Source of the DNA: Heliocidaris erythrogramma
Taxonomy: Eukaryota; Echinodermata; Echinoidea; Camarodonta; Echinometridae
Direction of reading: 5' to 3'
DNA: 64,000 nt
NCBI GenBank assembly: GCA_025617745.1
Contig: CM046870.1
Coordinates: 11,212,410 to 11,276,409 of the forward strand
The notes below the pieces were generated by a model. It ran no database searches. It was not told the DNA's origin and saw nothing but the letters and a program-made list of their open reading frames with translations. Below, piece by piece: positions 1 through 64,000 of the stretch (positions are counted from its first letter, which is position 1; every line of letters starts with the position of its first letter). Position numbers and translations under genes: made by a program.

Positions 1-3000
1 GTGCTTCGACTTTAATTAATAACTGCCTCCAACCAAGCTGGGCGAAAAGAAAGATTGATCGAAGCTAAAAATCTGGACGGTGTATCATCATTCCCTTTGT
101 CATTTCAGTGGACGTATAAGTGATAAATGGATACAATGGTCAGTATGAGATGGGATCTTCTGAAACACTTAAAGTGCAATTGTTTTGAATCTGAGCAGAA
201 CAGAAATATGCAAAGAAATGCAAGGGAGGGATGGAATATGATTCATATCAATCTAATATATGACCAGCTGACCATAAAAGAAAATGGATTGATATAAATC
301 GGGATGCATTTTCTGAGAATGGAGGTCTTTGTTGGTCGGCAATAAATTCAATTCTGGTTGAATAGCACTGCTCTCTCTGGAGACTTCACTCCAACGCTGT
401 GTTTCCATCTATAGGATACTGTGTCATGTTGCTATTTGCATAGGTAAGAACTGCTGGATCAGCATGCGTTTGTGTGTATGCTATATTCTCAAGTGCAGTT
501 GATGCATGTAACTCCATACAAAAAGGGGCTGTACACCACACACTCTGGGGGATGGGCTCCTCTCGTGTGAAAGGGCCATTAAACGTTGACCGTAAAGATG
601 GAAGATTTGTTACCTTGGCCATTGCGTGGTTCTCGATCTGCAGATGAAATATCTCACAAACCGAGCTCCTAACTTCCATTTGCCCCAGATAGCGTTTTCA
701 GTGGATACCGTGATTGAAGCAAGCAGCTTTTGTCACGTTAATTGTCACCACTTTACTCTGACCTGATTTAGTTCTCTCGAGCCTTTCACACTTTTAATAT
801 TTCAATGAGACAACTACAATTACCTAGTAACTTAGCACTCTGAATGCAGAGAGTTATGATGACATGTCAGTGCATGGTATTTTCTTTCATTCCAATTTTT
901 TTTTTTAACCCTTTGACGGGGATTCTCTTATTCCCATATGTTTAATACAGGGATGATCCGGTTCCTGTATGCAATGGATTAGCCATCCTATTTATGAATT
1001 CGTTTCTCCCATGTTGGAAGTAATATTTTCTCTTCATACCGCCTTGTACAATATATGTTATGAAGATGTATAACATTTCTAAAAGCATGTGATGATTAAA
1101 TTAGTCCTTTTTATAGTGCCTTATAGGCCCGGATGAAGGACCCAAATTTGATTTGTACCCAGTATTCCTAAAAAGGAAATGCTTGTATTTCTTCTTGAAA
1201 TTGACAGTGGGATTTAAGAATGATTAAACTTAGACATCATGGAATGGTGGTTTTTATTGCAAACAATAACAAAGAATTACTGTGAGTGAAAAGTTGCGTA
1301 ACAAAATGGCAAATGTTTTTGAACTTGTTAGTAGTATGAATATAACAGTGTTTGTGTTTATAGGACTTTCCAGTTGACCACAGTGAGAAGGTTAACAAGA
1401 TCATATGCCAACAGGACTGATAGATCTACGAAACCAAAGCGTTAATTTGGTCTTCATGAGTCGTATGTACATGCCATATATTGTCTTATATGCAAGTAAA
1501 CAGAGCATTTTAACCTTATTCAGTATCAGAATATCTATGATGTGTGACCTGATTTAAGTTCTCTCTCAGTATCCGCTTGTCATTTTGTTTCATGGCAAAA
1601 GTACATGCTGTGGTTAAAACGTGATCCTACACTCTGCACCTCCATCTCTCTCTCTGTGTCTTGTTATAATTAAAATCCAATAGGTTATTGTTAAAATATG
1701 TAAGCAAACAATAGTGATGTGAAAAAGAAAAAAACAATATTGTCCATAACTCGCGAAAATATTAGCAGGATTTCCTTTGCGGTTTGAATTGCGCGCTTCA
1801 GCACATGTATATGTGTATGTGCCCAATCCATTTTCAAGCGTGTGTGTGTAGTTGCGCATGCCGTATGCATTTGAATGGACTCCGTGTGTGTAAATTAATA
1901 AATGAAGTTAGTGTGCATATATGAGTGAGCAATTGTGCAGCACACGAATTTAAGAACCCGCGAATATGTTTTGGGGTCGCTCAGCGCGAAAATAACAGTG
2001 TTTACAGTAAATGCCTTTCAAAACGCTCATTCTAGCCTGAAAAATGTGAGCATAATCGCACTCAATGTCGGTCTAGTGAACCCTCGGAAAAGATGTCAGA
2101 AAGCCCATGAGACCGTCCTGTCAGTCAAAAGTAGGTCTCATGGGCCTTCTGACAACTTTCTTGATGGTTTGCTAGACTGACATTGCTATTCTTGGGGGTT
2201 GTCAGTCTTGTGGGCCGTAGCCAAACAAGCCTGTTTTTATCTTCTTGAAATTTGAAACACTCTCATGAATTATGATTTCCATAAAAAGATTGTTTGTGCC
2301 AAGGTGAACAATCTTAAAAAGGGCTGTACAGTTGGAAACTTATTAAACAAGATTAAATGTTTACAAATTTGATGTTTATAAGTTTGGTGCCACTGCATGG
2401 TAAATACATTATCTGAAGATGCTCAAATAACCCCACAGGTGACTCATGTTGAATGTCAGTCCTCTCGAGAAATCTAATTGTACATGAGCTCATAAAACAT
2501 GATGACAACATCCACTCGATGTTTCATATATCATGCCGAAATGAAACGATTGGCATCGATTCCACCTCATCACCATTCTGCACGCATGGGGGCGTCACCG
2601 CAGGGCACGCGACATATTTTGGGAACTTTCCTCACCGTTGATCGTGGAACGTGGGAGAGTTGTTGAGATGTAGATCAAGTGTACATGACATTTAGGCTAT
2701 GAGGCATGACAAGAAATCATGTCATATTCGGAATTGAAAAAGTTGCAAATGGTTAGAAAGGGAACCTTTCATCATCCAATTTTGTAGTGAAATAACTGAA
2801 TGCTCCAGAAAATAGTCTTGATTTCTGAGGCAAGGCCTAGAGTATTCGTAGATGATGCCATCAATGGATAGATGACGTTGATAGCGTCTTCTCTTGGGAT
2901 TGGAAATCAGAGAACTAAAGTAAGGTGAAGATGCAAATGTGGTGGTGTTGCATTGCAGCTCATCGCAAACTCACTTACCTCACAAACTCTAATGATCTTT

Positions 3001-3382
3001 GCAATTCTAACCGCAAAACAAGAAACAGAGACTTGCCGAGAAAATCTTATGTCCTCCCTTTCAAGATTGATTTAAAAAGGCAGTAATAATATTTGGGTTT
3101 ATGGTGAAATAGTTTATGCTTTGAATAAGGAGCTTTATCATTCCAAAAGAACAATGATATTTCAGATCCTAATATCACATGCAGGTCGAAATTGTTATTA
3201 TTATATGCCACGCAATAGGTACATGTATAAGTCTTTTACCTCTTCTGCTTTTGTCCAGTAATCACTGCAATAAACAAAATGAAATGAAATGACATGCACG
3301 AAAATGTTCATATCAGGATTACATGTATCTGATACATTGAGGAACAATTCGAATGACAAATTATATATTTTCTAGACCATAA
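1..3382. other. Intron or upstream sequence without recognised exon
   Basis: No family exon is visible here; the cyclase exon that should precede 4126 is not in this stretch. It holds a long hairpin at 2065-2183, a short interspersed phrase (TTTAATACAGGGATGATCCG near 940-985) that recurs near 23809 and 55306, and scattered CT runs. Short open frames lack codon bias and look like chance. Confidence 0.6.
2065..2183. repeat. Long near-perfect hairpin
   Basis: The left arm (2065-2114) reads CAATGTCGGTCTAGTGAACC, then ending TCAGAAAGCCCATGAGACC. The right arm (2133-2183) is its reverse complement with few mismatches (GGTCTCATGGGCCTTCTGAC, ending GTCTAGACTGACATTG in part). The loop is about 18 bases. 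It may be a small inverted-repeat element or a stem-loop RNA precursor. Confidence 0.8.
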
Positions 3383-3450
3383 GGTTAGAGCGTGAGGTAA
3401 CCAACGTAGACGTCAACATCAGAGTTGGTATTCATACAGGCAAGTTGTAG
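3383..3450 (+). pseudogene. Decayed partial copy of the C1a exon
   Basis: About 68 bases repeat the first part of the exon at 4126-4284. The reading is [19 protein letters not shown] followed directly by TAG. Similarity runs from the GTGAGGTAAC block to about ten bases past the stop and then fades. A possible acceptor AG is not preserved in the expected place (ATAAGG instead of TACAGG). It cannot give a full-length protein; it is either a dead exon duplicate or at most a poison exon. Confidence 0.85.
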
Positions 3451-3602
3451 TGTGAACCCATCTATCAAATCTCTTTCTTTCTTCTGTCTGATTCAGGTGG
3501 GTGCGTGGATTGACCAACACGAGAGATGGTATCTGTCCACAGGGTTCCTAAGGACATGAATCATGGAAATCGGGCTAAAACTGGAGAACAAATTCCCCGA
3601 TA

Positions 3603-4016
3603 ATAATAAGCGAGTTCGTAATTGGCCCATGAGCAACTTTTCCCAAATGACCTTTCCCTTTTTTCATTAGGATAGGCATCTTTTCAAAGAAAGATAATAC
3701 GTAAGCTTGCTCGACATAGCAACCTACAGAATTAAAACTCTATGAAAGAAAGACATCGTAGACCAGGTGACTAGAATAGCATGTCAATGAACACTTGGGA
3801 AAGCGCATTGTTTGCAAGTTGGCTATCATTTGGCAGACTGTCAAATACCAACCATCAATGAACACTTTGTTGCTTTTCAGTGGATTTAATGTAAAGTATA
3901 ATTAAATGAACATATGAATAATCATTACATCACAGTCGATGCTTAATATGCCAGTTTATCTCAAATGACGTTTATCTGCTCATGCGCAAATCCTAATTAC
4001 GAACTCACTTATTCAA
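3603..4016. repeat. Inverted-repeat element between exon relic and exon
   Basis: The left end AATAAGCGAGTTCGTAATTGG and the right end CCTAATTACGAACTCACTTATT are inverted copies. Inner blocks CATGAGCA and AAATGACxTTT also pair. It is a non-coding, MITE-like unit of about 410 bases that separates the decayed C1a exon copy from the real exon. Confidence 0.7.
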
Positions 4017-4125
4017 ATCAGGGAATTTCATTTGTCCAGAAAGAAAGTACATTGTAGCCAGTCTCAAAACATTGGACAATAAACATTTAACGTTGTAATC
4101 TCTTTCTGTGTCCTCCCTGCTACAG

Positions 4126-4284
4126 GTTGGTCCGTGAGGTAACAAACGTAGACGTCAACATGAGAGTCGGTATCCACACAGGCAAGGTGCACTGCGGAGT
4201 CCTGGGGATGAGGAAGTGGCAATTCGATGTCTGGTCCAATGACGTCACTCTGGCAAACATCATGGAGGCTGGGGGCATGCCAGG
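4126..4284 (+). CDS. ADCY5/6: Adenylyl cyclase exon 1 of window (end of C1a)
   Basis: The exon starts after the acceptor TACAG and ends before donor GTGAGT at 4285. It begins with one base of a split codon and ends with two bases of the next. It encodes [11 protein letters not shown], then [16 protein letters not shown], then [15 protein letters not shown] and MEAGG. In the family the arginine of MRVGIH contacts the ATP phosphates and the [10 protein letters not shown] segment forms the dimer face with C2. The preceding exon, with the GDCYYC metal site, is not in the window. A decayed copy of this exon's first half lies 740 bases upstream. Confidence 0.95.
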
Positions 4285-6269
4285 GTGAGTTTAGAACAAA
4301 TCATGATGGAAAACAAAAGCCCTCCATTTTACAATAACGGATTGTAAAGCCTCTTTGACACATACATGAATGCAACAAATCATCTAAAAAGACATAGAAA
4401 AGAAAGACAACAAACAAACGAAATTGCAGTGGCAAAATAAAAAAGAAATAATGTAAATCAATGGCAAGTGAGGTGAAAAATAGTTAAGGGGAACATAGAT
4501 CCAATATAGCATAATTGCTATATTGGATATAATTGTTGAATGATACAGAAATGTAAAATGGACTATATGTGACATTATATTCAGCCAGCACAATTGTTCT
4601 TGTTGTTTGTTGTTTTTGTTTTGTTTTGTTGTTTTTGTTTACAAGGAAAAAGCTAAATGATTGTACATTGTACAGTGTGTGCATCTTTTATCCCTAAAAC
4701 AACAACACCAACAACAAAAAGAAATATATCAATTTAGCTCTGGGAAGATCCGAAAGTGCTCTGAAAACTTTGTCAATAAAGAAAATATAAACAAAATAAT
4801 AGAGAAATTATACAAAAATCCGAAGGTCAAAATATGCTATTGTAAATTGAAAAAAAAAACCCCAGAAGAGAGAGAGAGAAAACAAAAAGAAGAAATATAT
4901 ATTAAAAAATCCATCCAGCAATACACTGTACATGTATGTCTTTTTATATAGATCCTAGTAAAAAAGAATTCTATAATTAACCAAATTGAAGCATTTACTG
5001 TTAGTTAGAAATGAACCTATCTATTGGTTTTGAAATGTTTTTGTGGAAGCAGGCTTTTATATAAACATTGAGTTGTGCATGACACGGGTTACATAGCTAG
5101 CAATAATGAACCAAAAAATATAGTAAGAACAACTGAACACTGAATCTATGTGGGTGTAAGATAGAAATGCACTAAGTGTACATTTTGTCCAGATTTTTAA
5201 AAATGAATATAGTTTGTATGTTTACTGCATACATGTCAAAAGAGCTCACTCCTTTGTGAACTACATGTATCTTCATAAAAGTAAAGTATTGGAGTTTGTG
5301 GACACCTTTGTGTATCTAATTCAACGTGTACATGTTAAGCTTAATTTTATTTTCATGCTTGCTTCAGCAATGCCCAAGTAATGTATGCTGCCATTAACAT
5401 GGTGCTAGAGGTTATATCTTGTTTAGAATAACTACAAAGTCTCTATTTCACCTGGACATGAATATTTTAGAATTTCGTTCAGAGAGGGTTGAAGAAAAAC
5501 AATCCGTATTTTGCCCCAAACTCCCCCTGAATGTTAAGTCCCTTATATGCCATCGGATGTTATCTAAAAAAGCACTTCCCTTGTATCTCTTTCATTAATA
5601 TCACTAAATTGGGATGACCGAAATTATCGAGAAAGGCGCTGTTTTCAGATGGAATCAAAACAGCTAGAAGTATTACCCAATTCGACACTGGGCTTAACAT
5701 AATAACACTTTATGTGAATTTAGCTACTAGGTCATGTGTTGTTCTCTGTATGGATAAAATATAATTTTAACGCACCCAGCTATCACTTACTCGTAAATTT
5801 AGCGTTGCATCCTGGTATAAGAGCGCTGGAGCCAAAACAATCTTAAAAGGGCAAATGTTATTCTTACATCTGTGGTGTGTCATCTAGAATGTAATTGAGA
5901 TTGCTCCGGTGACTTTATGGACAGCTACGTCTTTGTATTGTTTTACGTTAACCCTTTCTGTGCTACTAAGGTTATGAGCAGTTTTCCTAAATGGACTTTC
6001 AGAGAGACAATTTGAATTTGATTTATTTCATAATATTATAAAGAAAGAAAAATAAGGAGAATAAAGGAGTAGAAGTAGGAGAAGATGAAGGAAAAGGAGA
6101 CACATGGAGGAGGAGGAGGAGGAGGAGGAGAAGAGAGAGAGAGAGAGAGGGGGGAGGGAACCCCGTTGTTTTGTTAACTGTAAGATTCTCTAACTTAAAG
6201 TTTTGAAACAACAAGTCCTGTGTAAATGTAGCTAACGTAGCCCTAGATAATGAAAGACGGTCAAATATG

Positions 6270-6310
<41 letters not shown>

Positions 6311-9300
6311 TCTTTATTTTGTTGCTGTTTGTCTTTTTCTCATTAATTCCTATATGATGGCATAACAATGGTCACAATAAATAGTATTTTTCTCATTAAA
6401 CCATGCACATTGTCTCTTTGAGGCCCAGAAGGGCATTAACTCTATGTAGAAGTATATGAATTCACATCCTTCAGGCTCCCAGCAGGCAACATTAATTATT
6501 GTAAGAAGTGAACATGGCCATTGTCCACAATATGCAAATATAGCATAAATCGGTAGATATATGACTACAGGTGTGTTATGAAGATAATTGTGGATCAAAA
6601 CAACATGTTATTGTTTTTTGAACACTATTTTTGTAAGGACCTGTCCAATCAGAAAATCTACAGTGCAACGGGGTTCTATTACAGCAGAAACCTGATATGT
6701 ATGGCTTTTTTCCCTACTTTATCCACCCACTCACTTCCGTTAAAGACAATGCAAATTAAGCATTTGAAAAGGCGGCATACATGAGGAGGTTATATATCAG
6801 GCTAATTATGCAACATTTGGCTCCTTTAGTTATCTTTTTTGTCATTGAACCCCCGGACCACCCTTTGTATTACTCACTCAACTGCGTTGGGTCCACCGGG
6901 GACCGCATGCCCGGAACCTCCCGTAACCTTTGATGCACGTACTGTAACAGCACATCTTGGGCTATGCAATTTTGTGTGTGCCATCTTTAGACATAAGCCC
7001 TTTAGAATCCACCTTAAAAACGATGTGTTACTATGGAAAGATTTGTGTACAGCAGAGAGTCTATGCTGCAAGATGGTTGACTGAGCAGCGAGTTCAGTGA
7101 GTAAATGGCTACAGGCTAGTGCGTGTATTCTGTAGGTGCTGAACGGTTAAACAGTTCCATTTTTCCCCTTTTTTTTGTTGGTTATACTTCCAAATTATGG
7201 ATATGCCATTTATAGCACATTGGCATTGACATGAGGAATACTTCTTTTTTCTCTGTTGATTGGAATCAATCAAATTGAACTGGAGATTCAGGTGCTCAAT
7301 TGGCTAACCAAAGAATTGAAGAGATTTCACACAATGGAGCTATAATCTTTGCTATTCTGTTGTTCTGTCTTCATGAATGTTTCATTTTAAAGCTGCCAAA
7401 AACTGGTAGCAGTGCCGTATATAGAGAGAGTCTGGCCACCTCGGTTTCAATTCAATTCAATTCAATTCAATTCAATTTTATTTCACATCACTTTAAAATC
7501 ACATTAGAAAATATTCAACAATCAATATAAATTGAACAATATGCAACATATTAAAAATAACAACATTTATGTACATGACAATATAAAAGAAAGATGAAGT
7601 GTGGAGGATGTGAGGGATTAACAAAGGCCATTGGCTTGTCAAGGTTAATCCCCTAATTTACCATACTCAAAAGAAAACACTTTAAAAAAAAAACAGATAA
7701 AACTAACATAACATAATCACATATACAAACACAACATAACTAATCACATTAATTACATACATGTAAAAGGCAGTTAGATTGAAATTTAATGAACTTGGGT
7801 AACAACATGGCGTATATTCCTTTGTTGCAAGCTTGCCTAACGGAGGAATACATGCGCCATGTTGTTACCCAACTGGAGCCGATCTATATACGGCACTGAC
7901 TGGTAGAATAGAAAAGCGCCATCTTATGGTCATTCCTTTGATGCAGATAAGATGATGTTGTTGTTGTTTTAGGTTTAGCGGCGCTCTTCATTCAAATTTG
8001 AATATTTATGCTTCTTATTATTAGAGAATAGTTGCATTTTATTTTGAACTGTTTTATTTTTATTTCATTTTATTTCAACTATTACTTTTGACTTGCAAAT
8101 GTAGAAAATGGCCTGCAAGTACACTCTTAGTTTCTACAAGGGAGAATGGTGCATGATTGGGAAAATAAGATGGACAGATGTTTTTCAAATTCTGTCAAAA
8201 GATGGTGCTATTTTAGGTCAGTTTAAGGCAACTTTAATAGTGTCACTTCCATTGCTCTCTTTGGAAGCAATCTGCAAATCAGAAAAACAAAAATCTGCAG
8301 TTATAAAACCACCTGAGGATAAATTCTATTGTAATTTTTATAGTCAAAGAAAATCTTCTGCATTATCTAAGCAAAAGCGATATTGCTTATCAGTACAAAT
8401 AATGTCTACTGAGAGCCAAAAGGTTGTTAACTCATATGGTTTAAATGGAATTAATGCCATTCTGGCACTTAGCAGACAATATCTTTCCATCATTTAGGCC
8501 TGTCCATGTTTGTGTTAAAGTCAACATGTAAATTGAAATCATATTAAAAGAAGAGAAAACAGCTTTGCTCAGAATTGCATTAAAGTTAAAAGTTGAGTTC
8601 TGATCATGTGATTACATTGTAAAAGAAACTGTCTGAAGTCATTTTGGTAAGGTATACTGTAAGGTTTTGGAATCATCAAAATGATAAGATATTGACTCAG
8701 TCCTGCTCAAAATCACATACACTTCACACAGAAATGTGTACACACATGTGGCAAGGAAGTTGGGTCCAAACTGTTCAGCTATTTCTTGTCATACTTCGAA
8801 TATGAGGGCATTTGGACATTTCTTCTCTGATATTCTTCCAGACTGATATAAAAAGATTGAGAAAGCTAACAAATTATTTTTCACCTTATCAGAACTCAAC
8901 GTTCTCTTTAAAGTCATCATGTGTGCTGAAATGATATTGAAAGAAGAGAGGAGAGCTTTGCTTAGAATAAAGGCTACCTCTAATCCGACAATCATAGAAT
9001 CATAAATAGTAACTTAATAGTAAGCTTTTGGTTTGTGTTTACTTATATCAAGTCATCAGTCAGAGGCAATTGTTTGTTAAGAGATATTTTTGGAGTACCA
9101 GGCTAAAAGGAATTTTACCCGTCTTCACAGCCTCTAATCGATTTGGTTTCTCTGCAAAGCCATGTCCCCTCATAGAGCTATCAGTCCCAGCCTCGCTCAG
9201 TCGATCGGCCAAGCCAAGAATTCTCTTTATCACAACCAGCAATCTCACGTAAACACTTCATTGTCGCCTTCAAACGAGAAGGGGGCAATTGCCCGCATCG

Positions 9301-11107
9301 CGTCGGGTCGTGGGGCACCGGAAACGCAGAGCAACACTTTCAATTTGAAGATGCACGGTGCATTTCTGCAGCGCTATACGCCTCTTCAGATTCAAAAGAC
9401 CGCAGGCTAGAGCACGCGTGTGTCATTCTTGGCATATTGTGTCTTAGTCATTTATCTCACACTTTTCGATCCTCACTTTGTCCTTATTTGTATGTATTCT
9501 TTGTGTATCTTCTCCTCTCAGTTTTTTTTCCCTCTCCACCTCCTCATTTCTTTCACCTTTAGACTTCTCCCTTTTTCTCACTCTCTTGGTCTAAATTATA
9601 CTCTCCATTTGTTCTTTGTTTGTTACTCTCTTTTCCCCTCTCCCTCTTTTCCCCTCTCCCTCTTTTCCCCTCTCCCTCTTTTCCCCTCTCCCTCTTTTCC
9701 CCTCTCCCTCTTTTCCCCGTCTCCCTCTTTTCCCCGTCTCCCTCTTTTACTCTCTCTTTTACTCGTCGTACTCTCACACACTCTCTCTCTCTTCATCACT
9801 CCTCTCTCACACTCTCACTTTCCCTATTTCATTCTCCCTCTTCACTCTCACTCTCTCTTCTCACTCTCTCTCCCTCTCTCTCTCCCTCTCTCTCTCTCGC
9901 ACACTCTCTATCATTCCCTCTCTCTCACACTCTCACTCACTCTCACTCTCACTCTCCCTATTTCACTCTCTCTCTTCTCTCTCTCTTCTCTCTCTCTTCT
10001 CACTCTCTTCTCACTCTCTATCTCTCTGATTCTCTCTATAAATGCATGGCTGCATATCTTGGAGACCTGTCTTTGATTTTTCTGACTTGGGGGATTCTCT
10101 TGACCTCTCTCCCCTTCTCCATCCCTCTTTATCGATGTTATGCTTGTCTGTCATTCTCTTTGTTGCTGTCTGTCAGTTTCCCTCTATTTCCTTTTTCCAC
10201 CAGTATGGTTGTCTCAATAACACTTCTTTTTATTTTCTCTCCTTCTTTTAATCTCCGCCTCTCTCTTGTTTTTGTGCTTGCCAGTTCTTTACGTCCTTAT
10301 CAATTAATTTTTGCATCTGTCCTCTTTTATGTATCCCTTCCCTCTTTCAATCTCAACTCTTCTCTGCTCTTCATCTTTTTCCTTCCCTTTGCTGTCTTCC
10401 ATCTCTTTCCTTCTTTCAATTTCTATCTCTTTCCCTCTCCCTTCTTTCTTGCCCTCTCTCTTTTTTCTCTTTCTATCTCCCTCTCTCTTTCCATGTCTCT
10501 CCCTTATCCCTATCTATCTATCTATCTATCTATCTATCTCAGACATTTTCCATTTTCTCATGCACCATTTATTTTGTTTATATTTTTTCCCCAGTCTTTT
10601 ATAGAATGGGAGTTTCTACCATAAATACTATATCTGATACTAAGTTGTTTTCTATATGTAGTGCATCTTTCTGTAAAATCTGCTCAAATTTCCATTTAAT
10701 ACATGAGCAATGTGTTTAATATTTTCCATCCCAAGTTGTTTTGCATTACCATTTTGGGGTTTTACCTGTTGATACAAAGTCACCCTTTAATCTCAATTCC
10801 TATATCACTCCTTCATCTTTCATTCCATCCATCAGTCTATCCATCCACCAGTCTGTCTATCACTGTTCGTGAACATCTTTTCTCTCCTCCCTCTTGATAT
10901 ACATGCACCTCCCACACAGCCAGCGTTGCCCATTCTGGTCCTCCAAAGCAATTTATCGGAAGTCGGGTTCTTACGTGAGGTGCTTATGGCAGGTTTGATT
11001 TCCCTGGTTCGGCTGATCAGACTAGCACGAGTGTCGGTCTTTGACTCCACTGGTATATCTCTGGGCTATATAATAATAAGCAAGAAGGGCAAGGACTCCT
11101 CTTCTTT

Positions 11108-11144
<37 letters not shown>

Positions 11145-14100
11145 GAGAAGGTTGTATTCCGTAAAGGTGAAACGAATGATCTGTGAGCTTCCTCATTCTT
11201 TTTGTGTTTAGTTTGGAAGAGTATCGTAGAAGAAATGTACCCTGAAAAGAAATGCTCTTTGAATGCCCTCATACTTTAAATATGAATGGATATAGCTGAA
11301 AAGGTTTGACCCAAGCTTAGTCCATCCAAGATGCCCATTTGCGGTGTTGTTCAAGACCTCAAAATACTGACTCTTACTTTTATGTACTACACGGGATATT
11401 CTACATTTCCCGATTCTTGCTTTTACATTGAAATCGCATGACCAGTACAGAACTCTATCTTTAGAAAAAAAATATTCATTACTGATCATGCAATATCATT
11501 GTGAAAGAAGTTAATTTGAAAGGGTGATGTGCAGTAAGTACATGTAGGAACAGTTGTATATTATGAAGTATAGGCATCATGAAAAGAAGATAACAAATTG
11601 ATTAAATTTTGCTGAAACTCATGCACAAACAGTGAAATATACCAGACACAGATATTGGTATATGGGACCACACAAACATATAGCAGAAGAGTTTGGTGCA
11701 AAGTTTGAAATTATTCCCAGTTGTATTTGGATTATGAGAGCATTTCAAGTGGAATTCTTTTCATGTGACATATTGCTATTTGAATCTTCGACAAGGACAC
11801 CAAAAGAATGAGAATGCTCACAAATTCTTTACCCCACCCCCTTACCATAATGCAACCTTCTCTTTTTACTTATCAAGCGAGATGGATACACCAAATTGAA
11901 TAAATAACCCTGAAGGTTTCTGATTTTTGTCTGAAGATCGATACTCCAAGGACACATGTTATTATTCTCCCTTAGAGCTTCACCCCCTTCTTCCATAACC
12001 ATGACCTTTAAAAAAAAAGTTATAATAAATAATTCCAAAACAGAACAAAAAAAAAAGAACCAGCTACAATATTGGCAAAGGCAAGCATTTGGTTCATATG
12101 TATTTCCATGTCACCAACCGGTATTGAAGTTTGATTCATATTTTTAAATGAATATTTGACTTCAGAACGTACATGAATGTACCCACTTGTGTTGCGTTGA
12201 TAGCTCAGATATAGTTTTCACATTTATGATTCTGTACAATATTCACCGCACTTCATCGATTGAAGAGTCGACTTACATTTCTGTATTGAAAGCAGTGAGC
12301 TGAATACTGAAGAGGTAATAGTTTCCAGTTTCGGAAACCACAGTGTTAGCCAAAGTTGAGGGCTTGGTGAAACCCTCTCTGTGCTGCGGTTGTCAATTAA
12401 TTCCTTCGAAGAATTCTAATCAATGGTGTTCTGCATTTAAATAGTTTGATTAGAAATGCATTCCTCTGTTGAAACCTAGAGGGACTTTAACTGTCTTGCT
12501 TTCAGCAGACAAATTATCTTTTTTTTTTCTGTCTGTAACTAAATCGGGCATATATTGTGAACTGTTCCATCCAGTAAAATGTATCCAGAACAATATATCC
12601 AATTTAACAATGACACAAGGAATTCAAACTTAACCCCAGGTGACTTCTGAATTCGCTCATTCCTATAGGCTTAATACAGGGGAGTGTTTCATCAAGTGTT
12701 TTGTCAGTGATTTTTACTGCCAACTGTTATAAGCTACTGAAATCCTTGCATCTGATTGGCTGAGAGCAAATTTGTCAGTAAAAATCACTGACAAAGTGCT
12801 TGATGAAAGAAACGCTCCCCAGGTCCCACCCAGTTCCAGAAGGCAGTGGGCTAATTATTGACTCATGAAATATTGTTTAGGCCTGTAAGTTGACCTAGGT
12901 GGTGTACTTGTTGACGATGTGACCAAAGAAACAGACAAGTTCTTGAGAGAGCTGTGCAAAGTTGCACAAGACAGAAATACCTGGGCCCTCTTGCATAAAA
13001 AGTTTGCATTTAATGTAAATCAAAATATCAAAAAAATTAATATAAATCGCAATTACGCGATCCTGATTGGTCGACAACCAAGTTGCACTTCTTTTTTTTC
13101 GTTGCAATTTAAAACAAATTTTGTACAAGAGGGCCCTGGAGAGAGTTTGTCAATGGGGTCAACAGGAGTCGTAGACGACTTGACGGCACCTAACAACATA
13201 CATGTACATGTACATGTAGAGGGGGCTAGATGATTGCACAGATGATATTATCTTCATCTGCTGGTTAGTTGTAGAATTGATGCTCGTGTCAGTAGGGGGT
13301 TTATAGCATCGTATATGAGAAATGAAGGGTACATGCAACCGGTTCTTTATATCATTATATAACATTCCTCAATTACGTCACAGCATGGGATACATTGGTC
13401 GATGGTAACCAACCGAGAGAGTTTGTTAGCTCTAAATGCACTGTTCATGTGAAGCTTATGTTCTTTTTTCTCTTTGACTTCTTGTGGCAGGTATGTTTTA
13501 TGATTGCTAACATGCTGGGCTTCTTATTTACCTGGCTTCAAAAGTGCATTGGCATATCCTCATGTTCCAGGCAGAACGGCACAATCTCAAATTCTTCTCC
13601 AATATATAAATTGTTCAGTTTTGATTACTTAAAGATAAAGTTGAGTTCTGGTCATGTGATTGCACTGTGATAACTGTCTCGAAGCAATTGGGAAAGGTTG
13701 ATGATGCTGAAAATGAAAAATCGGTGTATGCTGTGCAGTTATGGTATCATCAAAATGATAAGAAATTGATTCAGTATTGCTGAAAAGCACATGCTCTGCA
13801 CACAGAAATGGGTATAAGGGACTACACTTACATGTGGCGTGAATGTTTTACCCGATCAGTTCAGATATCTGTTGTCATAATCAAATATGAGGACATTTAA
13901 AGAGCAATGTTTTTCAGGGGGCGTTTCAACTACAATATTCTTCTGAACTGACTAAAAACATAATCAGAACACTAACAAATTATTTCCATCTTTACCAGAC
14001 CTTGATAATATCACTGTTAGCAATACACTGACTGAAATATATTTAAAAGATGAAGTCACAGGACAGTCCAAGTCTTAAAAAATAATTTACCCCCAAATGT

Positions 14101-16301
14101 ATATTAGCTGTCCACACATCCATTTGTGCTCCTTTTTGCCAGGCACATGACCCTAAGGCTTTCCACATGTGGAGTGTCACTTTACATACAAATCTTTATC
14201 TTTCTGCAAAGGAAACTAACTTCATGAACAGAATCTTGTGGAAGATTACAAGGGCAGGCGTTTCCACCTTTAGACATGTAATTCTGCACAATAAGCACTG
14301 TTGGCTTGTGTGCAACTATACTGTAGCGGCCAACTGACCTATGTATTTCACTTCCTATCAGAGGGACCAGATTAGTTTGAATGGAAAGTGAAAATCATTC
14401 CACCCTAATATTTATTAGTTATTTGCAATTTTGGCTCTTGTAAACATTATTTGTGAACAACTTGGGGTGCGAACATTTCTAGTTTAACAGTGTTTACATG
14501 TACATGAATATCAGTAATGATTTAGAATCTTATATGAATTTATACATGTATGAAATGCGCACAGGAGTCTTCCAAGCTTCTGTTCTGTAGGAAGCTGTGT
14601 GTAGCCCTCTAAAGCTAATGAGATTTGCACGTGATTAAGATTAATTAGATTTTAATTAAGCTCTGCACCTTGTCCCTAAATGCTCAATTACAGTGCATTA
14701 AGTCTCATTAGAAAGCTAATTACTTTTATCCAGGACACCTCGATCCAGAAAGGCAGAACATTTTATTTCATTTTTGTATCATCTGTTGAGAGTGAGAATG
14801 GAATTAGCTCTGTGTTAAAGTATAGGAATTAATGTCCTTTTGGCTCTCAACGGACAATATAAGCCATATGTAGGTGGTCTAGTAGTAACTAGTTACACAC
14901 TGTTATACACACTAGATTGTCTTCCAAGCTTTAGGTATATCAGCATTAGATGTGAACTTATTTTTCTTTTTTCTATGTTGTGAAATTTATCTTCTCCACA
15001 ACTGAGAATTAGTCTGAAATCTTGTTGTTTCTCTTGTTCTTCCTTTTGACTTCCCATATCTTTCATTTTATTTATATTATGTTAATTCTAAACTATCAAT
15101 TTTCTGTTTAGATTTTATAAAAATATGTTTTCATATGGTCTGTTGGAGCCAGAAGGGCATTAACTCATATATTTTAACACAGACTTAACGCCCTTCTGGC
15201 TCTCAACATATGATTGGGCTTATTTTTCTATTAATATCTACCCCCTCAATCTTAATCTCTCTCTCTCTTTCTATCTGTTATGCTATTCATCTGTGTGTCT
15301 GCTTATCCCTTCTCCCTTTTTCTGTCTATCCTGTATGTTTGCTGCTCTGCCCCTCTCACTTATATGTTTGTTATCATGTTTTTCTCTTTCACTATCTCTT
15401 CTGCTCTCTCACTATCTCTTCTGCTCTCTCAGTCTCCATATATATTTCTGTCTCTTTCTTTCTCCGTTTGTCTGTCTACCCTGTCTGTTTTTCCTGACTA
15501 CATGTACCTGTTCTGTCCCCCTCATATTTCCTCTCTATTTTCCCTGCATGTTTACTAATGTGCTCCCCAACCCATTTCCATTTTTGTAGTTGTGGTTGTG
15601 GTTGTTTTTTTTCCTCTCTCTCTCTCCCTCTATCTCTCTCCCGCTTCCTTTCTCCCCTCTTCTCCCGCTCTCTTTCTCCCTGCCTGTCTATGTCGTCTTT
15701 TCCAGGCTCCCGAAAAACAAGGCATTTCAGCCTCGTTATGTATCATGATGTTGAGTTACAATGGCTCAAGCAAACTGTACATCCATTATGAATTATACAT
15801 TACTCATGTCTTCGCAATGTGCAAGTGGAGAGACGAGTACCGAACCATTGATTTTATCGGTCAACCTGTTTTTTTCCGCATGGCAGAGAAAAACGCAGCT
15901 ATATAGTTGAGGACGTGCTGGATGTATTAATCAAATACAACATCAGAATGGTGGAGAAAGATAAGACTTTTTTATGATGCTATTTATGGATTAAGAAACA
16001 ATCAATGGTGAAGGATAGTCACATGAATGGAAGTTAAATAAAAAGAAGAATAATAGAATAGTAGTGACAGGGTGATGTGACAAATAGGAGCTTTCAATGA
16101 AAGAATGAAGGGGGAAAAGAATTTTTAGAAAAGGGGTAGAGGTAACCGCTTAGAAGTATAGAGGGTGGAGGGTAAAAAAGGGGGAGGGAGGGAGGTATGG
16201 AAAGATGGAGAGAGAGAAAAAATAGGGATATATATACAAATACAGTGAGTGAGAAAGAGAAAGAGTTAGCTGCTTATATGTATACAGCTGGAGAAAGGGA
16301 G

Positions 16302-16337
<36 letters not shown>

Positions 16338-18859
16338 AGCAAGGGGGAGAAAACTTGACGCTTGTCACTACAAGCAATTGATATATTCTTATATAGGAGA
16401 CAGAGAAAGTGGGAGTGAAATGGAAAGAGAGAGAGATATATATATATAAACATAGAGCCTTAATTGAAAGGAAGCACACACAAAAAGATTCTGAAAAAGA
16501 AGAGGTAGCTGCTTAGATGTATGCAGTGGGAAGAAGGGGTGGAGGGAGGAGAGAGAAAGAAAGAGAAAAATTATCTCATTTAAGCAGTTGATATTTCCCC
16601 ATATATCCGATCACCAATATTGAATGAGTATATCGCTCGGACGATGCTCTGAAGTGATGACGCATTGATACTTTTGTTATGAAAGTTTCCATCGCACCCC
16701 ACCAGAGACTGAACCAGGATAGCAATGCAATAGAGGTATGAAGATGGAAATTGTATTAGGCCCTGAGGCAACTACATACACCATGTAACGAAAGCTTGTG
16801 GAGGAGGTGTAATTTTCAGATCTCGCTAGCTTTAAGTGCTTGTACATATAGATTCATGTTCTGGGTTAAAGTCACTTCATCCCTTTTGCAGCCTGAAATT
16901 TATGGTCCAAAAGAGAGACAGAGATGGAGAGAGACTATCTTGGAATCTGAGGTGTAGGAAAGAGATGGGTATACATGTAACTGATGGTATTGAAAACAAG
17001 AGAAAGACAAGGACAGAAATAATGATTAAGAGAGAAGGGGTGGTATTAAGATAAAGGAGAAAGGGTGTTGGGAAGGAGTAAAGGGAAAAAAAGAGGTACA
17101 AACAAAGACAGGGAGAGAGAGAGAGAAGAGAGGGGGTGGAGGAGAGAGGGAAAGATAATGCTAAGAGATAGAAGGGAGCTAGGAAATAGAGAGAGACGGA
17201 GAAAAAGAAATACATGTAGGAAGAACGATAGGGAAAAAGAAGAGAGAAATAGAGAGGGGAGAGAGAGAGAGAGAAAAGGGAAAGAGGAGAGAAATGAAAG
17301 GATCTAGAGAGGAGGAGAGGAGTTAGAAAAATTAAGCCAAAGTCATCTCGATCCAAACAGATTATCAGATGACCCTCCTCGGAGACCAATAAACTGTTGA
17401 ATACCCATGCAATGCCACCTTCCATGCTCAGCAATTAACGATGTAAGAAAGCCTGAATCTCTGAAGCTCGCAGCAAGATTTAGAAAGCTCCATTTACACT
17501 CAAACAATTATCACTCCTAACATTTGTCGATGGGCTCCCCAATAGGGGCTACTGCATGACGGATGCCGCTCCACATTCCCCCGGATTGTCAATTTGCAAG
17601 TTAATCGGTCATAAAGCATGCCCGTCCATCCATGGCGTGGGCTGTGCAAGGTGTCGGCATGGGTTTTCATGAAAGAACGCTTTGCCGATGAAACTGAAGT
17701 CCGTCGGTAAGGTAGCGTTACGCCACCGCCGTCGCAGATGGTCTGAAACTGGACCCGTGCCGAGCTGACCCGAGCGCTCCCTCGCATTTACGAGGACGGA
17801 ATCTTGAAAAGCTGTAAAGAAAATTTTGGGGCTGAATAGGGTTGAGTGAATAGTATTGCTGATTTCATTAACCCTTCCAGTGCTATAGGGGGTGTAAACT
17901 GCCCAATTTATTGATTTTGTATCAAATCTCTCCGGAAATAGGAAGGGTTGAAATCTAAAAGGGTTGTAGGTTGTGAATTGAGACATTATCCAATAGTGTT
18001 TGTATCAAGAATGATACAAAAAAAAAGACATTTCGATCTAGAGTAGGTCTCAAATTGTTCTTTTTTGTGAAAGATGTTTGTAGACTTGAGGGCTTCTACT
18101 CTACCAATTCATTTGAAATGTTTCTTTAAAAATATATTGGTAAATAGCAGTGAATTTACAGTACCTAATAATTGAGTAGTTTGCGATGATCATTCCTTAT
18201 ATTTCTGACAAATCTTTAGAGCAAATGCTAGGAGTGCCCAGCAGAGGCAGATACCGGCACTATATACAAGAAGCCATGATCATCATCATCATCACCATCA
18301 TCACCATCATCATCATTACCATCACCATCATCATCATTACCATCACCATCATCATCACCATCATCATCACCATCATCATCACCATCATCATTATCATCAT
18401 CATTGTCACCATTATCATCATCATTATCATCGTCATCATCGTCATCACCATCATCATCCCATCATCATTGTCATCAACATCATCATCATCATCATCATCA
18501 TCATTGTCATCATCATCTTCATCGTCATCACCATATCAACCCATCATCATTGTCATCAACAACATCATCATCACCATCATCGTCATCGTCGTCATCGTCA
18601 TCACCATCATCAACCCATCATCAACATCATCAACATCATCATCAACATCATCATCATCACCATCATCATCATCCCTGTCATCATCATCATCATCACCAAC
18701 ATCAACCCATCATCATTGTCATCATCAACATCATTGTCATCAACGTCATCATCAACGTCATCATCATCATCACCACCATCAACCCATCATCATCATCAAA
18801 ATCATCATCAGCTTTGTCATCACCATTAGCATCAGCATCATCATCATCACAGTCATCAC

Positions 18860-18897
<38 letters not shown>

Positions 18898-21800
18898 CAG
18901 TCATCACCATCATCATTAATACCATCGTCATCACCGTCATCATCAACCCCATCATGATTGGAATCAGAATCATTGTCACTGCCGTCATAGATAACATAAT
19001 TGTAAATCTTTAAATTATTATATTTTTATCTTCAGGCGTGTTCACATAACCAAGGCAACGCTGAAGTTCTTGAATGGCGACTATGAGGTAGAAGCTGGGA
19101 ATGGTCAAGATAGGAACACATATCTCCGAGATCATAACATTGATTCGTACCTCATTGTACCCAAAAATAACAGACCGGTAAGTCCCCTCTCTCATTGAGA
19201 ACCAGTATCATGGTGTAGGGCCTTTATATCTTTTTGTATGATACCAGTCTCATAAATATTTGGATTGCGAATTGTTTAATACTTGATTCTTACCTAATAG
19301 TACCCCAAAATAACAGACTAGTACGTCTTCTTTCTCAATGAAAACCTGTATTTTAGTCCACCTCCTTATCTGTTGACTGTCAAACCAGAAGCTTTCGTGC
19401 ACATTTAATGTTCACAAATTATGCGAGTTCAGATTCGTGAAAGTTTCACACCGTGAAATCATTAAATTGTAATTAACATAACACTAAATTTTGCAAATTG
19501 CGAAAGTTTTGTGCTGTGAAAATGACTGTTTCTTGTCGTTTCTTGTCGTGAACGTTTCTTGTTTTACGGAAAGCTGTTATCCTCAATCTTAAAATTTTAA
19601 AGAATTTGAAATATATTTACTTATGTATATGTGTATGTATAAACAGGTGTAAACAATCTCTACATGTTTGTACTGATGGACTAATGTTATTTTCTTGCAC
19701 AACTCACAGAGTGCTCTCAAGTCGCCCATCACCACCAACGGAGAGCATAGAGGGCGGTCTTCATCGGTGGTGCAGCTTCAGAGCTGGGGAGCAGAGAAGC
19801 CGTTCTCCACCATCATGCCAGGCAAGGAGTCCAAGGAGATGAGAAGACTGGGTTACTCAGAAAAGACAGGGAAGTCAGGCATGAACAAGAACATTGAAAA
19901 TAGGTGAGACTTGCAATGTACACGTATGTATTAAGAAGGCCATTCTCACTTGTAAACCTCATGATGAAAATAATTGCGATATTTCACCTCACATTTCACG
20001 CTCGCTTCCAAACCCTGCAGAGTTAGAAACTCCGCGGAGATGAGAATTGTAATCGCTGTGCGATCTGATACCACATGAACCAATAGTGATGATTGTTTGT
20101 AAAAATCAAATTTTGGCACAAACTAAACAGGAAGTGCCAGAAGTCATGCAACGTTGGAAACTTTGCAATCAATTGACTTGTGAAGGTAGAAAAATCGCTA
20201 GTTTACCTGCGATTGTTTACTCGCAATTGTTTTCATGCATCTTTTTCTGTCCCCATTAGGAAAAACCGCACAAAAAAATTACATTAGATGAATTTAGTAG
20301 AATCATATACACCTATGAAAAAATACTTTTCATTTAAAAATTAATTGTATAAGACGAAGGGAAAGTAGGATAGAAGGGGGGTGTGTGTGTGTGTAATTGG
20401 GTTTTTACAGACGTGTATCAATCAGATATGATTATTTACGTCTGGGACCGACCTTTAACGTCACCATCCGAAAGACGTGACTCAGTCTCGAACCTGGGTC
20501 CGCTGAATCAGTTTATAACTTCCACTGGTAGCTGGATTACAGGCGCACGCCATAACGCCCAGTTGTGGCTCAATATCATGGTGAAACATGAGTTTAAGAT
20601 TTTGAGTCTTTTTATGCCCTTTTTTTGGTGGCCAGCCAAGGGGGGAAGTTACAGAATAGGTGGCATGGTAGGGGTTAAGATATGTCAAAATAGATTTTGA
20701 CATATTTTGACAGGTGCCCACCTCCCTGAGATTCCCCAGGAGAATGATGATGAAGACTATTACTGAAAGTGAGATACATGTATGTCACTTTTCAGTTTTA
20801 ATGGCTTTTTGTAGTCAAAATGCTCGCTCATTTTGTTTTATTGTGTGAGATATTTGTGTGACCTCAAAGTACCTTCAAGGCAGTGGAAAAAAAGAGAACA
20901 TGGGCAAGATGTACAGTTTAGCTCTAGACAGTTATAAACAAGCTCTGGAAAAATGAAGAAAATGAACTGTGGTAGAAAAACCAAGAAACAAGAAATATGT
21001 AAAAAATTCCTTCAAAATTTCAGTTTGTGCAATATTTTTTTCAGTATCAGAGTAATTATGTTCAAAATTATAAAGCGCATAACATTTAGATTCTCCGCTT
21101 CATTAAATCTGACATAAGATATTGCCTCATGGTACTATCGGTATAATACAAGGATTCATAGGGTTTCTGTCATTCTTATTTTCTCAAGAAGGCACATATT
21201 TCATTCCTACGCTCATTATTGCTTTCACTCCCATCTCATGCAGGTGCAAGCGCATCACCCTAGGTCGATGTCCATTCCCTCGCCCCTCGATACATGTCCC
21301 ACTTTCTCAACTAATTAACTAGATTGCCTCACTCATTTCTCTTCTGTCATTAAACAATGAGGGTAAATAGAAGGCAACTAGGCTAATCTTGTTAGATGTC
21401 TCAAGGCATTACAGGTCTTTAACTTCCCTCCCCCCTTTAGGCTTTCTGCACCACATCATCTATGCAGGACTTTAAAGGAACTAGACAAAGCGTTCTGGGC
21501 TTTAATGGAATCTGACATGGAATTCCAGAATGGATTGGAATTACTTGCAAATGTGACATTAATCCAAGAGCAGATGTTTGCCACATTTTTCCGAAACCCA
21601 GCATTTTTTATTGCTGAAAGGAATGTTTGTGTTTGAGAGAGGGGAGGGTATATCAATATTAGAGGTGGATGCGAGATGATACCAACATTTTTATGTTGCC
21701 ACAATTTTATCGTCCTCGTTATTGTATGAAAATGTGCCTTGATCCTTCTTGTCCTTGTTTTCTTTTCTTTTCTTCTTCTTCTTCTTCTTCAACTTCTTCC

Positions 21801-24800
21801 TTTTCTTGAATTTTTTTCTGTTTTCTTTCTTTTCCGTTTTCTTTCTTATTCCGTTTCCACTTCTACTTTGTCTACCTTTTCCTTTTTTTTTCCTGTATTT
21901 TAATTGCATTTTTTTCCTTCTCCTTCTTTCCTACGAAACGTCCTTGTGATCTGCATACTTTCTATTTATGTTTTATCTTCTTTAAAATAACATACATGTA
22001 TTGTAGTCACTACAGTCAACAGCAGTCCCCTCTTTATTATTATTATTATGATCCCCAAAGTGAACTCGTCTAAAAAAAAATACACCTGTCTGTCGTTTTA
22101 GACAACATTGTATCATATGAAAATGATGCTTGATAAATCCAGTTATGATAATGGTGATGGTGATGGTGATGGTGATGATCATGATAATTATTATGATTAT
22201 AATTCAGGTTGGGTCTAGATAAGAACCAAGAGAAGACTGATCCCGAGGAAGAGGTTAACGAGTTCTTGGGTCGTGCCATCGATGCTAGGAGCATAGACAG
22301 GCTGAGGTCAGAACATGTCCGCAGACTCACGCTTACTTTCCTCAAAAAAGACCTGGAAGAAAAGGTATGTTGTATCGCTGGTTGAGCCTTGCTCATACAT
22401 GTTACAGTTAAACACCTAAGGAAAACAGCTGGGGTAAAGGGAGACCAATTTTGGTCTAAATGCTTGGCAAGTGGGGTTAAAAAAATAGCTGTGTGCAACA
22501 AAGCAATTAATGTCATATCACACTCAAAGCCAGTCAATATTGAATTATTACTGTACTTGTAAGACTCCTACAACCAGATTAACCTTAAAACTATTCAAAC
22601 AAAACAAGTTTAGCAACAATTAACCCAACCCTCATCTGTTTGGGAAAAGCATTTCTTTTTTTGTGTGCCGTTTCCGTAAGATACAGTAGCAACATGAAGC
22701 TGCATAAATATAAGTTGTTTCTAAGAAGAAAATATTTCATGCAGTATAGTGAAAGTGATTTGGAAGGTAGGGAATAAGGTATATGATGGAAAGTTATCCA
22801 TAATCTAGTGGTTCATCATCTATTCCTAACTCCACAAAAAAGTCTTCTTGGGGGAAAAAATGTCTTTTAAAAACAATCTATTTGGATGTACCTAATTGGG
22901 TGAAATCTCTAGTTCAATGTTTTTAGTATGTTTGGGTTTTATTTGAGAATACAATACCAGCTCAAATTATATTAAAAGCGGAACTTTGCACCAGTAAATG
23001 CATTTTGTAGATAGCACTGATTTGATTAATGTGATGACATGTTTAAGTTTCAAGCACTAGGATCAAGTAATGACCTTATATACTGATTGAGTAATTATTT
23101 CCCTGTGCAGTATTCCAAGGTTCGTGACCCCATGTTCAGCTCCTACATGGTGTGTGCACTTCTCATCCTCATCGCCATATGCCTTGCACAGGTCGTTGCC
23201 TTCCCAAAGTAAGTATCATATGCCTTGCATAATGTTTTTGCCTTTCCTAGGTAAGTATCATATGCCTTGCATTGGTTGTAGCCTTCCCAAACTAAGTATC
23301 GTATATGCCTTGCATAGGTCATTGCCTTCCCTAAGTAAGAATCATATGCCTTGCATCGGTTCTTGCCTCCCCTAAGTAAGTACCATTTGCCTTGCATAGG
23401 TTTTTGCCTTTCCAAAGTAAGTGTCATATGACTTGCTTAAGCCATTGCCTTCCTTAGGTAAGTACATGTACCATATGTCTAGCATAGGTTTGTTGCCATC
23501 CCTAAGTAAGTATCATATGCCTTGCACATGTCATTGCCTTCCCAAAGTGAGTAAATGAATTATATAAAGTACCTGTATGCCTTGCTTAGGTAGCTTAGTC
23601 AACGCTTCCATCAATTGCGTGGTGTGAGACTGTTTTGAAATATCCTCAGTTGATGAAATTTTGTATTTCTGAATATTTACTGCTACAAATTCAGAATTGC
23701 CTGTTTTAGATATAACTTTTTTATGATAATACCCAAGCATTGCTTTCCAAACTCAACTGCAGCTTTTCTGTAAACCCACTGACTACTGCATTCCCAAATT
23801 CTAATAGAGTTAATACAGGGACCATCTGGTTCCAGTGGGGAATGGGGTAACCCTTATTTCCAGTGGGTTCAATCCTGAGCAGTCTTGGGCTCGATCCTTG
23901 AAGAGTAGGCAGGAGTGCGTAATAAGTCCACACTGGATGGTGGGACTGATTTCTACAACTATATACTCTCTAAGTAAATGCTAGGACTGGATGATTCGTA
24001 ATGTTTCTTAGTAACAGGAACAGGGAGTGTGTGTCCGAAGATGGCCACTGATTAGAAAGGGAGGAAGTGAGAAGTAAAGAGGAATAGAAATGTATTGTAA
24101 GGGATGGTCATTTCCAAGGAATAAGCCTCGCCTATTAACCCCTTCCATGCCACCAGATTTTTGAGCAATTTTCAAAAATGAACTTTCAAGAGTTCAATAT
24201 TTACTTTCAATGAGTTTTTTCTTGAGCAAACTAGGCAAAGATATATTGCATAGGAATAAACATTATGTTGAAGGCACAGATTCTGTATGAGGAAAATTGT
24301 CAAGCCATTCTCAAATTTTTGGGCGGGATTTGCCGCCCACGGCATGGTAGGGGTTAAGGAGTGAATACAAGAAGACCACCAAGTACCTCGTAAACAATCT
24401 TGAATAGGTGATTGACTTTCTGAGAGGGTGGGAAGTGATGTTGCAAATACTAATAAACATGTATGATGACAAATTTACTCTTATTTCCCCCCTCGTTTCT
24501 CTCTGCAGGACATACATCATGTTGGGTGTGTTTGTTGGTATAGTCGTCTTCTCGTCTCTCACTCTGTATATAGTCCTGGCTGAGAAGTGTACGGTAAGTC
24601 ATGCCCCATTCTTAAAGATAAAATTGAGTTCTGGTCATGAGATTCCATTGCGCAAGAAACTGTCTCAAAACAATTGGGAAAGGTTGATTATATACATGTA
24701 CATTAGTACATAAGAATTAGTGTATGGTGTATTCTTAAGGTTTTGGAATCACCAAAATGAGAAGAAATTGACTCAATCCTGCTGAGAATCACATGCACTG

Positions 24801-27800
24801 CACACAGAAATGTGCATATGGGACTACACACACATGTTCGGACCGAACATTTCAGCTGTTTCTTGTCATATTTTGAATGTGAGGGCATTTGAAGAGCAAT
24901 CCTTTTCAGGGGACATTTCTACTATGATAATCTTCCAAACTGACATAAAGAAAATGAGAATGCTTACCAATTAATTTTGACCTTTCCCAGAACTGAACCT
25001 TCTGTGCATCAGATGATTAGAAAAATGGACACTAATGAGCTCTTAAGAGTGACATTTAGATTTATAATGCTTTGTTTGATTGATAAATCTGGTATAATAT
25101 ATCTTTCATGGATATATAAACTTTACATTGAAGATAACTGGTTCTGTTTCAAGAAGAAGAAATAAGGTCGTTTTTAGTCCAAACAATGTTTAATCCTCAA
25201 AGTCTAGAGGGAAGGTTTGCCGCCCACGACACAGAAGGGGTTAAAGTATCGCCTTAAAGGGAAAGTCCACCCTGGTTAAAAGTTGGTTTTGAAAGAAGCA
25301 GAAAAATTAAAGAAACGGAACACTGAAAGTTTAAGCAAAATATGATAAGAAATAAGCAAGTTATGAATGCTTGAATTTGTAATCAATCAAACACAAATTG
25401 GCAACTCTGTGGCGTATCTTACGAGCGAGCTCCTTACCCTATTGACCCGTACCCCCAAAATCATTAATTTCCATTTTCTCGTAAGAAAATATTCAAACAT
25501 ATGTGCACCTTAGATATAATCATTGCTCATATGTTTTCACACAAAACCTGTATGAAACAAATCTATTCCTTCATCAGAAACTAAGAAAATGAAAATTTGT
25601 GAAATTTTCTGTTCTGAATAAATAGGAGAGGAGCTCACAAGATACGTCCCGGAGTTGCCGATTTTCTTCAAAAATTCATAACTTTCTTATTTCTTATCGG
25701 AGTTTGCTCAAGCTTTTACTAATCTGTTTCTTACATTTTTGTGTTTTATTCAAATGAACTAAATACCAGGGTGGACTTTCCCTTCAACATTACATGAGTA
25801 ATATAAAAATTTCCCAAGTCAATTGGACCTTAAAGTGAATGCTTGTGTTCCGACAAGAACACAATTTGGGAGTGGTACATGTGTATACATTTACATATAG
25901 TTAAAGTACATTGTTCTTCATGGAAGGTTTATTCATATACTTACATTTTATTGTAGAATTCAGGCCTTTTACTTGACAAATTATTTCAATGTTTCACATG
26001 TCATTTTGATGAACATGAGAATGAAGTAGGATGACAGACGAAAATGATAGATTAGGAAACCCTCCATGCATAACTTGCATGGCAATATTGACATTAGCTA
26101 CATTTACATGTACATGCCTTGATCAGACCTCAAGCTCCTTTAGCTAAAAGAACTCGCATTTATCTGTTACGTAAATTTTGAGGTTATTCAACAAATTAAT
26201 GTGCATGTGGCCCATATTTTTTCCAAGGTAAGGAGAGTCTAGATTTACATGCATCTTATCAACCGAGGGATCTTTTTCAGAATGCCCTCCGTACGCCCTC
26301 GCATGCATCGTCCTCACCCTAATCCATCAATATTTGAAGCTATTTGCAGCAATTTGGGTCCAAATTGCCAGTTAGATTGCAATATCCTGGAAGACATTAT
26401 CCCAATTGATACCAGTCAGATCCATATGTAGTGTGGAGTAATTCTTTTTTTCTTTTTTTTTTTATAAGCTCATGTGACGTTGATGAGATGGGACTTTTAG
26501 ACCATCCGACGTATTCGGGAGCAATTTGCCAGGAATAGATTTCTAAAGCCATGTTCCAATACAACGTGGCGAACTGCTCCAAAATAGCTCCGCCGCAAAA
26601 TAAAATGACAAGCACAGTGCGCCTGAATTATCTCTATCTTATGAAAAAAAAATACACAAGGAGTATGTAATAGGAGCCATTACTATGGGCAGATACTTTT
26701 TTCTCAACCCACTTGCCTCTCATTCACGCAGCCAATCTTCAGCAAAAGTGATGCATTACTAAAACAACTTCATCTAATGAGTAAAGTAGTTGCTAGCACT
26801 TTCCTGTCTAGCCTCTGGCTGTGCAATTTAATCAAGATGGTATTCACATATAGGTAAGCTAACTGTAGAGGCATATCATATGTAAAGACATGACCCGGAT
26901 TGTGTTTTTATATCGGTAAAGTAATCGAATTTAATGCAACATACCTGACTTACAGTTTCGGTAGTGTTAAGCCTTGTTAAGGTACATATACATGTACATG
27001 TAGTACAGGTTTTTGCCCCTGGGGGATATGTCTCATTGAGGCCTGTACGGCGTCCACGTCCATGAAAACAGGTAAAAAAGGTTGTTTTTTCACCACCAGA
27101 CGGGTAATTTTTTTAATCTCGTTTAGGGTATCAAAAACAGGAAAATTCTGAAAAAGGGTATCAAATTCACTAGTGGCGTTGTGTTGGGTACTTTACTAGC
27201 TTTATAGACTAGCAAAATAAGAGGCATCTGAAAATCTTCCCGTGGATATTTTATCAGGAATCCATTAAGAGGTTCTTTTCTATTCTTTCAATGAAAACTT
27301 CATTCTGTAATATGTTCCTTAGTATTAAAAGATTTGTCTTTAACGCTTCCTTTTTGGCCCAAAAAAGGGCAAAGAAGAACCAATCCTCGAATAGAGTGTA
27401 CAGTACTATGCAAAAAAAAAGAAAAAAAAGTTAAGGATCTAAAACTCAGAATTTTTTCGTGGATTTCCCTGAATAGGGTGTCAAAAACCTCTTGACTTAA
27501 ATCCTCGTTTAGGGTGCTTTTCACCAAGTCATCATGATTCTCAACAGGTACCCATTTTGCATTCCAGGGGAGCTTTTCATCAAGCGTTTGGTCAGTGATT
27601 TGTACTGACAAATTTGCTCTTCGCTAATCAGATGCAAGGATTTCAGTAGCTTATAACAGTTGTTGGTACATGTAAAAATCACTGACAAAACGCTTGATGA
27701 AACACTCCCATGATGTTCATGTACTCTACACACCACTAAGCTACTTTTATTGTATAACATGTGCAGATTTAAACGTCGTAACAGGTATGATCCATATACT

Positions 27801-30800
27801 CATTAAATTCTATTTTATCTTGCGGCATGTGGTGTAATCTATTTTTATTTTGACAGCTGTTTTATTTTATGTAATTTGATTTGTTTTCCTTTCTTGTTAT
27901 TTGCAGGCCAATCCCAGCGGCTGCCAGACAATATCCAAACACATTTTGGAGAGTAGAATACTGAGTTCGGTCCTAGCTGTGTGGACTCTCTTTCTTATGT
28001 TTGCTGCTTCCTTTACTGTTATGGTAAGAAATTGTTTTTAGACATCTACATGTATATAGAAACATCTCTATTAGGTATTGCTCTTTACTGTGCAATATAT
28101 AACAAATATAATGTACATAATTAATACAAACCATAGAATTTTCAAACATATGATTATAAATACAGGATATGGTGGTATAACAAATTACAGCAAATTCACG
28201 TATTTGGCATATAAATCTGTGAAATTAAATTGAGCTCTTTCACTAAGAATGACAACTGAACTTCAAATGATTTTATATCTTTCTCACATGTGCCTGTATT
28301 TATATGTATGTTTAACGATACTACTTTCATAATTGTGAGACGATTTCGCTTTTTAAAATTACCAAGGAAGAATAAAACTGTTAAAATTTGTGGTAGAATT
28401 TTGGAATCTTTAATGGGTTGTATGAGGAGCAGATTTTATGAATGTATTCAGGGGAGTGTTTCATCAAGTATTTTGAGAGTGATTTTTACTGACAAATTTG
28501 CTCTCAGCCAATCATATGCAAGGATTTCATTAGCTTATAACACTTGTCGGTAGAAATCACTGACAAAACGCTTGCTGAAACGCTCCCAAGGTACATGTAT
28601 GTTGTAACAGTACATGTAGGTGTAGTACGTGAATTATATTGTTACATTGTGATAACCAATATTATATGTACTTCAACAGTACTATTCTAGATAGAACTGG
28701 GGAACGTTTCATCAAGTGTTTTGTCAGTGATTTTTACCGACAACTGTTATAAGGTACTGAAATCCTTGCATCTGATTGGCTGAGAGCAAATTTGTCAGTA
28801 AAAATCACTGACAAAACACTTGATGAAACACTCCCTTGTTAAGTGTCCAGCTTATGCACATTCTTCAAAATACTTCAGTACCACATGTACTTTAAAGTTT
28901 TGACCTTTTGTTAGTACATTTTCAATGCGCTTTTCAGTCCTATTACCTCTTAAATTGGGAATAAAATTTTTTTATACCATCTTTATGGATCTTTAAAAAA
29001 TTTTTTTTTAATGTGACTCTCATTTATATAAGCACCTTTCGGCCAGGTACATAGCAACATGTACTTGAGTTTCATTCAAGATGCATTATTGGTCGAACTT
29101 TCTCTGTCTTGTTAATCCACATGTATGTTCCAGTTTGCTTATGACACGACATCCATTGACGAGTGTGTCGCAAACAAGCTAGGCTTGCCCAGCGTCGACG
29201 ATGTCAACATCACCGATGTCATCGATTCCAATATCACCCTGGGTGAAGAGAACCATCCTGATTGCTGGCCTGACGGACCTACCTGTCACTTCCCTATGGT
29301 AAGGGCGGTTGGATTTAGAATGCTTGTGATTACAGGAAATAATCTCTTTAACTCTTTCAGTGCCAATGTCATATATACATTTACTCCACAGATAGACTTG
29401 TCATTTTCACTCGACCACAGAAAAGGCATATGGTAGTCAATGTATATCAAATCTTTGAGTATAAATCAAGCATTCTAAATATATGGTAAATAGTTATATG
29501 GTACCATAGAGATTTTCAGAGAAAATTGCAGATTTTTAAAAATATATTACCTTATTTCAGCATTAAATACAATAGCAAACAAATGAGAAACCAAAAAATA
29601 TTGGACAAAAAATAAACTCAAATATAATTTTCAATAATTCTTATGCATAAAGTTGGGTAAAGTAATAATGTTTTCTACAAGTTTTGTACACAATATTTTG
29701 TGAAATAATAGATGGTTAATGAAGTGCAGACATTTGAAAAGTAAGCACTGATTACCATTTGGTAAATTTTTAAAGAGTGCTGAAACCCTTGGCACAGTAA
29801 GAGTTAAGGGAAATTAACCCTTCATGGAAACTTGGATTGAGACGAAGCAGACAAATCAGAGAAGCAAAATAGTGAAAGTTTGAGAAAAATTGGACAAAAA
29901 ATAAGAAAGTTCTGGATGTTTGAAGGTTAAGTTCACTAATGATATGAGAAGTCTTTATTATGTAATGTGGTAAAGATGTGTGATGTCATACATTGTACAT
30001 GGAGAACTCTCCCATTTGGTATGTTCCAAAAAAAATTTATCAATGATACCAACTTTCCAAACAGACGATTGGTACTACAAAACTTAAGATAGCATTTAAC
30101 AAGTACGGCCAACGTAGACGGCTTCACACCGACAGTGATACTTGTAACGACATTGCTCATTTGGGGGGAAGGCAATACATCTGCTGCTAGCGTCGCTAAG
30201 GCCAAAAAAAAATATTGTTGTATTGGCGTAACCCGCCCGACCCTAAAAATGTCGCCGACCCTAGGTTTTTTTGTTTTTTTTTTGACTATCGATATCGCGT
30301 ATCGTGCTGCCTTTGCGATCGCGATCGTGATCGAAAACCTGGAAGTGCTGCGGACAGAACTAGCTGCGTGTATTATGTATTATACTGTCGTAAAAAAAAA
30401 AAAAAAATCCCGACCGACCGACCCTATTTTTCAGAGACCCGTTACGCCAATACAACAATTTTTTTTTTTTTGCCTAATGTTCAATGCCGCAATCACTGCG
30501 ACTCTGCTATTGGTCAGCACTTGCTGAATAGTCCGGCTTGTTCCAAGGCGTATTACCCTGCTCAGTTCACTATTGTTGCCCGAGCACGCAGCTTTCAACA
30601 TCTTCGCTTCTTAGAGGCGTTGTTCATTCAGTCGAGAGATTCGCTATTGTACCGACAAAAGGAGTTTGTACAAGCTCTTCGATTATTTTAGCGTGCCCGG
30701 ATCATATCTGGGTCGCTGTACACACCCTTCCTTGACTTTTGTATTTTCTTGTATTCTCTCATTCCTGCGTTGTGAACCGATGAGTGCAGGTCGAAAAGCT

Positions 30801-33800
30801 TCATCACTATGAATTTGTTTAAATGTTATCGATACCAACTTTGTTCATTTTAATGATAAACAGACTTTTTGTCCATGATACATCATGGACAATTATTATT
30901 TGACATGTCCTCCCATGTAAAAAATGTCTGTTTCACCATAAAACTTGAGGAAAGAGACACTGTGAGTAATTTATGTACAAAACACAATTGGGGAAGTTCT
31001 TCTTGTACATCAATGACATCACACATCTTGACTGCATTGCTAATGCGAGGATCTCCATATCATTAGTGATCCCATCTTTCAAATATTCATAACTTCTTTA
31101 TTATTTGGAGTCAAAAGGGGCCTGAGCTTTCGATCCTAGCAGAATCTTCGTCAGAGGCAAAAAGACTTTATTATTTGTCAAATTTATCTCAAACCTTCAC
31201 AAATTTGTTTCTCTGATTTTTCTGCTTTTCTATGCCAACTAAGCCAACTTTTTTCATCTGTTGAAAAGACGAGATGCACGATGATCCAAATTTTGCTCCA
31301 AGCTTTATTTCATCGAATATGTAAGGTTAGGGCTAGGGTTGCTGTTTAACCCTTTCATGACAGAAATTATTTAAGGGCTAAATTGGTCACATTTTGTTCT
31401 TCAAATTGGCAACAAAAATATTTTTCTTTTAATGCTACATGGTTCAAATAAAATGGAATGTCTTTGAAAACATTACATGGTTAAAACTTTTATCGAAATT
31501 GCCAATTTGGACAAGAAACCACGATTTTGAACCTCTCAATGTGTAGCCAATTATAAGGATTTTTATTCTGTTTTTAAAAATACCTGGCATCGAATGCAAT
31601 TTGGTGCAAATAAAATGGACACAGTGTGTGCAGAATTTCTTGTATCTGGTATATTTTTTTAGGGCTCTGAATCAAAAGTAATTGAGCCAAACCACAAAAT
31701 GCGGTCATTTGTCTCAAAAGGGTGAAAAAGTTAGGTTAAGGGTTAGTGTTAGGTTATAGTTTTAGACCATGCGTTGATATTTGGACTTTAATTACTGTAC
31801 AAAATTGATCACCAAGCACTAGTCTCCAGAGACGTGCATCATGCAATCAATCAAAAGCATGGTTTATATTATATTTCTGTGTCTACTTTATTACCTTTTT
31901 AACTAAATTCATGAATATTCTGGATTGAGAGTCTTTTGATGCTGTCATATATTGTTGAATACCTAAAATTATTTTATTTCCTTTTGTTTTTTTCGTTTTT
32001 TTCATTGCAGTACTTCACTTTCAGCATATTGCTTGTCATGCTCAGCTGCGCCGTGTTCCAGCAGCTTGGCAGTCTCACAAAACTTGTATTTCTTCTTCTC
32101 ATTGGTGCAATATACCTGTCCCTCATAGAGACCATTCAAGTCAATCTACTTACAAACTATGATACACTACAGCGGGCATATGTAGAGTAAGTATAATGAT
32201 TTGTTTTTAGTACTTGCTCATTTCCTTATTTATTTTTATTTTTTTTTTTTGAGATTGTAGGATTTACTGCAATAAATCATATATACCTACCCATTATGCC
32301 TGTAGTCTTGACTACGGGACCCCTTCGAGAATTTATCACACATGAGTCACAATATTGTGCGCACCCCCCGTAATCCTATTGTCCCCTTCGCCACTCACGC
32401 GCGTCAATACGCTACGGCCATCTTCCTCTTTCTTGCTCGCCCCCGACGAGATAGGACGTATAGTCACAGCGCTCCTGAATTCAGGTCGTATAGTATCTTT
32501 TAGGTGCGCTTTTTCGCATAGTTAAAGCACTTTTAGGTACCTATATTCGTTTAGATTATAGTACTTTGTGTTTTAGTAGTCACTCTTGCCGATTGCAAGG
32601 GATTTTTTGATTCCCTTTCTTGGCACTTATTTTTCTCTTTCACGGTCAGCCCCACGTAGATATTTCTGTGTTTGCGGGTGTTTCCGTTTGTCACCGAGCC
32701 TTTGGATTCGGTGTTTGTTCTTACGGTTTTTAGGCTGTGAAAATTTCTTTAGTGCGTATCTCCCAAATAAAATTTACCCTTATTTTACTGCATTCAGTTG
32801 AAGTATTTCTTATTTTGAAAAGTATACTTTATTGTCTGTTTTATTGCAGTGGTATGGATTCGGAAGAAGAAGCAGCTAGGTCAAGGAGACCTGCTTCTTC
32901 CGAAGAGTCGTCTAGCAAGACGACTCGGCCTTCCAGAACTCCCCCGGGTACTGCGGTACACGGGGGAGGGAGGAGGGCTAAGGGTAAGTTGCCTAGTGGT
33001 GTTTCCTTGCAGAGTTTGCCAGTCTCGGAGCTTGCGGCTTCGGGACGGGTGGCGTTAACTGAATCGGGATTGTCAACTCCGAAGCCCGTGGTTTCGGGGT
33101 GGGTGGCGTCAGATTCTAGTGGTTTGGATATCTCGAATCCAATCCCCCGGTCGCTGAGACCAGAGGGGGGGGGGGGCGGTTGTTTCCCGTACGGTAGCGT
33201 TCACTCGCTCTGATCCGTTAGGGGAGACGCGCCCCACTACTGCAGGGCAACCCACGGGCTTAGTCCATGTTGGTCTGGGTTCTCAAACCCTAGCCCCGGC
33301 AAATGCCATATGGGGGAACGAGTACTTCCTGGGCTGTCTACATTGCCAGCTAATGGGAATGCTCGAGCTAACAATTATGGACGCTCTTCGGAGCAACAGG
33401 TGTTTTCACCTGAGTGCGTGACTACTAGTGCTCCCCTATTGCTGCTTTCGAGCGGTCCAATAGTGGGTTCACACGCCTTTAGTAGTCATCGGGCACATAC
33501 CGAGTCATCTCGGTCTGCCCACGCACTGGGAGCTTTTAGCTCCCAACCCATGGCTATTGCATCTTCTTGCCTAGCCAATATGGGTGATTTGGGCGATTCT
33601 CTAGGCTTACGCCATGAGCGCTCCAATCCCTTTATGGGAAGTGAACGTCCCTCCGCGGAGGGATCGGTTCGTGTTTCCGAAGAGGCTTCGGGATCCGAAC
33701 GAATCCGATTAAGCGTTCTAAGAAAAGGGTTTCGGCTACGACTCTTGTCGAGCCAGCCAAGAAAAAGGCCAAGAAGAAGGCAAAAAGCGGCAAGGCTTTG

Positions 33801-36800
33801 CCGGCCTCTTGCCCGTCTGGCCTGGCTAACCCAGCTAGCTCCTCTCAAGCTGACATGTTCAGTATGATGCGGGCTTTTGCTCAGAATCAGGGTTGGTCCT
33901 TTGTACCGGCTTCTTCAACCCTGACTTCTGTCCCTATTCAGGGATCTCGCTTTGAGTCTAATCAGCCTTTTGTGATTGATTCCTCTTTGTCTGAGTCGGA
34001 TTCGCATGTGCCTCCTATTCCGGCGGCCCTTGGGGCTCCGCCGCGCGAGGAGACTTTTGGTGAATCATGCAGGGACCTGCCTGCGGAGGCCTTTGTTAGC
34101 GTTCCTTTGTCTCATTCCACTCGGGTGGAACCAGATTTGGATGTGTCCTCTCAAGCTTCGGTTCCCGAATCGCTTGGGCAGGCGGAGTCTCAATCGCTCG
34201 ATCTCTGTGGGGTGGAAGCGATTGCTTTGTTGTCCAAATATCTCCCTGAAATTCAGTCAACCCGCGCGCAGGGTTCGACTTCGCGTTGGAAATTTAAGCA
34301 GCAGGTCTCCTCTGAGGGTATTGCTCTTGAGGAGGTTTTCAAGCTGGAGTATGACCGCATTGAGGCCGCGCTGTTGGTTAAGCGATCTAATGCGGTCAGG
34401 GGTAAGGCCTTTGCCTTTTGTTCTCAGGACCAAGACAGCTTTTTCAAGGCTAAGACTCTTTCTCCTGAGATTTTAGAGGTTGGTCGTCGCTTGCGGGCGA
34501 CTAATCCGCTTACCTCCGCTGCGTTCAGAGCGGAGGATAAGATTTGGTCTAATATTGAAAACCACATTAGGTCAGGGATGCGTTTGGCGGCTTTTCAAGG
34601 GCTTCTCTCCGACCTTAGGTCCAGGGCGGAGGAGTTGAATGTTACCGATGGTGACAAGCTGATTATTGACGACTTGCTGCATACTCTTTTTTGTCTGCAG
34701 TGGTCGCAGCTTTCCACCGCAGCTGCTTCGGCTACGTTCCGTCGCAGGACCTCGGCTCTCTCGGCACTGGGTGTTAGAGAGTCGGGCATTGCTCAACTTC
34801 TCCGAGATGTTCCGTCTCGGGGTCCTTCGCTTTTTGGTGGTAAATTTGCTACGGTGTTTCAAAGAGAGATCGATGCGCGAAAGCAGATCTCTAAGCCAAC
34901 GCGGGCCCCTGTTCAGCGTAAACCTGCTGGTCCCGTTTCGGGTCAACGCAGTCGCGTGTCTAGGGTCCCGCCTCCTGAGCCGCAGCCAGCTCCTTCTCGT
35001 GGGAGAGGGAGTCGTGGCAGGGGCTTTTCGAGAGGTTCTCGTGGTAAGGCGATGGCTTCGCAGAAGGCCAAGCCTGGATTTTGATGTTTTTCCCGAGCGC
35101 TTGTTCGACCGAATGTGGTAGGTGGCCGACTTCATGCGTTTCTCCCCGCTTGGGAGGCCATCTCCGGGGACGTGTTTGTTCTCTCCGTCGTGCGAGACGG
35201 ATTCTTCATAGATCTTTGCGCCTCGCTCCCCGGAGGGGCTATAAGAATTCGGTCACCTCCCATGTCTGCCCTGTCTCGGTCTCATGCTTCAAAGGAGATC
35301 GAGTCTCTTTTGGAAAAGAGGGCTATAGAAAGGGTAAGAGACAGGCCGTCTCTTTCCCTTTCTCCAATTTTCGTTATTCCCAAGCGCTCGGGAAAACTTC
35401 GTTTGATACTGAACCTGAAAAGAATAAACAAATTCATTCCTCAGGTTCATTTTCGGATGGAGACTCTTGCCTCCATTCTTCCGTTGATCAAAAGGGAAGA
35501 CTACGCGGTCTCGATAGATCTCAAGGATGCGTACTTTCACATTCCCATTCATCGCGCATCTCGCGATCTTCTGGGGTTCTCCTTCCTCTCGGAGACTTAT
35601 CGTTTTCGCGCTCTTCCCTTCGGGCTGCGCCCGGCCCCTCAGGTTTTTACTCAAGTTGTAGCGGTGCTAGCGGCCTCTCTGAGGCGTCGCGGCCTGCGGT
35701 TGTTTTGTTACCTAGACGATTGGCTTCTCCTTGCGGAGTCGCGCGATCGTTTGTTGGACGAGACTCGTTTGCTCGTCTCTCTTACTCAAGACTTAGGTTT
35801 CCTAATAAATTGGGAAAAGTCTTTTTGGTAGCTATTGCCTCTGGGCAGAGGCGCAGTACTCTTCATGCTCTCTGTCTTACTCCTGGTCATGTTCGCTGGG
35901 AGAGAAAAGGCGTTAGATTGATTCCTAGGGCTTCTTTTGTTGCCAAGAATCAGACAGCTGCCTCTGGTCCTGTTGAGATTTTTCTTTGTCCGCTTTCTAA
36001 CTTTTCTTCGGTGCGTGAGGACAAAGTTTGGTGTCCTGTAAGGGCTCTCAAATGGTATATTGATAAGACTAAGTCTTATCGTAAGGATGATCAGTTGTTC
36101 CTGATCACTAGAGAGCCTTTTTCTCCTGCCTCTCTTGATTCCATCTCTAGATGGATCGTTGAAGCTCTTAGGGCCGCTGGCACAGAGGCTCTTTTATCCG
36201 ACAGTAAGCCTCGTGCTCATGATACTCGTAGTGTCAGCACTTCTTGGGCTCTGTTTCAAGGTGTGGCGCTTGTTGATATTTTGAAGGCTGCTTATTGGCG
36301 TTCGCCCAATTCCTTCATTTCTTGCTACCTTAGGGATGTTCCCGCAGGTGAAGCTTTGTTTGCGTCAGCCACCTTGAAGGCCGCTGTGTCTTCTTTGTAG
36401 TCTTTGGTGTAATCCTATTCCCTTCTGCTCGAAACATGCCTCCCGGTCTTTGAGTTGGCGCTGGTCTGGCATAATAGGTAGGTATATATGATTTATTGCA
36501 GTAAATTTGTAAAATCAGCACTGATTTTCTTATTTACTATATAAATCTATATACCTACCTATGACCCTCCCTCCTTCCCCGCACCTTGCAAGCAACATGT
36601 TTCTTCTTGGGGTTGCTCGCAAAAGAGGAAGATGGCCGTAGCGTATTGACGCGCGTGAGTGGCGAAGGGGACAATAGGATTACGGGGGGTGCGCACAATA
36701 TTGTGACTCATGTGTGTTAAATTCTCGAAGGGGTCCCGTAGTCAAGACTACAGGCATAATAGGTAGGTATATAGATTTATATAGTAAACTAGAAAGGCCG

Positions 36801-39800
36801 TCAAAGGCGGCAGACCCACGCCTTAACCCAATAGGTTTTGTTTTGTTGCGATTATTTTTGTAAGCAGTAGCCATTCAAAGGGGATAACAAGAGGCACATC
36901 TCCCCCCCCCCCCAATAAATTTTGCCATATCCAGGTCATAGCTTTGTGTGTCCCCACCCTTGAAAAATTCTTCTGAAAAAGATATTTTATTATTGAAACA
37001 TCCCTCCCCTAAACGTAATTGATTAGACATGTCAGAGAGCGTGGCGTGGTGAGAAAAAAAATGTTAGCAATTTGTATTCAGTGTTCAGTCCAAGGCCGTA
37101 CGCAGAAATTTTTTTCCTGGGGGGGGGGGCAAGATGATCGCTTTCAAAGGAACCCATAACTTGAAGTCTAAAACCCGATTAAAAAAAAGTATGATTTTGA
37201 AATTTCTGGGGGGGGGGGAACTGCCCCCCCCCCCCCGCTGCGTACGACCTTGGTTCAGTCATGTCAGTGTTAGTAAATGTATTCATGTTCTATCTTTACA
37301 TTGCAATTCGGGTTGTTTTTTTTTTCATCGGGCTTGGATAAAATAAATATGACGATAAAAGAAGTTGGATCTCGACTTGAAAATGACGTGCATGCGAGGC
37401 ACAGAGCTTACTCACTGAGTACTATACAGTCAGCGGGCCCCAGGCACTTCGCGACAGTGCTGTGTATAGTTATGTACGTACACTATAGCTACTCAGCCAC
37501 TCACTCAGATCAACACACGCGAACACTCGCGAGTGCGATAGACTCACTGACGTCGAACAAACGCACCAGATTTTCACCGAAAACAATTAAAATCACGTAC
37601 TACACGTCCACCAGGATAAAATAAATCACAAAAACTTCCACAACAAAGTGGAAAGAACCGGGGAAAGTAAACAGAAATGCACAGAAGATAAGAAATAGGA
37701 GAAATTAGACGTGCTAGGCTATACGTATACCGTATACCTAGCCGCTTTCGATTTCGCAACGAGAGTACAGTTCAAGCGCGAAAAATCCCTTGTTGCTGGG
37801 ATACGTTAATTGGCTTTGAATATTCATTGCAGGCTCGTGCGGATTTGAAGTGAAATAGCAAATAATGGGTCTAAAAGTCTTCTAAAATTCATAAACCTGA
37901 AATAGATTTTTGGTGAGACGAAGTAATGAGTGTTTTGATTGACCAAAATATTTCTGCATCGGCAGGCCAAGTTTGGGGTCATCAAACTTTCTAGTTTCTA
38001 TCCTGTCACTCTCTGAACTGAAGTTCCTATACTTTACTACAGGGTCAAAAGTTCAAGGTCACACAGAATTTGCAGGGGTCAACCAATCTATCACCAAAAT
38101 CTAATCGATTCTTTCCTGTCACTTTCTGAACATTCCCTGAAAATTTGGTGCAAATCCGTTCACCCGTTCTCTTGTTATCTTGTACACAAACAAACAAACA
38201 AACAAACAAACAAAAAAAACAAAAAACAAACATACGGAGCCCTTTACATAACCCTGCCGATTTCATCGGCGTGGGTAATAAGAAAATCAATGCTGATTTT
38301 ACAAACTTGGTGGAATGCAGGTAGAAGGAAAGCAGTTCAGAGTAAAGAAATAGTTTATTACAAAATACAAAACGTGGCAATTAGATAATTGTGATTGTTG
38401 AATTTACCATTCTGATTTTTTTTATGCCTCCGCCCACTGAAGGTGGGTGCCGGAGGCATTATGTTTTCGGGTTGTCCGTCTGTCCGTCCGTGTGTGCGTG
38501 CGTGCATCCGTCCGTCCCACTTCTCGTTACCGCGATATCTGAAGAATCATTTGAGGTAGGAACCTCAAACTTGGTACTAGAATGTATCCCTATACGAAAA
38601 TGAACTGATTAGATTTTGGGGTAAGTAGGTCAAAGGTCAGAGGTCACAGAGGTCCAATTTACATGAAATTACATGAAATTCTTGGTTTTTAGCACGTTAC
38701 CGCGATATCTCAAGAACTGTTTGAGGTAAGAACTTCAAACTTGGTACTAATATGTTTCCCTATACGAAGATCAACTGATTAGATTTTGGGGTAAGGAGGT
38801 CAAAGGTCAGAGGTCACAGAGGTCAATTTACATGAAATTACATGAAATTCTTGGTTTTTAGCACCGTTACCGCGATTTCTGAAGAACTATTTGAGGTAAG
38901 AACTTCAAACTTGGTACCAGTATGTATCCCCATAGAAAGAGGAACTGATTAGATTTTGGGGTAAGTAGGTCAAAGGTCAAAGGTCACAGAGGTTAATTTA
39001 CATGAAATTACATGAAATTACTGGTTTTTAGCCTCGTTATCAAATATTTCTAGAACAGTTTGAGCCATCAACTGAATTTAGGCAGAGGCATATAGGAGAC
39101 GCAGTCGCATTCATCTTGTTTTCAATGAATGTTGAAGTCATTGATGTAGTCAAAGAATGTCATTGAAACCTTGGGAGTATTAGTGATCTGCTGCTGGCAA
39201 AATTACTTATTTTGTGATGTAACGCTCACTGAGTTTCAATCTTTCTCTCTAATTTTATTGTTTCCCTATTCTCGGTGTGCCCTTTTATCATCTATTTCTT
39301 CCCGATACTCTCTCCCTCCCCCTCTCTCTCTCTTTCTCTGTCTTTCTCTGTCTCTCTCTCTTCATCTCTCATCCCTTTACCTCATTTTTCTCCTTTTTTT
39401 CTCTCTCTTTCTACCGCTCTCTCTCAATGTATTTCTTGGACATTTATATCTATCTCTTGCTGATTTACGTTTTAACCATCTCTCTCTCTCTTTTTCTTCT
39501 CAGAATGTTGGAGCCTGACTACATCTCTCTCATCATCGTTACACCGGTCATCCTGGTTGTCTATATAGTAGCTCTGTGGATTCATGGCAGGCAGGTGGAA
39601 TCGACAGCAAGGCTTGACTTCTTATGGAAACTCCAGGTACATCATACGCTTCTCATTCATTAAAGGGAAAATCCACTCTGGCATCAAGTTGCCGTAAACA
39701 AAAGCATACCAGTGAGAGAAGCGGATCAGTGAAAGTTTGCGCAGGGAGGGTCCGATAAAAGATGAGAAAGTTATGAATGTTTAAAGTTAAATTGGCAACT

Positions 39801-42800
39801 CTGTGACATACATTTTGAGCACCTCTTCCAGTTGCTCTACTACATGTACATTCTAGGGATTGTATCCCTTTCACTAATGTTTAAAACATCACAAAATATG
39901 CATGGATCAGCATTATACCGCAACAATAACAGTTATGAAATCACCCCATCATAGGTTCCACAGTATGTTGGAAAATCGCTCATGCCAGTTTTGAGGTGCT
40001 AAGTTTAAAATGTATGATTCTTTTTAAAAGCGGCGATTCTGTTACAAAATCGATCAGACCAATATCGATTCTGTCCCAAGACCAATCAATTTGTAAGATT
40101 GATTTTGTTACAGATCAGAAGTGAAATAATATTTGGCAAAGGGGTGAAAAAACCATTTCATGAAAAATGAGATTCTTGTTTCTATCGTATTGAAGGTTTT
40201 ATTATTTCATTATTGTTCATAGCCAATGCGTCCCTGTATGGCTGAATTTGCAAATGATTGACAAAATTAATGAAAACGTACGAACAGTGAAAAACTTATA
40301 TACTTGAAAATTATCATAAAATGCATAAACAGGAACATGATGAGTAAATTTGAATAATCTAACATATTGCATTATCCTAAAGAAAAAAGTAGTATCATCA
40401 TTGAAAATGTAGTTAATGTAAGATCTGGATGACGTTATGATGATCTATAATATGGAGGGGATGTAGTAAAGGGTACATAAATTGTCTTCATGCATTTACG
40501 GTACCATTGTGTTCATACAGTTCTATAATTGTATCCCCTGGCAGTATGCCGGAGGATACTTTGGATTCAGCAGCGTTTCGCCGCCGCCGCCGCCGCGGCC
40601 GCGTCACATTCTTGTGTGCGCTCTAGCGGTCACATTTCTCGACGAATTTCTTTCAGACTTCCTGTGGACGTGTATCTTGGTAAAATCTGGACTCCTATAG
40701 TTTCTGGTGATGCTGCTCCCAGTGTTCCGTCTTTTATAGGGTAAAAGGCCATATTTGGGGGGAATAGTTTGTGTGCGCTCTAGCGGTCACATTTCTCAAC
40801 GGATTTTGTTCAAATTTTGTATGAAGGTGTCTCTTGGTAAAATCTGGAACCCTATAGATTTTGGTGATGCTGCCCCCAGTGTTCCGTCTTTTATAGGGTC
40901 AAAGGTCATATTTTGATAGATGTCTTGTGTGTACTCTTGTGTGCGCTCTGGCGGTCACATTTCTCAACGGATTTCGTTCAAATTTTGCATGAAGGTGTCT
41001 CTTGGTGTAATTTAAAAACTTATAGTGTTTGGTGATGCTGCCACCAGTGTTCAGTCTTTTATAGGGTCAAAGGTCATACTTCAGGGCATGGTGTGAGTGC
41101 ACTCTGCAGGCCACATTTCTCAACGGATTTTGTTCAAATTTTGTATGGAGATGTATCTTGGTATAATCTACACATATTTAATTTTTGGTGATGCTGCCCT
41201 CATTGTTCCGTCCTTTATAGGGTCAAAGGTCATTTTTCCATTTCTTGCACTCTTACTTCTGCATTTCTCGACGGATTTCGTTCAAATTTTGCATGAAGGT
41301 GTCCCTTGGTGTAATCTAAAAACCTGTACTTTTTGGTGATGCTGCCACCAGTGTCCCGTCTTTTATAGGGTCAAAGGTCATATTTCAAGGGATGGCGTGA
41401 GTTCACTCTGCAGGCCACATTTCTTGATGGATTTCTTTCAAATTTTGTATGGAGATGTATCTTGGTATAATCTACACATCTTTACTGTTTGGTGATGCTG
41501 CCCTCATTGTTCCGTCCTTTATAGGGTCAAAGCTCATTTGTCCCTTTTGTGCACTCTTACTTCTGCATTTCTTGACGGATTTCATTCAAATTTTGTATGG
41601 AGATGTATCTTGGTATAATCTACACATATTTAATTTTTGGTGATGCTGCCCTCATTGTTCCGTCCTTTATAGGGTCAAAGGTCATACTTCAGGGCATGGC
41701 GTGAGTGCACTCTGCAGGCCACATTTCTTGATGGATTTCTTTCAAATTTTGTCTGGAGATGTATCTTGGTATAATCTACACATCTTTACTGTTTGGTGAT
41801 GCTGCCCTCATTGTTCCGTCCTTTATAGGGTCAAAGCTCATTTGTCCCTTTTGTGCACTCTTACTTCTGCATTTCTTGACGGATTTCATTCAAATTTTGT
41901 ATGGAGATGTAATTTACTGCAATAAATCATATATACCTACCTATTATGCCTGTAGTCTTGACTACGGGACCCCTTCGAGAATTTAACACAAATGAGTCAC
42001 AATATTGTGTTTTAGTAGTCACTCTTGCCGATTGCAAGGGATTTTTGATTCCCTTTCTTGGCATTTATTTTTCTCTTTCACGGTCAGCCCCACGTAGATA
42101 TTGCTGTGTGTTTGCGGGTGTTTCCGTTTGTCACCGAGCCTTTGGGTTCGGTGTTTGTTCTTACGGTTTTTTGGCTGTGAAAATTCTTTTGTGCGTATCT
42201 CCCAAATAAAATTTACCCTTATTTTACTGCATTCAGTTGAAGTATTTCTTATTTTGAAAAGTATACTTTATTGTCTGTTTTATTGCAGTGGTATGGATTC
42301 GGAAGAAGCAGCTAGGTCAAGGAGACCTGCTTCTTCCGAAGAGTCGTCTAGCAAGACGACTCGGCCTTCCAGAACTCTCCCGAGTACTTCGGTACATGGG
42401 GGAGGGAGGAGGGCTAAGGGTAAGTTGCCTAGTGGTGTTTCCTTGCAGAGTTTGCCAGTCTCGGAGCTTGCGGCTTCGGGACGGGTGGCGTTAACTGAGT
42501 CGGGATTGTCAACTCCGAAGCCCGTGGTTTCGGGGTGGGTGGCGTCAGATTCTAGTGGTTTGGATATCTAACGAATCCAATCCCCCGGTCGCGGAGACCA
42601 GAGGGGGGGGCGGTTGTTTCCCGTACGGTAGCGTTCACTCGCTCTGATCCGTTAGGGGAGACGCGCCCCACTACTGCAGGGCAACCCACGGGCTTAGTCC
42701 ATGTTGGTCTGGGTTCTCAAACCCTAGCCCCTGGCAAACGCCATATGGGGGAACGAGTACTTCCTGGGCTGTCTACATTGCCAGCTAATGGGAATGCTCG

Positions 42801-45800
42801 AGCTAACAATTATGGACGCTCTTCGGAGCAACAGGTGTTTTCACCTGAGTGCGTGACTACTAGTGCTTCCCTATTGCCGCTTTCTAGCGGTCCAATAGCG
42901 GGTTCACACGCCTTTAGTAGTCATCGGGCACATACCGAGTCATCTCGGTCTGCCCCCGCACTGGGAGCTTTTAGCTCCCAACCCATGGCTACTGCATCTT
43001 CTTGCTTAGCCAATATGGGTGATTTGGGCGATTCTCTAGGCTTACGCCATGAGCGCTCCAATCCCTTTATGGGAAGTGAACGTCCCTCCGCGGAGGGATC
43101 GGTTCGTGTTTCCGAAGCGGCTTCGGAGATCCGAACGAATCCGATTAAGCGTTCTAAGAAAAGGGTTTCGGCTACGACTCTTGTCGAGCCAGCCAAGAAA
43201 AAGGCCAAGAAGAAGGCAAAAAGTGGCAAGGCTTTGCCGGCCTCTTGCCCGTCTGGCCTGGCTAACCCAGTTAGCTCCTCTCAAGCTGACATGTTCAGCA
43301 TGATGCGGGCTTTTGCTCAGAATCAGGGTTGGTCCTTTGTACCGGCTACTTCAACCCTGACTTCTGTCCCTATTCAGGGGTCTCGCTTTGAGTCTAATCA
43401 GCCTTTTGTGATTGATTCGTCTTTGTCTGAGTTGGATTCGCATGTGCCTCCTATTCCCGCGGCCCTTGGGGCGCCGCCGGGCGAGGAGACTTTTGTTGAA
43501 CCATGCGGGGCTCTGCCTGCTGAGGCCTTTGTTAGCGTTCCTTTGTCTCATTCCACTCGGGTGGAACCAGATTTGGAGGTGGCCTCTCAAGCTTCGGTTT
43601 CTGAATCGCTTGGGCAGGCGGAGTCTCAATCGCTCGCCCTCTGTGGGGTGGAAGCGATTGCTTTGTTGTCCAGATATCTCCCTGAATTTCAGTCAACCCG
43701 CGCGCAGGGTTCGACTTCGCGTTGGTTTAAGCAGCAGGATTCCTGCTGAGTCCTTTGTTGGCGTTCCTTTGCCGGGTCATCCCGGTCCGCCCTTGCACTG
43801 GGCGCCTTGGCGCCCGGCCCATGGCTGTTGCATCTTCTTGCTCAGCCGATATGGGTAATTGGTGCGCGTCTTTGGGTTCAATACCCTCAGCGCACTTCTC
43901 CCTCAGCGGAGGGTTCGGTTCGTGTTCCCGAATAAACGCTCTGAAAAGCGGGTTTCGACTTAGGCTCTTTTTGGGCCAATCAGAAGCCTAGGGAAGGGGC
44001 TAAAAGAGGCAAGGCTTTGCCTGCCTCTTGCCCATCGGGTTTAGCTAACCCTCCGGTCTCTCAAGCTGAGATGTTCGGTGTGAGATGGGCTTTGCCCAGA
44101 CTCAGGGTTGGTCCCTTGTACCAGGCATCACATCCCCTGCTTTTGTTCCTTTTTTGAGTCGGACATCGAGACTAATTAGCCTTTTATGGTTTATTCTTCT
44201 TTGTCTGTGACGGGATCACATGCGCCTCCTATTCTCGCAGCCTCGGGGCTCCGTCGGGTGAGGAGGCTTATGGCGGTTCATGCGTGAATCCGACTGTTTC
44301 GGCCTTTGTTCGTGATCCTTTGTCACGATCATTTCAGGCGGAACCAAGTTTGGAAGCGGCCTCTCAAGCAGGCAGAGACTTAGTCGCTCTCCCTTTGTGG
44401 GGTGGAAGCGATTGCTTTGTTCTAAACTTTCCCTGACTTTCAGTCAGCCCGCGCGCAGGGTTCGACTTTGCTTGGGTTCAGGCAGCGGGATTCCTCCGAG
44501 GGTATTTCTCTTGCGGAGGATTTCAAGCTGGATTATGGACGCATTGAAGCGGCGCTTCTTTTAAGCGTCATGTTTGGTTTGCAGTGGTCATAGTTTTCCA
44601 CTGCAGCTGCCTCGGTCATGTACCGTCGCAGAGTCTTGTTTCTTACGGCCCTTTGGGTTAAGGAGTCGGACATCGCACTGCTTCTCTCGGATGTTCCGTC
44701 TCGGGTCCTTTGCTTTTGGCGATGCGCGATAACAGGTCTCTGTCTTGTTTACATGCTCATCCTAAGTCGATGCGAGCCTCTGTCCGCGTCTTGGTTGGTG
44801 GCTGTCTTCGTTCCTTTCTCCCCGCTTGGGAGGCCATCTCCGGGGACGCTTTTGTTCTCTTTGGCGGACGAGACGGATTCTTCATAGATCTGTCCGCCCC
44901 GCTCCCCGGAGGGGCTATAGGAACTCGGTCACCTCACAGGCCCTAGCTCGTTCTCGTGCCTCATCAGAGATTGAATCTCTGTTGAAGAAGTGGGCTATAG
45001 AAAGGGTAAGAGACTGGCTGTCTTTTTCCCTTTCTCCGACTTTTGTTATTCCCAAGCGCTCGGAAAAACTTCAGTACATTTTCGGATGGAGACTCTCGCC
45101 TCTATTCTCCTGTTGATCAAGAGGAAGGACTACGCGGTCTTGATAGTTTTCAAAGATGCGTATTTCCACTTTCCCATTCATCGCGCTTCGCGCGATCTTC
45201 TGGGGTTTTCCTTCCTCTCAGAGACTTATCGCTTTCGCACTCTTCCCTTCGGGCTGCGCCCAGTCCCTCGGGTTCTTACTCAGGTTGTAGCCGTGCTGGC
45301 AGCCTCTCTGAGGCGACGCGGCCTTCGGCTATTTTTGCTACCTGGACGATTGGCTTCTCCTGGCGGAGTCGCGCTATTGTTTGTTGAACGAGACTCGTTT
45401 GCTCGTCAATCTTACTCAAGACTTGGGTTTCCTAATATTTTGGGAAAAGTCAGAGTTAGTTCCTACTTGCAGCCCAGTTTTTCTGGGGGCTGTGTTGGAC
45501 ATTTGGAATCAGTTGGCTCGGCCCAGTCGAGACAGGTTTCTCACCATTGTCTCGGCAGCTCGCAAACTCATGCTGGCCAGAAAGGTTCTTGCGCGAGGCA
45601 AGTCCTTCCGTACCCCCCTCCCCCTTCCGTTGATCTCGGTTTCGACGGACACCTCTCGGTTGGGGTGGGGAGGACATTGCAATGGCAGCGCGGTCGCGGG
45701 GAATTGGTCTCATCTTGGGACTCTTCCCCATATTTAATGTCCTGGAGTTTATGGCAGTTCTTTTAACCCTGCTTCATTTCAGAAGTCGACTTTTCAGTCG

Positions 45801-48800
45801 TTTAGTTCTGATCCTCACGGACAATGTCACTGTGGCGGCTTATGTCAATCTGCAGGGAAGCACTCGTTCTGCTATCCTGAATGCCCTAGCAGCACAGCTG
45901 TGGAGGTGGTGTTGTCGCATGGCGATCACACCCGTGGCCTCTTTCATCCCCGGTCTGGAAAACCTCATTGCGGATTTTCTGTCTCGGGGTAGGTGTCTTC
46001 CATCGGAATGGATGCTCCATCCAGAGGTCTTTCGCCGCATTTGCAGTTATCTGGATCCACTGGAAGTGGATCTTTTTGCGTCGGTTCTAAACCACCTACT
46101 TCCGATATATTGCTCCTGTGCGCGCGATTGGGGAGCTTGGGCTCTCAATGCTTTCTCTCTCAGTTGGGAGAATCTTCGAGGATTTGCATATCCTCCCTTC
46201 TAGCTGATTCCGCGAGTCTTGCGGAAGATCAGGGAAGATCGGGCTCGGGTGCTTGTGATAGCTCCCTTTTGGCCCAGGAGGAGTTGGTTCCGGAGCTAAT
46301 GAGCCTTCTGGCGGCTCAACCGTTCCTTCTTCCGTTAAGAGTGGATCTGGTGTTGCAGCCCCTCTCGGGGATTCTTCACCACAATCCAGAGTCCCTTCAT
46401 TTGACTGCTTGGCCCTTGTCGGGGAATCTGCAAGACAGTCGGGTCTCTGTGATAGAGCCGCGGAATTTTTATTGTCCAGTCGTAGAGTTTCTACTAGGGA
46501 GATTTATAATTCCCGTCTTTCGGTCTTTTTCCTTTGGCGTAAAGAGCGAAATCAAACCCCTTATCGGCTCCTATTGGTTCAATTGCGGATTTTCTAATCT
46601 CGCTATTTGACAAAGGGAGATCCATCTCTGCTATCCGAGGCTACCGTTCGGAACGATCGGGGCCATTCATTCGGGTTTCTCAGATGGTTCGGGGATTTCC
46701 AATTCCCCGCTGTTAAGTGGTGTGATTCGGTCGTTCTTTTTGAAGCGACCTCCTTGTTCTAGGTTAGTGCCGTCTTGGAGTCTGCCTAAGGTCCTGGAGG
46801 CCTTGGCGAAACCTCTTTTCGAACCGTTAGGTGAAGCTCGCTTCATCATCTTACGGTTAAGACGCTCTTTTTGGTAGCTTTTGCCTCTGGGCAGAGGCGC
46901 AGTACTCTTCATGCTCTCTGCCTTACTCCTGGTCATGTTCGCTGGGAGAGAAAAGGCGTTAGATTGATTCCTAAGGCTTCTTTTATTGCCGAGAATCAGA
47001 CAGCTGCCTCTGGCCCTGTTGAGATTTTTCTTTGTCTGCTTTCTGGGTTTTCGTCAGTGCGCGAGGACAAAGTGGCTCTCAATTGGTATTTTAATAAGAC
47101 TAAGTCTTATCGTAGGATGATCAGTTGTTCCTGATCACTAGAGAGCCTTTTTCTCCTGCTTCTCTTGATTCCATTTCTAGATGGATTGTCGAGGCTTTTA
47201 GGGCTGCTGGCACAGGGGCTCTTTTTTCCGACAGTAAGCCTCGTGCTCATGACACTCGTAGTGTCAGCACTTCTTGGGCTCTGTTTCAAGGTGTGGCGCT
47301 TGATGATATTTTGAAGGCTGCTTATTGGCGTTCCCCCAATTCCTTCATTTCTTGCTACCTTAGGGATGTTCCCGCAGGTGAGGCTATGTTTGCGTCAGCC
47401 CCCTTGAAGGCCGCTGTGTCTTTGTATTCTTCGCTGTAATCCTATTCCCTTCTGCTTGAAACATGCCTCCCGGTCTTTGAGTTGGCGCTGGTCTGGCATA
47501 ATAGGTAGGTATATATGATTTATTGCAGTAAATTTGTAAAATCAGCACTGATTTTCTTATTTACTATATAAATCTATATACCTACCTATGACCCTCCCTC
47601 CTTCCCCTCACCTTGCAAGCAACATGTTTCTACTTGGGATTGCTCGCAAAAGAGGAAGATGGCCGTAGCGTGTTGACGCGCGTGAGTGGCGAAGGGGACA
47701 ATAGGATTACGGGGGGTGCGCACAATATTGTGACTCATTTGTGTTAAATTCTCGAAGGGGTCCCGTAGTCAAGACTACAGGCATAATAGGTAGGTATATA
47801 GATTTATATAGTAAATAAGAAAATCAGTGCTGATTTTACAATTTTGGTATAATCTACACATATTTAATTTTTGGTGATTCTGCCCTCATTGTTCCTTTAT
47901 AGGGTCAAAGGTCATACTTCAGGGCATGGCGTGAGTGCACTCTGCAGGCCACATTTCTTGATGGATTTCTTTCAAATTTTGTATGGAGATGTATCTTGGT
48001 ATAATCTACACATCTTTACTGTTTGGTGATGCTGCCCTCATTGTTCCGTCCTTTATAGGGTCAAAGGTCATTTTTCCATTTCTTGCACTCTTACTTCTGC
48101 ATTTCTTGACGGATTTCGTTCAAATTTTGCATGAAGGTGTCTCTTGGTGTAATCTAAAAACCTATAGTTTTTGGTGATGCTGCCACCAGTGTTCCGTCTT
48201 TTATAGGGTCTAAGGTCATACTTCAGGGCATGGCGTGAGTGCACTCTGCAGGCCACATTTCTTGATGGATTTCTTTCAAATTTTGTATGGAGATGTATCT
48301 TGGTATATCTCTCAACACATTTCTTTCAAATTTTATATGAAGATGTGTCTTAGTGAAACCTACACATCTAAATTGTTTGCTGATGCTACCCCCACTGTAC
48401 CACTTTCTATACAGTCAAATGTCATATTCAGGTTGTTGTTATAGGGTCAAATGTCATATTTTTGTTGCATGCATTCTGGAGGACACATTTGTTAACTCAT
48501 TTCTTTCAGATTTTGTATGTAGGTCCATTATAGATTACACCTCTACAGTTTTTGGTGATGCCTCTAGTGTTCCGTCTTTCATAGGATCAAAGGTCATATT
48601 TTAGTGGATGGCTTATGTGCGCTCTGAGGTCATACATGTATTTCTTCCGAATTTTCTATAAAAATGCATTATACTCTAATCTGCACAAATCGTTTTGGTA
48701 ATGCTGCTCCTAGTGTTGACAATATTCCGGGCCACTGGCGGCAATTTCTACACCATCCTTTTGTTTGAGGGAGGGGATGGGGGAGGGTCTTTGTCCCTCC

Positions 48801-50500
48801 TTCAAATCGCTGCCAGTGCCGGGGGATACATTTCGCATTGCGCGGCACCAGCAATGCACATTTCTAGTTATTTTTTGGCCTGCAAAAGGGGCACAGTGCC
48901 TGCAAAGGGAACGTTGTGTACTGGTAAAAAGCAAAATATAATTTTATCTAGGTTGTTTGTTATGTGGAAAAGATTTGCTCATGCAGGGTTCTACACGTTT
49001 TTCCAATGTAGTCCAAACCAAAATAATAAAATAATGTAATGTCTACCAAAAAGTGTTTTGGCCACCTGTCTGTTTCCTTTCATATACCAGTACATGTGTG
49101 CAGAATTTGGCTTTCTGTTCATTCATGGGTTGTACTCTAATGAAGGTAAAGAAAAAAAAATGAAAAATTCCCGTAATTAAATCTTTGAAAACTTATGTCT
49201 TCTGCATATTGATGCTAATTTTAATGGTGTTTTCACATTCTGATGCCTATAATGCTGATGATGTCCTCCCTGTTTCCCTAGGCAACGGAAGAGAAAGATG
49301 AGATGGCCAACCTTCAGGCCTACAACAAGCGTCTCCTCAACAACATCCTCCCTTCATTCGTAGCTGAACACTTCCTCAAGAACTCAGCCCGGGACATGGA
49401 CCTCTACCATCGAGACAATGACTTTGTGGCAGTCATGTTTGCCTCAATCTCAAACTTTTCGGAGTTTTACGTGGAGTTGGAGGCAAACAACGAAGGAGTG
49501 GAGTGCTTGAGGCTTCTCAATGAAATCATTCATGACTTTGACGAGGTAATTTAAAAAAAAAATCTCTATGTCCCCCATACTTTGCCCATTATTATTGGTA
49601 AAATTACTTGGGAGGAGGGGGGCTCTTTTTGTATTTGCTGTAACAAATGTGATATTTCTGCAGATCAATTCTAATGTATTCATTTGCTTTTACTAGTCAA
49701 TAAAAACTCTGTTCTGTTTTTTAGAGCTCTTTTAGAGCTTTTCAGAGGTAAATCGCTTATTGCCCCTCTTTTTATTTTACTCCCGTCATCTTGAAGGTAC
49801 CGTTGTCCATTTTAATGTGGTGGTGAAAGTAGTCAAACTGTTTTGTTTTTCTTTCCCTGTCTTAACAGATCATCGGGCGAGATGACTTCACCCAGATAGA
49901 GAAGATCAAGACCATTGGCTACACCTACATGGCAGCCTCAGGGTTAACGGAAGAAACCTTTGACAAAGATGGGAACAGTCATGTCAGTGCTCTAGCGGAC
50001 TTTGCGTTCTCTCTCATGAAACAACTGAAATACGTCAATGAACACTCCTTCAATAACTTCAAGATGAGGATAGGTAATGTGGCTTTATTACACTGTTTAA
50101 CGTATTGAATTAGGTATGAAATGGTGCTGGAGGATGTACTTTGAATATGTCTGCTTCTCAACAAATTCTTGACATGACTTTATCAATAAATGGATTTTCT
50201 GGTGAACAGATGTTTATTGTTGACATTGTCGTTATCTCACATGCAGGTCTCAACGTTGGTCCAGTGGTATCAGGTGTGATTGGTGCCCGCAAGCCTCAGT
50301 ACGACATCTGGGGGAACACGGTCAATGTGGCCAGTCGGATGGACAGTACCGGCATCCCGGAGAAGATCCAGGTGACCCAAGACATGAGAAACATCCTCCT
50401 ACCAATGGGATACAGACTCACTGAGAGAGGCATCGTCAAGGTCAAAGGAAAAGGCGAAATGCTGACTTACTTTCTGATCGGCCAACCAGGGGACTCGTAG
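4126..50500 (+). CDS. ADCY5/6: Membrane adenylyl cyclase, type 5/6 group (3' part of the gene, 13 exons)
   Basis: The product converts ATP to cyclic AMP and diphosphate at the plasma membrane under G-protein control. Join: 4126-4284, 19036-19177, 19710-19903, 22208-22364, 23111-23208, 24509-24593, 27907-28023, 29134-29298, 32011-32186, 39504-39636, 49282-49545, 49869-50073, 50247-50500. Every junction has AG acceptor and GT donor and the phases agree, giving 715 codons plus stop. Domain order seen: end of C1a ([28 protein letters not shown]), C1b with [20 protein letters not shown], six membrane segments with a glycosylatable loop, then C2 with [26 protein letters not shown] and VKGKGE. The C1b block is diagnostic of ADCY5/6 among the mammalian classes. 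The start codon, first membrane domain and the two metal-binding aspartates of C1a are upstream of the window. The first base completes a codon split with the previous exon. Intron sizes range from about 0.2 to 14.75 kb. Confidence 0.95.
6105..6311. repeat. Simple repeats (GGA/GA and CT)
   Basis: A GGAGGA run then GAGAGA lies at about 6108-6152, and an uninterrupted CT dinucleotide run at about 6272-6304. Nothing coding is seen. Confidence 0.9.
7410..7898. mobile_element. hAT-like non-autonomous element with 8-bp target duplication
   Basis: The ends are CAGTGCCGTATATAGA at left and CTATATACGGCACTG at right. Both sides carry ACTGGTAG (7402-7409 and 7899-7906), an 8-bp target-site duplication typical of hAT transposons, whose ends often start CAG. 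The 489-bp body has no transposase. It contains a TTCAA pentamer run (7447-7480), which looks like the reverse of a retrotransposon 3' tail (TTGAA repeats), so another element is probably nested on the minus strand. A second inverted pair (GGGTAACAACATGGCG, 7797-7870) lies near the right end. Confidence 0.88.
8514..8985 (+). repeat. Copy of a roughly 380-bp interspersed repeat, with tandem overlap
   Basis: The unit starts TTAAAGTTAAAAGTTGAGTT and ends TCAGAACTCAACGTTCTC, TTTAA, so its ends are inverted. Signature blocks are TCATGTGATTxCATTG and CACACAGAAATGTG. Bases 8514-8585 recur at about 8905-8985, giving a partial tandem step of about 393 bases. Other copies: 11186-11830, 13629-14003, 24606-24994, 52290-52640 (minus) and 60354-60741 (minus). 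Confidence 0.8.
9480..10870 (+). repeat. Long pyrimidine-rich tract with a 16-bp minisatellite
   Basis: The plus strand is almost all C and T for over 1 kb. About seven copies of the 16-mer TCTTTTCCCCTCTCCC lie at 9628-9745, followed by CT-rich repeats and a TATC tetramer run near 10510-10540. Long open frames of Ser, Leu, Pro and Phe across it are artefacts of composition. Confidence 0.92.
11099..11145 (+). repeat. CT dinucleotide run
   Basis: An uninterrupted CT run of about 30 bases lies just before an inverted pair of the 380-bp repeat (11186-11830). Confidence 0.9.
11186..11830. repeat. Two inverted copies of the 380-bp repeat
   Basis: The left half (GTGAGCTTCCTCATTCTTTT onward) reads as the minus copy and the right half, ending AATGCTCACAAATTCTTTACC, as the plus copy. 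The signature CATGACCAGTACAGAACTC lies at the centre. Both halves are diverged. Confidence 0.65.
12679..12820. mobile_element. Small hairpin transposable element, family GGGGAGTGTTTCATCAAG
   Basis: Left GGGGAGTGTTTCATCAAGTG and right CACTTG-like ends are inverted for about 40 bases including GTCAGTGATTTTTACTG. The asymmetric centre reads GAAATCCTTGCATCTGATTGG. Three more copies lie at 27567-27709, 28451-28588 and 28699-28835. No coding capacity. Confidence 0.88.
12982..13138. mobile_element. Small inverted-repeat element GGGCCCTCTTG
   Basis: The ends TGGGCCCTCTTGCATAAAA and TTTTGTACAAGAGGGCCCTG are inverted copies. Inner blocks with TTTGCATTTAATGTAAAT and ATTTAAAACAAATT also pair loosely. 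Length is about 157 bases and there is no open frame of note. Confidence 0.8.
13629..14003 (+). repeat. Copy of the 380-bp interspersed repeat
   Basis: It starts TTAAAGATAAAGTTGAGTTC, TGGTCATGTGATTGCA and ends near TCTTTACCAGACCTTG. It shares TGCACACAGAAATGGG and GAGGACATTTAAAGAGCAAT with the other copies. Confidence 0.85.
14783..15208. repeat. Pair of short palindromic elements (GTTGAGAGCCAGAAGGGCATTA)
   Basis: The first hairpin (14783-14853) runs from CTGTTGAGAG to TGGCTCTCAACGG. The second (15141-15208) runs from TGTTGGAGCCAGAAGGGCAT to CGCCCTTCTGGCTCTCAACA and is flanked by CATATG on both sides. A diverged relative lies near 6417-6490. Confidence 0.75.
15230..15700 (+). repeat. CT-rich low-complexity tract
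   Basis: The plus strand is dominated by TCTC, CTGT and CCCT words. Frames through it give Ser/Leu/Cys-rich chance peptides. No exon signal is seen. Confidence 0.85.
16150..17330 (+). repeat. GA-rich low-complexity tracts
   Basis: Two purine-rich blocks (about 16150-16570 and 16900-17330) consist of GAGAGA, GGAGG and AAGAGA words on the plus strand. They are complementary in type to the CT tracts upstream in the same intron. A short AT run (TATATATA) lies near 16436. Confidence 0.88.
17510..17790. other. GC-rich unique island in the first intron
   Basis: About 280 bases are markedly richer in GC and CpG than the surrounding intron (for example CTTTGCCGATGAAACTGAAG, TCCGTCGGTAAGGTAGCG). No repeat or exon was recognised. 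Frames on the minus strand (to 125 codons) show no family motif. A regulatory element or an old insertion are both possible. Confidence 0.4.
18280..18957 (+). repeat. CAT/ATC trinucleotide array, about 680 bases
   Basis: Nearly continuous CAT, CAC, CGT and CAA triplets in one phase, with interruptions such as AACCCATCATC repeated about every 70-170 bases. Frames of 275 and 184 codons through it (poly-Ile/Thr or Ser/His) are artefacts. It ends about 80 bases before the acceptor at 19036. Confidence 0.95.
19036..19177 (+). CDS. ADCY5/6: Adenylyl cyclase exon 2 (C1a end / C1b start)
   Basis: The acceptor is ATCTTCAG and the donor GTAAGT at 19178. The first base completes a glycine codon, then 47 codons encode [19 protein letters not shown] and [15 protein letters not shown]. 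This matches the family segment that closes C1a ([27 protein letters not shown] in mammals). It follows a 14.75 kb intron that ends only about 80 bases after a long CAT/ATC triplet array. A partial copy of its 3' end and donor lies about 140 bases downstream. Confidence 0.95.
19281..19375 (+). pseudogene. Decayed copy of exon 2 end plus donor
   Basis: The stretch TTGATTCTTACCTAATAGTA, then CCCCAAAATAACAGACTAGT, repeats the last codons and donor of the exon ending at 19177 and about 30 bases of the following intron (CTCAATGAAAACC against CTCATTGAGAACC). The reading frame has a TAG where the true exon has a sense codon. The donor GT is still there as GTACGT. The offset is about 142 bases, so this is a local tandem duplication that later decayed. 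Confidence 0.8.
19710..19903 (+). CDS. ADCY5/6: Adenylyl cyclase exon 3 (C1b)
   Basis: The acceptor is CTCACAG and the donor GTGAGA at 19904. It encodes a basic, serine-rich C1b segment including [13 protein letters not shown] and [10 protein letters not shown]. These match the mammalian type 5/6 blocks HWGAERPF and SKEMKRMGF. C1b is the regulatory linker between C1a and the second membrane domain. The exon ends with two bases of an arginine codon completed by exon 4. Divergence between the conserved blocks is normal for this linker. Confidence 0.93.
20420..20563 (-). mobile_element. SINE with 7SL/Alu-like head
   Basis: On the minus strand the head reads CTGGGCG, then TGGCGTGCGCCTGTAATCC, AGCTACC (20527-20563). 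This closely follows the conserved Alu-domain core of SRP RNA. About 40 bases later comes CCAGGTTCGAGACTGAG (20481-20497), like a polymerase III B box. The tail contains TTTCGGATGGTGACGTTAAA and GGTCGGTCCC, a block of the kind shared by many invertebrate SINEs. It sits in the intron between exons 3 and 4. Confidence 0.65.
21757..21960 (+). repeat. T/C-rich simple sequence
   Basis: TTCTTCTTC, TTTTCC and T runs make chance Phe/Leu frames on the plus strand and Lys-rich frames on the minus strand. Nothing coding is supported. Confidence 0.85.
22208..22364 (+). CDS. ADCY5/6: Adenylyl cyclase exon 4 (C1b, ADCY5/6 signature)
   Basis: The acceptor is TAATTCAG and the donor GTATGT at 22365. It is one base plus 52 codons, encoding an acidic stretch ([13 protein letters not shown]) followed by [19 protein letters not shown]. 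The block [21 protein letters not shown] is near identical in mammalian ADCY5 and ADCY6 and is the best class marker in the window. The exon follows a short GAT/ATG triplet run. An antisense open frame at 22070-22537 is only a shadow of it. Confidence 0.95.
23111..23208 (+). CDS. ADCY5/6: Adenylyl cyclase exon 5 (membrane segment 7)
   Basis: The acceptor is CTGTGCAG and the donor AAA|GTAAGTA at 23209. It encodes [20 protein letters not shown] and then [13 protein letters not shown], which is the first helix of the second membrane domain. Its last 30 or so bases plus the donor form the first unit of a tandem minisatellite that continues into the intron. Use of any later donor-like copy would read through the first TAA (AAG TAA) and truncate the protein, so 23209 is the productive donor. 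Confidence 0.93.
23168..23590 (+). repeat. Minisatellite made from an exon-intron junction
   Basis: About nine and a half tandem units of mostly 41-42 bases start inside exon 5. The unit reads roughly CATATGCCTTGCATAGGT, then TTGCCTTCCCAAAGTAAGTA. The donor-like dinucleotides fall at 23209 (real), 23251, 23292 (GT changed to CT), 23335, 23376, 23417, 23458, 23506 and 23547. Spacings are 42, 41, 43, 41, 41, 41, 48 and 41. Each later unit therefore keeps a near-copy of the splice donor. Confidence 0.93.
24135..24357. mobile_element. Small element with TTAACCCCTTCCATGCC ends
   Basis: Left TTAACCCCTTCCATGCCACC and right GGCATGGTAGGGGTTAA are inverted copies; the body has no coding capacity. Related ends occur at 20660-20690, 25205-25245, 29348-29807, 5947 and 31346. 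Confidence 0.8.
24509..24593 (+). CDS. ADCY5/6: Adenylyl cyclase exon 6 (membrane segment 8)
   Basis: The acceptor is CTCTGCAG and the donor GTAAGTC at 24594. One base completes a lysine codon and 28 codons follow: [20 protein letters not shown] then IVLAEKCT. The hydrophobic run is one transmembrane helix. A copy of the roughly 380-bp interspersed repeat begins only about 12 bases after the donor. Confidence 0.9.
24606..24994 (+). repeat. Copy of the 380-bp interspersed repeat beside a splice donor
   Basis: It starts TTAAAGATAAAATTGAGTTC, TGGTCATGAGATTCCATTG and ends CCCAGAACTGAACCTTC. It begins about 12 bases after the exon 6 donor, so the intron start is almost entirely element sequence. 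Confidence 0.85.
25256..25784. mobile_element. Inverted-repeat element AAGGGAAAGTCCACCCTGG
   Basis: The ends AAAGGGAAAGTCCACCCTGG and CCAGGGTGGACTTTCCCTT are perfect inverted copies. The inner TATGATAAGAAATAAGCAAG and TTCTTATTTCTTATCGGAGT also pair, so the whole unit is a long palindrome. Partial relatives: 39660-39880 and about 29808-31260. Confidence 0.88.
27023..27560. repeat. Probable old interspersed repeat (GTTTAGGGTATCAAA phrases)
   Basis: Phrases such as CGTTTAGGGTATCAAAAACA, AAAAGGGTATCAAATTCAC and AATAGGGTGTCAAAAACC recur through this stretch, which suggests an internally repeated element. No exon is seen. An element of the GGGGAG family follows directly. Confidence 0.4.
27567..27709. 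mobile_element. GGGGAG-family hairpin element, copy 2
   Basis: It runs from GGGGAGCTTTTCATCAAGCG to CGCTTGATGAAACACTCCC with the core in the opposite orientation to the copy at 12679 (AATCAGATGCAAGGATTTCA). Confidence 0.85.
27907..28023 (+). CDS. ADCY5/6: Adenylyl cyclase exon 7 (membrane segment 9)
   Basis: The acceptor is TATTTGCAG and the donor GTAAGAA at 28024. It is 39 codons in phase 0 at both ends: [18 protein letters not shown], then [22 protein letters not shown] short cytoplasmic loop is followed by a helix. The position matches the family's loop before membrane segment 9. Confidence 0.9.
28451..28588. mobile_element. GGGGAG-family hairpin element, copy 3
   Basis: It runs from GGGGAGTGTTTCATCAAGTA to CGCTTGCTGAAACGCTCCC. 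The core reads CCAATCATATGCAAGGATTT. Confidence 0.85.
28699..28835. mobile_element. GGGGAG-family hairpin element, copy 4
   Basis: It runs from GGGGAACGTTTCATCAAGTG to CACTTGATGAAACACTCCC. The core is in the same orientation as the copy at 12679. Copies 3 and 4 lie 110 bases apart in one intron. Confidence 0.85.
29134..29298 (+). CDS. ADCY5/6: Adenylyl cyclase exon 8 (extracellular glycosylated loop)
   Basis: The acceptor is TGTTCCAG and the donor GTAAGGG at 29299. It is 55 codons, phase 0 at both ends. It encodes a hydrophilic, acidic loop with two Asn-Ile-Thr sequons (VNITD and SNITLG) and cysteines in DECVAN, PDCWPD and PTCHFP. In the family the large extracellular loop between membrane segments 9 and 10 carries N-glycans. 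The ending DGPTCHFPM fits the mammalian PWPNCNFPEYFTYS region and joins exon 9, which starts YFTFS. Confidence 0.92.
29348..29807. mobile_element. Small element with TTAACTCTTTCAGTGCCAA ends
   Basis: Left TTAACTCTTTCAGTGCCAA and right TTGGCACAGTAAGAGTTAA are inverted. It starts about 50 bases after the exon 8 donor and is followed directly by a relative of the AAGGGAAA family. Confidence 0.75.
30204..30471. mobile_element. Inverted-repeat element nested in an older repeat
   Basis: Left AATATTGTTGTATTGGCGTA, ACCCG and right CCCGTTACGCCAATACAACA, ATT are inverted copies flanked by A and T runs. The body contains CGATCGCGATCGTGATCG. Overlapping frames at 30135-30691 are chance. It lies within an older repeat whose flanks resemble the AAGGGAAA family (29808 and about 31060-31260). 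Confidence 0.75.
32011..32186 (+). CDS. ADCY5/6: Adenylyl cyclase exon 9 (membrane segments 10-11)
   Basis: The acceptor follows a long T tract (CATTGCAG) and the donor is GTAAGTA at 32187. It encodes [20 protein letters not shown], then [20 protein letters not shown] and [17 protein letters not shown]. That is two helices with a short loop, as in mammalian [20 protein letters not shown]. The intron that follows carries the first DIRS element, starting 76 bases after the exon. Confidence 0.93.
32262..32430 (+). repeat. DIRS element 1, left inverted terminal repeat
   Basis: ATTTACTGCAATAAATCATA at the outer edge, then TGCCTGTAGTCTTGACTACG and CACAATATTGTGCGCACCCC. It matches the reverse complement of 36624-36788 closely except for the outermost bases, as expected for DIRS termini. 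Confidence 0.92.
32854..35084 (+). pseudogene. DIRS element 1 gag-like ORF, frameshifted
   Basis: It starts at ATG 32854 ([20 protein letters not shown]), preceded by TTTTATTGCAG. The frame is lost at a run of about ten G near 33168 and again at a one-base deletion near 33692 (GCTTCGGGATCC against GCTTCGGAGATCC in element 2). An open segment of 428 codons (33798-35084) follows and ends in a basic tail ([17 protein letters not shown]) suited to nucleic acid binding. No zinc knuckle is seen. Middle part: [20 protein letters not shown] and [12 protein letters not shown]. It probably packages the element RNA. Confidence 0.85.
35115..35831 (+). pseudogene. DIRS element 1 reverse transcriptase, truncated
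   Basis: Open frame of 238 codons with RT motifs in order: [56 protein letters not shown] and the catalytic [13 protein letters not shown]. It is cut after [10 protein letters not shown] by the internal deletion, so the thumb, RNase H and recombinase N-terminus are missing. The same region in element 2 retains these parts. Assignment to the DIRS clade rests on the RT wording plus the recombinase and the terminal structure. Confidence 0.92.
35826..36400 (+). pseudogene. DIRS element 1 tyrosine recombinase, C-terminal part
   Basis: It reads [20 protein letters not shown], then [38 protein letters not shown] and [16 protein letters not shown]. The box A arginine region, the HDTR box and the terminal tyrosine in CYLRD fit the family's catalytic residues. 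The reading frame is open to the stop at 36400, but the N-terminal part is deleted and the upstream frame is out of register, so no active enzyme is expected. Confidence 0.9.
36469..36562 (+). repeat. DIRS element 1 internal complementary region
   Basis: GGCATAATAGGTAGGTATAT to GCAGTAAAT (36469-36506) is the reverse complement of the left end. TTGTAAAATCAGCACTGATT to CTACCTAT (36507-36562) is the reverse complement of the right end. The junction at 36506/36507 marks the true element termini. Confidence 0.92.
36624..36788 (+). repeat. DIRS element 1, right inverted terminal repeat (incomplete)
   Basis: GAGGAAGATGGCCGTAGCGT at the inner edge through GCATAATAGGTAGGTATATA, ending ATAGTAAA. The outermost 28 bases are missing here and appear at 38277-38304. 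Confidence 0.9.
36789..38277. mobile_element. 1.49 kb insertion splitting the DIRS element 1 right end
   Basis: It starts CTAGAAAGGCCGTCAAAGGC and ends CCGATTTCATCGGCGTGGG, with a CAAA tetramer run near 38187-38220. Related short phrases (CCCACGCC near 36818 and GGCGTGGG near 38268) face each other. TAA flanks both sides. It contains a nested element at 37091-37254 and otherwise no open frame of note. Class unknown. Confidence 0.55.
37091..37254. mobile_element. Small element with CCAAGGCCGTACGCAG ends
   Basis: Left CCAAGGCCGTACGCAG and right CTGCGTACGACCTTGG are inverted. TTCAGTC flanks both sides as a 7-bp target duplication. The body holds runs of G (near 37120 and 37206) and of C (near 37223) that can also pair. 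Confidence 0.85.
38277..38304 (+). repeat. Detached right terminus of DIRS element 1
   Basis: AATAAGAAAATCAATGCTGA, then TTTTACAA matches the outermost right end of element 2 (47814-47841) with one difference. It continues into ordinary intron sequence (ACTTGGTGG). Confidence 0.8.
38420..39115 (+). repeat. 170-bp tandem repeat with nuclear-receptor-like half sites
   Basis: A hairpin head (TGCCTCCGCCCACTGAAGGT, GGGTGCCGGAGGCA) is followed by about three and a half units of 170 bases, each starting CGTTACCGCGATATCTGAAG. Each unit contains AGGTCAAAGGTCAGAGGTCA or a near copy (38627-38646, 38797-38816, 38967-38986). It ends near GGCAGAGGCATATAGGAGAC. It resembles an interspersed element rather than a local repeat. 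No coding capacity. Confidence 0.85.
39504..39636 (+). CDS. ADCY5/6: Adenylyl cyclase exon 10 (membrane segment 12 and C2 lead-in)
   Basis: The acceptor is TTCTCAG after a CT tract and the donor GTACAT at 39637. One base completes a glutamate codon, then 44 codons follow: [44 protein letters not shown]. The last part ([15 protein letters not shown]) is invariant in the family and leads into C2. This exon is isolated between two direct-oriented DIRS elements. Confidence 0.95.
39660..39880 (+). repeat. Partial copy of the AAGGGAAAGTCCACC family
   Basis: TTAAAGGGAAAATCCACTCT, GG then AGTGAAAGTTTGCGCAGGG and AAATTGGCAACTCTGTGACA follow the order seen at 25256. It begins 23 bases after the exon 10 donor. 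The right half is missing. Confidence 0.75.
40536..40605 (+). repeat. Hairpin and GCC triplets at the array start
   Basis: GTATCCCCTGGCAGTATGCC, GGAGGATAC is an imperfect hairpin. It is followed by a short GCC triplet run (CCGCCGCCGCCGCCGCGGCC). A related phrase (GCCAGTGCCGGGGGATAC) closes the array near 48810-48830. Confidence 0.7.
40606..41911 (+). repeat. Satellite-like array, part 1 (148-168 bp units)
   Basis: About eight units, each with GCTCTAGCGGTCACATTTCT or relatives, TTCAAATTTTGTATGxAGxTG, GGTGATGCTGCC and TTTTATAGGGTCAAAGGTCA. GGTGATGCTG occurs at 40707, 40863, 41031, 41187, 41335, 41491, 41639 and 41795. The later steps alternate 148 and 156, a dimeric higher-order unit of 304 bases. 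Interrupted at 41911 by DIRS element 2. Confidence 0.92.
41912..42009 (+). repeat. DIRS element 2, left inverted terminal repeat (shortened)
   Basis: Same outer sequence as element 1 through GAGTCACAATATTGTG, then a jump straight into TTTTAGTAGTCACTCTTGCC. The missing inner part is present in element 1 (32360-32570). Confidence 0.9.
42293..43749 (+). pseudogene. DIRS element 2 gag-like ORF, first copy
   Basis: ATG at 42293 ([20 protein letters not shown]). A stop interrupts at GLDI (near 42571). The frame is open from 42745 for 334 codons and includes [34 protein letters not shown], intact where element 1 has lost a base. It ends at WFKQQDSC where the sequence jumps to older gag-like material. 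Confidence 0.85.
43745..44560 (+). pseudogene. DIRS element 2 second, older gag-like segment
   Basis: Phrases such as GCCCGGCCCATGGCTGTTGC, GGAGGGTTCGGTTCGTGTTC and GGCAAGGCTTTGCCTGCCTC repeat, in the same order, those of 42950-43350 but with many changes and indels. No long frame survives. So part of gag is present twice, once young and once old. Confidence 0.8.
44800..45451 (+). pseudogene. DIRS element 2 reverse transcriptase, decayed
   Basis: Frames shift several times, but [14 protein letters not shown], the [20 protein letters not shown] segment and TACCTGGACGATTGG (YLDDW in one frame) are visible. About 45 bases coding the [15 protein letters not shown] region of element 1 are deleted. 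Confidence 0.85.
45600..46203 (+). pseudogene. DIRS element 2 RNase H and following region
   Basis: Visible motifs: [55 protein letters not shown] and [12 protein letters not shown], followed by [20 protein letters not shown]. This is the RNase H order of DIRS polyproteins. The frame changes near 45700. The region is absent from element 1 because of its internal deletion. Confidence 0.85.
46204..46865 (+). pseudogene. DIRS element 2 RT-RH tail and recombinase N-terminus, decayed
   Basis: Frames carry [20 protein letters not shown] and [17 protein letters not shown], which fit the end of the DIRS polyprotein, and then [19 protein letters not shown], which fits the start of the recombinase core-binding domain. 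Several frameshifts separate them. Confidence 0.75.
46866..47439 (+). pseudogene. DIRS element 2 tyrosine recombinase, C-terminal part
   Basis: [20 protein letters not shown], then a frame change near 47120, then [20 protein letters not shown] and [12 protein letters not shown]. Catalytic boxes match element 1. A short deletion removes the WCPVRA part seen there. The stop is at 47437-47439. Confidence 0.88.
47495..47589 (+). repeat. DIRS element 2 internal complementary region
   Basis: Same structure as in element 1. The junction at 47533/47534 is the complement of the joined termini and predicts the right end TTTACAA found at 47841. Confidence 0.92.
47659..47841 (+). repeat. DIRS element 2, right inverted terminal repeat (complete)
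   Basis: From AGGAAGATGGCCGTAGCGTG through AGGTAGGTATATAGATTTAT to AATCAGTGCTGATTTTACAA. It keeps the 28 outermost bases that element 1 has lost to an insertion. Confidence 0.9.
47842..48620 (+). repeat. Satellite-like array, part 2
   Basis: The array resumes with TTGGTATAATCTACACATAT. Units with GGTGATGCTGCC lie at about 47873, 48025 and 48173 and then decay (48300-48620), keeping TCAAATGTCATATT and TTCTTTCAxATTTT words. Confidence 0.88.
49282..49545 (+). CDS. ADCY5/6: Adenylyl cyclase exon 11 (C2 start)
   Basis: The acceptor is TTCCCTAG and the donor GTAATT at 49546. It is 88 codons in phase 0. It encodes the coiled lead ([31 protein letters not shown]) and the C2 core start [40 protein letters not shown]. 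The leucine of ECLRLLNEI, at the forskolin-site position that is tyrosine in ADCY9, is present. Only LARERRNDELY-like residues before the core diverge from mammals. Confidence 0.96.
49869..50073 (+). CDS. ADCY5/6: Adenylyl cyclase exon 12 (C2 core, purine-site lysine)
   Basis: The acceptor is CTTAACAG and the donor GTAATG at 50074. It encodes [20 protein letters not shown], then [18 protein letters not shown] and [30 protein letters not shown]. The lysine of KTIG, which binds the adenine ring in the family, is present. The residue after TIG is tyrosine; in forskolin-sensitive mammalian cyclases it is serine and in forskolin-insensitive ADCY9 it is alanine. Confidence 0.96.
50247..50500 (+). 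CDS. ADCY5/6: Adenylyl cyclase exon 13 (C2 end and stop)
   Basis: The acceptor is CACATGCAG and the stop is TAG at 50498-50500. It encodes [20 protein letters not shown], then [20 protein letters not shown] and [20 protein letters not shown], ending QPGDS. The aspartate of QYDIW (purine site), the asparagine and arginine of NTVNVASR (transition state) and the lysine of KGKGE (triphosphate) are all present, so C2 looks catalytically competent. The C-terminus ends a few residues after the fold, as in mammalian type 5/6. Confidence 0.97.
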
Positions 50501-51097
50501 AACTGTTTGCAGTGCCCTTTTATCACATAACTTGATCTGTGTTAGGATCATCTCAAACTGTTCCTAAGACTACCATTTGGGATACAGGCTCACGAAGAGG
50601 GGCATCGTTAAGGTCAAGGGTAAAGGGAAAATGCTGACGTAGTTTCTGATCGGCCAACCAGGGGACCCGTAAAACGGGTTGCTAGTAACCTTTGACGTGA
50701 TCTTCTACAGGCTTTTCAAGGGTATTGGGGGAGGTGCTTCAACTACTTTCGGATCAGCCAACCGGGGAACCCATAAAATGGATTGGAGTGACCTTCGGTG
50801 TCATCTTCTTTAAGCTTTTCATGGGAAAAGGGAGAGATGCTACTTTCTGATCAGACAACCAGAGGACCTGTAGAACATGTTGCTTCTAGGCAACCTGCTG
50901 TCAGGGTTGCATTGTCCTGTAATAATATAATTAATTTTATGTTAGGGATTGTCTCAAACTGTTGAAGTTTTTAAAGACTACTGTAACATAGTAGTAGATA
51001 AAATAACCAGCTCATGATAGGATAAATTGTCGTACAGGTAAAATTGTGTTAACAAGGTACATTATTAATACCTCAAAGAAAAGAAATGTGTAATAAA
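50501..51097 (+). other. Probable start of the 3' untranslated region
   Basis: The sequence after the adenylyl cyclase stop has no continuing exon. The first AATAAA hexamer is at 51092-51097. Others occur at 54086-54091 and near 55963, so a longer untranslated region reaching about 54.1 kb or beyond is possible. TGTAAATA sequences (Pumilio-type sites) are found near 54084 and 54137. Where the message ends cannot be decided from sequence alone. Confidence 0.5.
50560..50985 (+). pseudogene. Three decayed tandem copies of the last coding segment
   Basis: Copy 1 (about 50567-50690) repeats CTACCAATGGGATACAGACT through GGCCAACCAGGGGAC of the last exon and carries TAG inside (ATGCTGACGTAGTTTC). 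Copies 2 (about 50719-50800) and 3 (about 50817-50885) keep only the end (TTTCTGATCxGxCAACCAG type blocks followed by GTAGAAC-like bases). The flanking phrase AGGATCATCTCAAACTGTT is repeated again at about 50944. None can be translated usefully; they lie in the untranslated region. Confidence 0.85.
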
Positions 51098-51910
51098 ATC
51101 TCAAATACTGTATATGCTCTTTTACCTCATGTTTGTTATATGGGTTTTACTTCAACCTCAACATTTTTTTTTTTTTGTTTCAGTGAGGAAGGTTTGAAGT
51201 ATGCAAACATGTTTCATCAATATTTTGAATGATTCTATTTCTTTGAAAATGTACCTTTGTCACTGTATACTTTTTTCCTGTTTCATTATTGTATTACATG
51301 ACGATACACAGACTTAATTGCTTTTATTTGCAAGCTCTCTTGTTAATATTGTGACAAATGCAGGCTTATTTTGTTCCTGCCAATTTCTCTTACTCTTATT
51401 GTTATGAAGTTATGCTCTTAATAACTAATGGAAACCCAAGTTACAAAAAAAAATTAAAAAATAAAATGCGAATTTTCATGTCTTACGTGCCATTTAATGA
51501 ATTCTTGCCAACGAAATGTTATAATTGGAACAAATCATTTTCAAAATGCAATTTAGAGCTTTAAAAGTTTAAATATAATCTGACATCAGAGGTATGACAT
51601 TGACTACTGCTTTTCGGAAAAATTTCTTGGGATCAAAGTTACAAGTCTGCTACATGTAGCTGCTTCAAATTCAATTGTATTTTGAGGCGTGATGCAATTG
51701 TATCTATTTCTGACACCCAGAAATAGGTAGATAACATACTACGCCATTTTCCTTGCTACTAAAGTGAGATCATTAGTTGTCAAAAAAAAAGAGAAGAAAA
51801 CGCCTTATTACAGAGAATGTCCTTATTCTAGAGAAACTGTATCAAACTTTAGGAAAATTAAAAGAGTCTAACTTTTATTGTCATCACGGGTTGCTACATG
51901 TATGCTTTCT
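51098..51910. other. AT-rich 3' flank without recognised gene
   Basis: No conserved frame or repeat family was recognised. Short A and T runs are common. It could be untranslated sequence of the cyclase message. Confidence 0.5.
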
Positions 51911-52255
51911 GGGGGGGGGGGGGGGGGGGGGGGGTGTTTCATCAAGTAGTTCATAAAGTTACACATGACTTTACGAACGACTTGAATATGAAGTGCCAGA
52001 TAGGATGCCCAAAGCTTTTCCTGATGTTTTAACAAAGTGTGACTGTATTTCTAATAACCTCAATGAAATCATGACAAGTATACTTTGCATTTAAAATGTT
52101 TGTATAATAAGAATGTTAATCTACATGTACATCTGCACAGTTCAACTATAGTTGATGCAGTTAAAAGTGATTGAGCATCCCATTGGGCTTGTCATATTTA
52201 AGTCATTTGTAAAGTTATGCGTATAACTTTACAAACAGCTTTATGAAACACCCCC
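51911..52255. mobile_element. Inverted-repeat element with a 24-base G run
   Basis: A G run at 51911-51934 leads into GGGGTGTTTCATCAAGTAGT. The right end is GCTTTATGAAACACCCCC. The arms pair over about 90 bases (CATAAAGTTACACATGACTT with AAGTTATGCGTATAACTTTA). The end sequence GTGTTTCATxAAG is shared with the GGGGAG family. Confidence 0.85.
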
Positions 52256-52289
52256 GGCCCCTAGGACAACCACTGTATTGTGGTGATGT

Positions 52290-52640
52290 GTCTTATAATT
52301 TGTGAGCTTCCTCATGATTCTTTTCATGTCAGTTTGGAAGAATATAACAGTAGAAATGTCCGTTGAAAAGGAATGCTCTTCAAATGCCCTCATAATCAAA
52401 ATCTGACAAGAAATAGCTGAAGTGTTGGGACCAATTATTCATGCCCCATGTGTGTGTGTGTAGTCCCATATACTCATGTCTGTGTGCAGTGCAAGTGCTT
52501 TTCAGCGATGTGGAGTCAACCTGTCATTTTGATGATCCCACAACCTCAAAGTACACACCGATTGTTATTTTCTACATCATTTGAGGCGGTTTCTTTCACA
52601 ATGTAATTGCATTACCAGAACTCCACTTCATCTTTGATTA
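52290..52640 (-). repeat. Copy of the 380-bp interspersed repeat, minus strand
   Basis: It runs from TTTGTGAGCTTCCTCATGAT to TACCAGAACTCCACTTCATC. Signature TTCAAATGCCCTCATAATCA fits the other copies. Confidence 0.85.
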
Positions 52641-54848
52641 TTTGTAGTCATAACTATAACACCTCGTGTGCTAACAGAGGTTTACTAGTTTGGACTTTCA
52701 AAGTGCAAGAGAAGCGTTCATGTTTATTAATGGCAGGGTTACTGTGCTATATGCGTGTAATTATGTGCAAAGACAGTTTATTTATGAAACAATATCACAT
52801 GCTTTTAACAAGAAATGCATGATCCATTACATGTGCAAGCTGGAGTTTCCTCAATTCTTCATTTTGATATCTTACATGCAAGTTAATTTGAATTAAATTC
52901 CAAATAATGCCAGGGAGCAATGTTCCTTATATCCTTGTTGAATTTTTATAGTCCCTACCATTGAAATATATTACTTTTCATTAGCAAATGCATTTAATGT
53001 AATTCAGTGTAATTATGAAAGGTCTTGAATAATGAGAATTATAGTTTTTGTTTAATATTTGTTAAATTAATTTCTAGTTTATTCATGTTTAAATTTCCTG
53101 GAAAAGACGTCTTGATTATTATTTCACCATGTACCAGATAGGCATTTATTTTCCATGTTTTTTGTAATACAGGCCCCCAAGGACAACAGCATTTAAACTA
53201 CTGATGGGGCTACCCTGTTTGAAGAATGCTACATAAATAGTATTTGGGAAGGTTCCCCGCATTCTATGGACCATGGGTTCTTGTTGGTTGTCAACATGGA
53301 TAAGAGATCGATAAAAGGATATCAAACAGGCTTTCAAAGTAATTTTGAAAACAGTAATTTTGAATCCGAATCTTTTGCAAATATTAATTTTGCAATGATT
53401 GTTAGTGAATGTCTTCAACCAAAGTATGGGCTACTGAGATGTAGTGTATCATATCTATTTTTGTAGTAAATTATGTCATTATGCAAAAGAAGTGTGCTTA
53501 TGTGTAGCTTTTACATTAGAATGCAAATATATAAAGAAATTGGACACGGGGGAAATTTATTTTGTGATAGTGGACATGATGTGGGCAAAATATCTTTGAG
53601 GGTTGGCATCGATGCTTTCTCTAGGTTTAAGGTGATGCAAATGTATTCACTTTTGTTTGCACTTTTTGTTATTAACAGTGATTGTTACTGTAAATCTAAA
53701 GTAGGAACGATGTGGTGAATATTGGAGCAAAATTTGGCAAAGTTTTAAGATTCAATATTTCATTCCAGAGAGATTTTCAAAAAATGATGTCAATACTCCA
53801 GATTTTGTTCCTATTTACTGAGGTTTTCTTATTCATTTTATTGTATATCTATTGTAATGTAGATGTTGGTTTTTTATCCCATACAAGATACATGCTTTTT
53901 TTGTTGTGAAACAAAATGGATGAAAATGGTAGGGGTTTTTTCAAAATGCAAAAAAAGGAACAATCTTTTACATATAGAATAATTATATCAATGAAAGTTT
54001 GTTTATCGGTTATGTAAATACAATATATCACTTCTGATGTAAATTATGTACATGTATGTATATTACAAGCATTGTTGAAAAAAATGTAAATAAAAACAAA
54101 AATGCAACAGTTGCTATTGATTTTAAAGATTAAACTGTAAATAGCAAGGGGTCCATTAACTCCTTCAAAACAGAATCATGTACAAATCATCTACAAAAAG
54201 TGGACTCTTATTTATTATTGCAAAGTACTATTAAACCATTGTGTTATACGATGTTTATATAGAAAGATATGAACTGTATATATTTTGGATTATTTTCAAT
54301 GTTCATGGTCAGGGAAATGGAAGATCCCTGCTTTTGATCCTCGTTCCATTTTACATTTCTGTTTTAATTCTTATTATAATTATATTCCGTTGAATATCTC
54401 CTCTTTTTTAACATTTATTATCAATTTTATATTAATCATTGAAGGAGTAATTAAATCTTTATTTGGTGACAAGATTTCTAATATCATTATGAAGCTAACG
54501 ATTAAAAAGTATTCATTTATGTTTGTCTCATTCATCGCCATAACTGCAAGATTTAGCAACTCTTTATATTGATATAAACCAACTCAAGGCTAAGTTATAT
54601 GAAGGATTTGCAAAGTACAGATATATGTTTGTATTAGTAGAGTCAAGATGATAATGGCTCAATATTGGTACCTGTCTTTTTGAAACAACATTTTGTGAAC
54701 AACTCGACAACTAAATGCAGCATATCTTTTCATTATCTCTTTTCAGTAGAGTTGTTGGTCTTTAACCTGTTGTCAACTGGAACCGGTTTGTCCTTGTATT
54801 ATACCTATTAGGATTTGAAAATTCACTAGTTAATGTGTTAATTTACTT
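52641..54848. other. AT-rich stretch, possibly distal 3' untranslated region
   Basis: No repeat family or conserved frame was recognised in about 2.2 kb. Candidate polyadenylation signal AATAAA near 54086 and TGTAAATA sites near it. The frames present (up to 95 codons) are AT-driven. Confidence 0.45.
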
Positions 54849-54855
54849 GTAGCTC

Positions 54856-54856
<1 letters not shown>

Positions 54857-54893
<37 letters not shown>

Positions 54894-55249
54894 ACTCAGA
54901 TTATAATCGGACGGGGGTGTGCGGCTGAGAACTCCAGACCCATACCCACATCCAAGGGTCCTTTTGCTGTAAATAGGCACCCATGTCTAAGGATTTTTTG
55001 TGAAAAATGGACCCATGTCTAAGGATCTAAGGGAGAAAAGAGAGGAATGAAACAAATGATAAGAGCCGGGATAAGAGACCCATGTCTAAGGATTTTTTGG
55101 GGAAAAATGGGACCCATGTCTAAGGATCTTCTTAATGAAAAGGGGACCCATGTCTAAGGATCTTTCTTCAAAAAGTCACCCTTCCCAGCGGCACATCCCA
55201 GTATACCCAATATACGTGAGTACCCCCCCCCCCCCCCCCCCCCCGGGGG
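54857..55249. mobile_element. Element with homopolymer G/C inverted ends
   Basis: The left end is C then 35 G (54858-54892) then GTACTCA. The right end is TGAGTA then 22 C (55223-55244) then GGGGG. TAGCTCC flanks both sides (54850-54856 and 55250-55256), a target duplication of 7 or 8 bases. Inside are five copies of GACCCATGTCTAAGGAT spaced irregularly at about 30-90 bases. No coding frame. Confidence 0.88.
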
Positions 55250-55305
55250 TAGCTCCAAGCGCCATATCATTTCATATCATGGACTACTGACTTCTCTCCT
55301 TCCCA

Positions 55306-55350
55306 TAGGCTTAATACAGGGACCATCCGGTTCCCGTAGGCAATGGGTTT
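55306..55350 (+). repeat. Short interspersed phrase
   Basis: AGGCTTAATACAGGGACCAT, CCGGTTCCCGTAGGCAATGG recurs in diverged form near 943-985 and 23809-23860, and its start is also found at 12668 just before a GGGGAG element. Confidence 0.65.
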
Positions 55351-56273
55351 ACTCATTTTTTGACATTTGAATATCAATACCATCTTGCATCAAAACGTGT
55401 GTTTATCACGCTGGCTTATAGGACTTAGCTCATAATATATTGGACTAGAACATGAAATCAGGTGGAGAAACTGAATCGTAGGTTTAGTTTTTCAGGGTTA
55501 CACCATGTAATCTTTCAAGGAATAAGTTTAAGTATTATTTGAATAGCAATTTTACTTTCATATGAATCGTCAAAAGAATTTAAGCCCTTATGGTTCCCAG
55601 CAGAAGACATACATGTGACTGTGATTAAGATTTCTCTTTACTTAATTTTTTATAGAGCAGTTAACTTCAGAACTAGAAGAAAACAAACGTGTGTTCCATC
55701 ATCTCACCCATCGCCTTTGCTTTTACCTTAGTCACACCAATGAGGCGGCCACCAGACCGAGCAAAAAAGTGCATTACCGCAAATGGCAAAGAATAGGCTG
55801 GTTTGGAAATTGGCGGTGTGGCCAAGACTCTATCAGTTTCGAGTCAGGTTGTCCCCTGTCCGGTGGTGTGGCCGAGATGTAACAGGATTTTTTTTTTTAA
55901 AGAAAGATGCTTGAATCGTAGTGCAATAGAACTCATGTGTGTGCGTATGCCCTGTTTGTTGTAAAATAAAGATTTTCGTCTTTATACTAGATCTGTATAT
56001 ATGTAACAAATCGAATGATTATATATACTGAGGATCATGTGTGCTATATGTGATTACAAAAATCTCTGATGCCAGTGGAGAGAGATGTAATAAAGTTAGC
56101 AATCATACAATCATATGTATGCTGTCTTGTATTTATTTGATCATGAAACTTGATTACTCATGCATATTTTGCAAAAGCTGGTTGAAAACGAAGGGTAAAA
56201 ACATGATATCAGCAGGCCTGTAACTGGAGGTGCAGACATTACATGAGGGGATTTTTTGCCTTTTTTCTATCTA

Positions 56274-56384
56274 AAAATCTGGTCATCAAAACAATGTAAT
56301 TAAAACTTAAGTTGTTTTTTTTTAATGTCAAGTTGTCAGGTTTTTAATTACATTTTAGATATAATTTTGATGACCAGACTTTGT
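56274..56384. repeat. Short inverted-repeat element
   Basis: TCTGGTCATCAAAACAATGT, AATTAAAA pairs with TTTTTAATTACATTTTAGAT and TTTTGATGACCAGA. Non-coding. Confidence 0.65.
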
Positions 56385-57337
56385 TTTAAATGTCAAGATG
56401 ACGTCTAGTTATAATACGGTCATGACCAGGGTGTAATATCACTGTAAATATCAACTTAGTCACAGCTACAGTTGTGTAACTTCTGGGCTAGGTTCAGTTT
56501 GGTCATCCAATCAACTCCAAGCATTGTTGGCCTTCATTCAAACTAATGAATCTCGGAACATTGAGAAAATAAAATTGGTACAGGAAGGGATATAAAGCTT
56601 AGAAGAGGTAGAGAGGGAGATAGAGAGAAAAAAGGGAGAGAGAGAGAGAAAGAGAAAGAGAAAAAAAGTGATGGCTAGAAGAGTCGTACTGCCATGTACA
56701 TCTTTAGTTTAAAAAAGAAGGAAAGAAAAAGAAAATAGACGGGGCTACACATTACAATATTTAAAGGACACACTATGCGAACAAAATTACCAGGCTTACA
56801 GGATCTTTAAGAGCGGTGATGAGTATTTTATTTAGAAAGAAAACTGACACATAAGCAAAATAAACACCATGAAAGCTACATGTATAAACCCTAAAATGCA
56901 TTAGCAAGACAATGATAGTAAAAATCAGTGCTGAAACCTGTTTAAACATATTTTTTTTATAAATTAGAATGCAAAATGAAACAAGTAATATAAACGCAAA
57001 TAACAACTTGGAATTAATAAAGGCAAGCTGATGCTATAAGGTATGTAGACCCTATACTAATGAAAGGAAGGGCTGTCTCAAAATGTCAAAAGAATATGAC
57101 TGTATTATAGGTAGCGGTATATATATATATGATTACATAAAAGCTGTATGATTTTTAGTTTTTCCGTCACAGTAAGCGTTTTATTCCAAAAGATATAATA
57201 ATGGTTATAATTCAACATCATGTAACAAACTATGATACATAAAAACTTCATTTTGAACCAAGAATACAAAAACAACATAGGCCTACATTTTTGTCATGCT
57301 TTTTACTCGAACATAATTATTTTACTAAATGCACTTG

Positions 57338-58200
57338 CATCTTTATCTACAATGAATCTATACCTAGAATAATAACACTAAAAGTATAATGATACAATAT
57401 AAGTAGCAGGGAAATATGTACGCATATAACATGCATAATAGGACATACAAATTTAGTTTAGTATGTAGGGAAATTGTTGTAATATATCTTTTCCGAATAT
57501 ACATTGATTAATGTGAAAAAAGCAATAAGTTTTATTTAAAAATAGCACAGGATATTGTATAAAAGAGAGATGGATAATTAGTATCCCTTTTATATCTCTC
57601 AATAATCTTGGAATATGCAAAAACACTATGTACAAATAAGGATTTCTGCTTCTTGTCGCCTTGCTCAATGTTGCCTTGAAATTTTAAATGTAATCACACA
57701 AAAGCCATAAAATAGGTCAGTAGTAATTCTCACAATATATTCAGGACCAAGTGACCATTATCCACGATGAAATATATACCTAGAATAATAACACAAAAAT
57801 ATGAGATACAATATAAGTATTCACGACAACATGTATGCATATAATATGTATAACAGAACATATACAAATTCACTTTAGTATGAAGGAAAGTTGTAATATA
57901 TTAATATACCTTTGCCAAATATGCACTTTATGTTGTAAAGAAAGCATATCTTTTATTCTGAAATAGAGGGAAAATATGAAAAGAAGAGATCTTGAAAAAT
58001 AACCGTCTCACGGTATCAATAATTATATAATGATCGAGACCACAATGTAGATAGATTACTACTTATTAACGCATTGTACAATGTTGATTTGAAATTGTAT
58101 ATATATGTAAATGCAATCAGATAAACACCATCAAATAGGCCGAAAGTAAAACTCTACTCTCACAAAGGGAACAAGTGACCAGACCATGTGACCAGACAAA
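57338..58200 (+). repeat. Tandem duplication of about 416 bases
   Basis: TACCTAGAATAATAACAC occurs at 57361 and 57777. The following order (GATACAATATAAGTA, TATGxACGCATATAA, TTTAGTATG.AGGGAAA, TTTTATT) is repeated with clear divergence up to CAAGTGACCA. No frame is conserved between the two. Confidence 0.8.
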
Positions 58201-58860
58201 CATTTACATATTATTAAAATATAAAGTACATAGATTGGCTTCATGCCAAATAAATCAAATGATTAAATCGACATAAACGTAGCTTAAACATGCCATTTAT
58301 TCTACGGAAAACAAAAAATAATATTGGTTCACCATTTCACCAGACATGTGTCAAGGAATTAAACATGTCTCATAGTCCATAGGGTATCTGCTATAAACAT
58401 GGCTCTTTAAATCAAGAATTCATTAAATTAACCACGTCCTTGTCACCAAGGTTTGTACAACGAAATAATTGATTATTAGCATAAAACTGTGTAAATAAAA
58501 ATATATTAAATCATTTGCTACGGAAAAAACTGTAGTCAAGAATTTGTTAATGAAAAAAAAGAGAAATTTGAAACGATAAAACATAGAAATATGAACTACT
58601 GTATGATATAAATTTATTAATATGTCAATAAACGATATATGAACACAATCTTATATAAGTATCGCGTAATTTCATGATATTGATTGAAACAAATAAGGTA
58701 ATTATCACTTCATTCTTACTGATATCTATTACCATATACATCAATTAACAGATGAGCGTTGTCGTTTTTTATATGTATATAAATATATATTGCTCCCAAA
58801 TATATAACATTTATGTCAAAACAGGACTGAAGCGTAAACAAACTTTTGAGCATTATATAT

Positions 58861-59512
58861 TTAAAGGGAAATTAACCTCAGCGTATGAATTAGCTTATTT
58901 TGAATGGTGTAGTATATGCCTCTTATTTGATACATGCAATTTCATGTAAAAACACAGGATATAGATATAAATCACTATTTTCCAGCCAAGTTATCGTCTG
59001 CTAGCAATAATAAGGGGGCTGCCATTACTTTATGTGTACACGAACATATTTTTCATCCCAAGTAAAATTTCCTTCATCGTTAACTTGTAATTGATTTTTA
59101 GAGGACAAATATATATTAGATAAAGTCACATATTCTGAAATGTAAGTTTAGTTTTATATATTTTTTAAAAGGTCTTAATTTGTTCATAAAAAATATACTT
59201 CATAAAAAATATACGTCAAGGACGGAGAATTGACGTCAAGGACGGAGACAATCGTAACAATACCAAAACAAAGCGAGGAATCTGCTTTACAGGATGGCTA
59301 TTAGAACTCATGGGTCGTCAATTATCTAGGCCCATGGCAATAACAATCGTAATACAATCAGAACAAAGCGACGTATCTGTTGTAAAGGTAGGCTATTATC
59401 AATGCATATGGTACCTAATGATCCGTGTCATGCACAAAATGGCAGCCTCCATGGAAAGACGTAGCAGACAATAGGTGCATCTAGAATATCACGTGGGGTT
59501 ACTTGTCCTTTA
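58861..59512. mobile_element. Insertion with TTAAAGG ends
   Basis: Left TTAAAGGGAAATTAACCTCA and right GGGTTACTTGTCCTTTAA are imperfect inverted ends. The matching empty site is TATATTTGATATTGAAC at about 59865. An internal partial duplication repeats ACAATCGTAA and AACAAAGCGA at 59249 and 59343. Resembles the AAGGGAAA family in its ends only. Confidence 0.7.
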
Positions 59513-59658
59513 ATATTGAACACAAACTAAATGTGATTCCGAGAAAGCTAAATTTAAATATTCAGTTCAAATAGATTTGATTATTATGCATGTGAGTATG
59601 TATTGCTCCCAAATATATATATTTATTATATCATAAAGAAATGTGAGAAAATTACAAT

Positions 59659-59728
59659 GCCCCGACCGGGATTCGAACCCGCACCCTGGATTACATGACC
59701 AGTGCTCTACCAACTGAGCTATCCGGGT
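59659..59728 (-). pseudogene. Degenerate tRNA-Lys-like sequence
   Basis: On the minus strand it reads ACCCGGATAGCTCAGTTGGT, AGAGCA, an anticodon-arm-like hairpin, then GCGGGTTCGAATCCCGG. The A and B box promoter regions look intact and the start is close to tRNA-Lys. It is about 70 bases, short for a tRNA. The acceptor stem has two mismatches, the T stem one, and the anticodon loop (CATGTAA) lacks the usual T at position 33. So it is more likely a pseudogene or a SINE head than a working tRNA. Confidence 0.65.
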
Positions 59729-60353
59729 TCCCCTCGAAGCAAAGTAACAATCTCACATATAGCCCCGCTCTTTCCATCGAGCATAGGGGTACATCCATAC
59801 CAATTCCATGCGTACGCTATATAATGGTCTACCAATGAGACATGTCAACAAACTTTTGAGCATTATATATTTGATATTGAACTCAAACTAAAATGCGATT
59901 CCGAGAAAGCTAAATTTAGATATTTAGTTCAAACAGATTTGATTAGTATGGAGAGGTATAATATAAACAAATCTTTCTATTTCAGATAAATGTTTTTATG
60001 CAAATTTATGAAAGGTTTTATCAGTCCGCTGTGAAGTAGTGAAAGTTCAAGCAGGCGTATATCCTGTCATTGAGCGTAAATGGTTTGATGTTTGTCATTT
60101 ATAAAAACGTTAGTCCATTAACGATTTCATGATTATATTGCTTTTTAATACACTATAATCTGTTCAATCACAAGGATTATTTTTTCAAGAACGCAATAAA
60201 AGTATTTACAGCAAAGATACAACAACTTTCAGAGAGCATTTTATTTAATGTATGTTACAGAAGAAGATACTATCTCTCAATGTAAATGTTGAGCAAAGTG
60301 CACATAATATAGTAAAGATTAAAAAAATATAATACACGAAATATTGAAAAGCT

Positions 60354-60741
60354 TAAAGAGAAAGTTGAGTTTGGGAAAGGTGAAAATTAATTTGTGAGCT
60401 TTCTCGTTCCTTTTATATCAGTCTGGAAGAACATCAAAGTAGAAATGTCCCCTGAAAAGGATTGCTCTTCAAATGCTCTTATATTCGAAATATGACGAGA
60501 AATAGCTGAAGTGTTCGGGCCGAACATTCATGCCACTTGTGTGCAGTCCCATATACCCTTTTATGTGTTCAGTGCATATGCTTTTCAGCGAGACTGTGTC
60601 AATTTCTTATCATTTTAAAGATTCCAAAACCTCACAGTATACACGGATTCTTATTGTACACATGATCAACCTTTCCCAATTGCTTTGAGACAGTTTCCTT
60701 CACAATGTAATCACATGACCAGAACTCAACTTTATTTTTAG
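60354..60741 (-). repeat. Copy of the 380-bp interspersed repeat, minus strand
   Basis: Inverted ends TAAAGAGAAAGTTGAGTTTG and CCAGAACTCAACTTTATTTT. Best example of the family's terminal inverted sequence. Confidence 0.85.
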
Positions 60742-61040
60742 ATTACGTCACACTTGTAGAGACTAGGATCTAGGATGCAGATGATATTCCTTTCATTACA
60801 TCATAAATGTCTATTATGCGATGATATAAATGGGATGCAATAGGCCTATAATGAAATACATGTTTTACTGCAGCGTCTATATGGATATCAGATAAGGCTA
60901 TTTTAATTTGGTTACGCAAGTGCCAATAAATCATTTCAAACCATGAACAACAAAAGATGCAGTCGTAACGTACGGACGTCATCAGCAAGGAGCTCACAAT
61001 TTCAAGATTTTGACTATGATAGAGGATAATAATCCGAGTC

Positions 61041-62162
61041 ATGCCTAATGAGGAACGTTCTTACATCCTTAGGTCATCTACCAACTCAACATCTTCAGCA
61101 AAAACTCAAGAAAAGACTAAAATAACGGCCTCTAAATCTAGCAAATCTGCGTCAGGGACTGCCAAGCACCATACCGCACGCACCAATAACCTAACCCAGA
61201 GATCACCGAGCGGTTTGCCCCGACACAGCGCCAACAAAAATACCAGCGATCGTGAACGCTCGAGTACTCACGTGACCGCACACCCCGCCAACGCCCAATC
61301 AAGCCCAGGATCCAACGCGATGACTTCAGGTCAGTCTAATCTTTTACCAGATATGAACATGATGAAAGAGATGTTTGCCAATTTGACTAAAGAAATGAAC
61401 TCAAGATTTGATAATGTCAATTTAGATATGCACATGATAAAAGTTGAACTTCGTGAAACGAGAAAAGCGATAGAAGACCTTGAAAATGCGGTTACTTTCA
61501 ATACTAACAAAATTAAAGAGATTGAAAAGGATGTTATTCCCCAAATGATAGAAAACATGGAAAGTAAAAACAAAAAAATCGAGGAGAAGCTAATGCTTCT
61601 TGAACTACATGATAGAAAACAAAATCTGCTCATATATGGGGTCCCTGAGGTGAAAAATGAAAATGTGTACCCTACAGTGCATGGAGTTATTGCCAATTTC
61701 CTCCGAATTCCTCTTTCTGAGGCAGCTAAAATGCCTCTCGTCAATGCCCATCGCCTCCCAGGCCCTAAGCAAGGTAATTCCGGTGGGACTACGCCGCCAC
61801 CACGCCCCATTATCGTACGGTTCGCCTTCATGGAAGATCGTAATCGCCTGCTGGAATCCTTCGAAAAGCCTACTCGTCAACGCCCAGCAGATCCCGCTCA
61901 TCAACCCAATCAACAAGCCTCCCAGCTATCCCAACAGCCGCAAGCACTTGCGAATTGCTACGATCGCGTTAGTATTCGCACGGATCTACCGCCTGAAATG
62001 AAGCGAGAACGTGGCCGTCTGGCTTCAATCGCCTATAAGATCAGGAAAGAAAAACAGCTCTCTACGAGAATTCGCGTCAGTGGGATCAATCTGTACCTCC
62101 AGACCCGCAAGAAAACATCGAACGGATCACCCCAGTCACCATGGATCAACTGGGATGAATGA
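61041..62162 (+). CDS. L1-like non-LTR retrotransposon ORF1 protein
   Basis: Intact frame of 373 codons. Residues 1-100 are Ser/Thr/Asn-rich and basic. Residues about 105-190 form a heptad-type coiled coil (MFANLTKEMNSRFDNVNLDM, ETRKAIEDLENAVTFNTNKI). Then comes an RRM-like part starting RKQNLLIYGVPE (about 192-203) with NAHRLPGP and RPIIVRFAFMEDRNRLLESF, a Gln/Pro-rich insert (about 280-302), and a C-terminal block SIRTDLPPEMKRERGRLASI. This is the layout of L1-type ORF1 proteins, which form trimers and bind element RNA with chaperone activity. No ORF2 (endonuclease-RT) follows within the remaining 1.8 kb. It may be a single-ORF element, a 3'-truncated copy or a co-opted gene. The start ATG is the first in frame. 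Confidence 0.82.
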   Translation: MPNEERSYILRSSTNSTSSAKTQEKTKITASKSSKSASGTAKHHTARTNNLTQRSPSGLPRHSANKNTSDRERSSTHVTAHPANAQSSPGSNAMTSGQSNLLPDMNMMKEMFANLTKEMNSRFDNVNLDMHMIKVELRETRKAIEDLENAVTFNTNKIKEIEKDVIPQMIENMESKNKKIEEKLMLLELHDRKQNLLIYGVPEVKNENVYPTVHGVIANFLRIPLSEAAKMPLVNAHRLPGPKQGNSGGTTPPPRPIIVRFAFMEDRNRLLESFEKPTRQRPADPAHQPNQQASQLSQQPQALANCYDRVSIRTDLPPEMKRERGRLASIAYKIRKEKQLSTRIRVSGINLYLQTRKKTSNGSPQSPWINWDE

Positions 62163-64000
62163 TCGAGTCTACGGTAAATATATCTTCGATTAGATGCAGA
62201 TGCTAGTGATGAATTCATTATCATAATTGTGGTTTCTATGCTACCGCAGTTCTAGAATGCTATCTTCCAACAAAATATTTCAACTAGATTGTTTACTCAT
62301 AGGTTGTTGTTTTTTTTTTTTCACAACTAATTTTCAAAGTTCTTTCTCAATGTCTGATGACATGAAACTCAAAAGAAAGAAATCCCAAGAGTTAATGTGT
62401 ATGATAAAGATGAATTAACACCATCCGACTCGGGATCCAGATTCCATTTTGCCTGATATGCTGAGTAGAAGATGTTATTTTTGCTTCTAATCTCAATATC
62501 GACGTCGATGAATAGCCAAAATAGACAGCCAGAGATATGAATGGTTTACAGCAAGACCGTGATTTGACTTGTAATGATTTATTGGCGAGTAGTAATATCA
62601 ATTTGCTACCATTCCAAACAAAGCCTTTCTTGAATGTAATTAATGCATTTACCATGTGTACAATGTGCCTTCTTTAATTTCACAAGTTTAGTTTATTTGT
62701 TCTTTAGTGCGAGACAACTGCATTGCATCCTACATGTATGTATTTTTCTATTTTTCTACAATGAAAAATAAGCCCCTGATTTTTTTTTTTTTTTTTGGAG
62801 AAACCTTTACTTTTCTTGTAGGATTATTCTTGCTTTCTTAGTGGAATGCATAATCTGACACGTTTCATGTCTTTTAGGGAATTTCTTACAGTAGCCCTAT
62901 TATGGTCACTTTTCCCCAATTCATGATTGAAACTTTTTTTTTTTTCTTTTCTCTCTCTTTTTATCTGTCACAGTTAATATGCTGTGTTTTGCTAGCACTC
63001 ATTCATTCACTAGATTTCCCTACAAGTGATGAAACAAGGGTAATGCATAAGATAAAAAGATTATGAAATTTCAAAACCAACATTCAGTAGCTGGGACATG
63101 ATAGCCAGTTGTATACTGGCCTACTGCATCCACATAATTTCGATTTTCTACATTTTTCTAGTGGCTGTAATATAGGCATACATTATTTTCACTTTAAGAA
63201 ATCTTATTCTCAAATAAGAGTTATCCATTTATCTTGGCTAACATGACAAAATGTGGTCTTCCTTTATATACTGCAAGATCATGCATACTTCAAATTTTCT
63301 TTATTTTTTAAATATATTTTTCTTTAAATACAGGGCAACTAATTACATTGTAACTTATCAACTCTGTATTTTTGGCTATTGAAAGAATAACCCCGAGATT
63401 TGGGATTTTAAATCTTTCTCCCCCTATTCTGCACTTTTTGACAAACTGAGTATCCACACAGTCTTGGATCTCAATAATTGTATGCTGACACGACAGATGT
63501 CTATGACCTAATATGATAATTGTGCTTTGGTGTATAACAGTATTGATCATTTTATTCCTTGGGGGTTTTTTTTTCCAATTTTTTTTTCAAGCTTTCCTTA
63601 GAAGTGACATATACTGCCATGACTGTATATTTTGTCTTCCTAACCCTTTTTCCTTAGGCATTTCCCCCTTGATTTAGACCAGTGTTTATCCACATATGTT
63701 TTTGTTTTACCCAGTCTTGTATTCAGGGTTAGTGACCCTTTTTTGCGCTAAAATTTTAAAGAAATTCTGTTTACCAATTACTTTGTCTTACTCTGCAGAT
63801 CATTTGCATCTGCCTTTTGTTCCAATTTACTGTATTACATGGTCAAGTTGCACAGTGCATGTAGTGTGTGTTGCTAGGTTACTAGGTGTTGCTAACGTGA
63901 TCGTAACGTTTGGCGGGCAGTGATGTTTGCCTGACATGGCAGCGCCTGGTGCCCACAGCTGCATTCTGACTATAAGGAATTTTATAGGCTTTGGGGTGGG
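62163..64000. other. AT-rich stretch after ORF1, no recognised gene
   Basis: Only short frames in an AT-rich background, with T runs at 62310, 62780, 62935 and 63570. No endonuclease or RT motif was seen. The last 200 bases are GC-richer (GGTTACTAGGTGTTGCTAAC, GGCAGCGCCTGGTGCC) and could begin another feature cut by the window edge. Confidence 0.5.

Follow-up and report, generated by a model that had tools for sequence, protein, structure and literature searches.

An exon-end minisatellite that lines an adenylyl cyclase intron with copies of its own splice donor, probably as tolerated debris

When a tandem repeat carries the end of an exon and its splice donor into the following intron, the gene presents a row of donors in place of one, and it may be asked whether the extra sites regulate the gene or are simply endured. 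Accounts of how a 5' splice site is selected consider the strength of the donor, its distance and the factors bound. Among the latter, SRSF1 is reported to favour the intron-proximal donor and hnRNP A1 the intron-distal one, according to passages of PMC5585400. An array that raises this question lies in a window of 64,000 nucleotides (the whole stretch of DNA that was analysed), which is part of one contig in a 26-contig genome of 1.06 Gb.

On its + strand the window carries a gene for an adenylyl cyclase of the AC5/6 type. Seven exon translations, joined, give AC5 (8sl3) as best phmmer match (E = 8.2e-58) and AC8 as the second (E = 5.8e-29), and an AC5-like C1b and second membrane domain are present between the C1 and C2 cyclase domains, as they are in members of AC5/6. 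Matches to PF00211 lie at window positions 4133-4291 and 49405-50479. The array begins in the exon at 23111-23208 (acceptor at 23109-23110, donor at 23209), which encodes 32 residues plus a split lysine codon and corresponds, in the AC5 alignment, to the first helix of the second membrane domain. No paralogue of this exon was found in the genome at E of at most 1; three places matched, all exons of the same gene. The intron, 23209-24508, is 1.3 kb long, and its true acceptor scores 13.25 with an approximate acceptor matrix. The protein made by joining 23208 to 24509 aligns to AC5 without a gap, and 23209 is therefore taken as the genuine donor, as the first-pass annotation had proposed. Table 1 lists the features.

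Table 1. Features of the two cyclase introns (positions are those of the window unless C2 is given; donor and acceptor scores come from matrices that approximate human ones)
Feature	Position	Strand	Details and basis
Coding exon (exon 5)	23111..23208	+	98 nt, start phase 0, end phase 2; translation and phmmer
Repeat unit 1	23176..23216	+	33 bp of exon end (23176-23208) and 8 bp of intron; TRF, unit table
Real splice donor, AAA/GTAAGT	23209..23214	+	gapless AC5 join; donor matrix 7.72
Intronic repeat units 2-9	23217..23573	+	41-47 bp each; 19 extra bases after unit 9
Decoy donor, unit 2, TAG/GTAAGT	23251..23256	+	upstream pyrimidine tract TTTTTGCCTTTCCTAG; donor matrix 10.31, acceptor matrix 11.64; ratchet-point-like
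Donor position of unit 3, lost	23292..23297	+	GTAAGT to CTAAGT
Decoy donor, unit 4, TAA/GTAAGA	23335..23340	+	
Decoy donor, unit 5, TAA/GTAAGT	23376..23381	+	
Decoy donor, unit 6, AAA/GTAAGT	23417..23422	+	9-mer identical to that of the real donor, equal score
Decoy donor, unit 7, TAG/GTAAGT	23458..23463	+	pyrimidine tract CCATTGCCTTCCTTAG; donor matrix 10.31, acceptor matrix 9.48; ratchet-point-like
Decoy donor, unit 8, TAA/GTAAGT	23506..23511	+	donor matrix 6.26
Decoy donor, unit 9, AAA/GTGAGT	23547..23552	+	donor matrix 8.31
Tenth-unit fragment, without donor core	23574..23592	+	unit table
Next coding exon	24509..24593	+	split lysine codon and 28 residues; acceptor AG 24507-24508; donor GTAAGT at 24594
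Guanylyl cyclase donor array (L052/L103)	C2 ~10614000-10610438	-	31/41-bp minisatellite, 3,534-bp intron; TRF

Other elements lie farther along the window. Two related groups of long open frames, at 32734-36400 and 42098-46610, are found downstream of the last membrane-domain exon and ahead of the C2 exons; the first frames of both groups have long identical stretches in common, and a later frame gives a reverse-transcriptase-like impression. These frames may be DIRS/Gypsy-like. Near them TRF finds tandem repeats of 148-156 bp with similar consensus units (40612-41910 and 47844-48307). A 379-aa open frame at 61023-62162 has, by impression, a likeness to ORF1 of non-LTR retrotransposons.

TRF places the minisatellite at 23176-23553 (period 41, 9.0 copies, 74% matches), with units starting at 23176, 23217, 23259, 23302, 23343, 23384, 23425, 23472 and 23514 and a fragment at 23574. 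As in an IFI6-type layout, the array opens at a genuine exon/intron junction, and eight of its nine units have GT. The first-pass annotation had described a repeat of about nine copies that starts within coding sequence, takes in the exon end with its donor, and keeps GT in seven of eight later units at donor spacings of 41-48 bp; the TRF result, the coding position of unit 1 and a unit-by-unit reading bear this out. It had also proposed that the repeat was born from the exon end, which agrees with unit 1 being coding and with the array occurring at a single locus. A search with the surrounding 521 bp, one that passes over simple repeats and very frequent words, finds this one place in the 1.06 Gb, and local birth from the exon end is therefore the most likely origin. 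Insertion of a dispersed repeat into the exon is not supported, since the array region occurs only once in that search. No relatives were confirmed among prokaryote genome contigs or viral contigs. The sequence immediately upstream of 23176 is unlike the unit (39% identity, ungapped). Unit 1 is on average the nearest to all other units (0.845, versus 0.741-0.820), a pattern that constraint on the exon copy and drift in the others would produce. The total of GTRAGT motifs in the window is ordinary (52 versus 50.9 expected), and seven of the 52, the real donor included, fall within the 0.4 kb of the array.

This layout could be produced by a tandem duplication, with endpoints 33 bp before the exon end and 8 bp into the intron, that copied the exon end together with the donor, with further duplication leading to nine units (the layout is seen in the sequence; the order of events is our inference). 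The upstream copy would stay intact and the new donors would be pushed into the intron. The real donor would thus have remained the first, keeping the frame intact for as long as the spliceosome picks the first donor. The copies then drifted, as their divergence, the absence of homogenisation and a retention of GT at the neutral level show.

The use of any later donor would have one and the same outcome. Because the exon closes on AA in phase 2, the intron reads AAG TAA at once, so that reading in frame past 23209 gives CCA AAG TAA (FPK-stop). Translation from all seven later GT donors yields this identical ending, with the stop at the end of the segment corresponding, in the alignment, to the first helix of AC5's second membrane domain; the earlier claim that later donors add an in-frame TAA and truncate the cyclase within that domain holds for every one of them. 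The predicted protein from any later donor has neither the remainder of the second membrane domain nor the second catalytic domain. Such transcripts would be degraded by nonsense-mediated decay or would yield a cyclase without its second catalytic half. A single literature query for a truncated AC5 half-molecule found none. Extended exons that encode isoforms, as in the IFI6 type, are not seen in this gene, where an in-frame TAA directly follows the exon.

Several of the decoys look strong. With the approximate human donor matrix, three outscore the real donor (7.72), those at 23251 and 23458 clearly (10.31) and that at 23547 slightly (8.31), and among the ten scored donors of the gene the real one comes seventh. 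Full neglect of the decoys would therefore surprise, all the more as one of the three lies just 42 nt downstream. An exploratory folding test, on decoy sites that are not independent of each other and given no weight here, finds lower accessibility than in most of 200 shuffled contexts for five of the seven decoys (fractions 0.01, 0.025, 0.03, 0.09 and 0.125), the values being 0.63 and 0.91 for the other two and 0.625 for the real donor. Such folding may simply derive from the repeat, because the unit contains CTTGC and TTGCC, able to pair with GTAAG and GGTAA; the excess could also hint at more than drift.

The fate of the copies bears on whether these donors are of use to the gene. Measured against their consensus, the intronic units have diverged at 12.2% of sites. 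GT survives in seven of the eight, where neutral decay predicts 6.17 (probability of seven or more, 0.42), and the GTAAGT core has 3 mismatches in 48 sites versus 37 in 280 for the other 35 columns (permutation P = 0.19, drawing six random columns). Since both figures match neutral decay, donors appear to be kept no better than chance, in tests whose power is low with only eight intronic units, and selection preserving the donors is not supported by either. Pairwise p-distance among the eight averages 0.211 (0.247 corrected) with a minimum of 0.146, and identity does not drop with distance along the array. The near-identical neighbours of an unstable VNTR are missing, the best intronic pair being 85% identical. 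With the closest pair at that level and adjacent pairs no closer than remote ones, nothing points to a recent change in copy number, and such change in the window array has no support from unit divergence. If neutral change proceeds at 1-3 substitutions per site in a thousand million years, a per-unit divergence of 12% corresponds to roughly 40-120 million years.

The first-pass proposal that copy number could tune splicing is not supported by these results, GT retention being at the neutral level, mean divergence 21% and no pair looking recently copied. The same findings of neutral retention and no sign of recent change in copy number count against a fuller version, in which decoys are used at a regulated rate, Lys-stop transcripts reduce the output of cyclase and the rate depends on the number of copies. 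We consider it unlikely, even with two decoys that clearly outscore the real donor, an identical immediate stop from each of the seven, and human precedents linking repeats with splicing in IFI6 and in the VNTR of TERT intron 6, which is treated in a paper on TERT splicing (portions of PMC4526556 and PMC11830802). A further alternative, that the seven extra sites close to the 5' end of the intron hold U1 snRNP without being spliced and so aid exon definition or block premature polyadenylation, draws on their density (inside 0.3 kb, seven GT sites that each agree with the donor consensus at 6-8 of 9 positions); purifying selection on the cores is undetected, however, and a short intron leaves protection with little to do, which makes this landing strip very improbable. 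The array is probably mostly tolerated debris that may leak slight non-productive splicing, a reading that follows from the first position of the real donor, the neutral drift of its copies and the stop that awaits any later donor.

Two of the copies have taken on a different form. The pyrimidine-rich tract before the donor comes from the codons GTT GCC TTC CC, and in both unit 2 and unit 7 a single A-to-G change just ahead of GT turns the junction into pyrimidines-AG/GTAAGT. The resulting sites, 23250/23251 and 23457/23458, are the sole AG/GTRAGT sites on the + strand of the window, whose third such site sits on the - strand. Since AGGTRAGT occurs 3 times over both strands versus 3.22 by chance, the number is unremarkable, and only form and place deserve attention. 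Both sites show the sequence of a ratchet point, a pyrimidine tract with AG/GTRAGT within an intron, though the intron, at 1.3 kb, is not the long host typical of them. Recursive splicing through units 2 and 7 would leave the mature mRNA unchanged: exon 5 would be joined to 23458 (removing a 249-nt first piece), GTAAGT would be rebuilt, and the second step would run to 24509, with the array donors at 23335 and 23506 acting as weaker RS-exon donors. That both + strand sites lie in this intron, with acceptor scores of 11.64 and 9.48, fits such a route, as does the 23458 donor beating the next one downstream (10.31 versus 6.26 for 23506), in the manner that parts of PMC8605326 describe for ratchet points. 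Lariats from recursive splicing are also reported from short human introns, as a less frequent mode in the relevant section of PMC10156609. But the intron is short, the unit 2 site demands an intron piece of 42 nt, the AGGTRAGT count is that of chance and each site is one base change away from the unit, and we think this route decidedly unlikely for the array.

A second array of the same layout lies in a guanylyl cyclase gene. Its exon has its donor at C2:10613972(-) and the following exon starts at 10610438; the array opens 28 bp within the exon and spans -28 to +1123 and +2244 to +3386, so that the intron of 3,534 bp holds 57 GTAAGA sites, the real donor included. Across the junction, the joined exons match guanylyl cyclase catalytic domains (without a gap to 3et6 at E = 1.5e-28; PF00211, 8e-31), and the paralogous exons L047 and L051 appear to share the end codon position and phase of this exon. 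Reading through this donor also gives Lys-stop, and 35 of 56 decoys equal or exceed their own real donor in score with the approximate human matrix. The repeat unit is unrelated to that of the adenylyl cyclase. Neighbouring units are alike (89% mean identity, with 7 of 56 adjacent 29-mers identical), and the array therefore looks younger and more recently copied. The exon unit is less similar to the intronic units (81% mean) than the whole unit set is among itself (87%), from which it would appear that the intronic units were probably homogenised after the birth of the array. An unrelated insert of about 1.1 kb (C2 ~10612840-10611730, L103) splits the array; it ends in TGAATCTTGAATCTTGA-type repeats and gives the impression of a retrotransposon 3' end.

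The same layout arose independently in this gene, with its own unit and on a larger scale. This suggests that the choice of donor may go by position rather than by donor sequence. The two cases, with unrelated units, one old and drifting and one younger and larger, fit the view of tolerated arrays.

How often such arrays arise was surveyed on a small scale by running TRF on 60 regions around cyclase-domain matches, covering 77 of 84 coding matches (82 from the domain search plus the two window exons, with seven that lay outside the regions dropped). The survey counted arrays over a domain match or at most 40 bp from it, and exon-end arrays farther off are missed. A minisatellite overlaps the donor side in one of 75 cyclase matches once the two window exons are excluded, that one being the guanylyl cyclase exon. 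None crosses an exon end in the 27 of 74 myosin-head matches examined with 250-bp flanks, a sample in which two small arrays (L110, L118) lie just inside introns near donors. The unbiased tally is 1 of 102 coding matches, a rough figure as some matches are neighbouring or duplicate copies. A genome-wide excess of donor-bearing arrays is not supported, forward patterns being rarer than reversed ones: triple GTAAGT with gaps of 28-46 bp occurs 604 times versus 4,537 for the reversed pattern, and triple AGGTAAGT 63 times versus 175.

Two other loci came to attention in the course of the work. At C12 23372743-23373388 (-) (L048), three tandem 206-bp copies carry the acceptor and front of a cyclase exon, the two upstream copies matching the domain partly, as a mirror case of the donor arrays. 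A 53-bp array at C4:2131636-2132067(-) has AGGTAAGT in each displayed unit, and one frame reads VKEDKETLEQIARQR and then a stop; it might be a further exon-end array.

A broader reading, which we put forward tentatively and regard as doubtful in its entirety, is that exon-donor junctions here repeatedly seed minisatellites, leading to introns in which duplicates of the intron's own 5' splice site stand at the start or make up most of the length (the adenylyl cyclase gene has 8 GT sites and the guanylyl cyclase gene 57 GTAAGA, the real ones included). The first of equal or stronger donors would be picked by position, arrays would survive mainly where the first intron codon is a stop (phase 2 with GTRA) and errors are destroyed, and single changes would create ratchet-like AG/GTAAGT. 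Phase 2 with GTRA is found at both arrays, but also at three of the ten scored donors of the adenylyl cyclase gene (the exon 5 donor among them), and its protection of arrays is a hunch. If this seeding does occur, the loci are natural experiments on 5' splice site choice and offer a route for the birth of recursive splice sites. In two cyclase genes, 8 and 57 donor-like sites are lined up, several of which match or exceed the real donor, and the flanking exons of both arrays still align with intact cyclases. If the first donor is always used, position outweighs strength in both genes; if it is not, each has a built-in leak to nonsense transcripts. The guanylyl cyclase array, far longer and younger-looking, would suit a natural test of splice-site choice.

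Donor-bearing minisatellites are already on record, and the closest precedent is that of human 6-16/IFI6 (G1P3), on which the original paper is said to date from 1995. In that gene two downstream repeat units act as donors, giving three mRNA species and isoforms, as passages of PMC4526556 relate. The likeness is a minisatellite with splice donors in its units; the difference is that the IFI6 alternative donors give isoforms and their use is described in those passages, whereas the adenylyl cyclase decoys, known from sequence, all lead to a stop. The adenylyl cyclase unit is 41 bp and its copies are diverged. Among the literature matches listed, in the portions of text that they offer, there is no further minisatellite born at an exon-donor junction.

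Other systems resemble the array in part, each as far as excerpts of its source describe it. UBC polyubiquitin and other introns with tandem repeats have dual-specific AG/GT splice sites (excerpts of Duan et al. 2024, PMC10809524), and the likeness is a splice site per tandem unit, with units 2 and 7 of the adenylyl cyclase array being AG/GT and so donor or acceptor in principle; the UBC repeats, however, are coding and the sites bound each monomer, whereas the adenylyl cyclase repeats, apart from the coding portion of unit 1, lie in the intron, and AG/GTAAGT is present in just two of nine. Drosophila ratchet points, by the relevant passages of PMC8605326, lie predominantly in long introns, are well conserved and combine a strong donor and acceptor with a weaker donor downstream. 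The adenylyl cyclase sites share the pyrimidine-rich acceptor abutting a strong donor with a weaker one downstream, but in a 1.3-kb intron seen in one genome. In the potato RdRp gene an intron is reported to have been gained by tandem genomic duplication (PMC4974935); in both cases tandem duplication is the source of sequence bearing splice signals, but the adenylyl cyclase case extends an existing intron at its donor end without making a new one. Beside these systems, the adenylyl cyclase array sets itself apart by later donors that are all poison and by its ratchet-like units, and the guanylyl cyclase intron by its scale.
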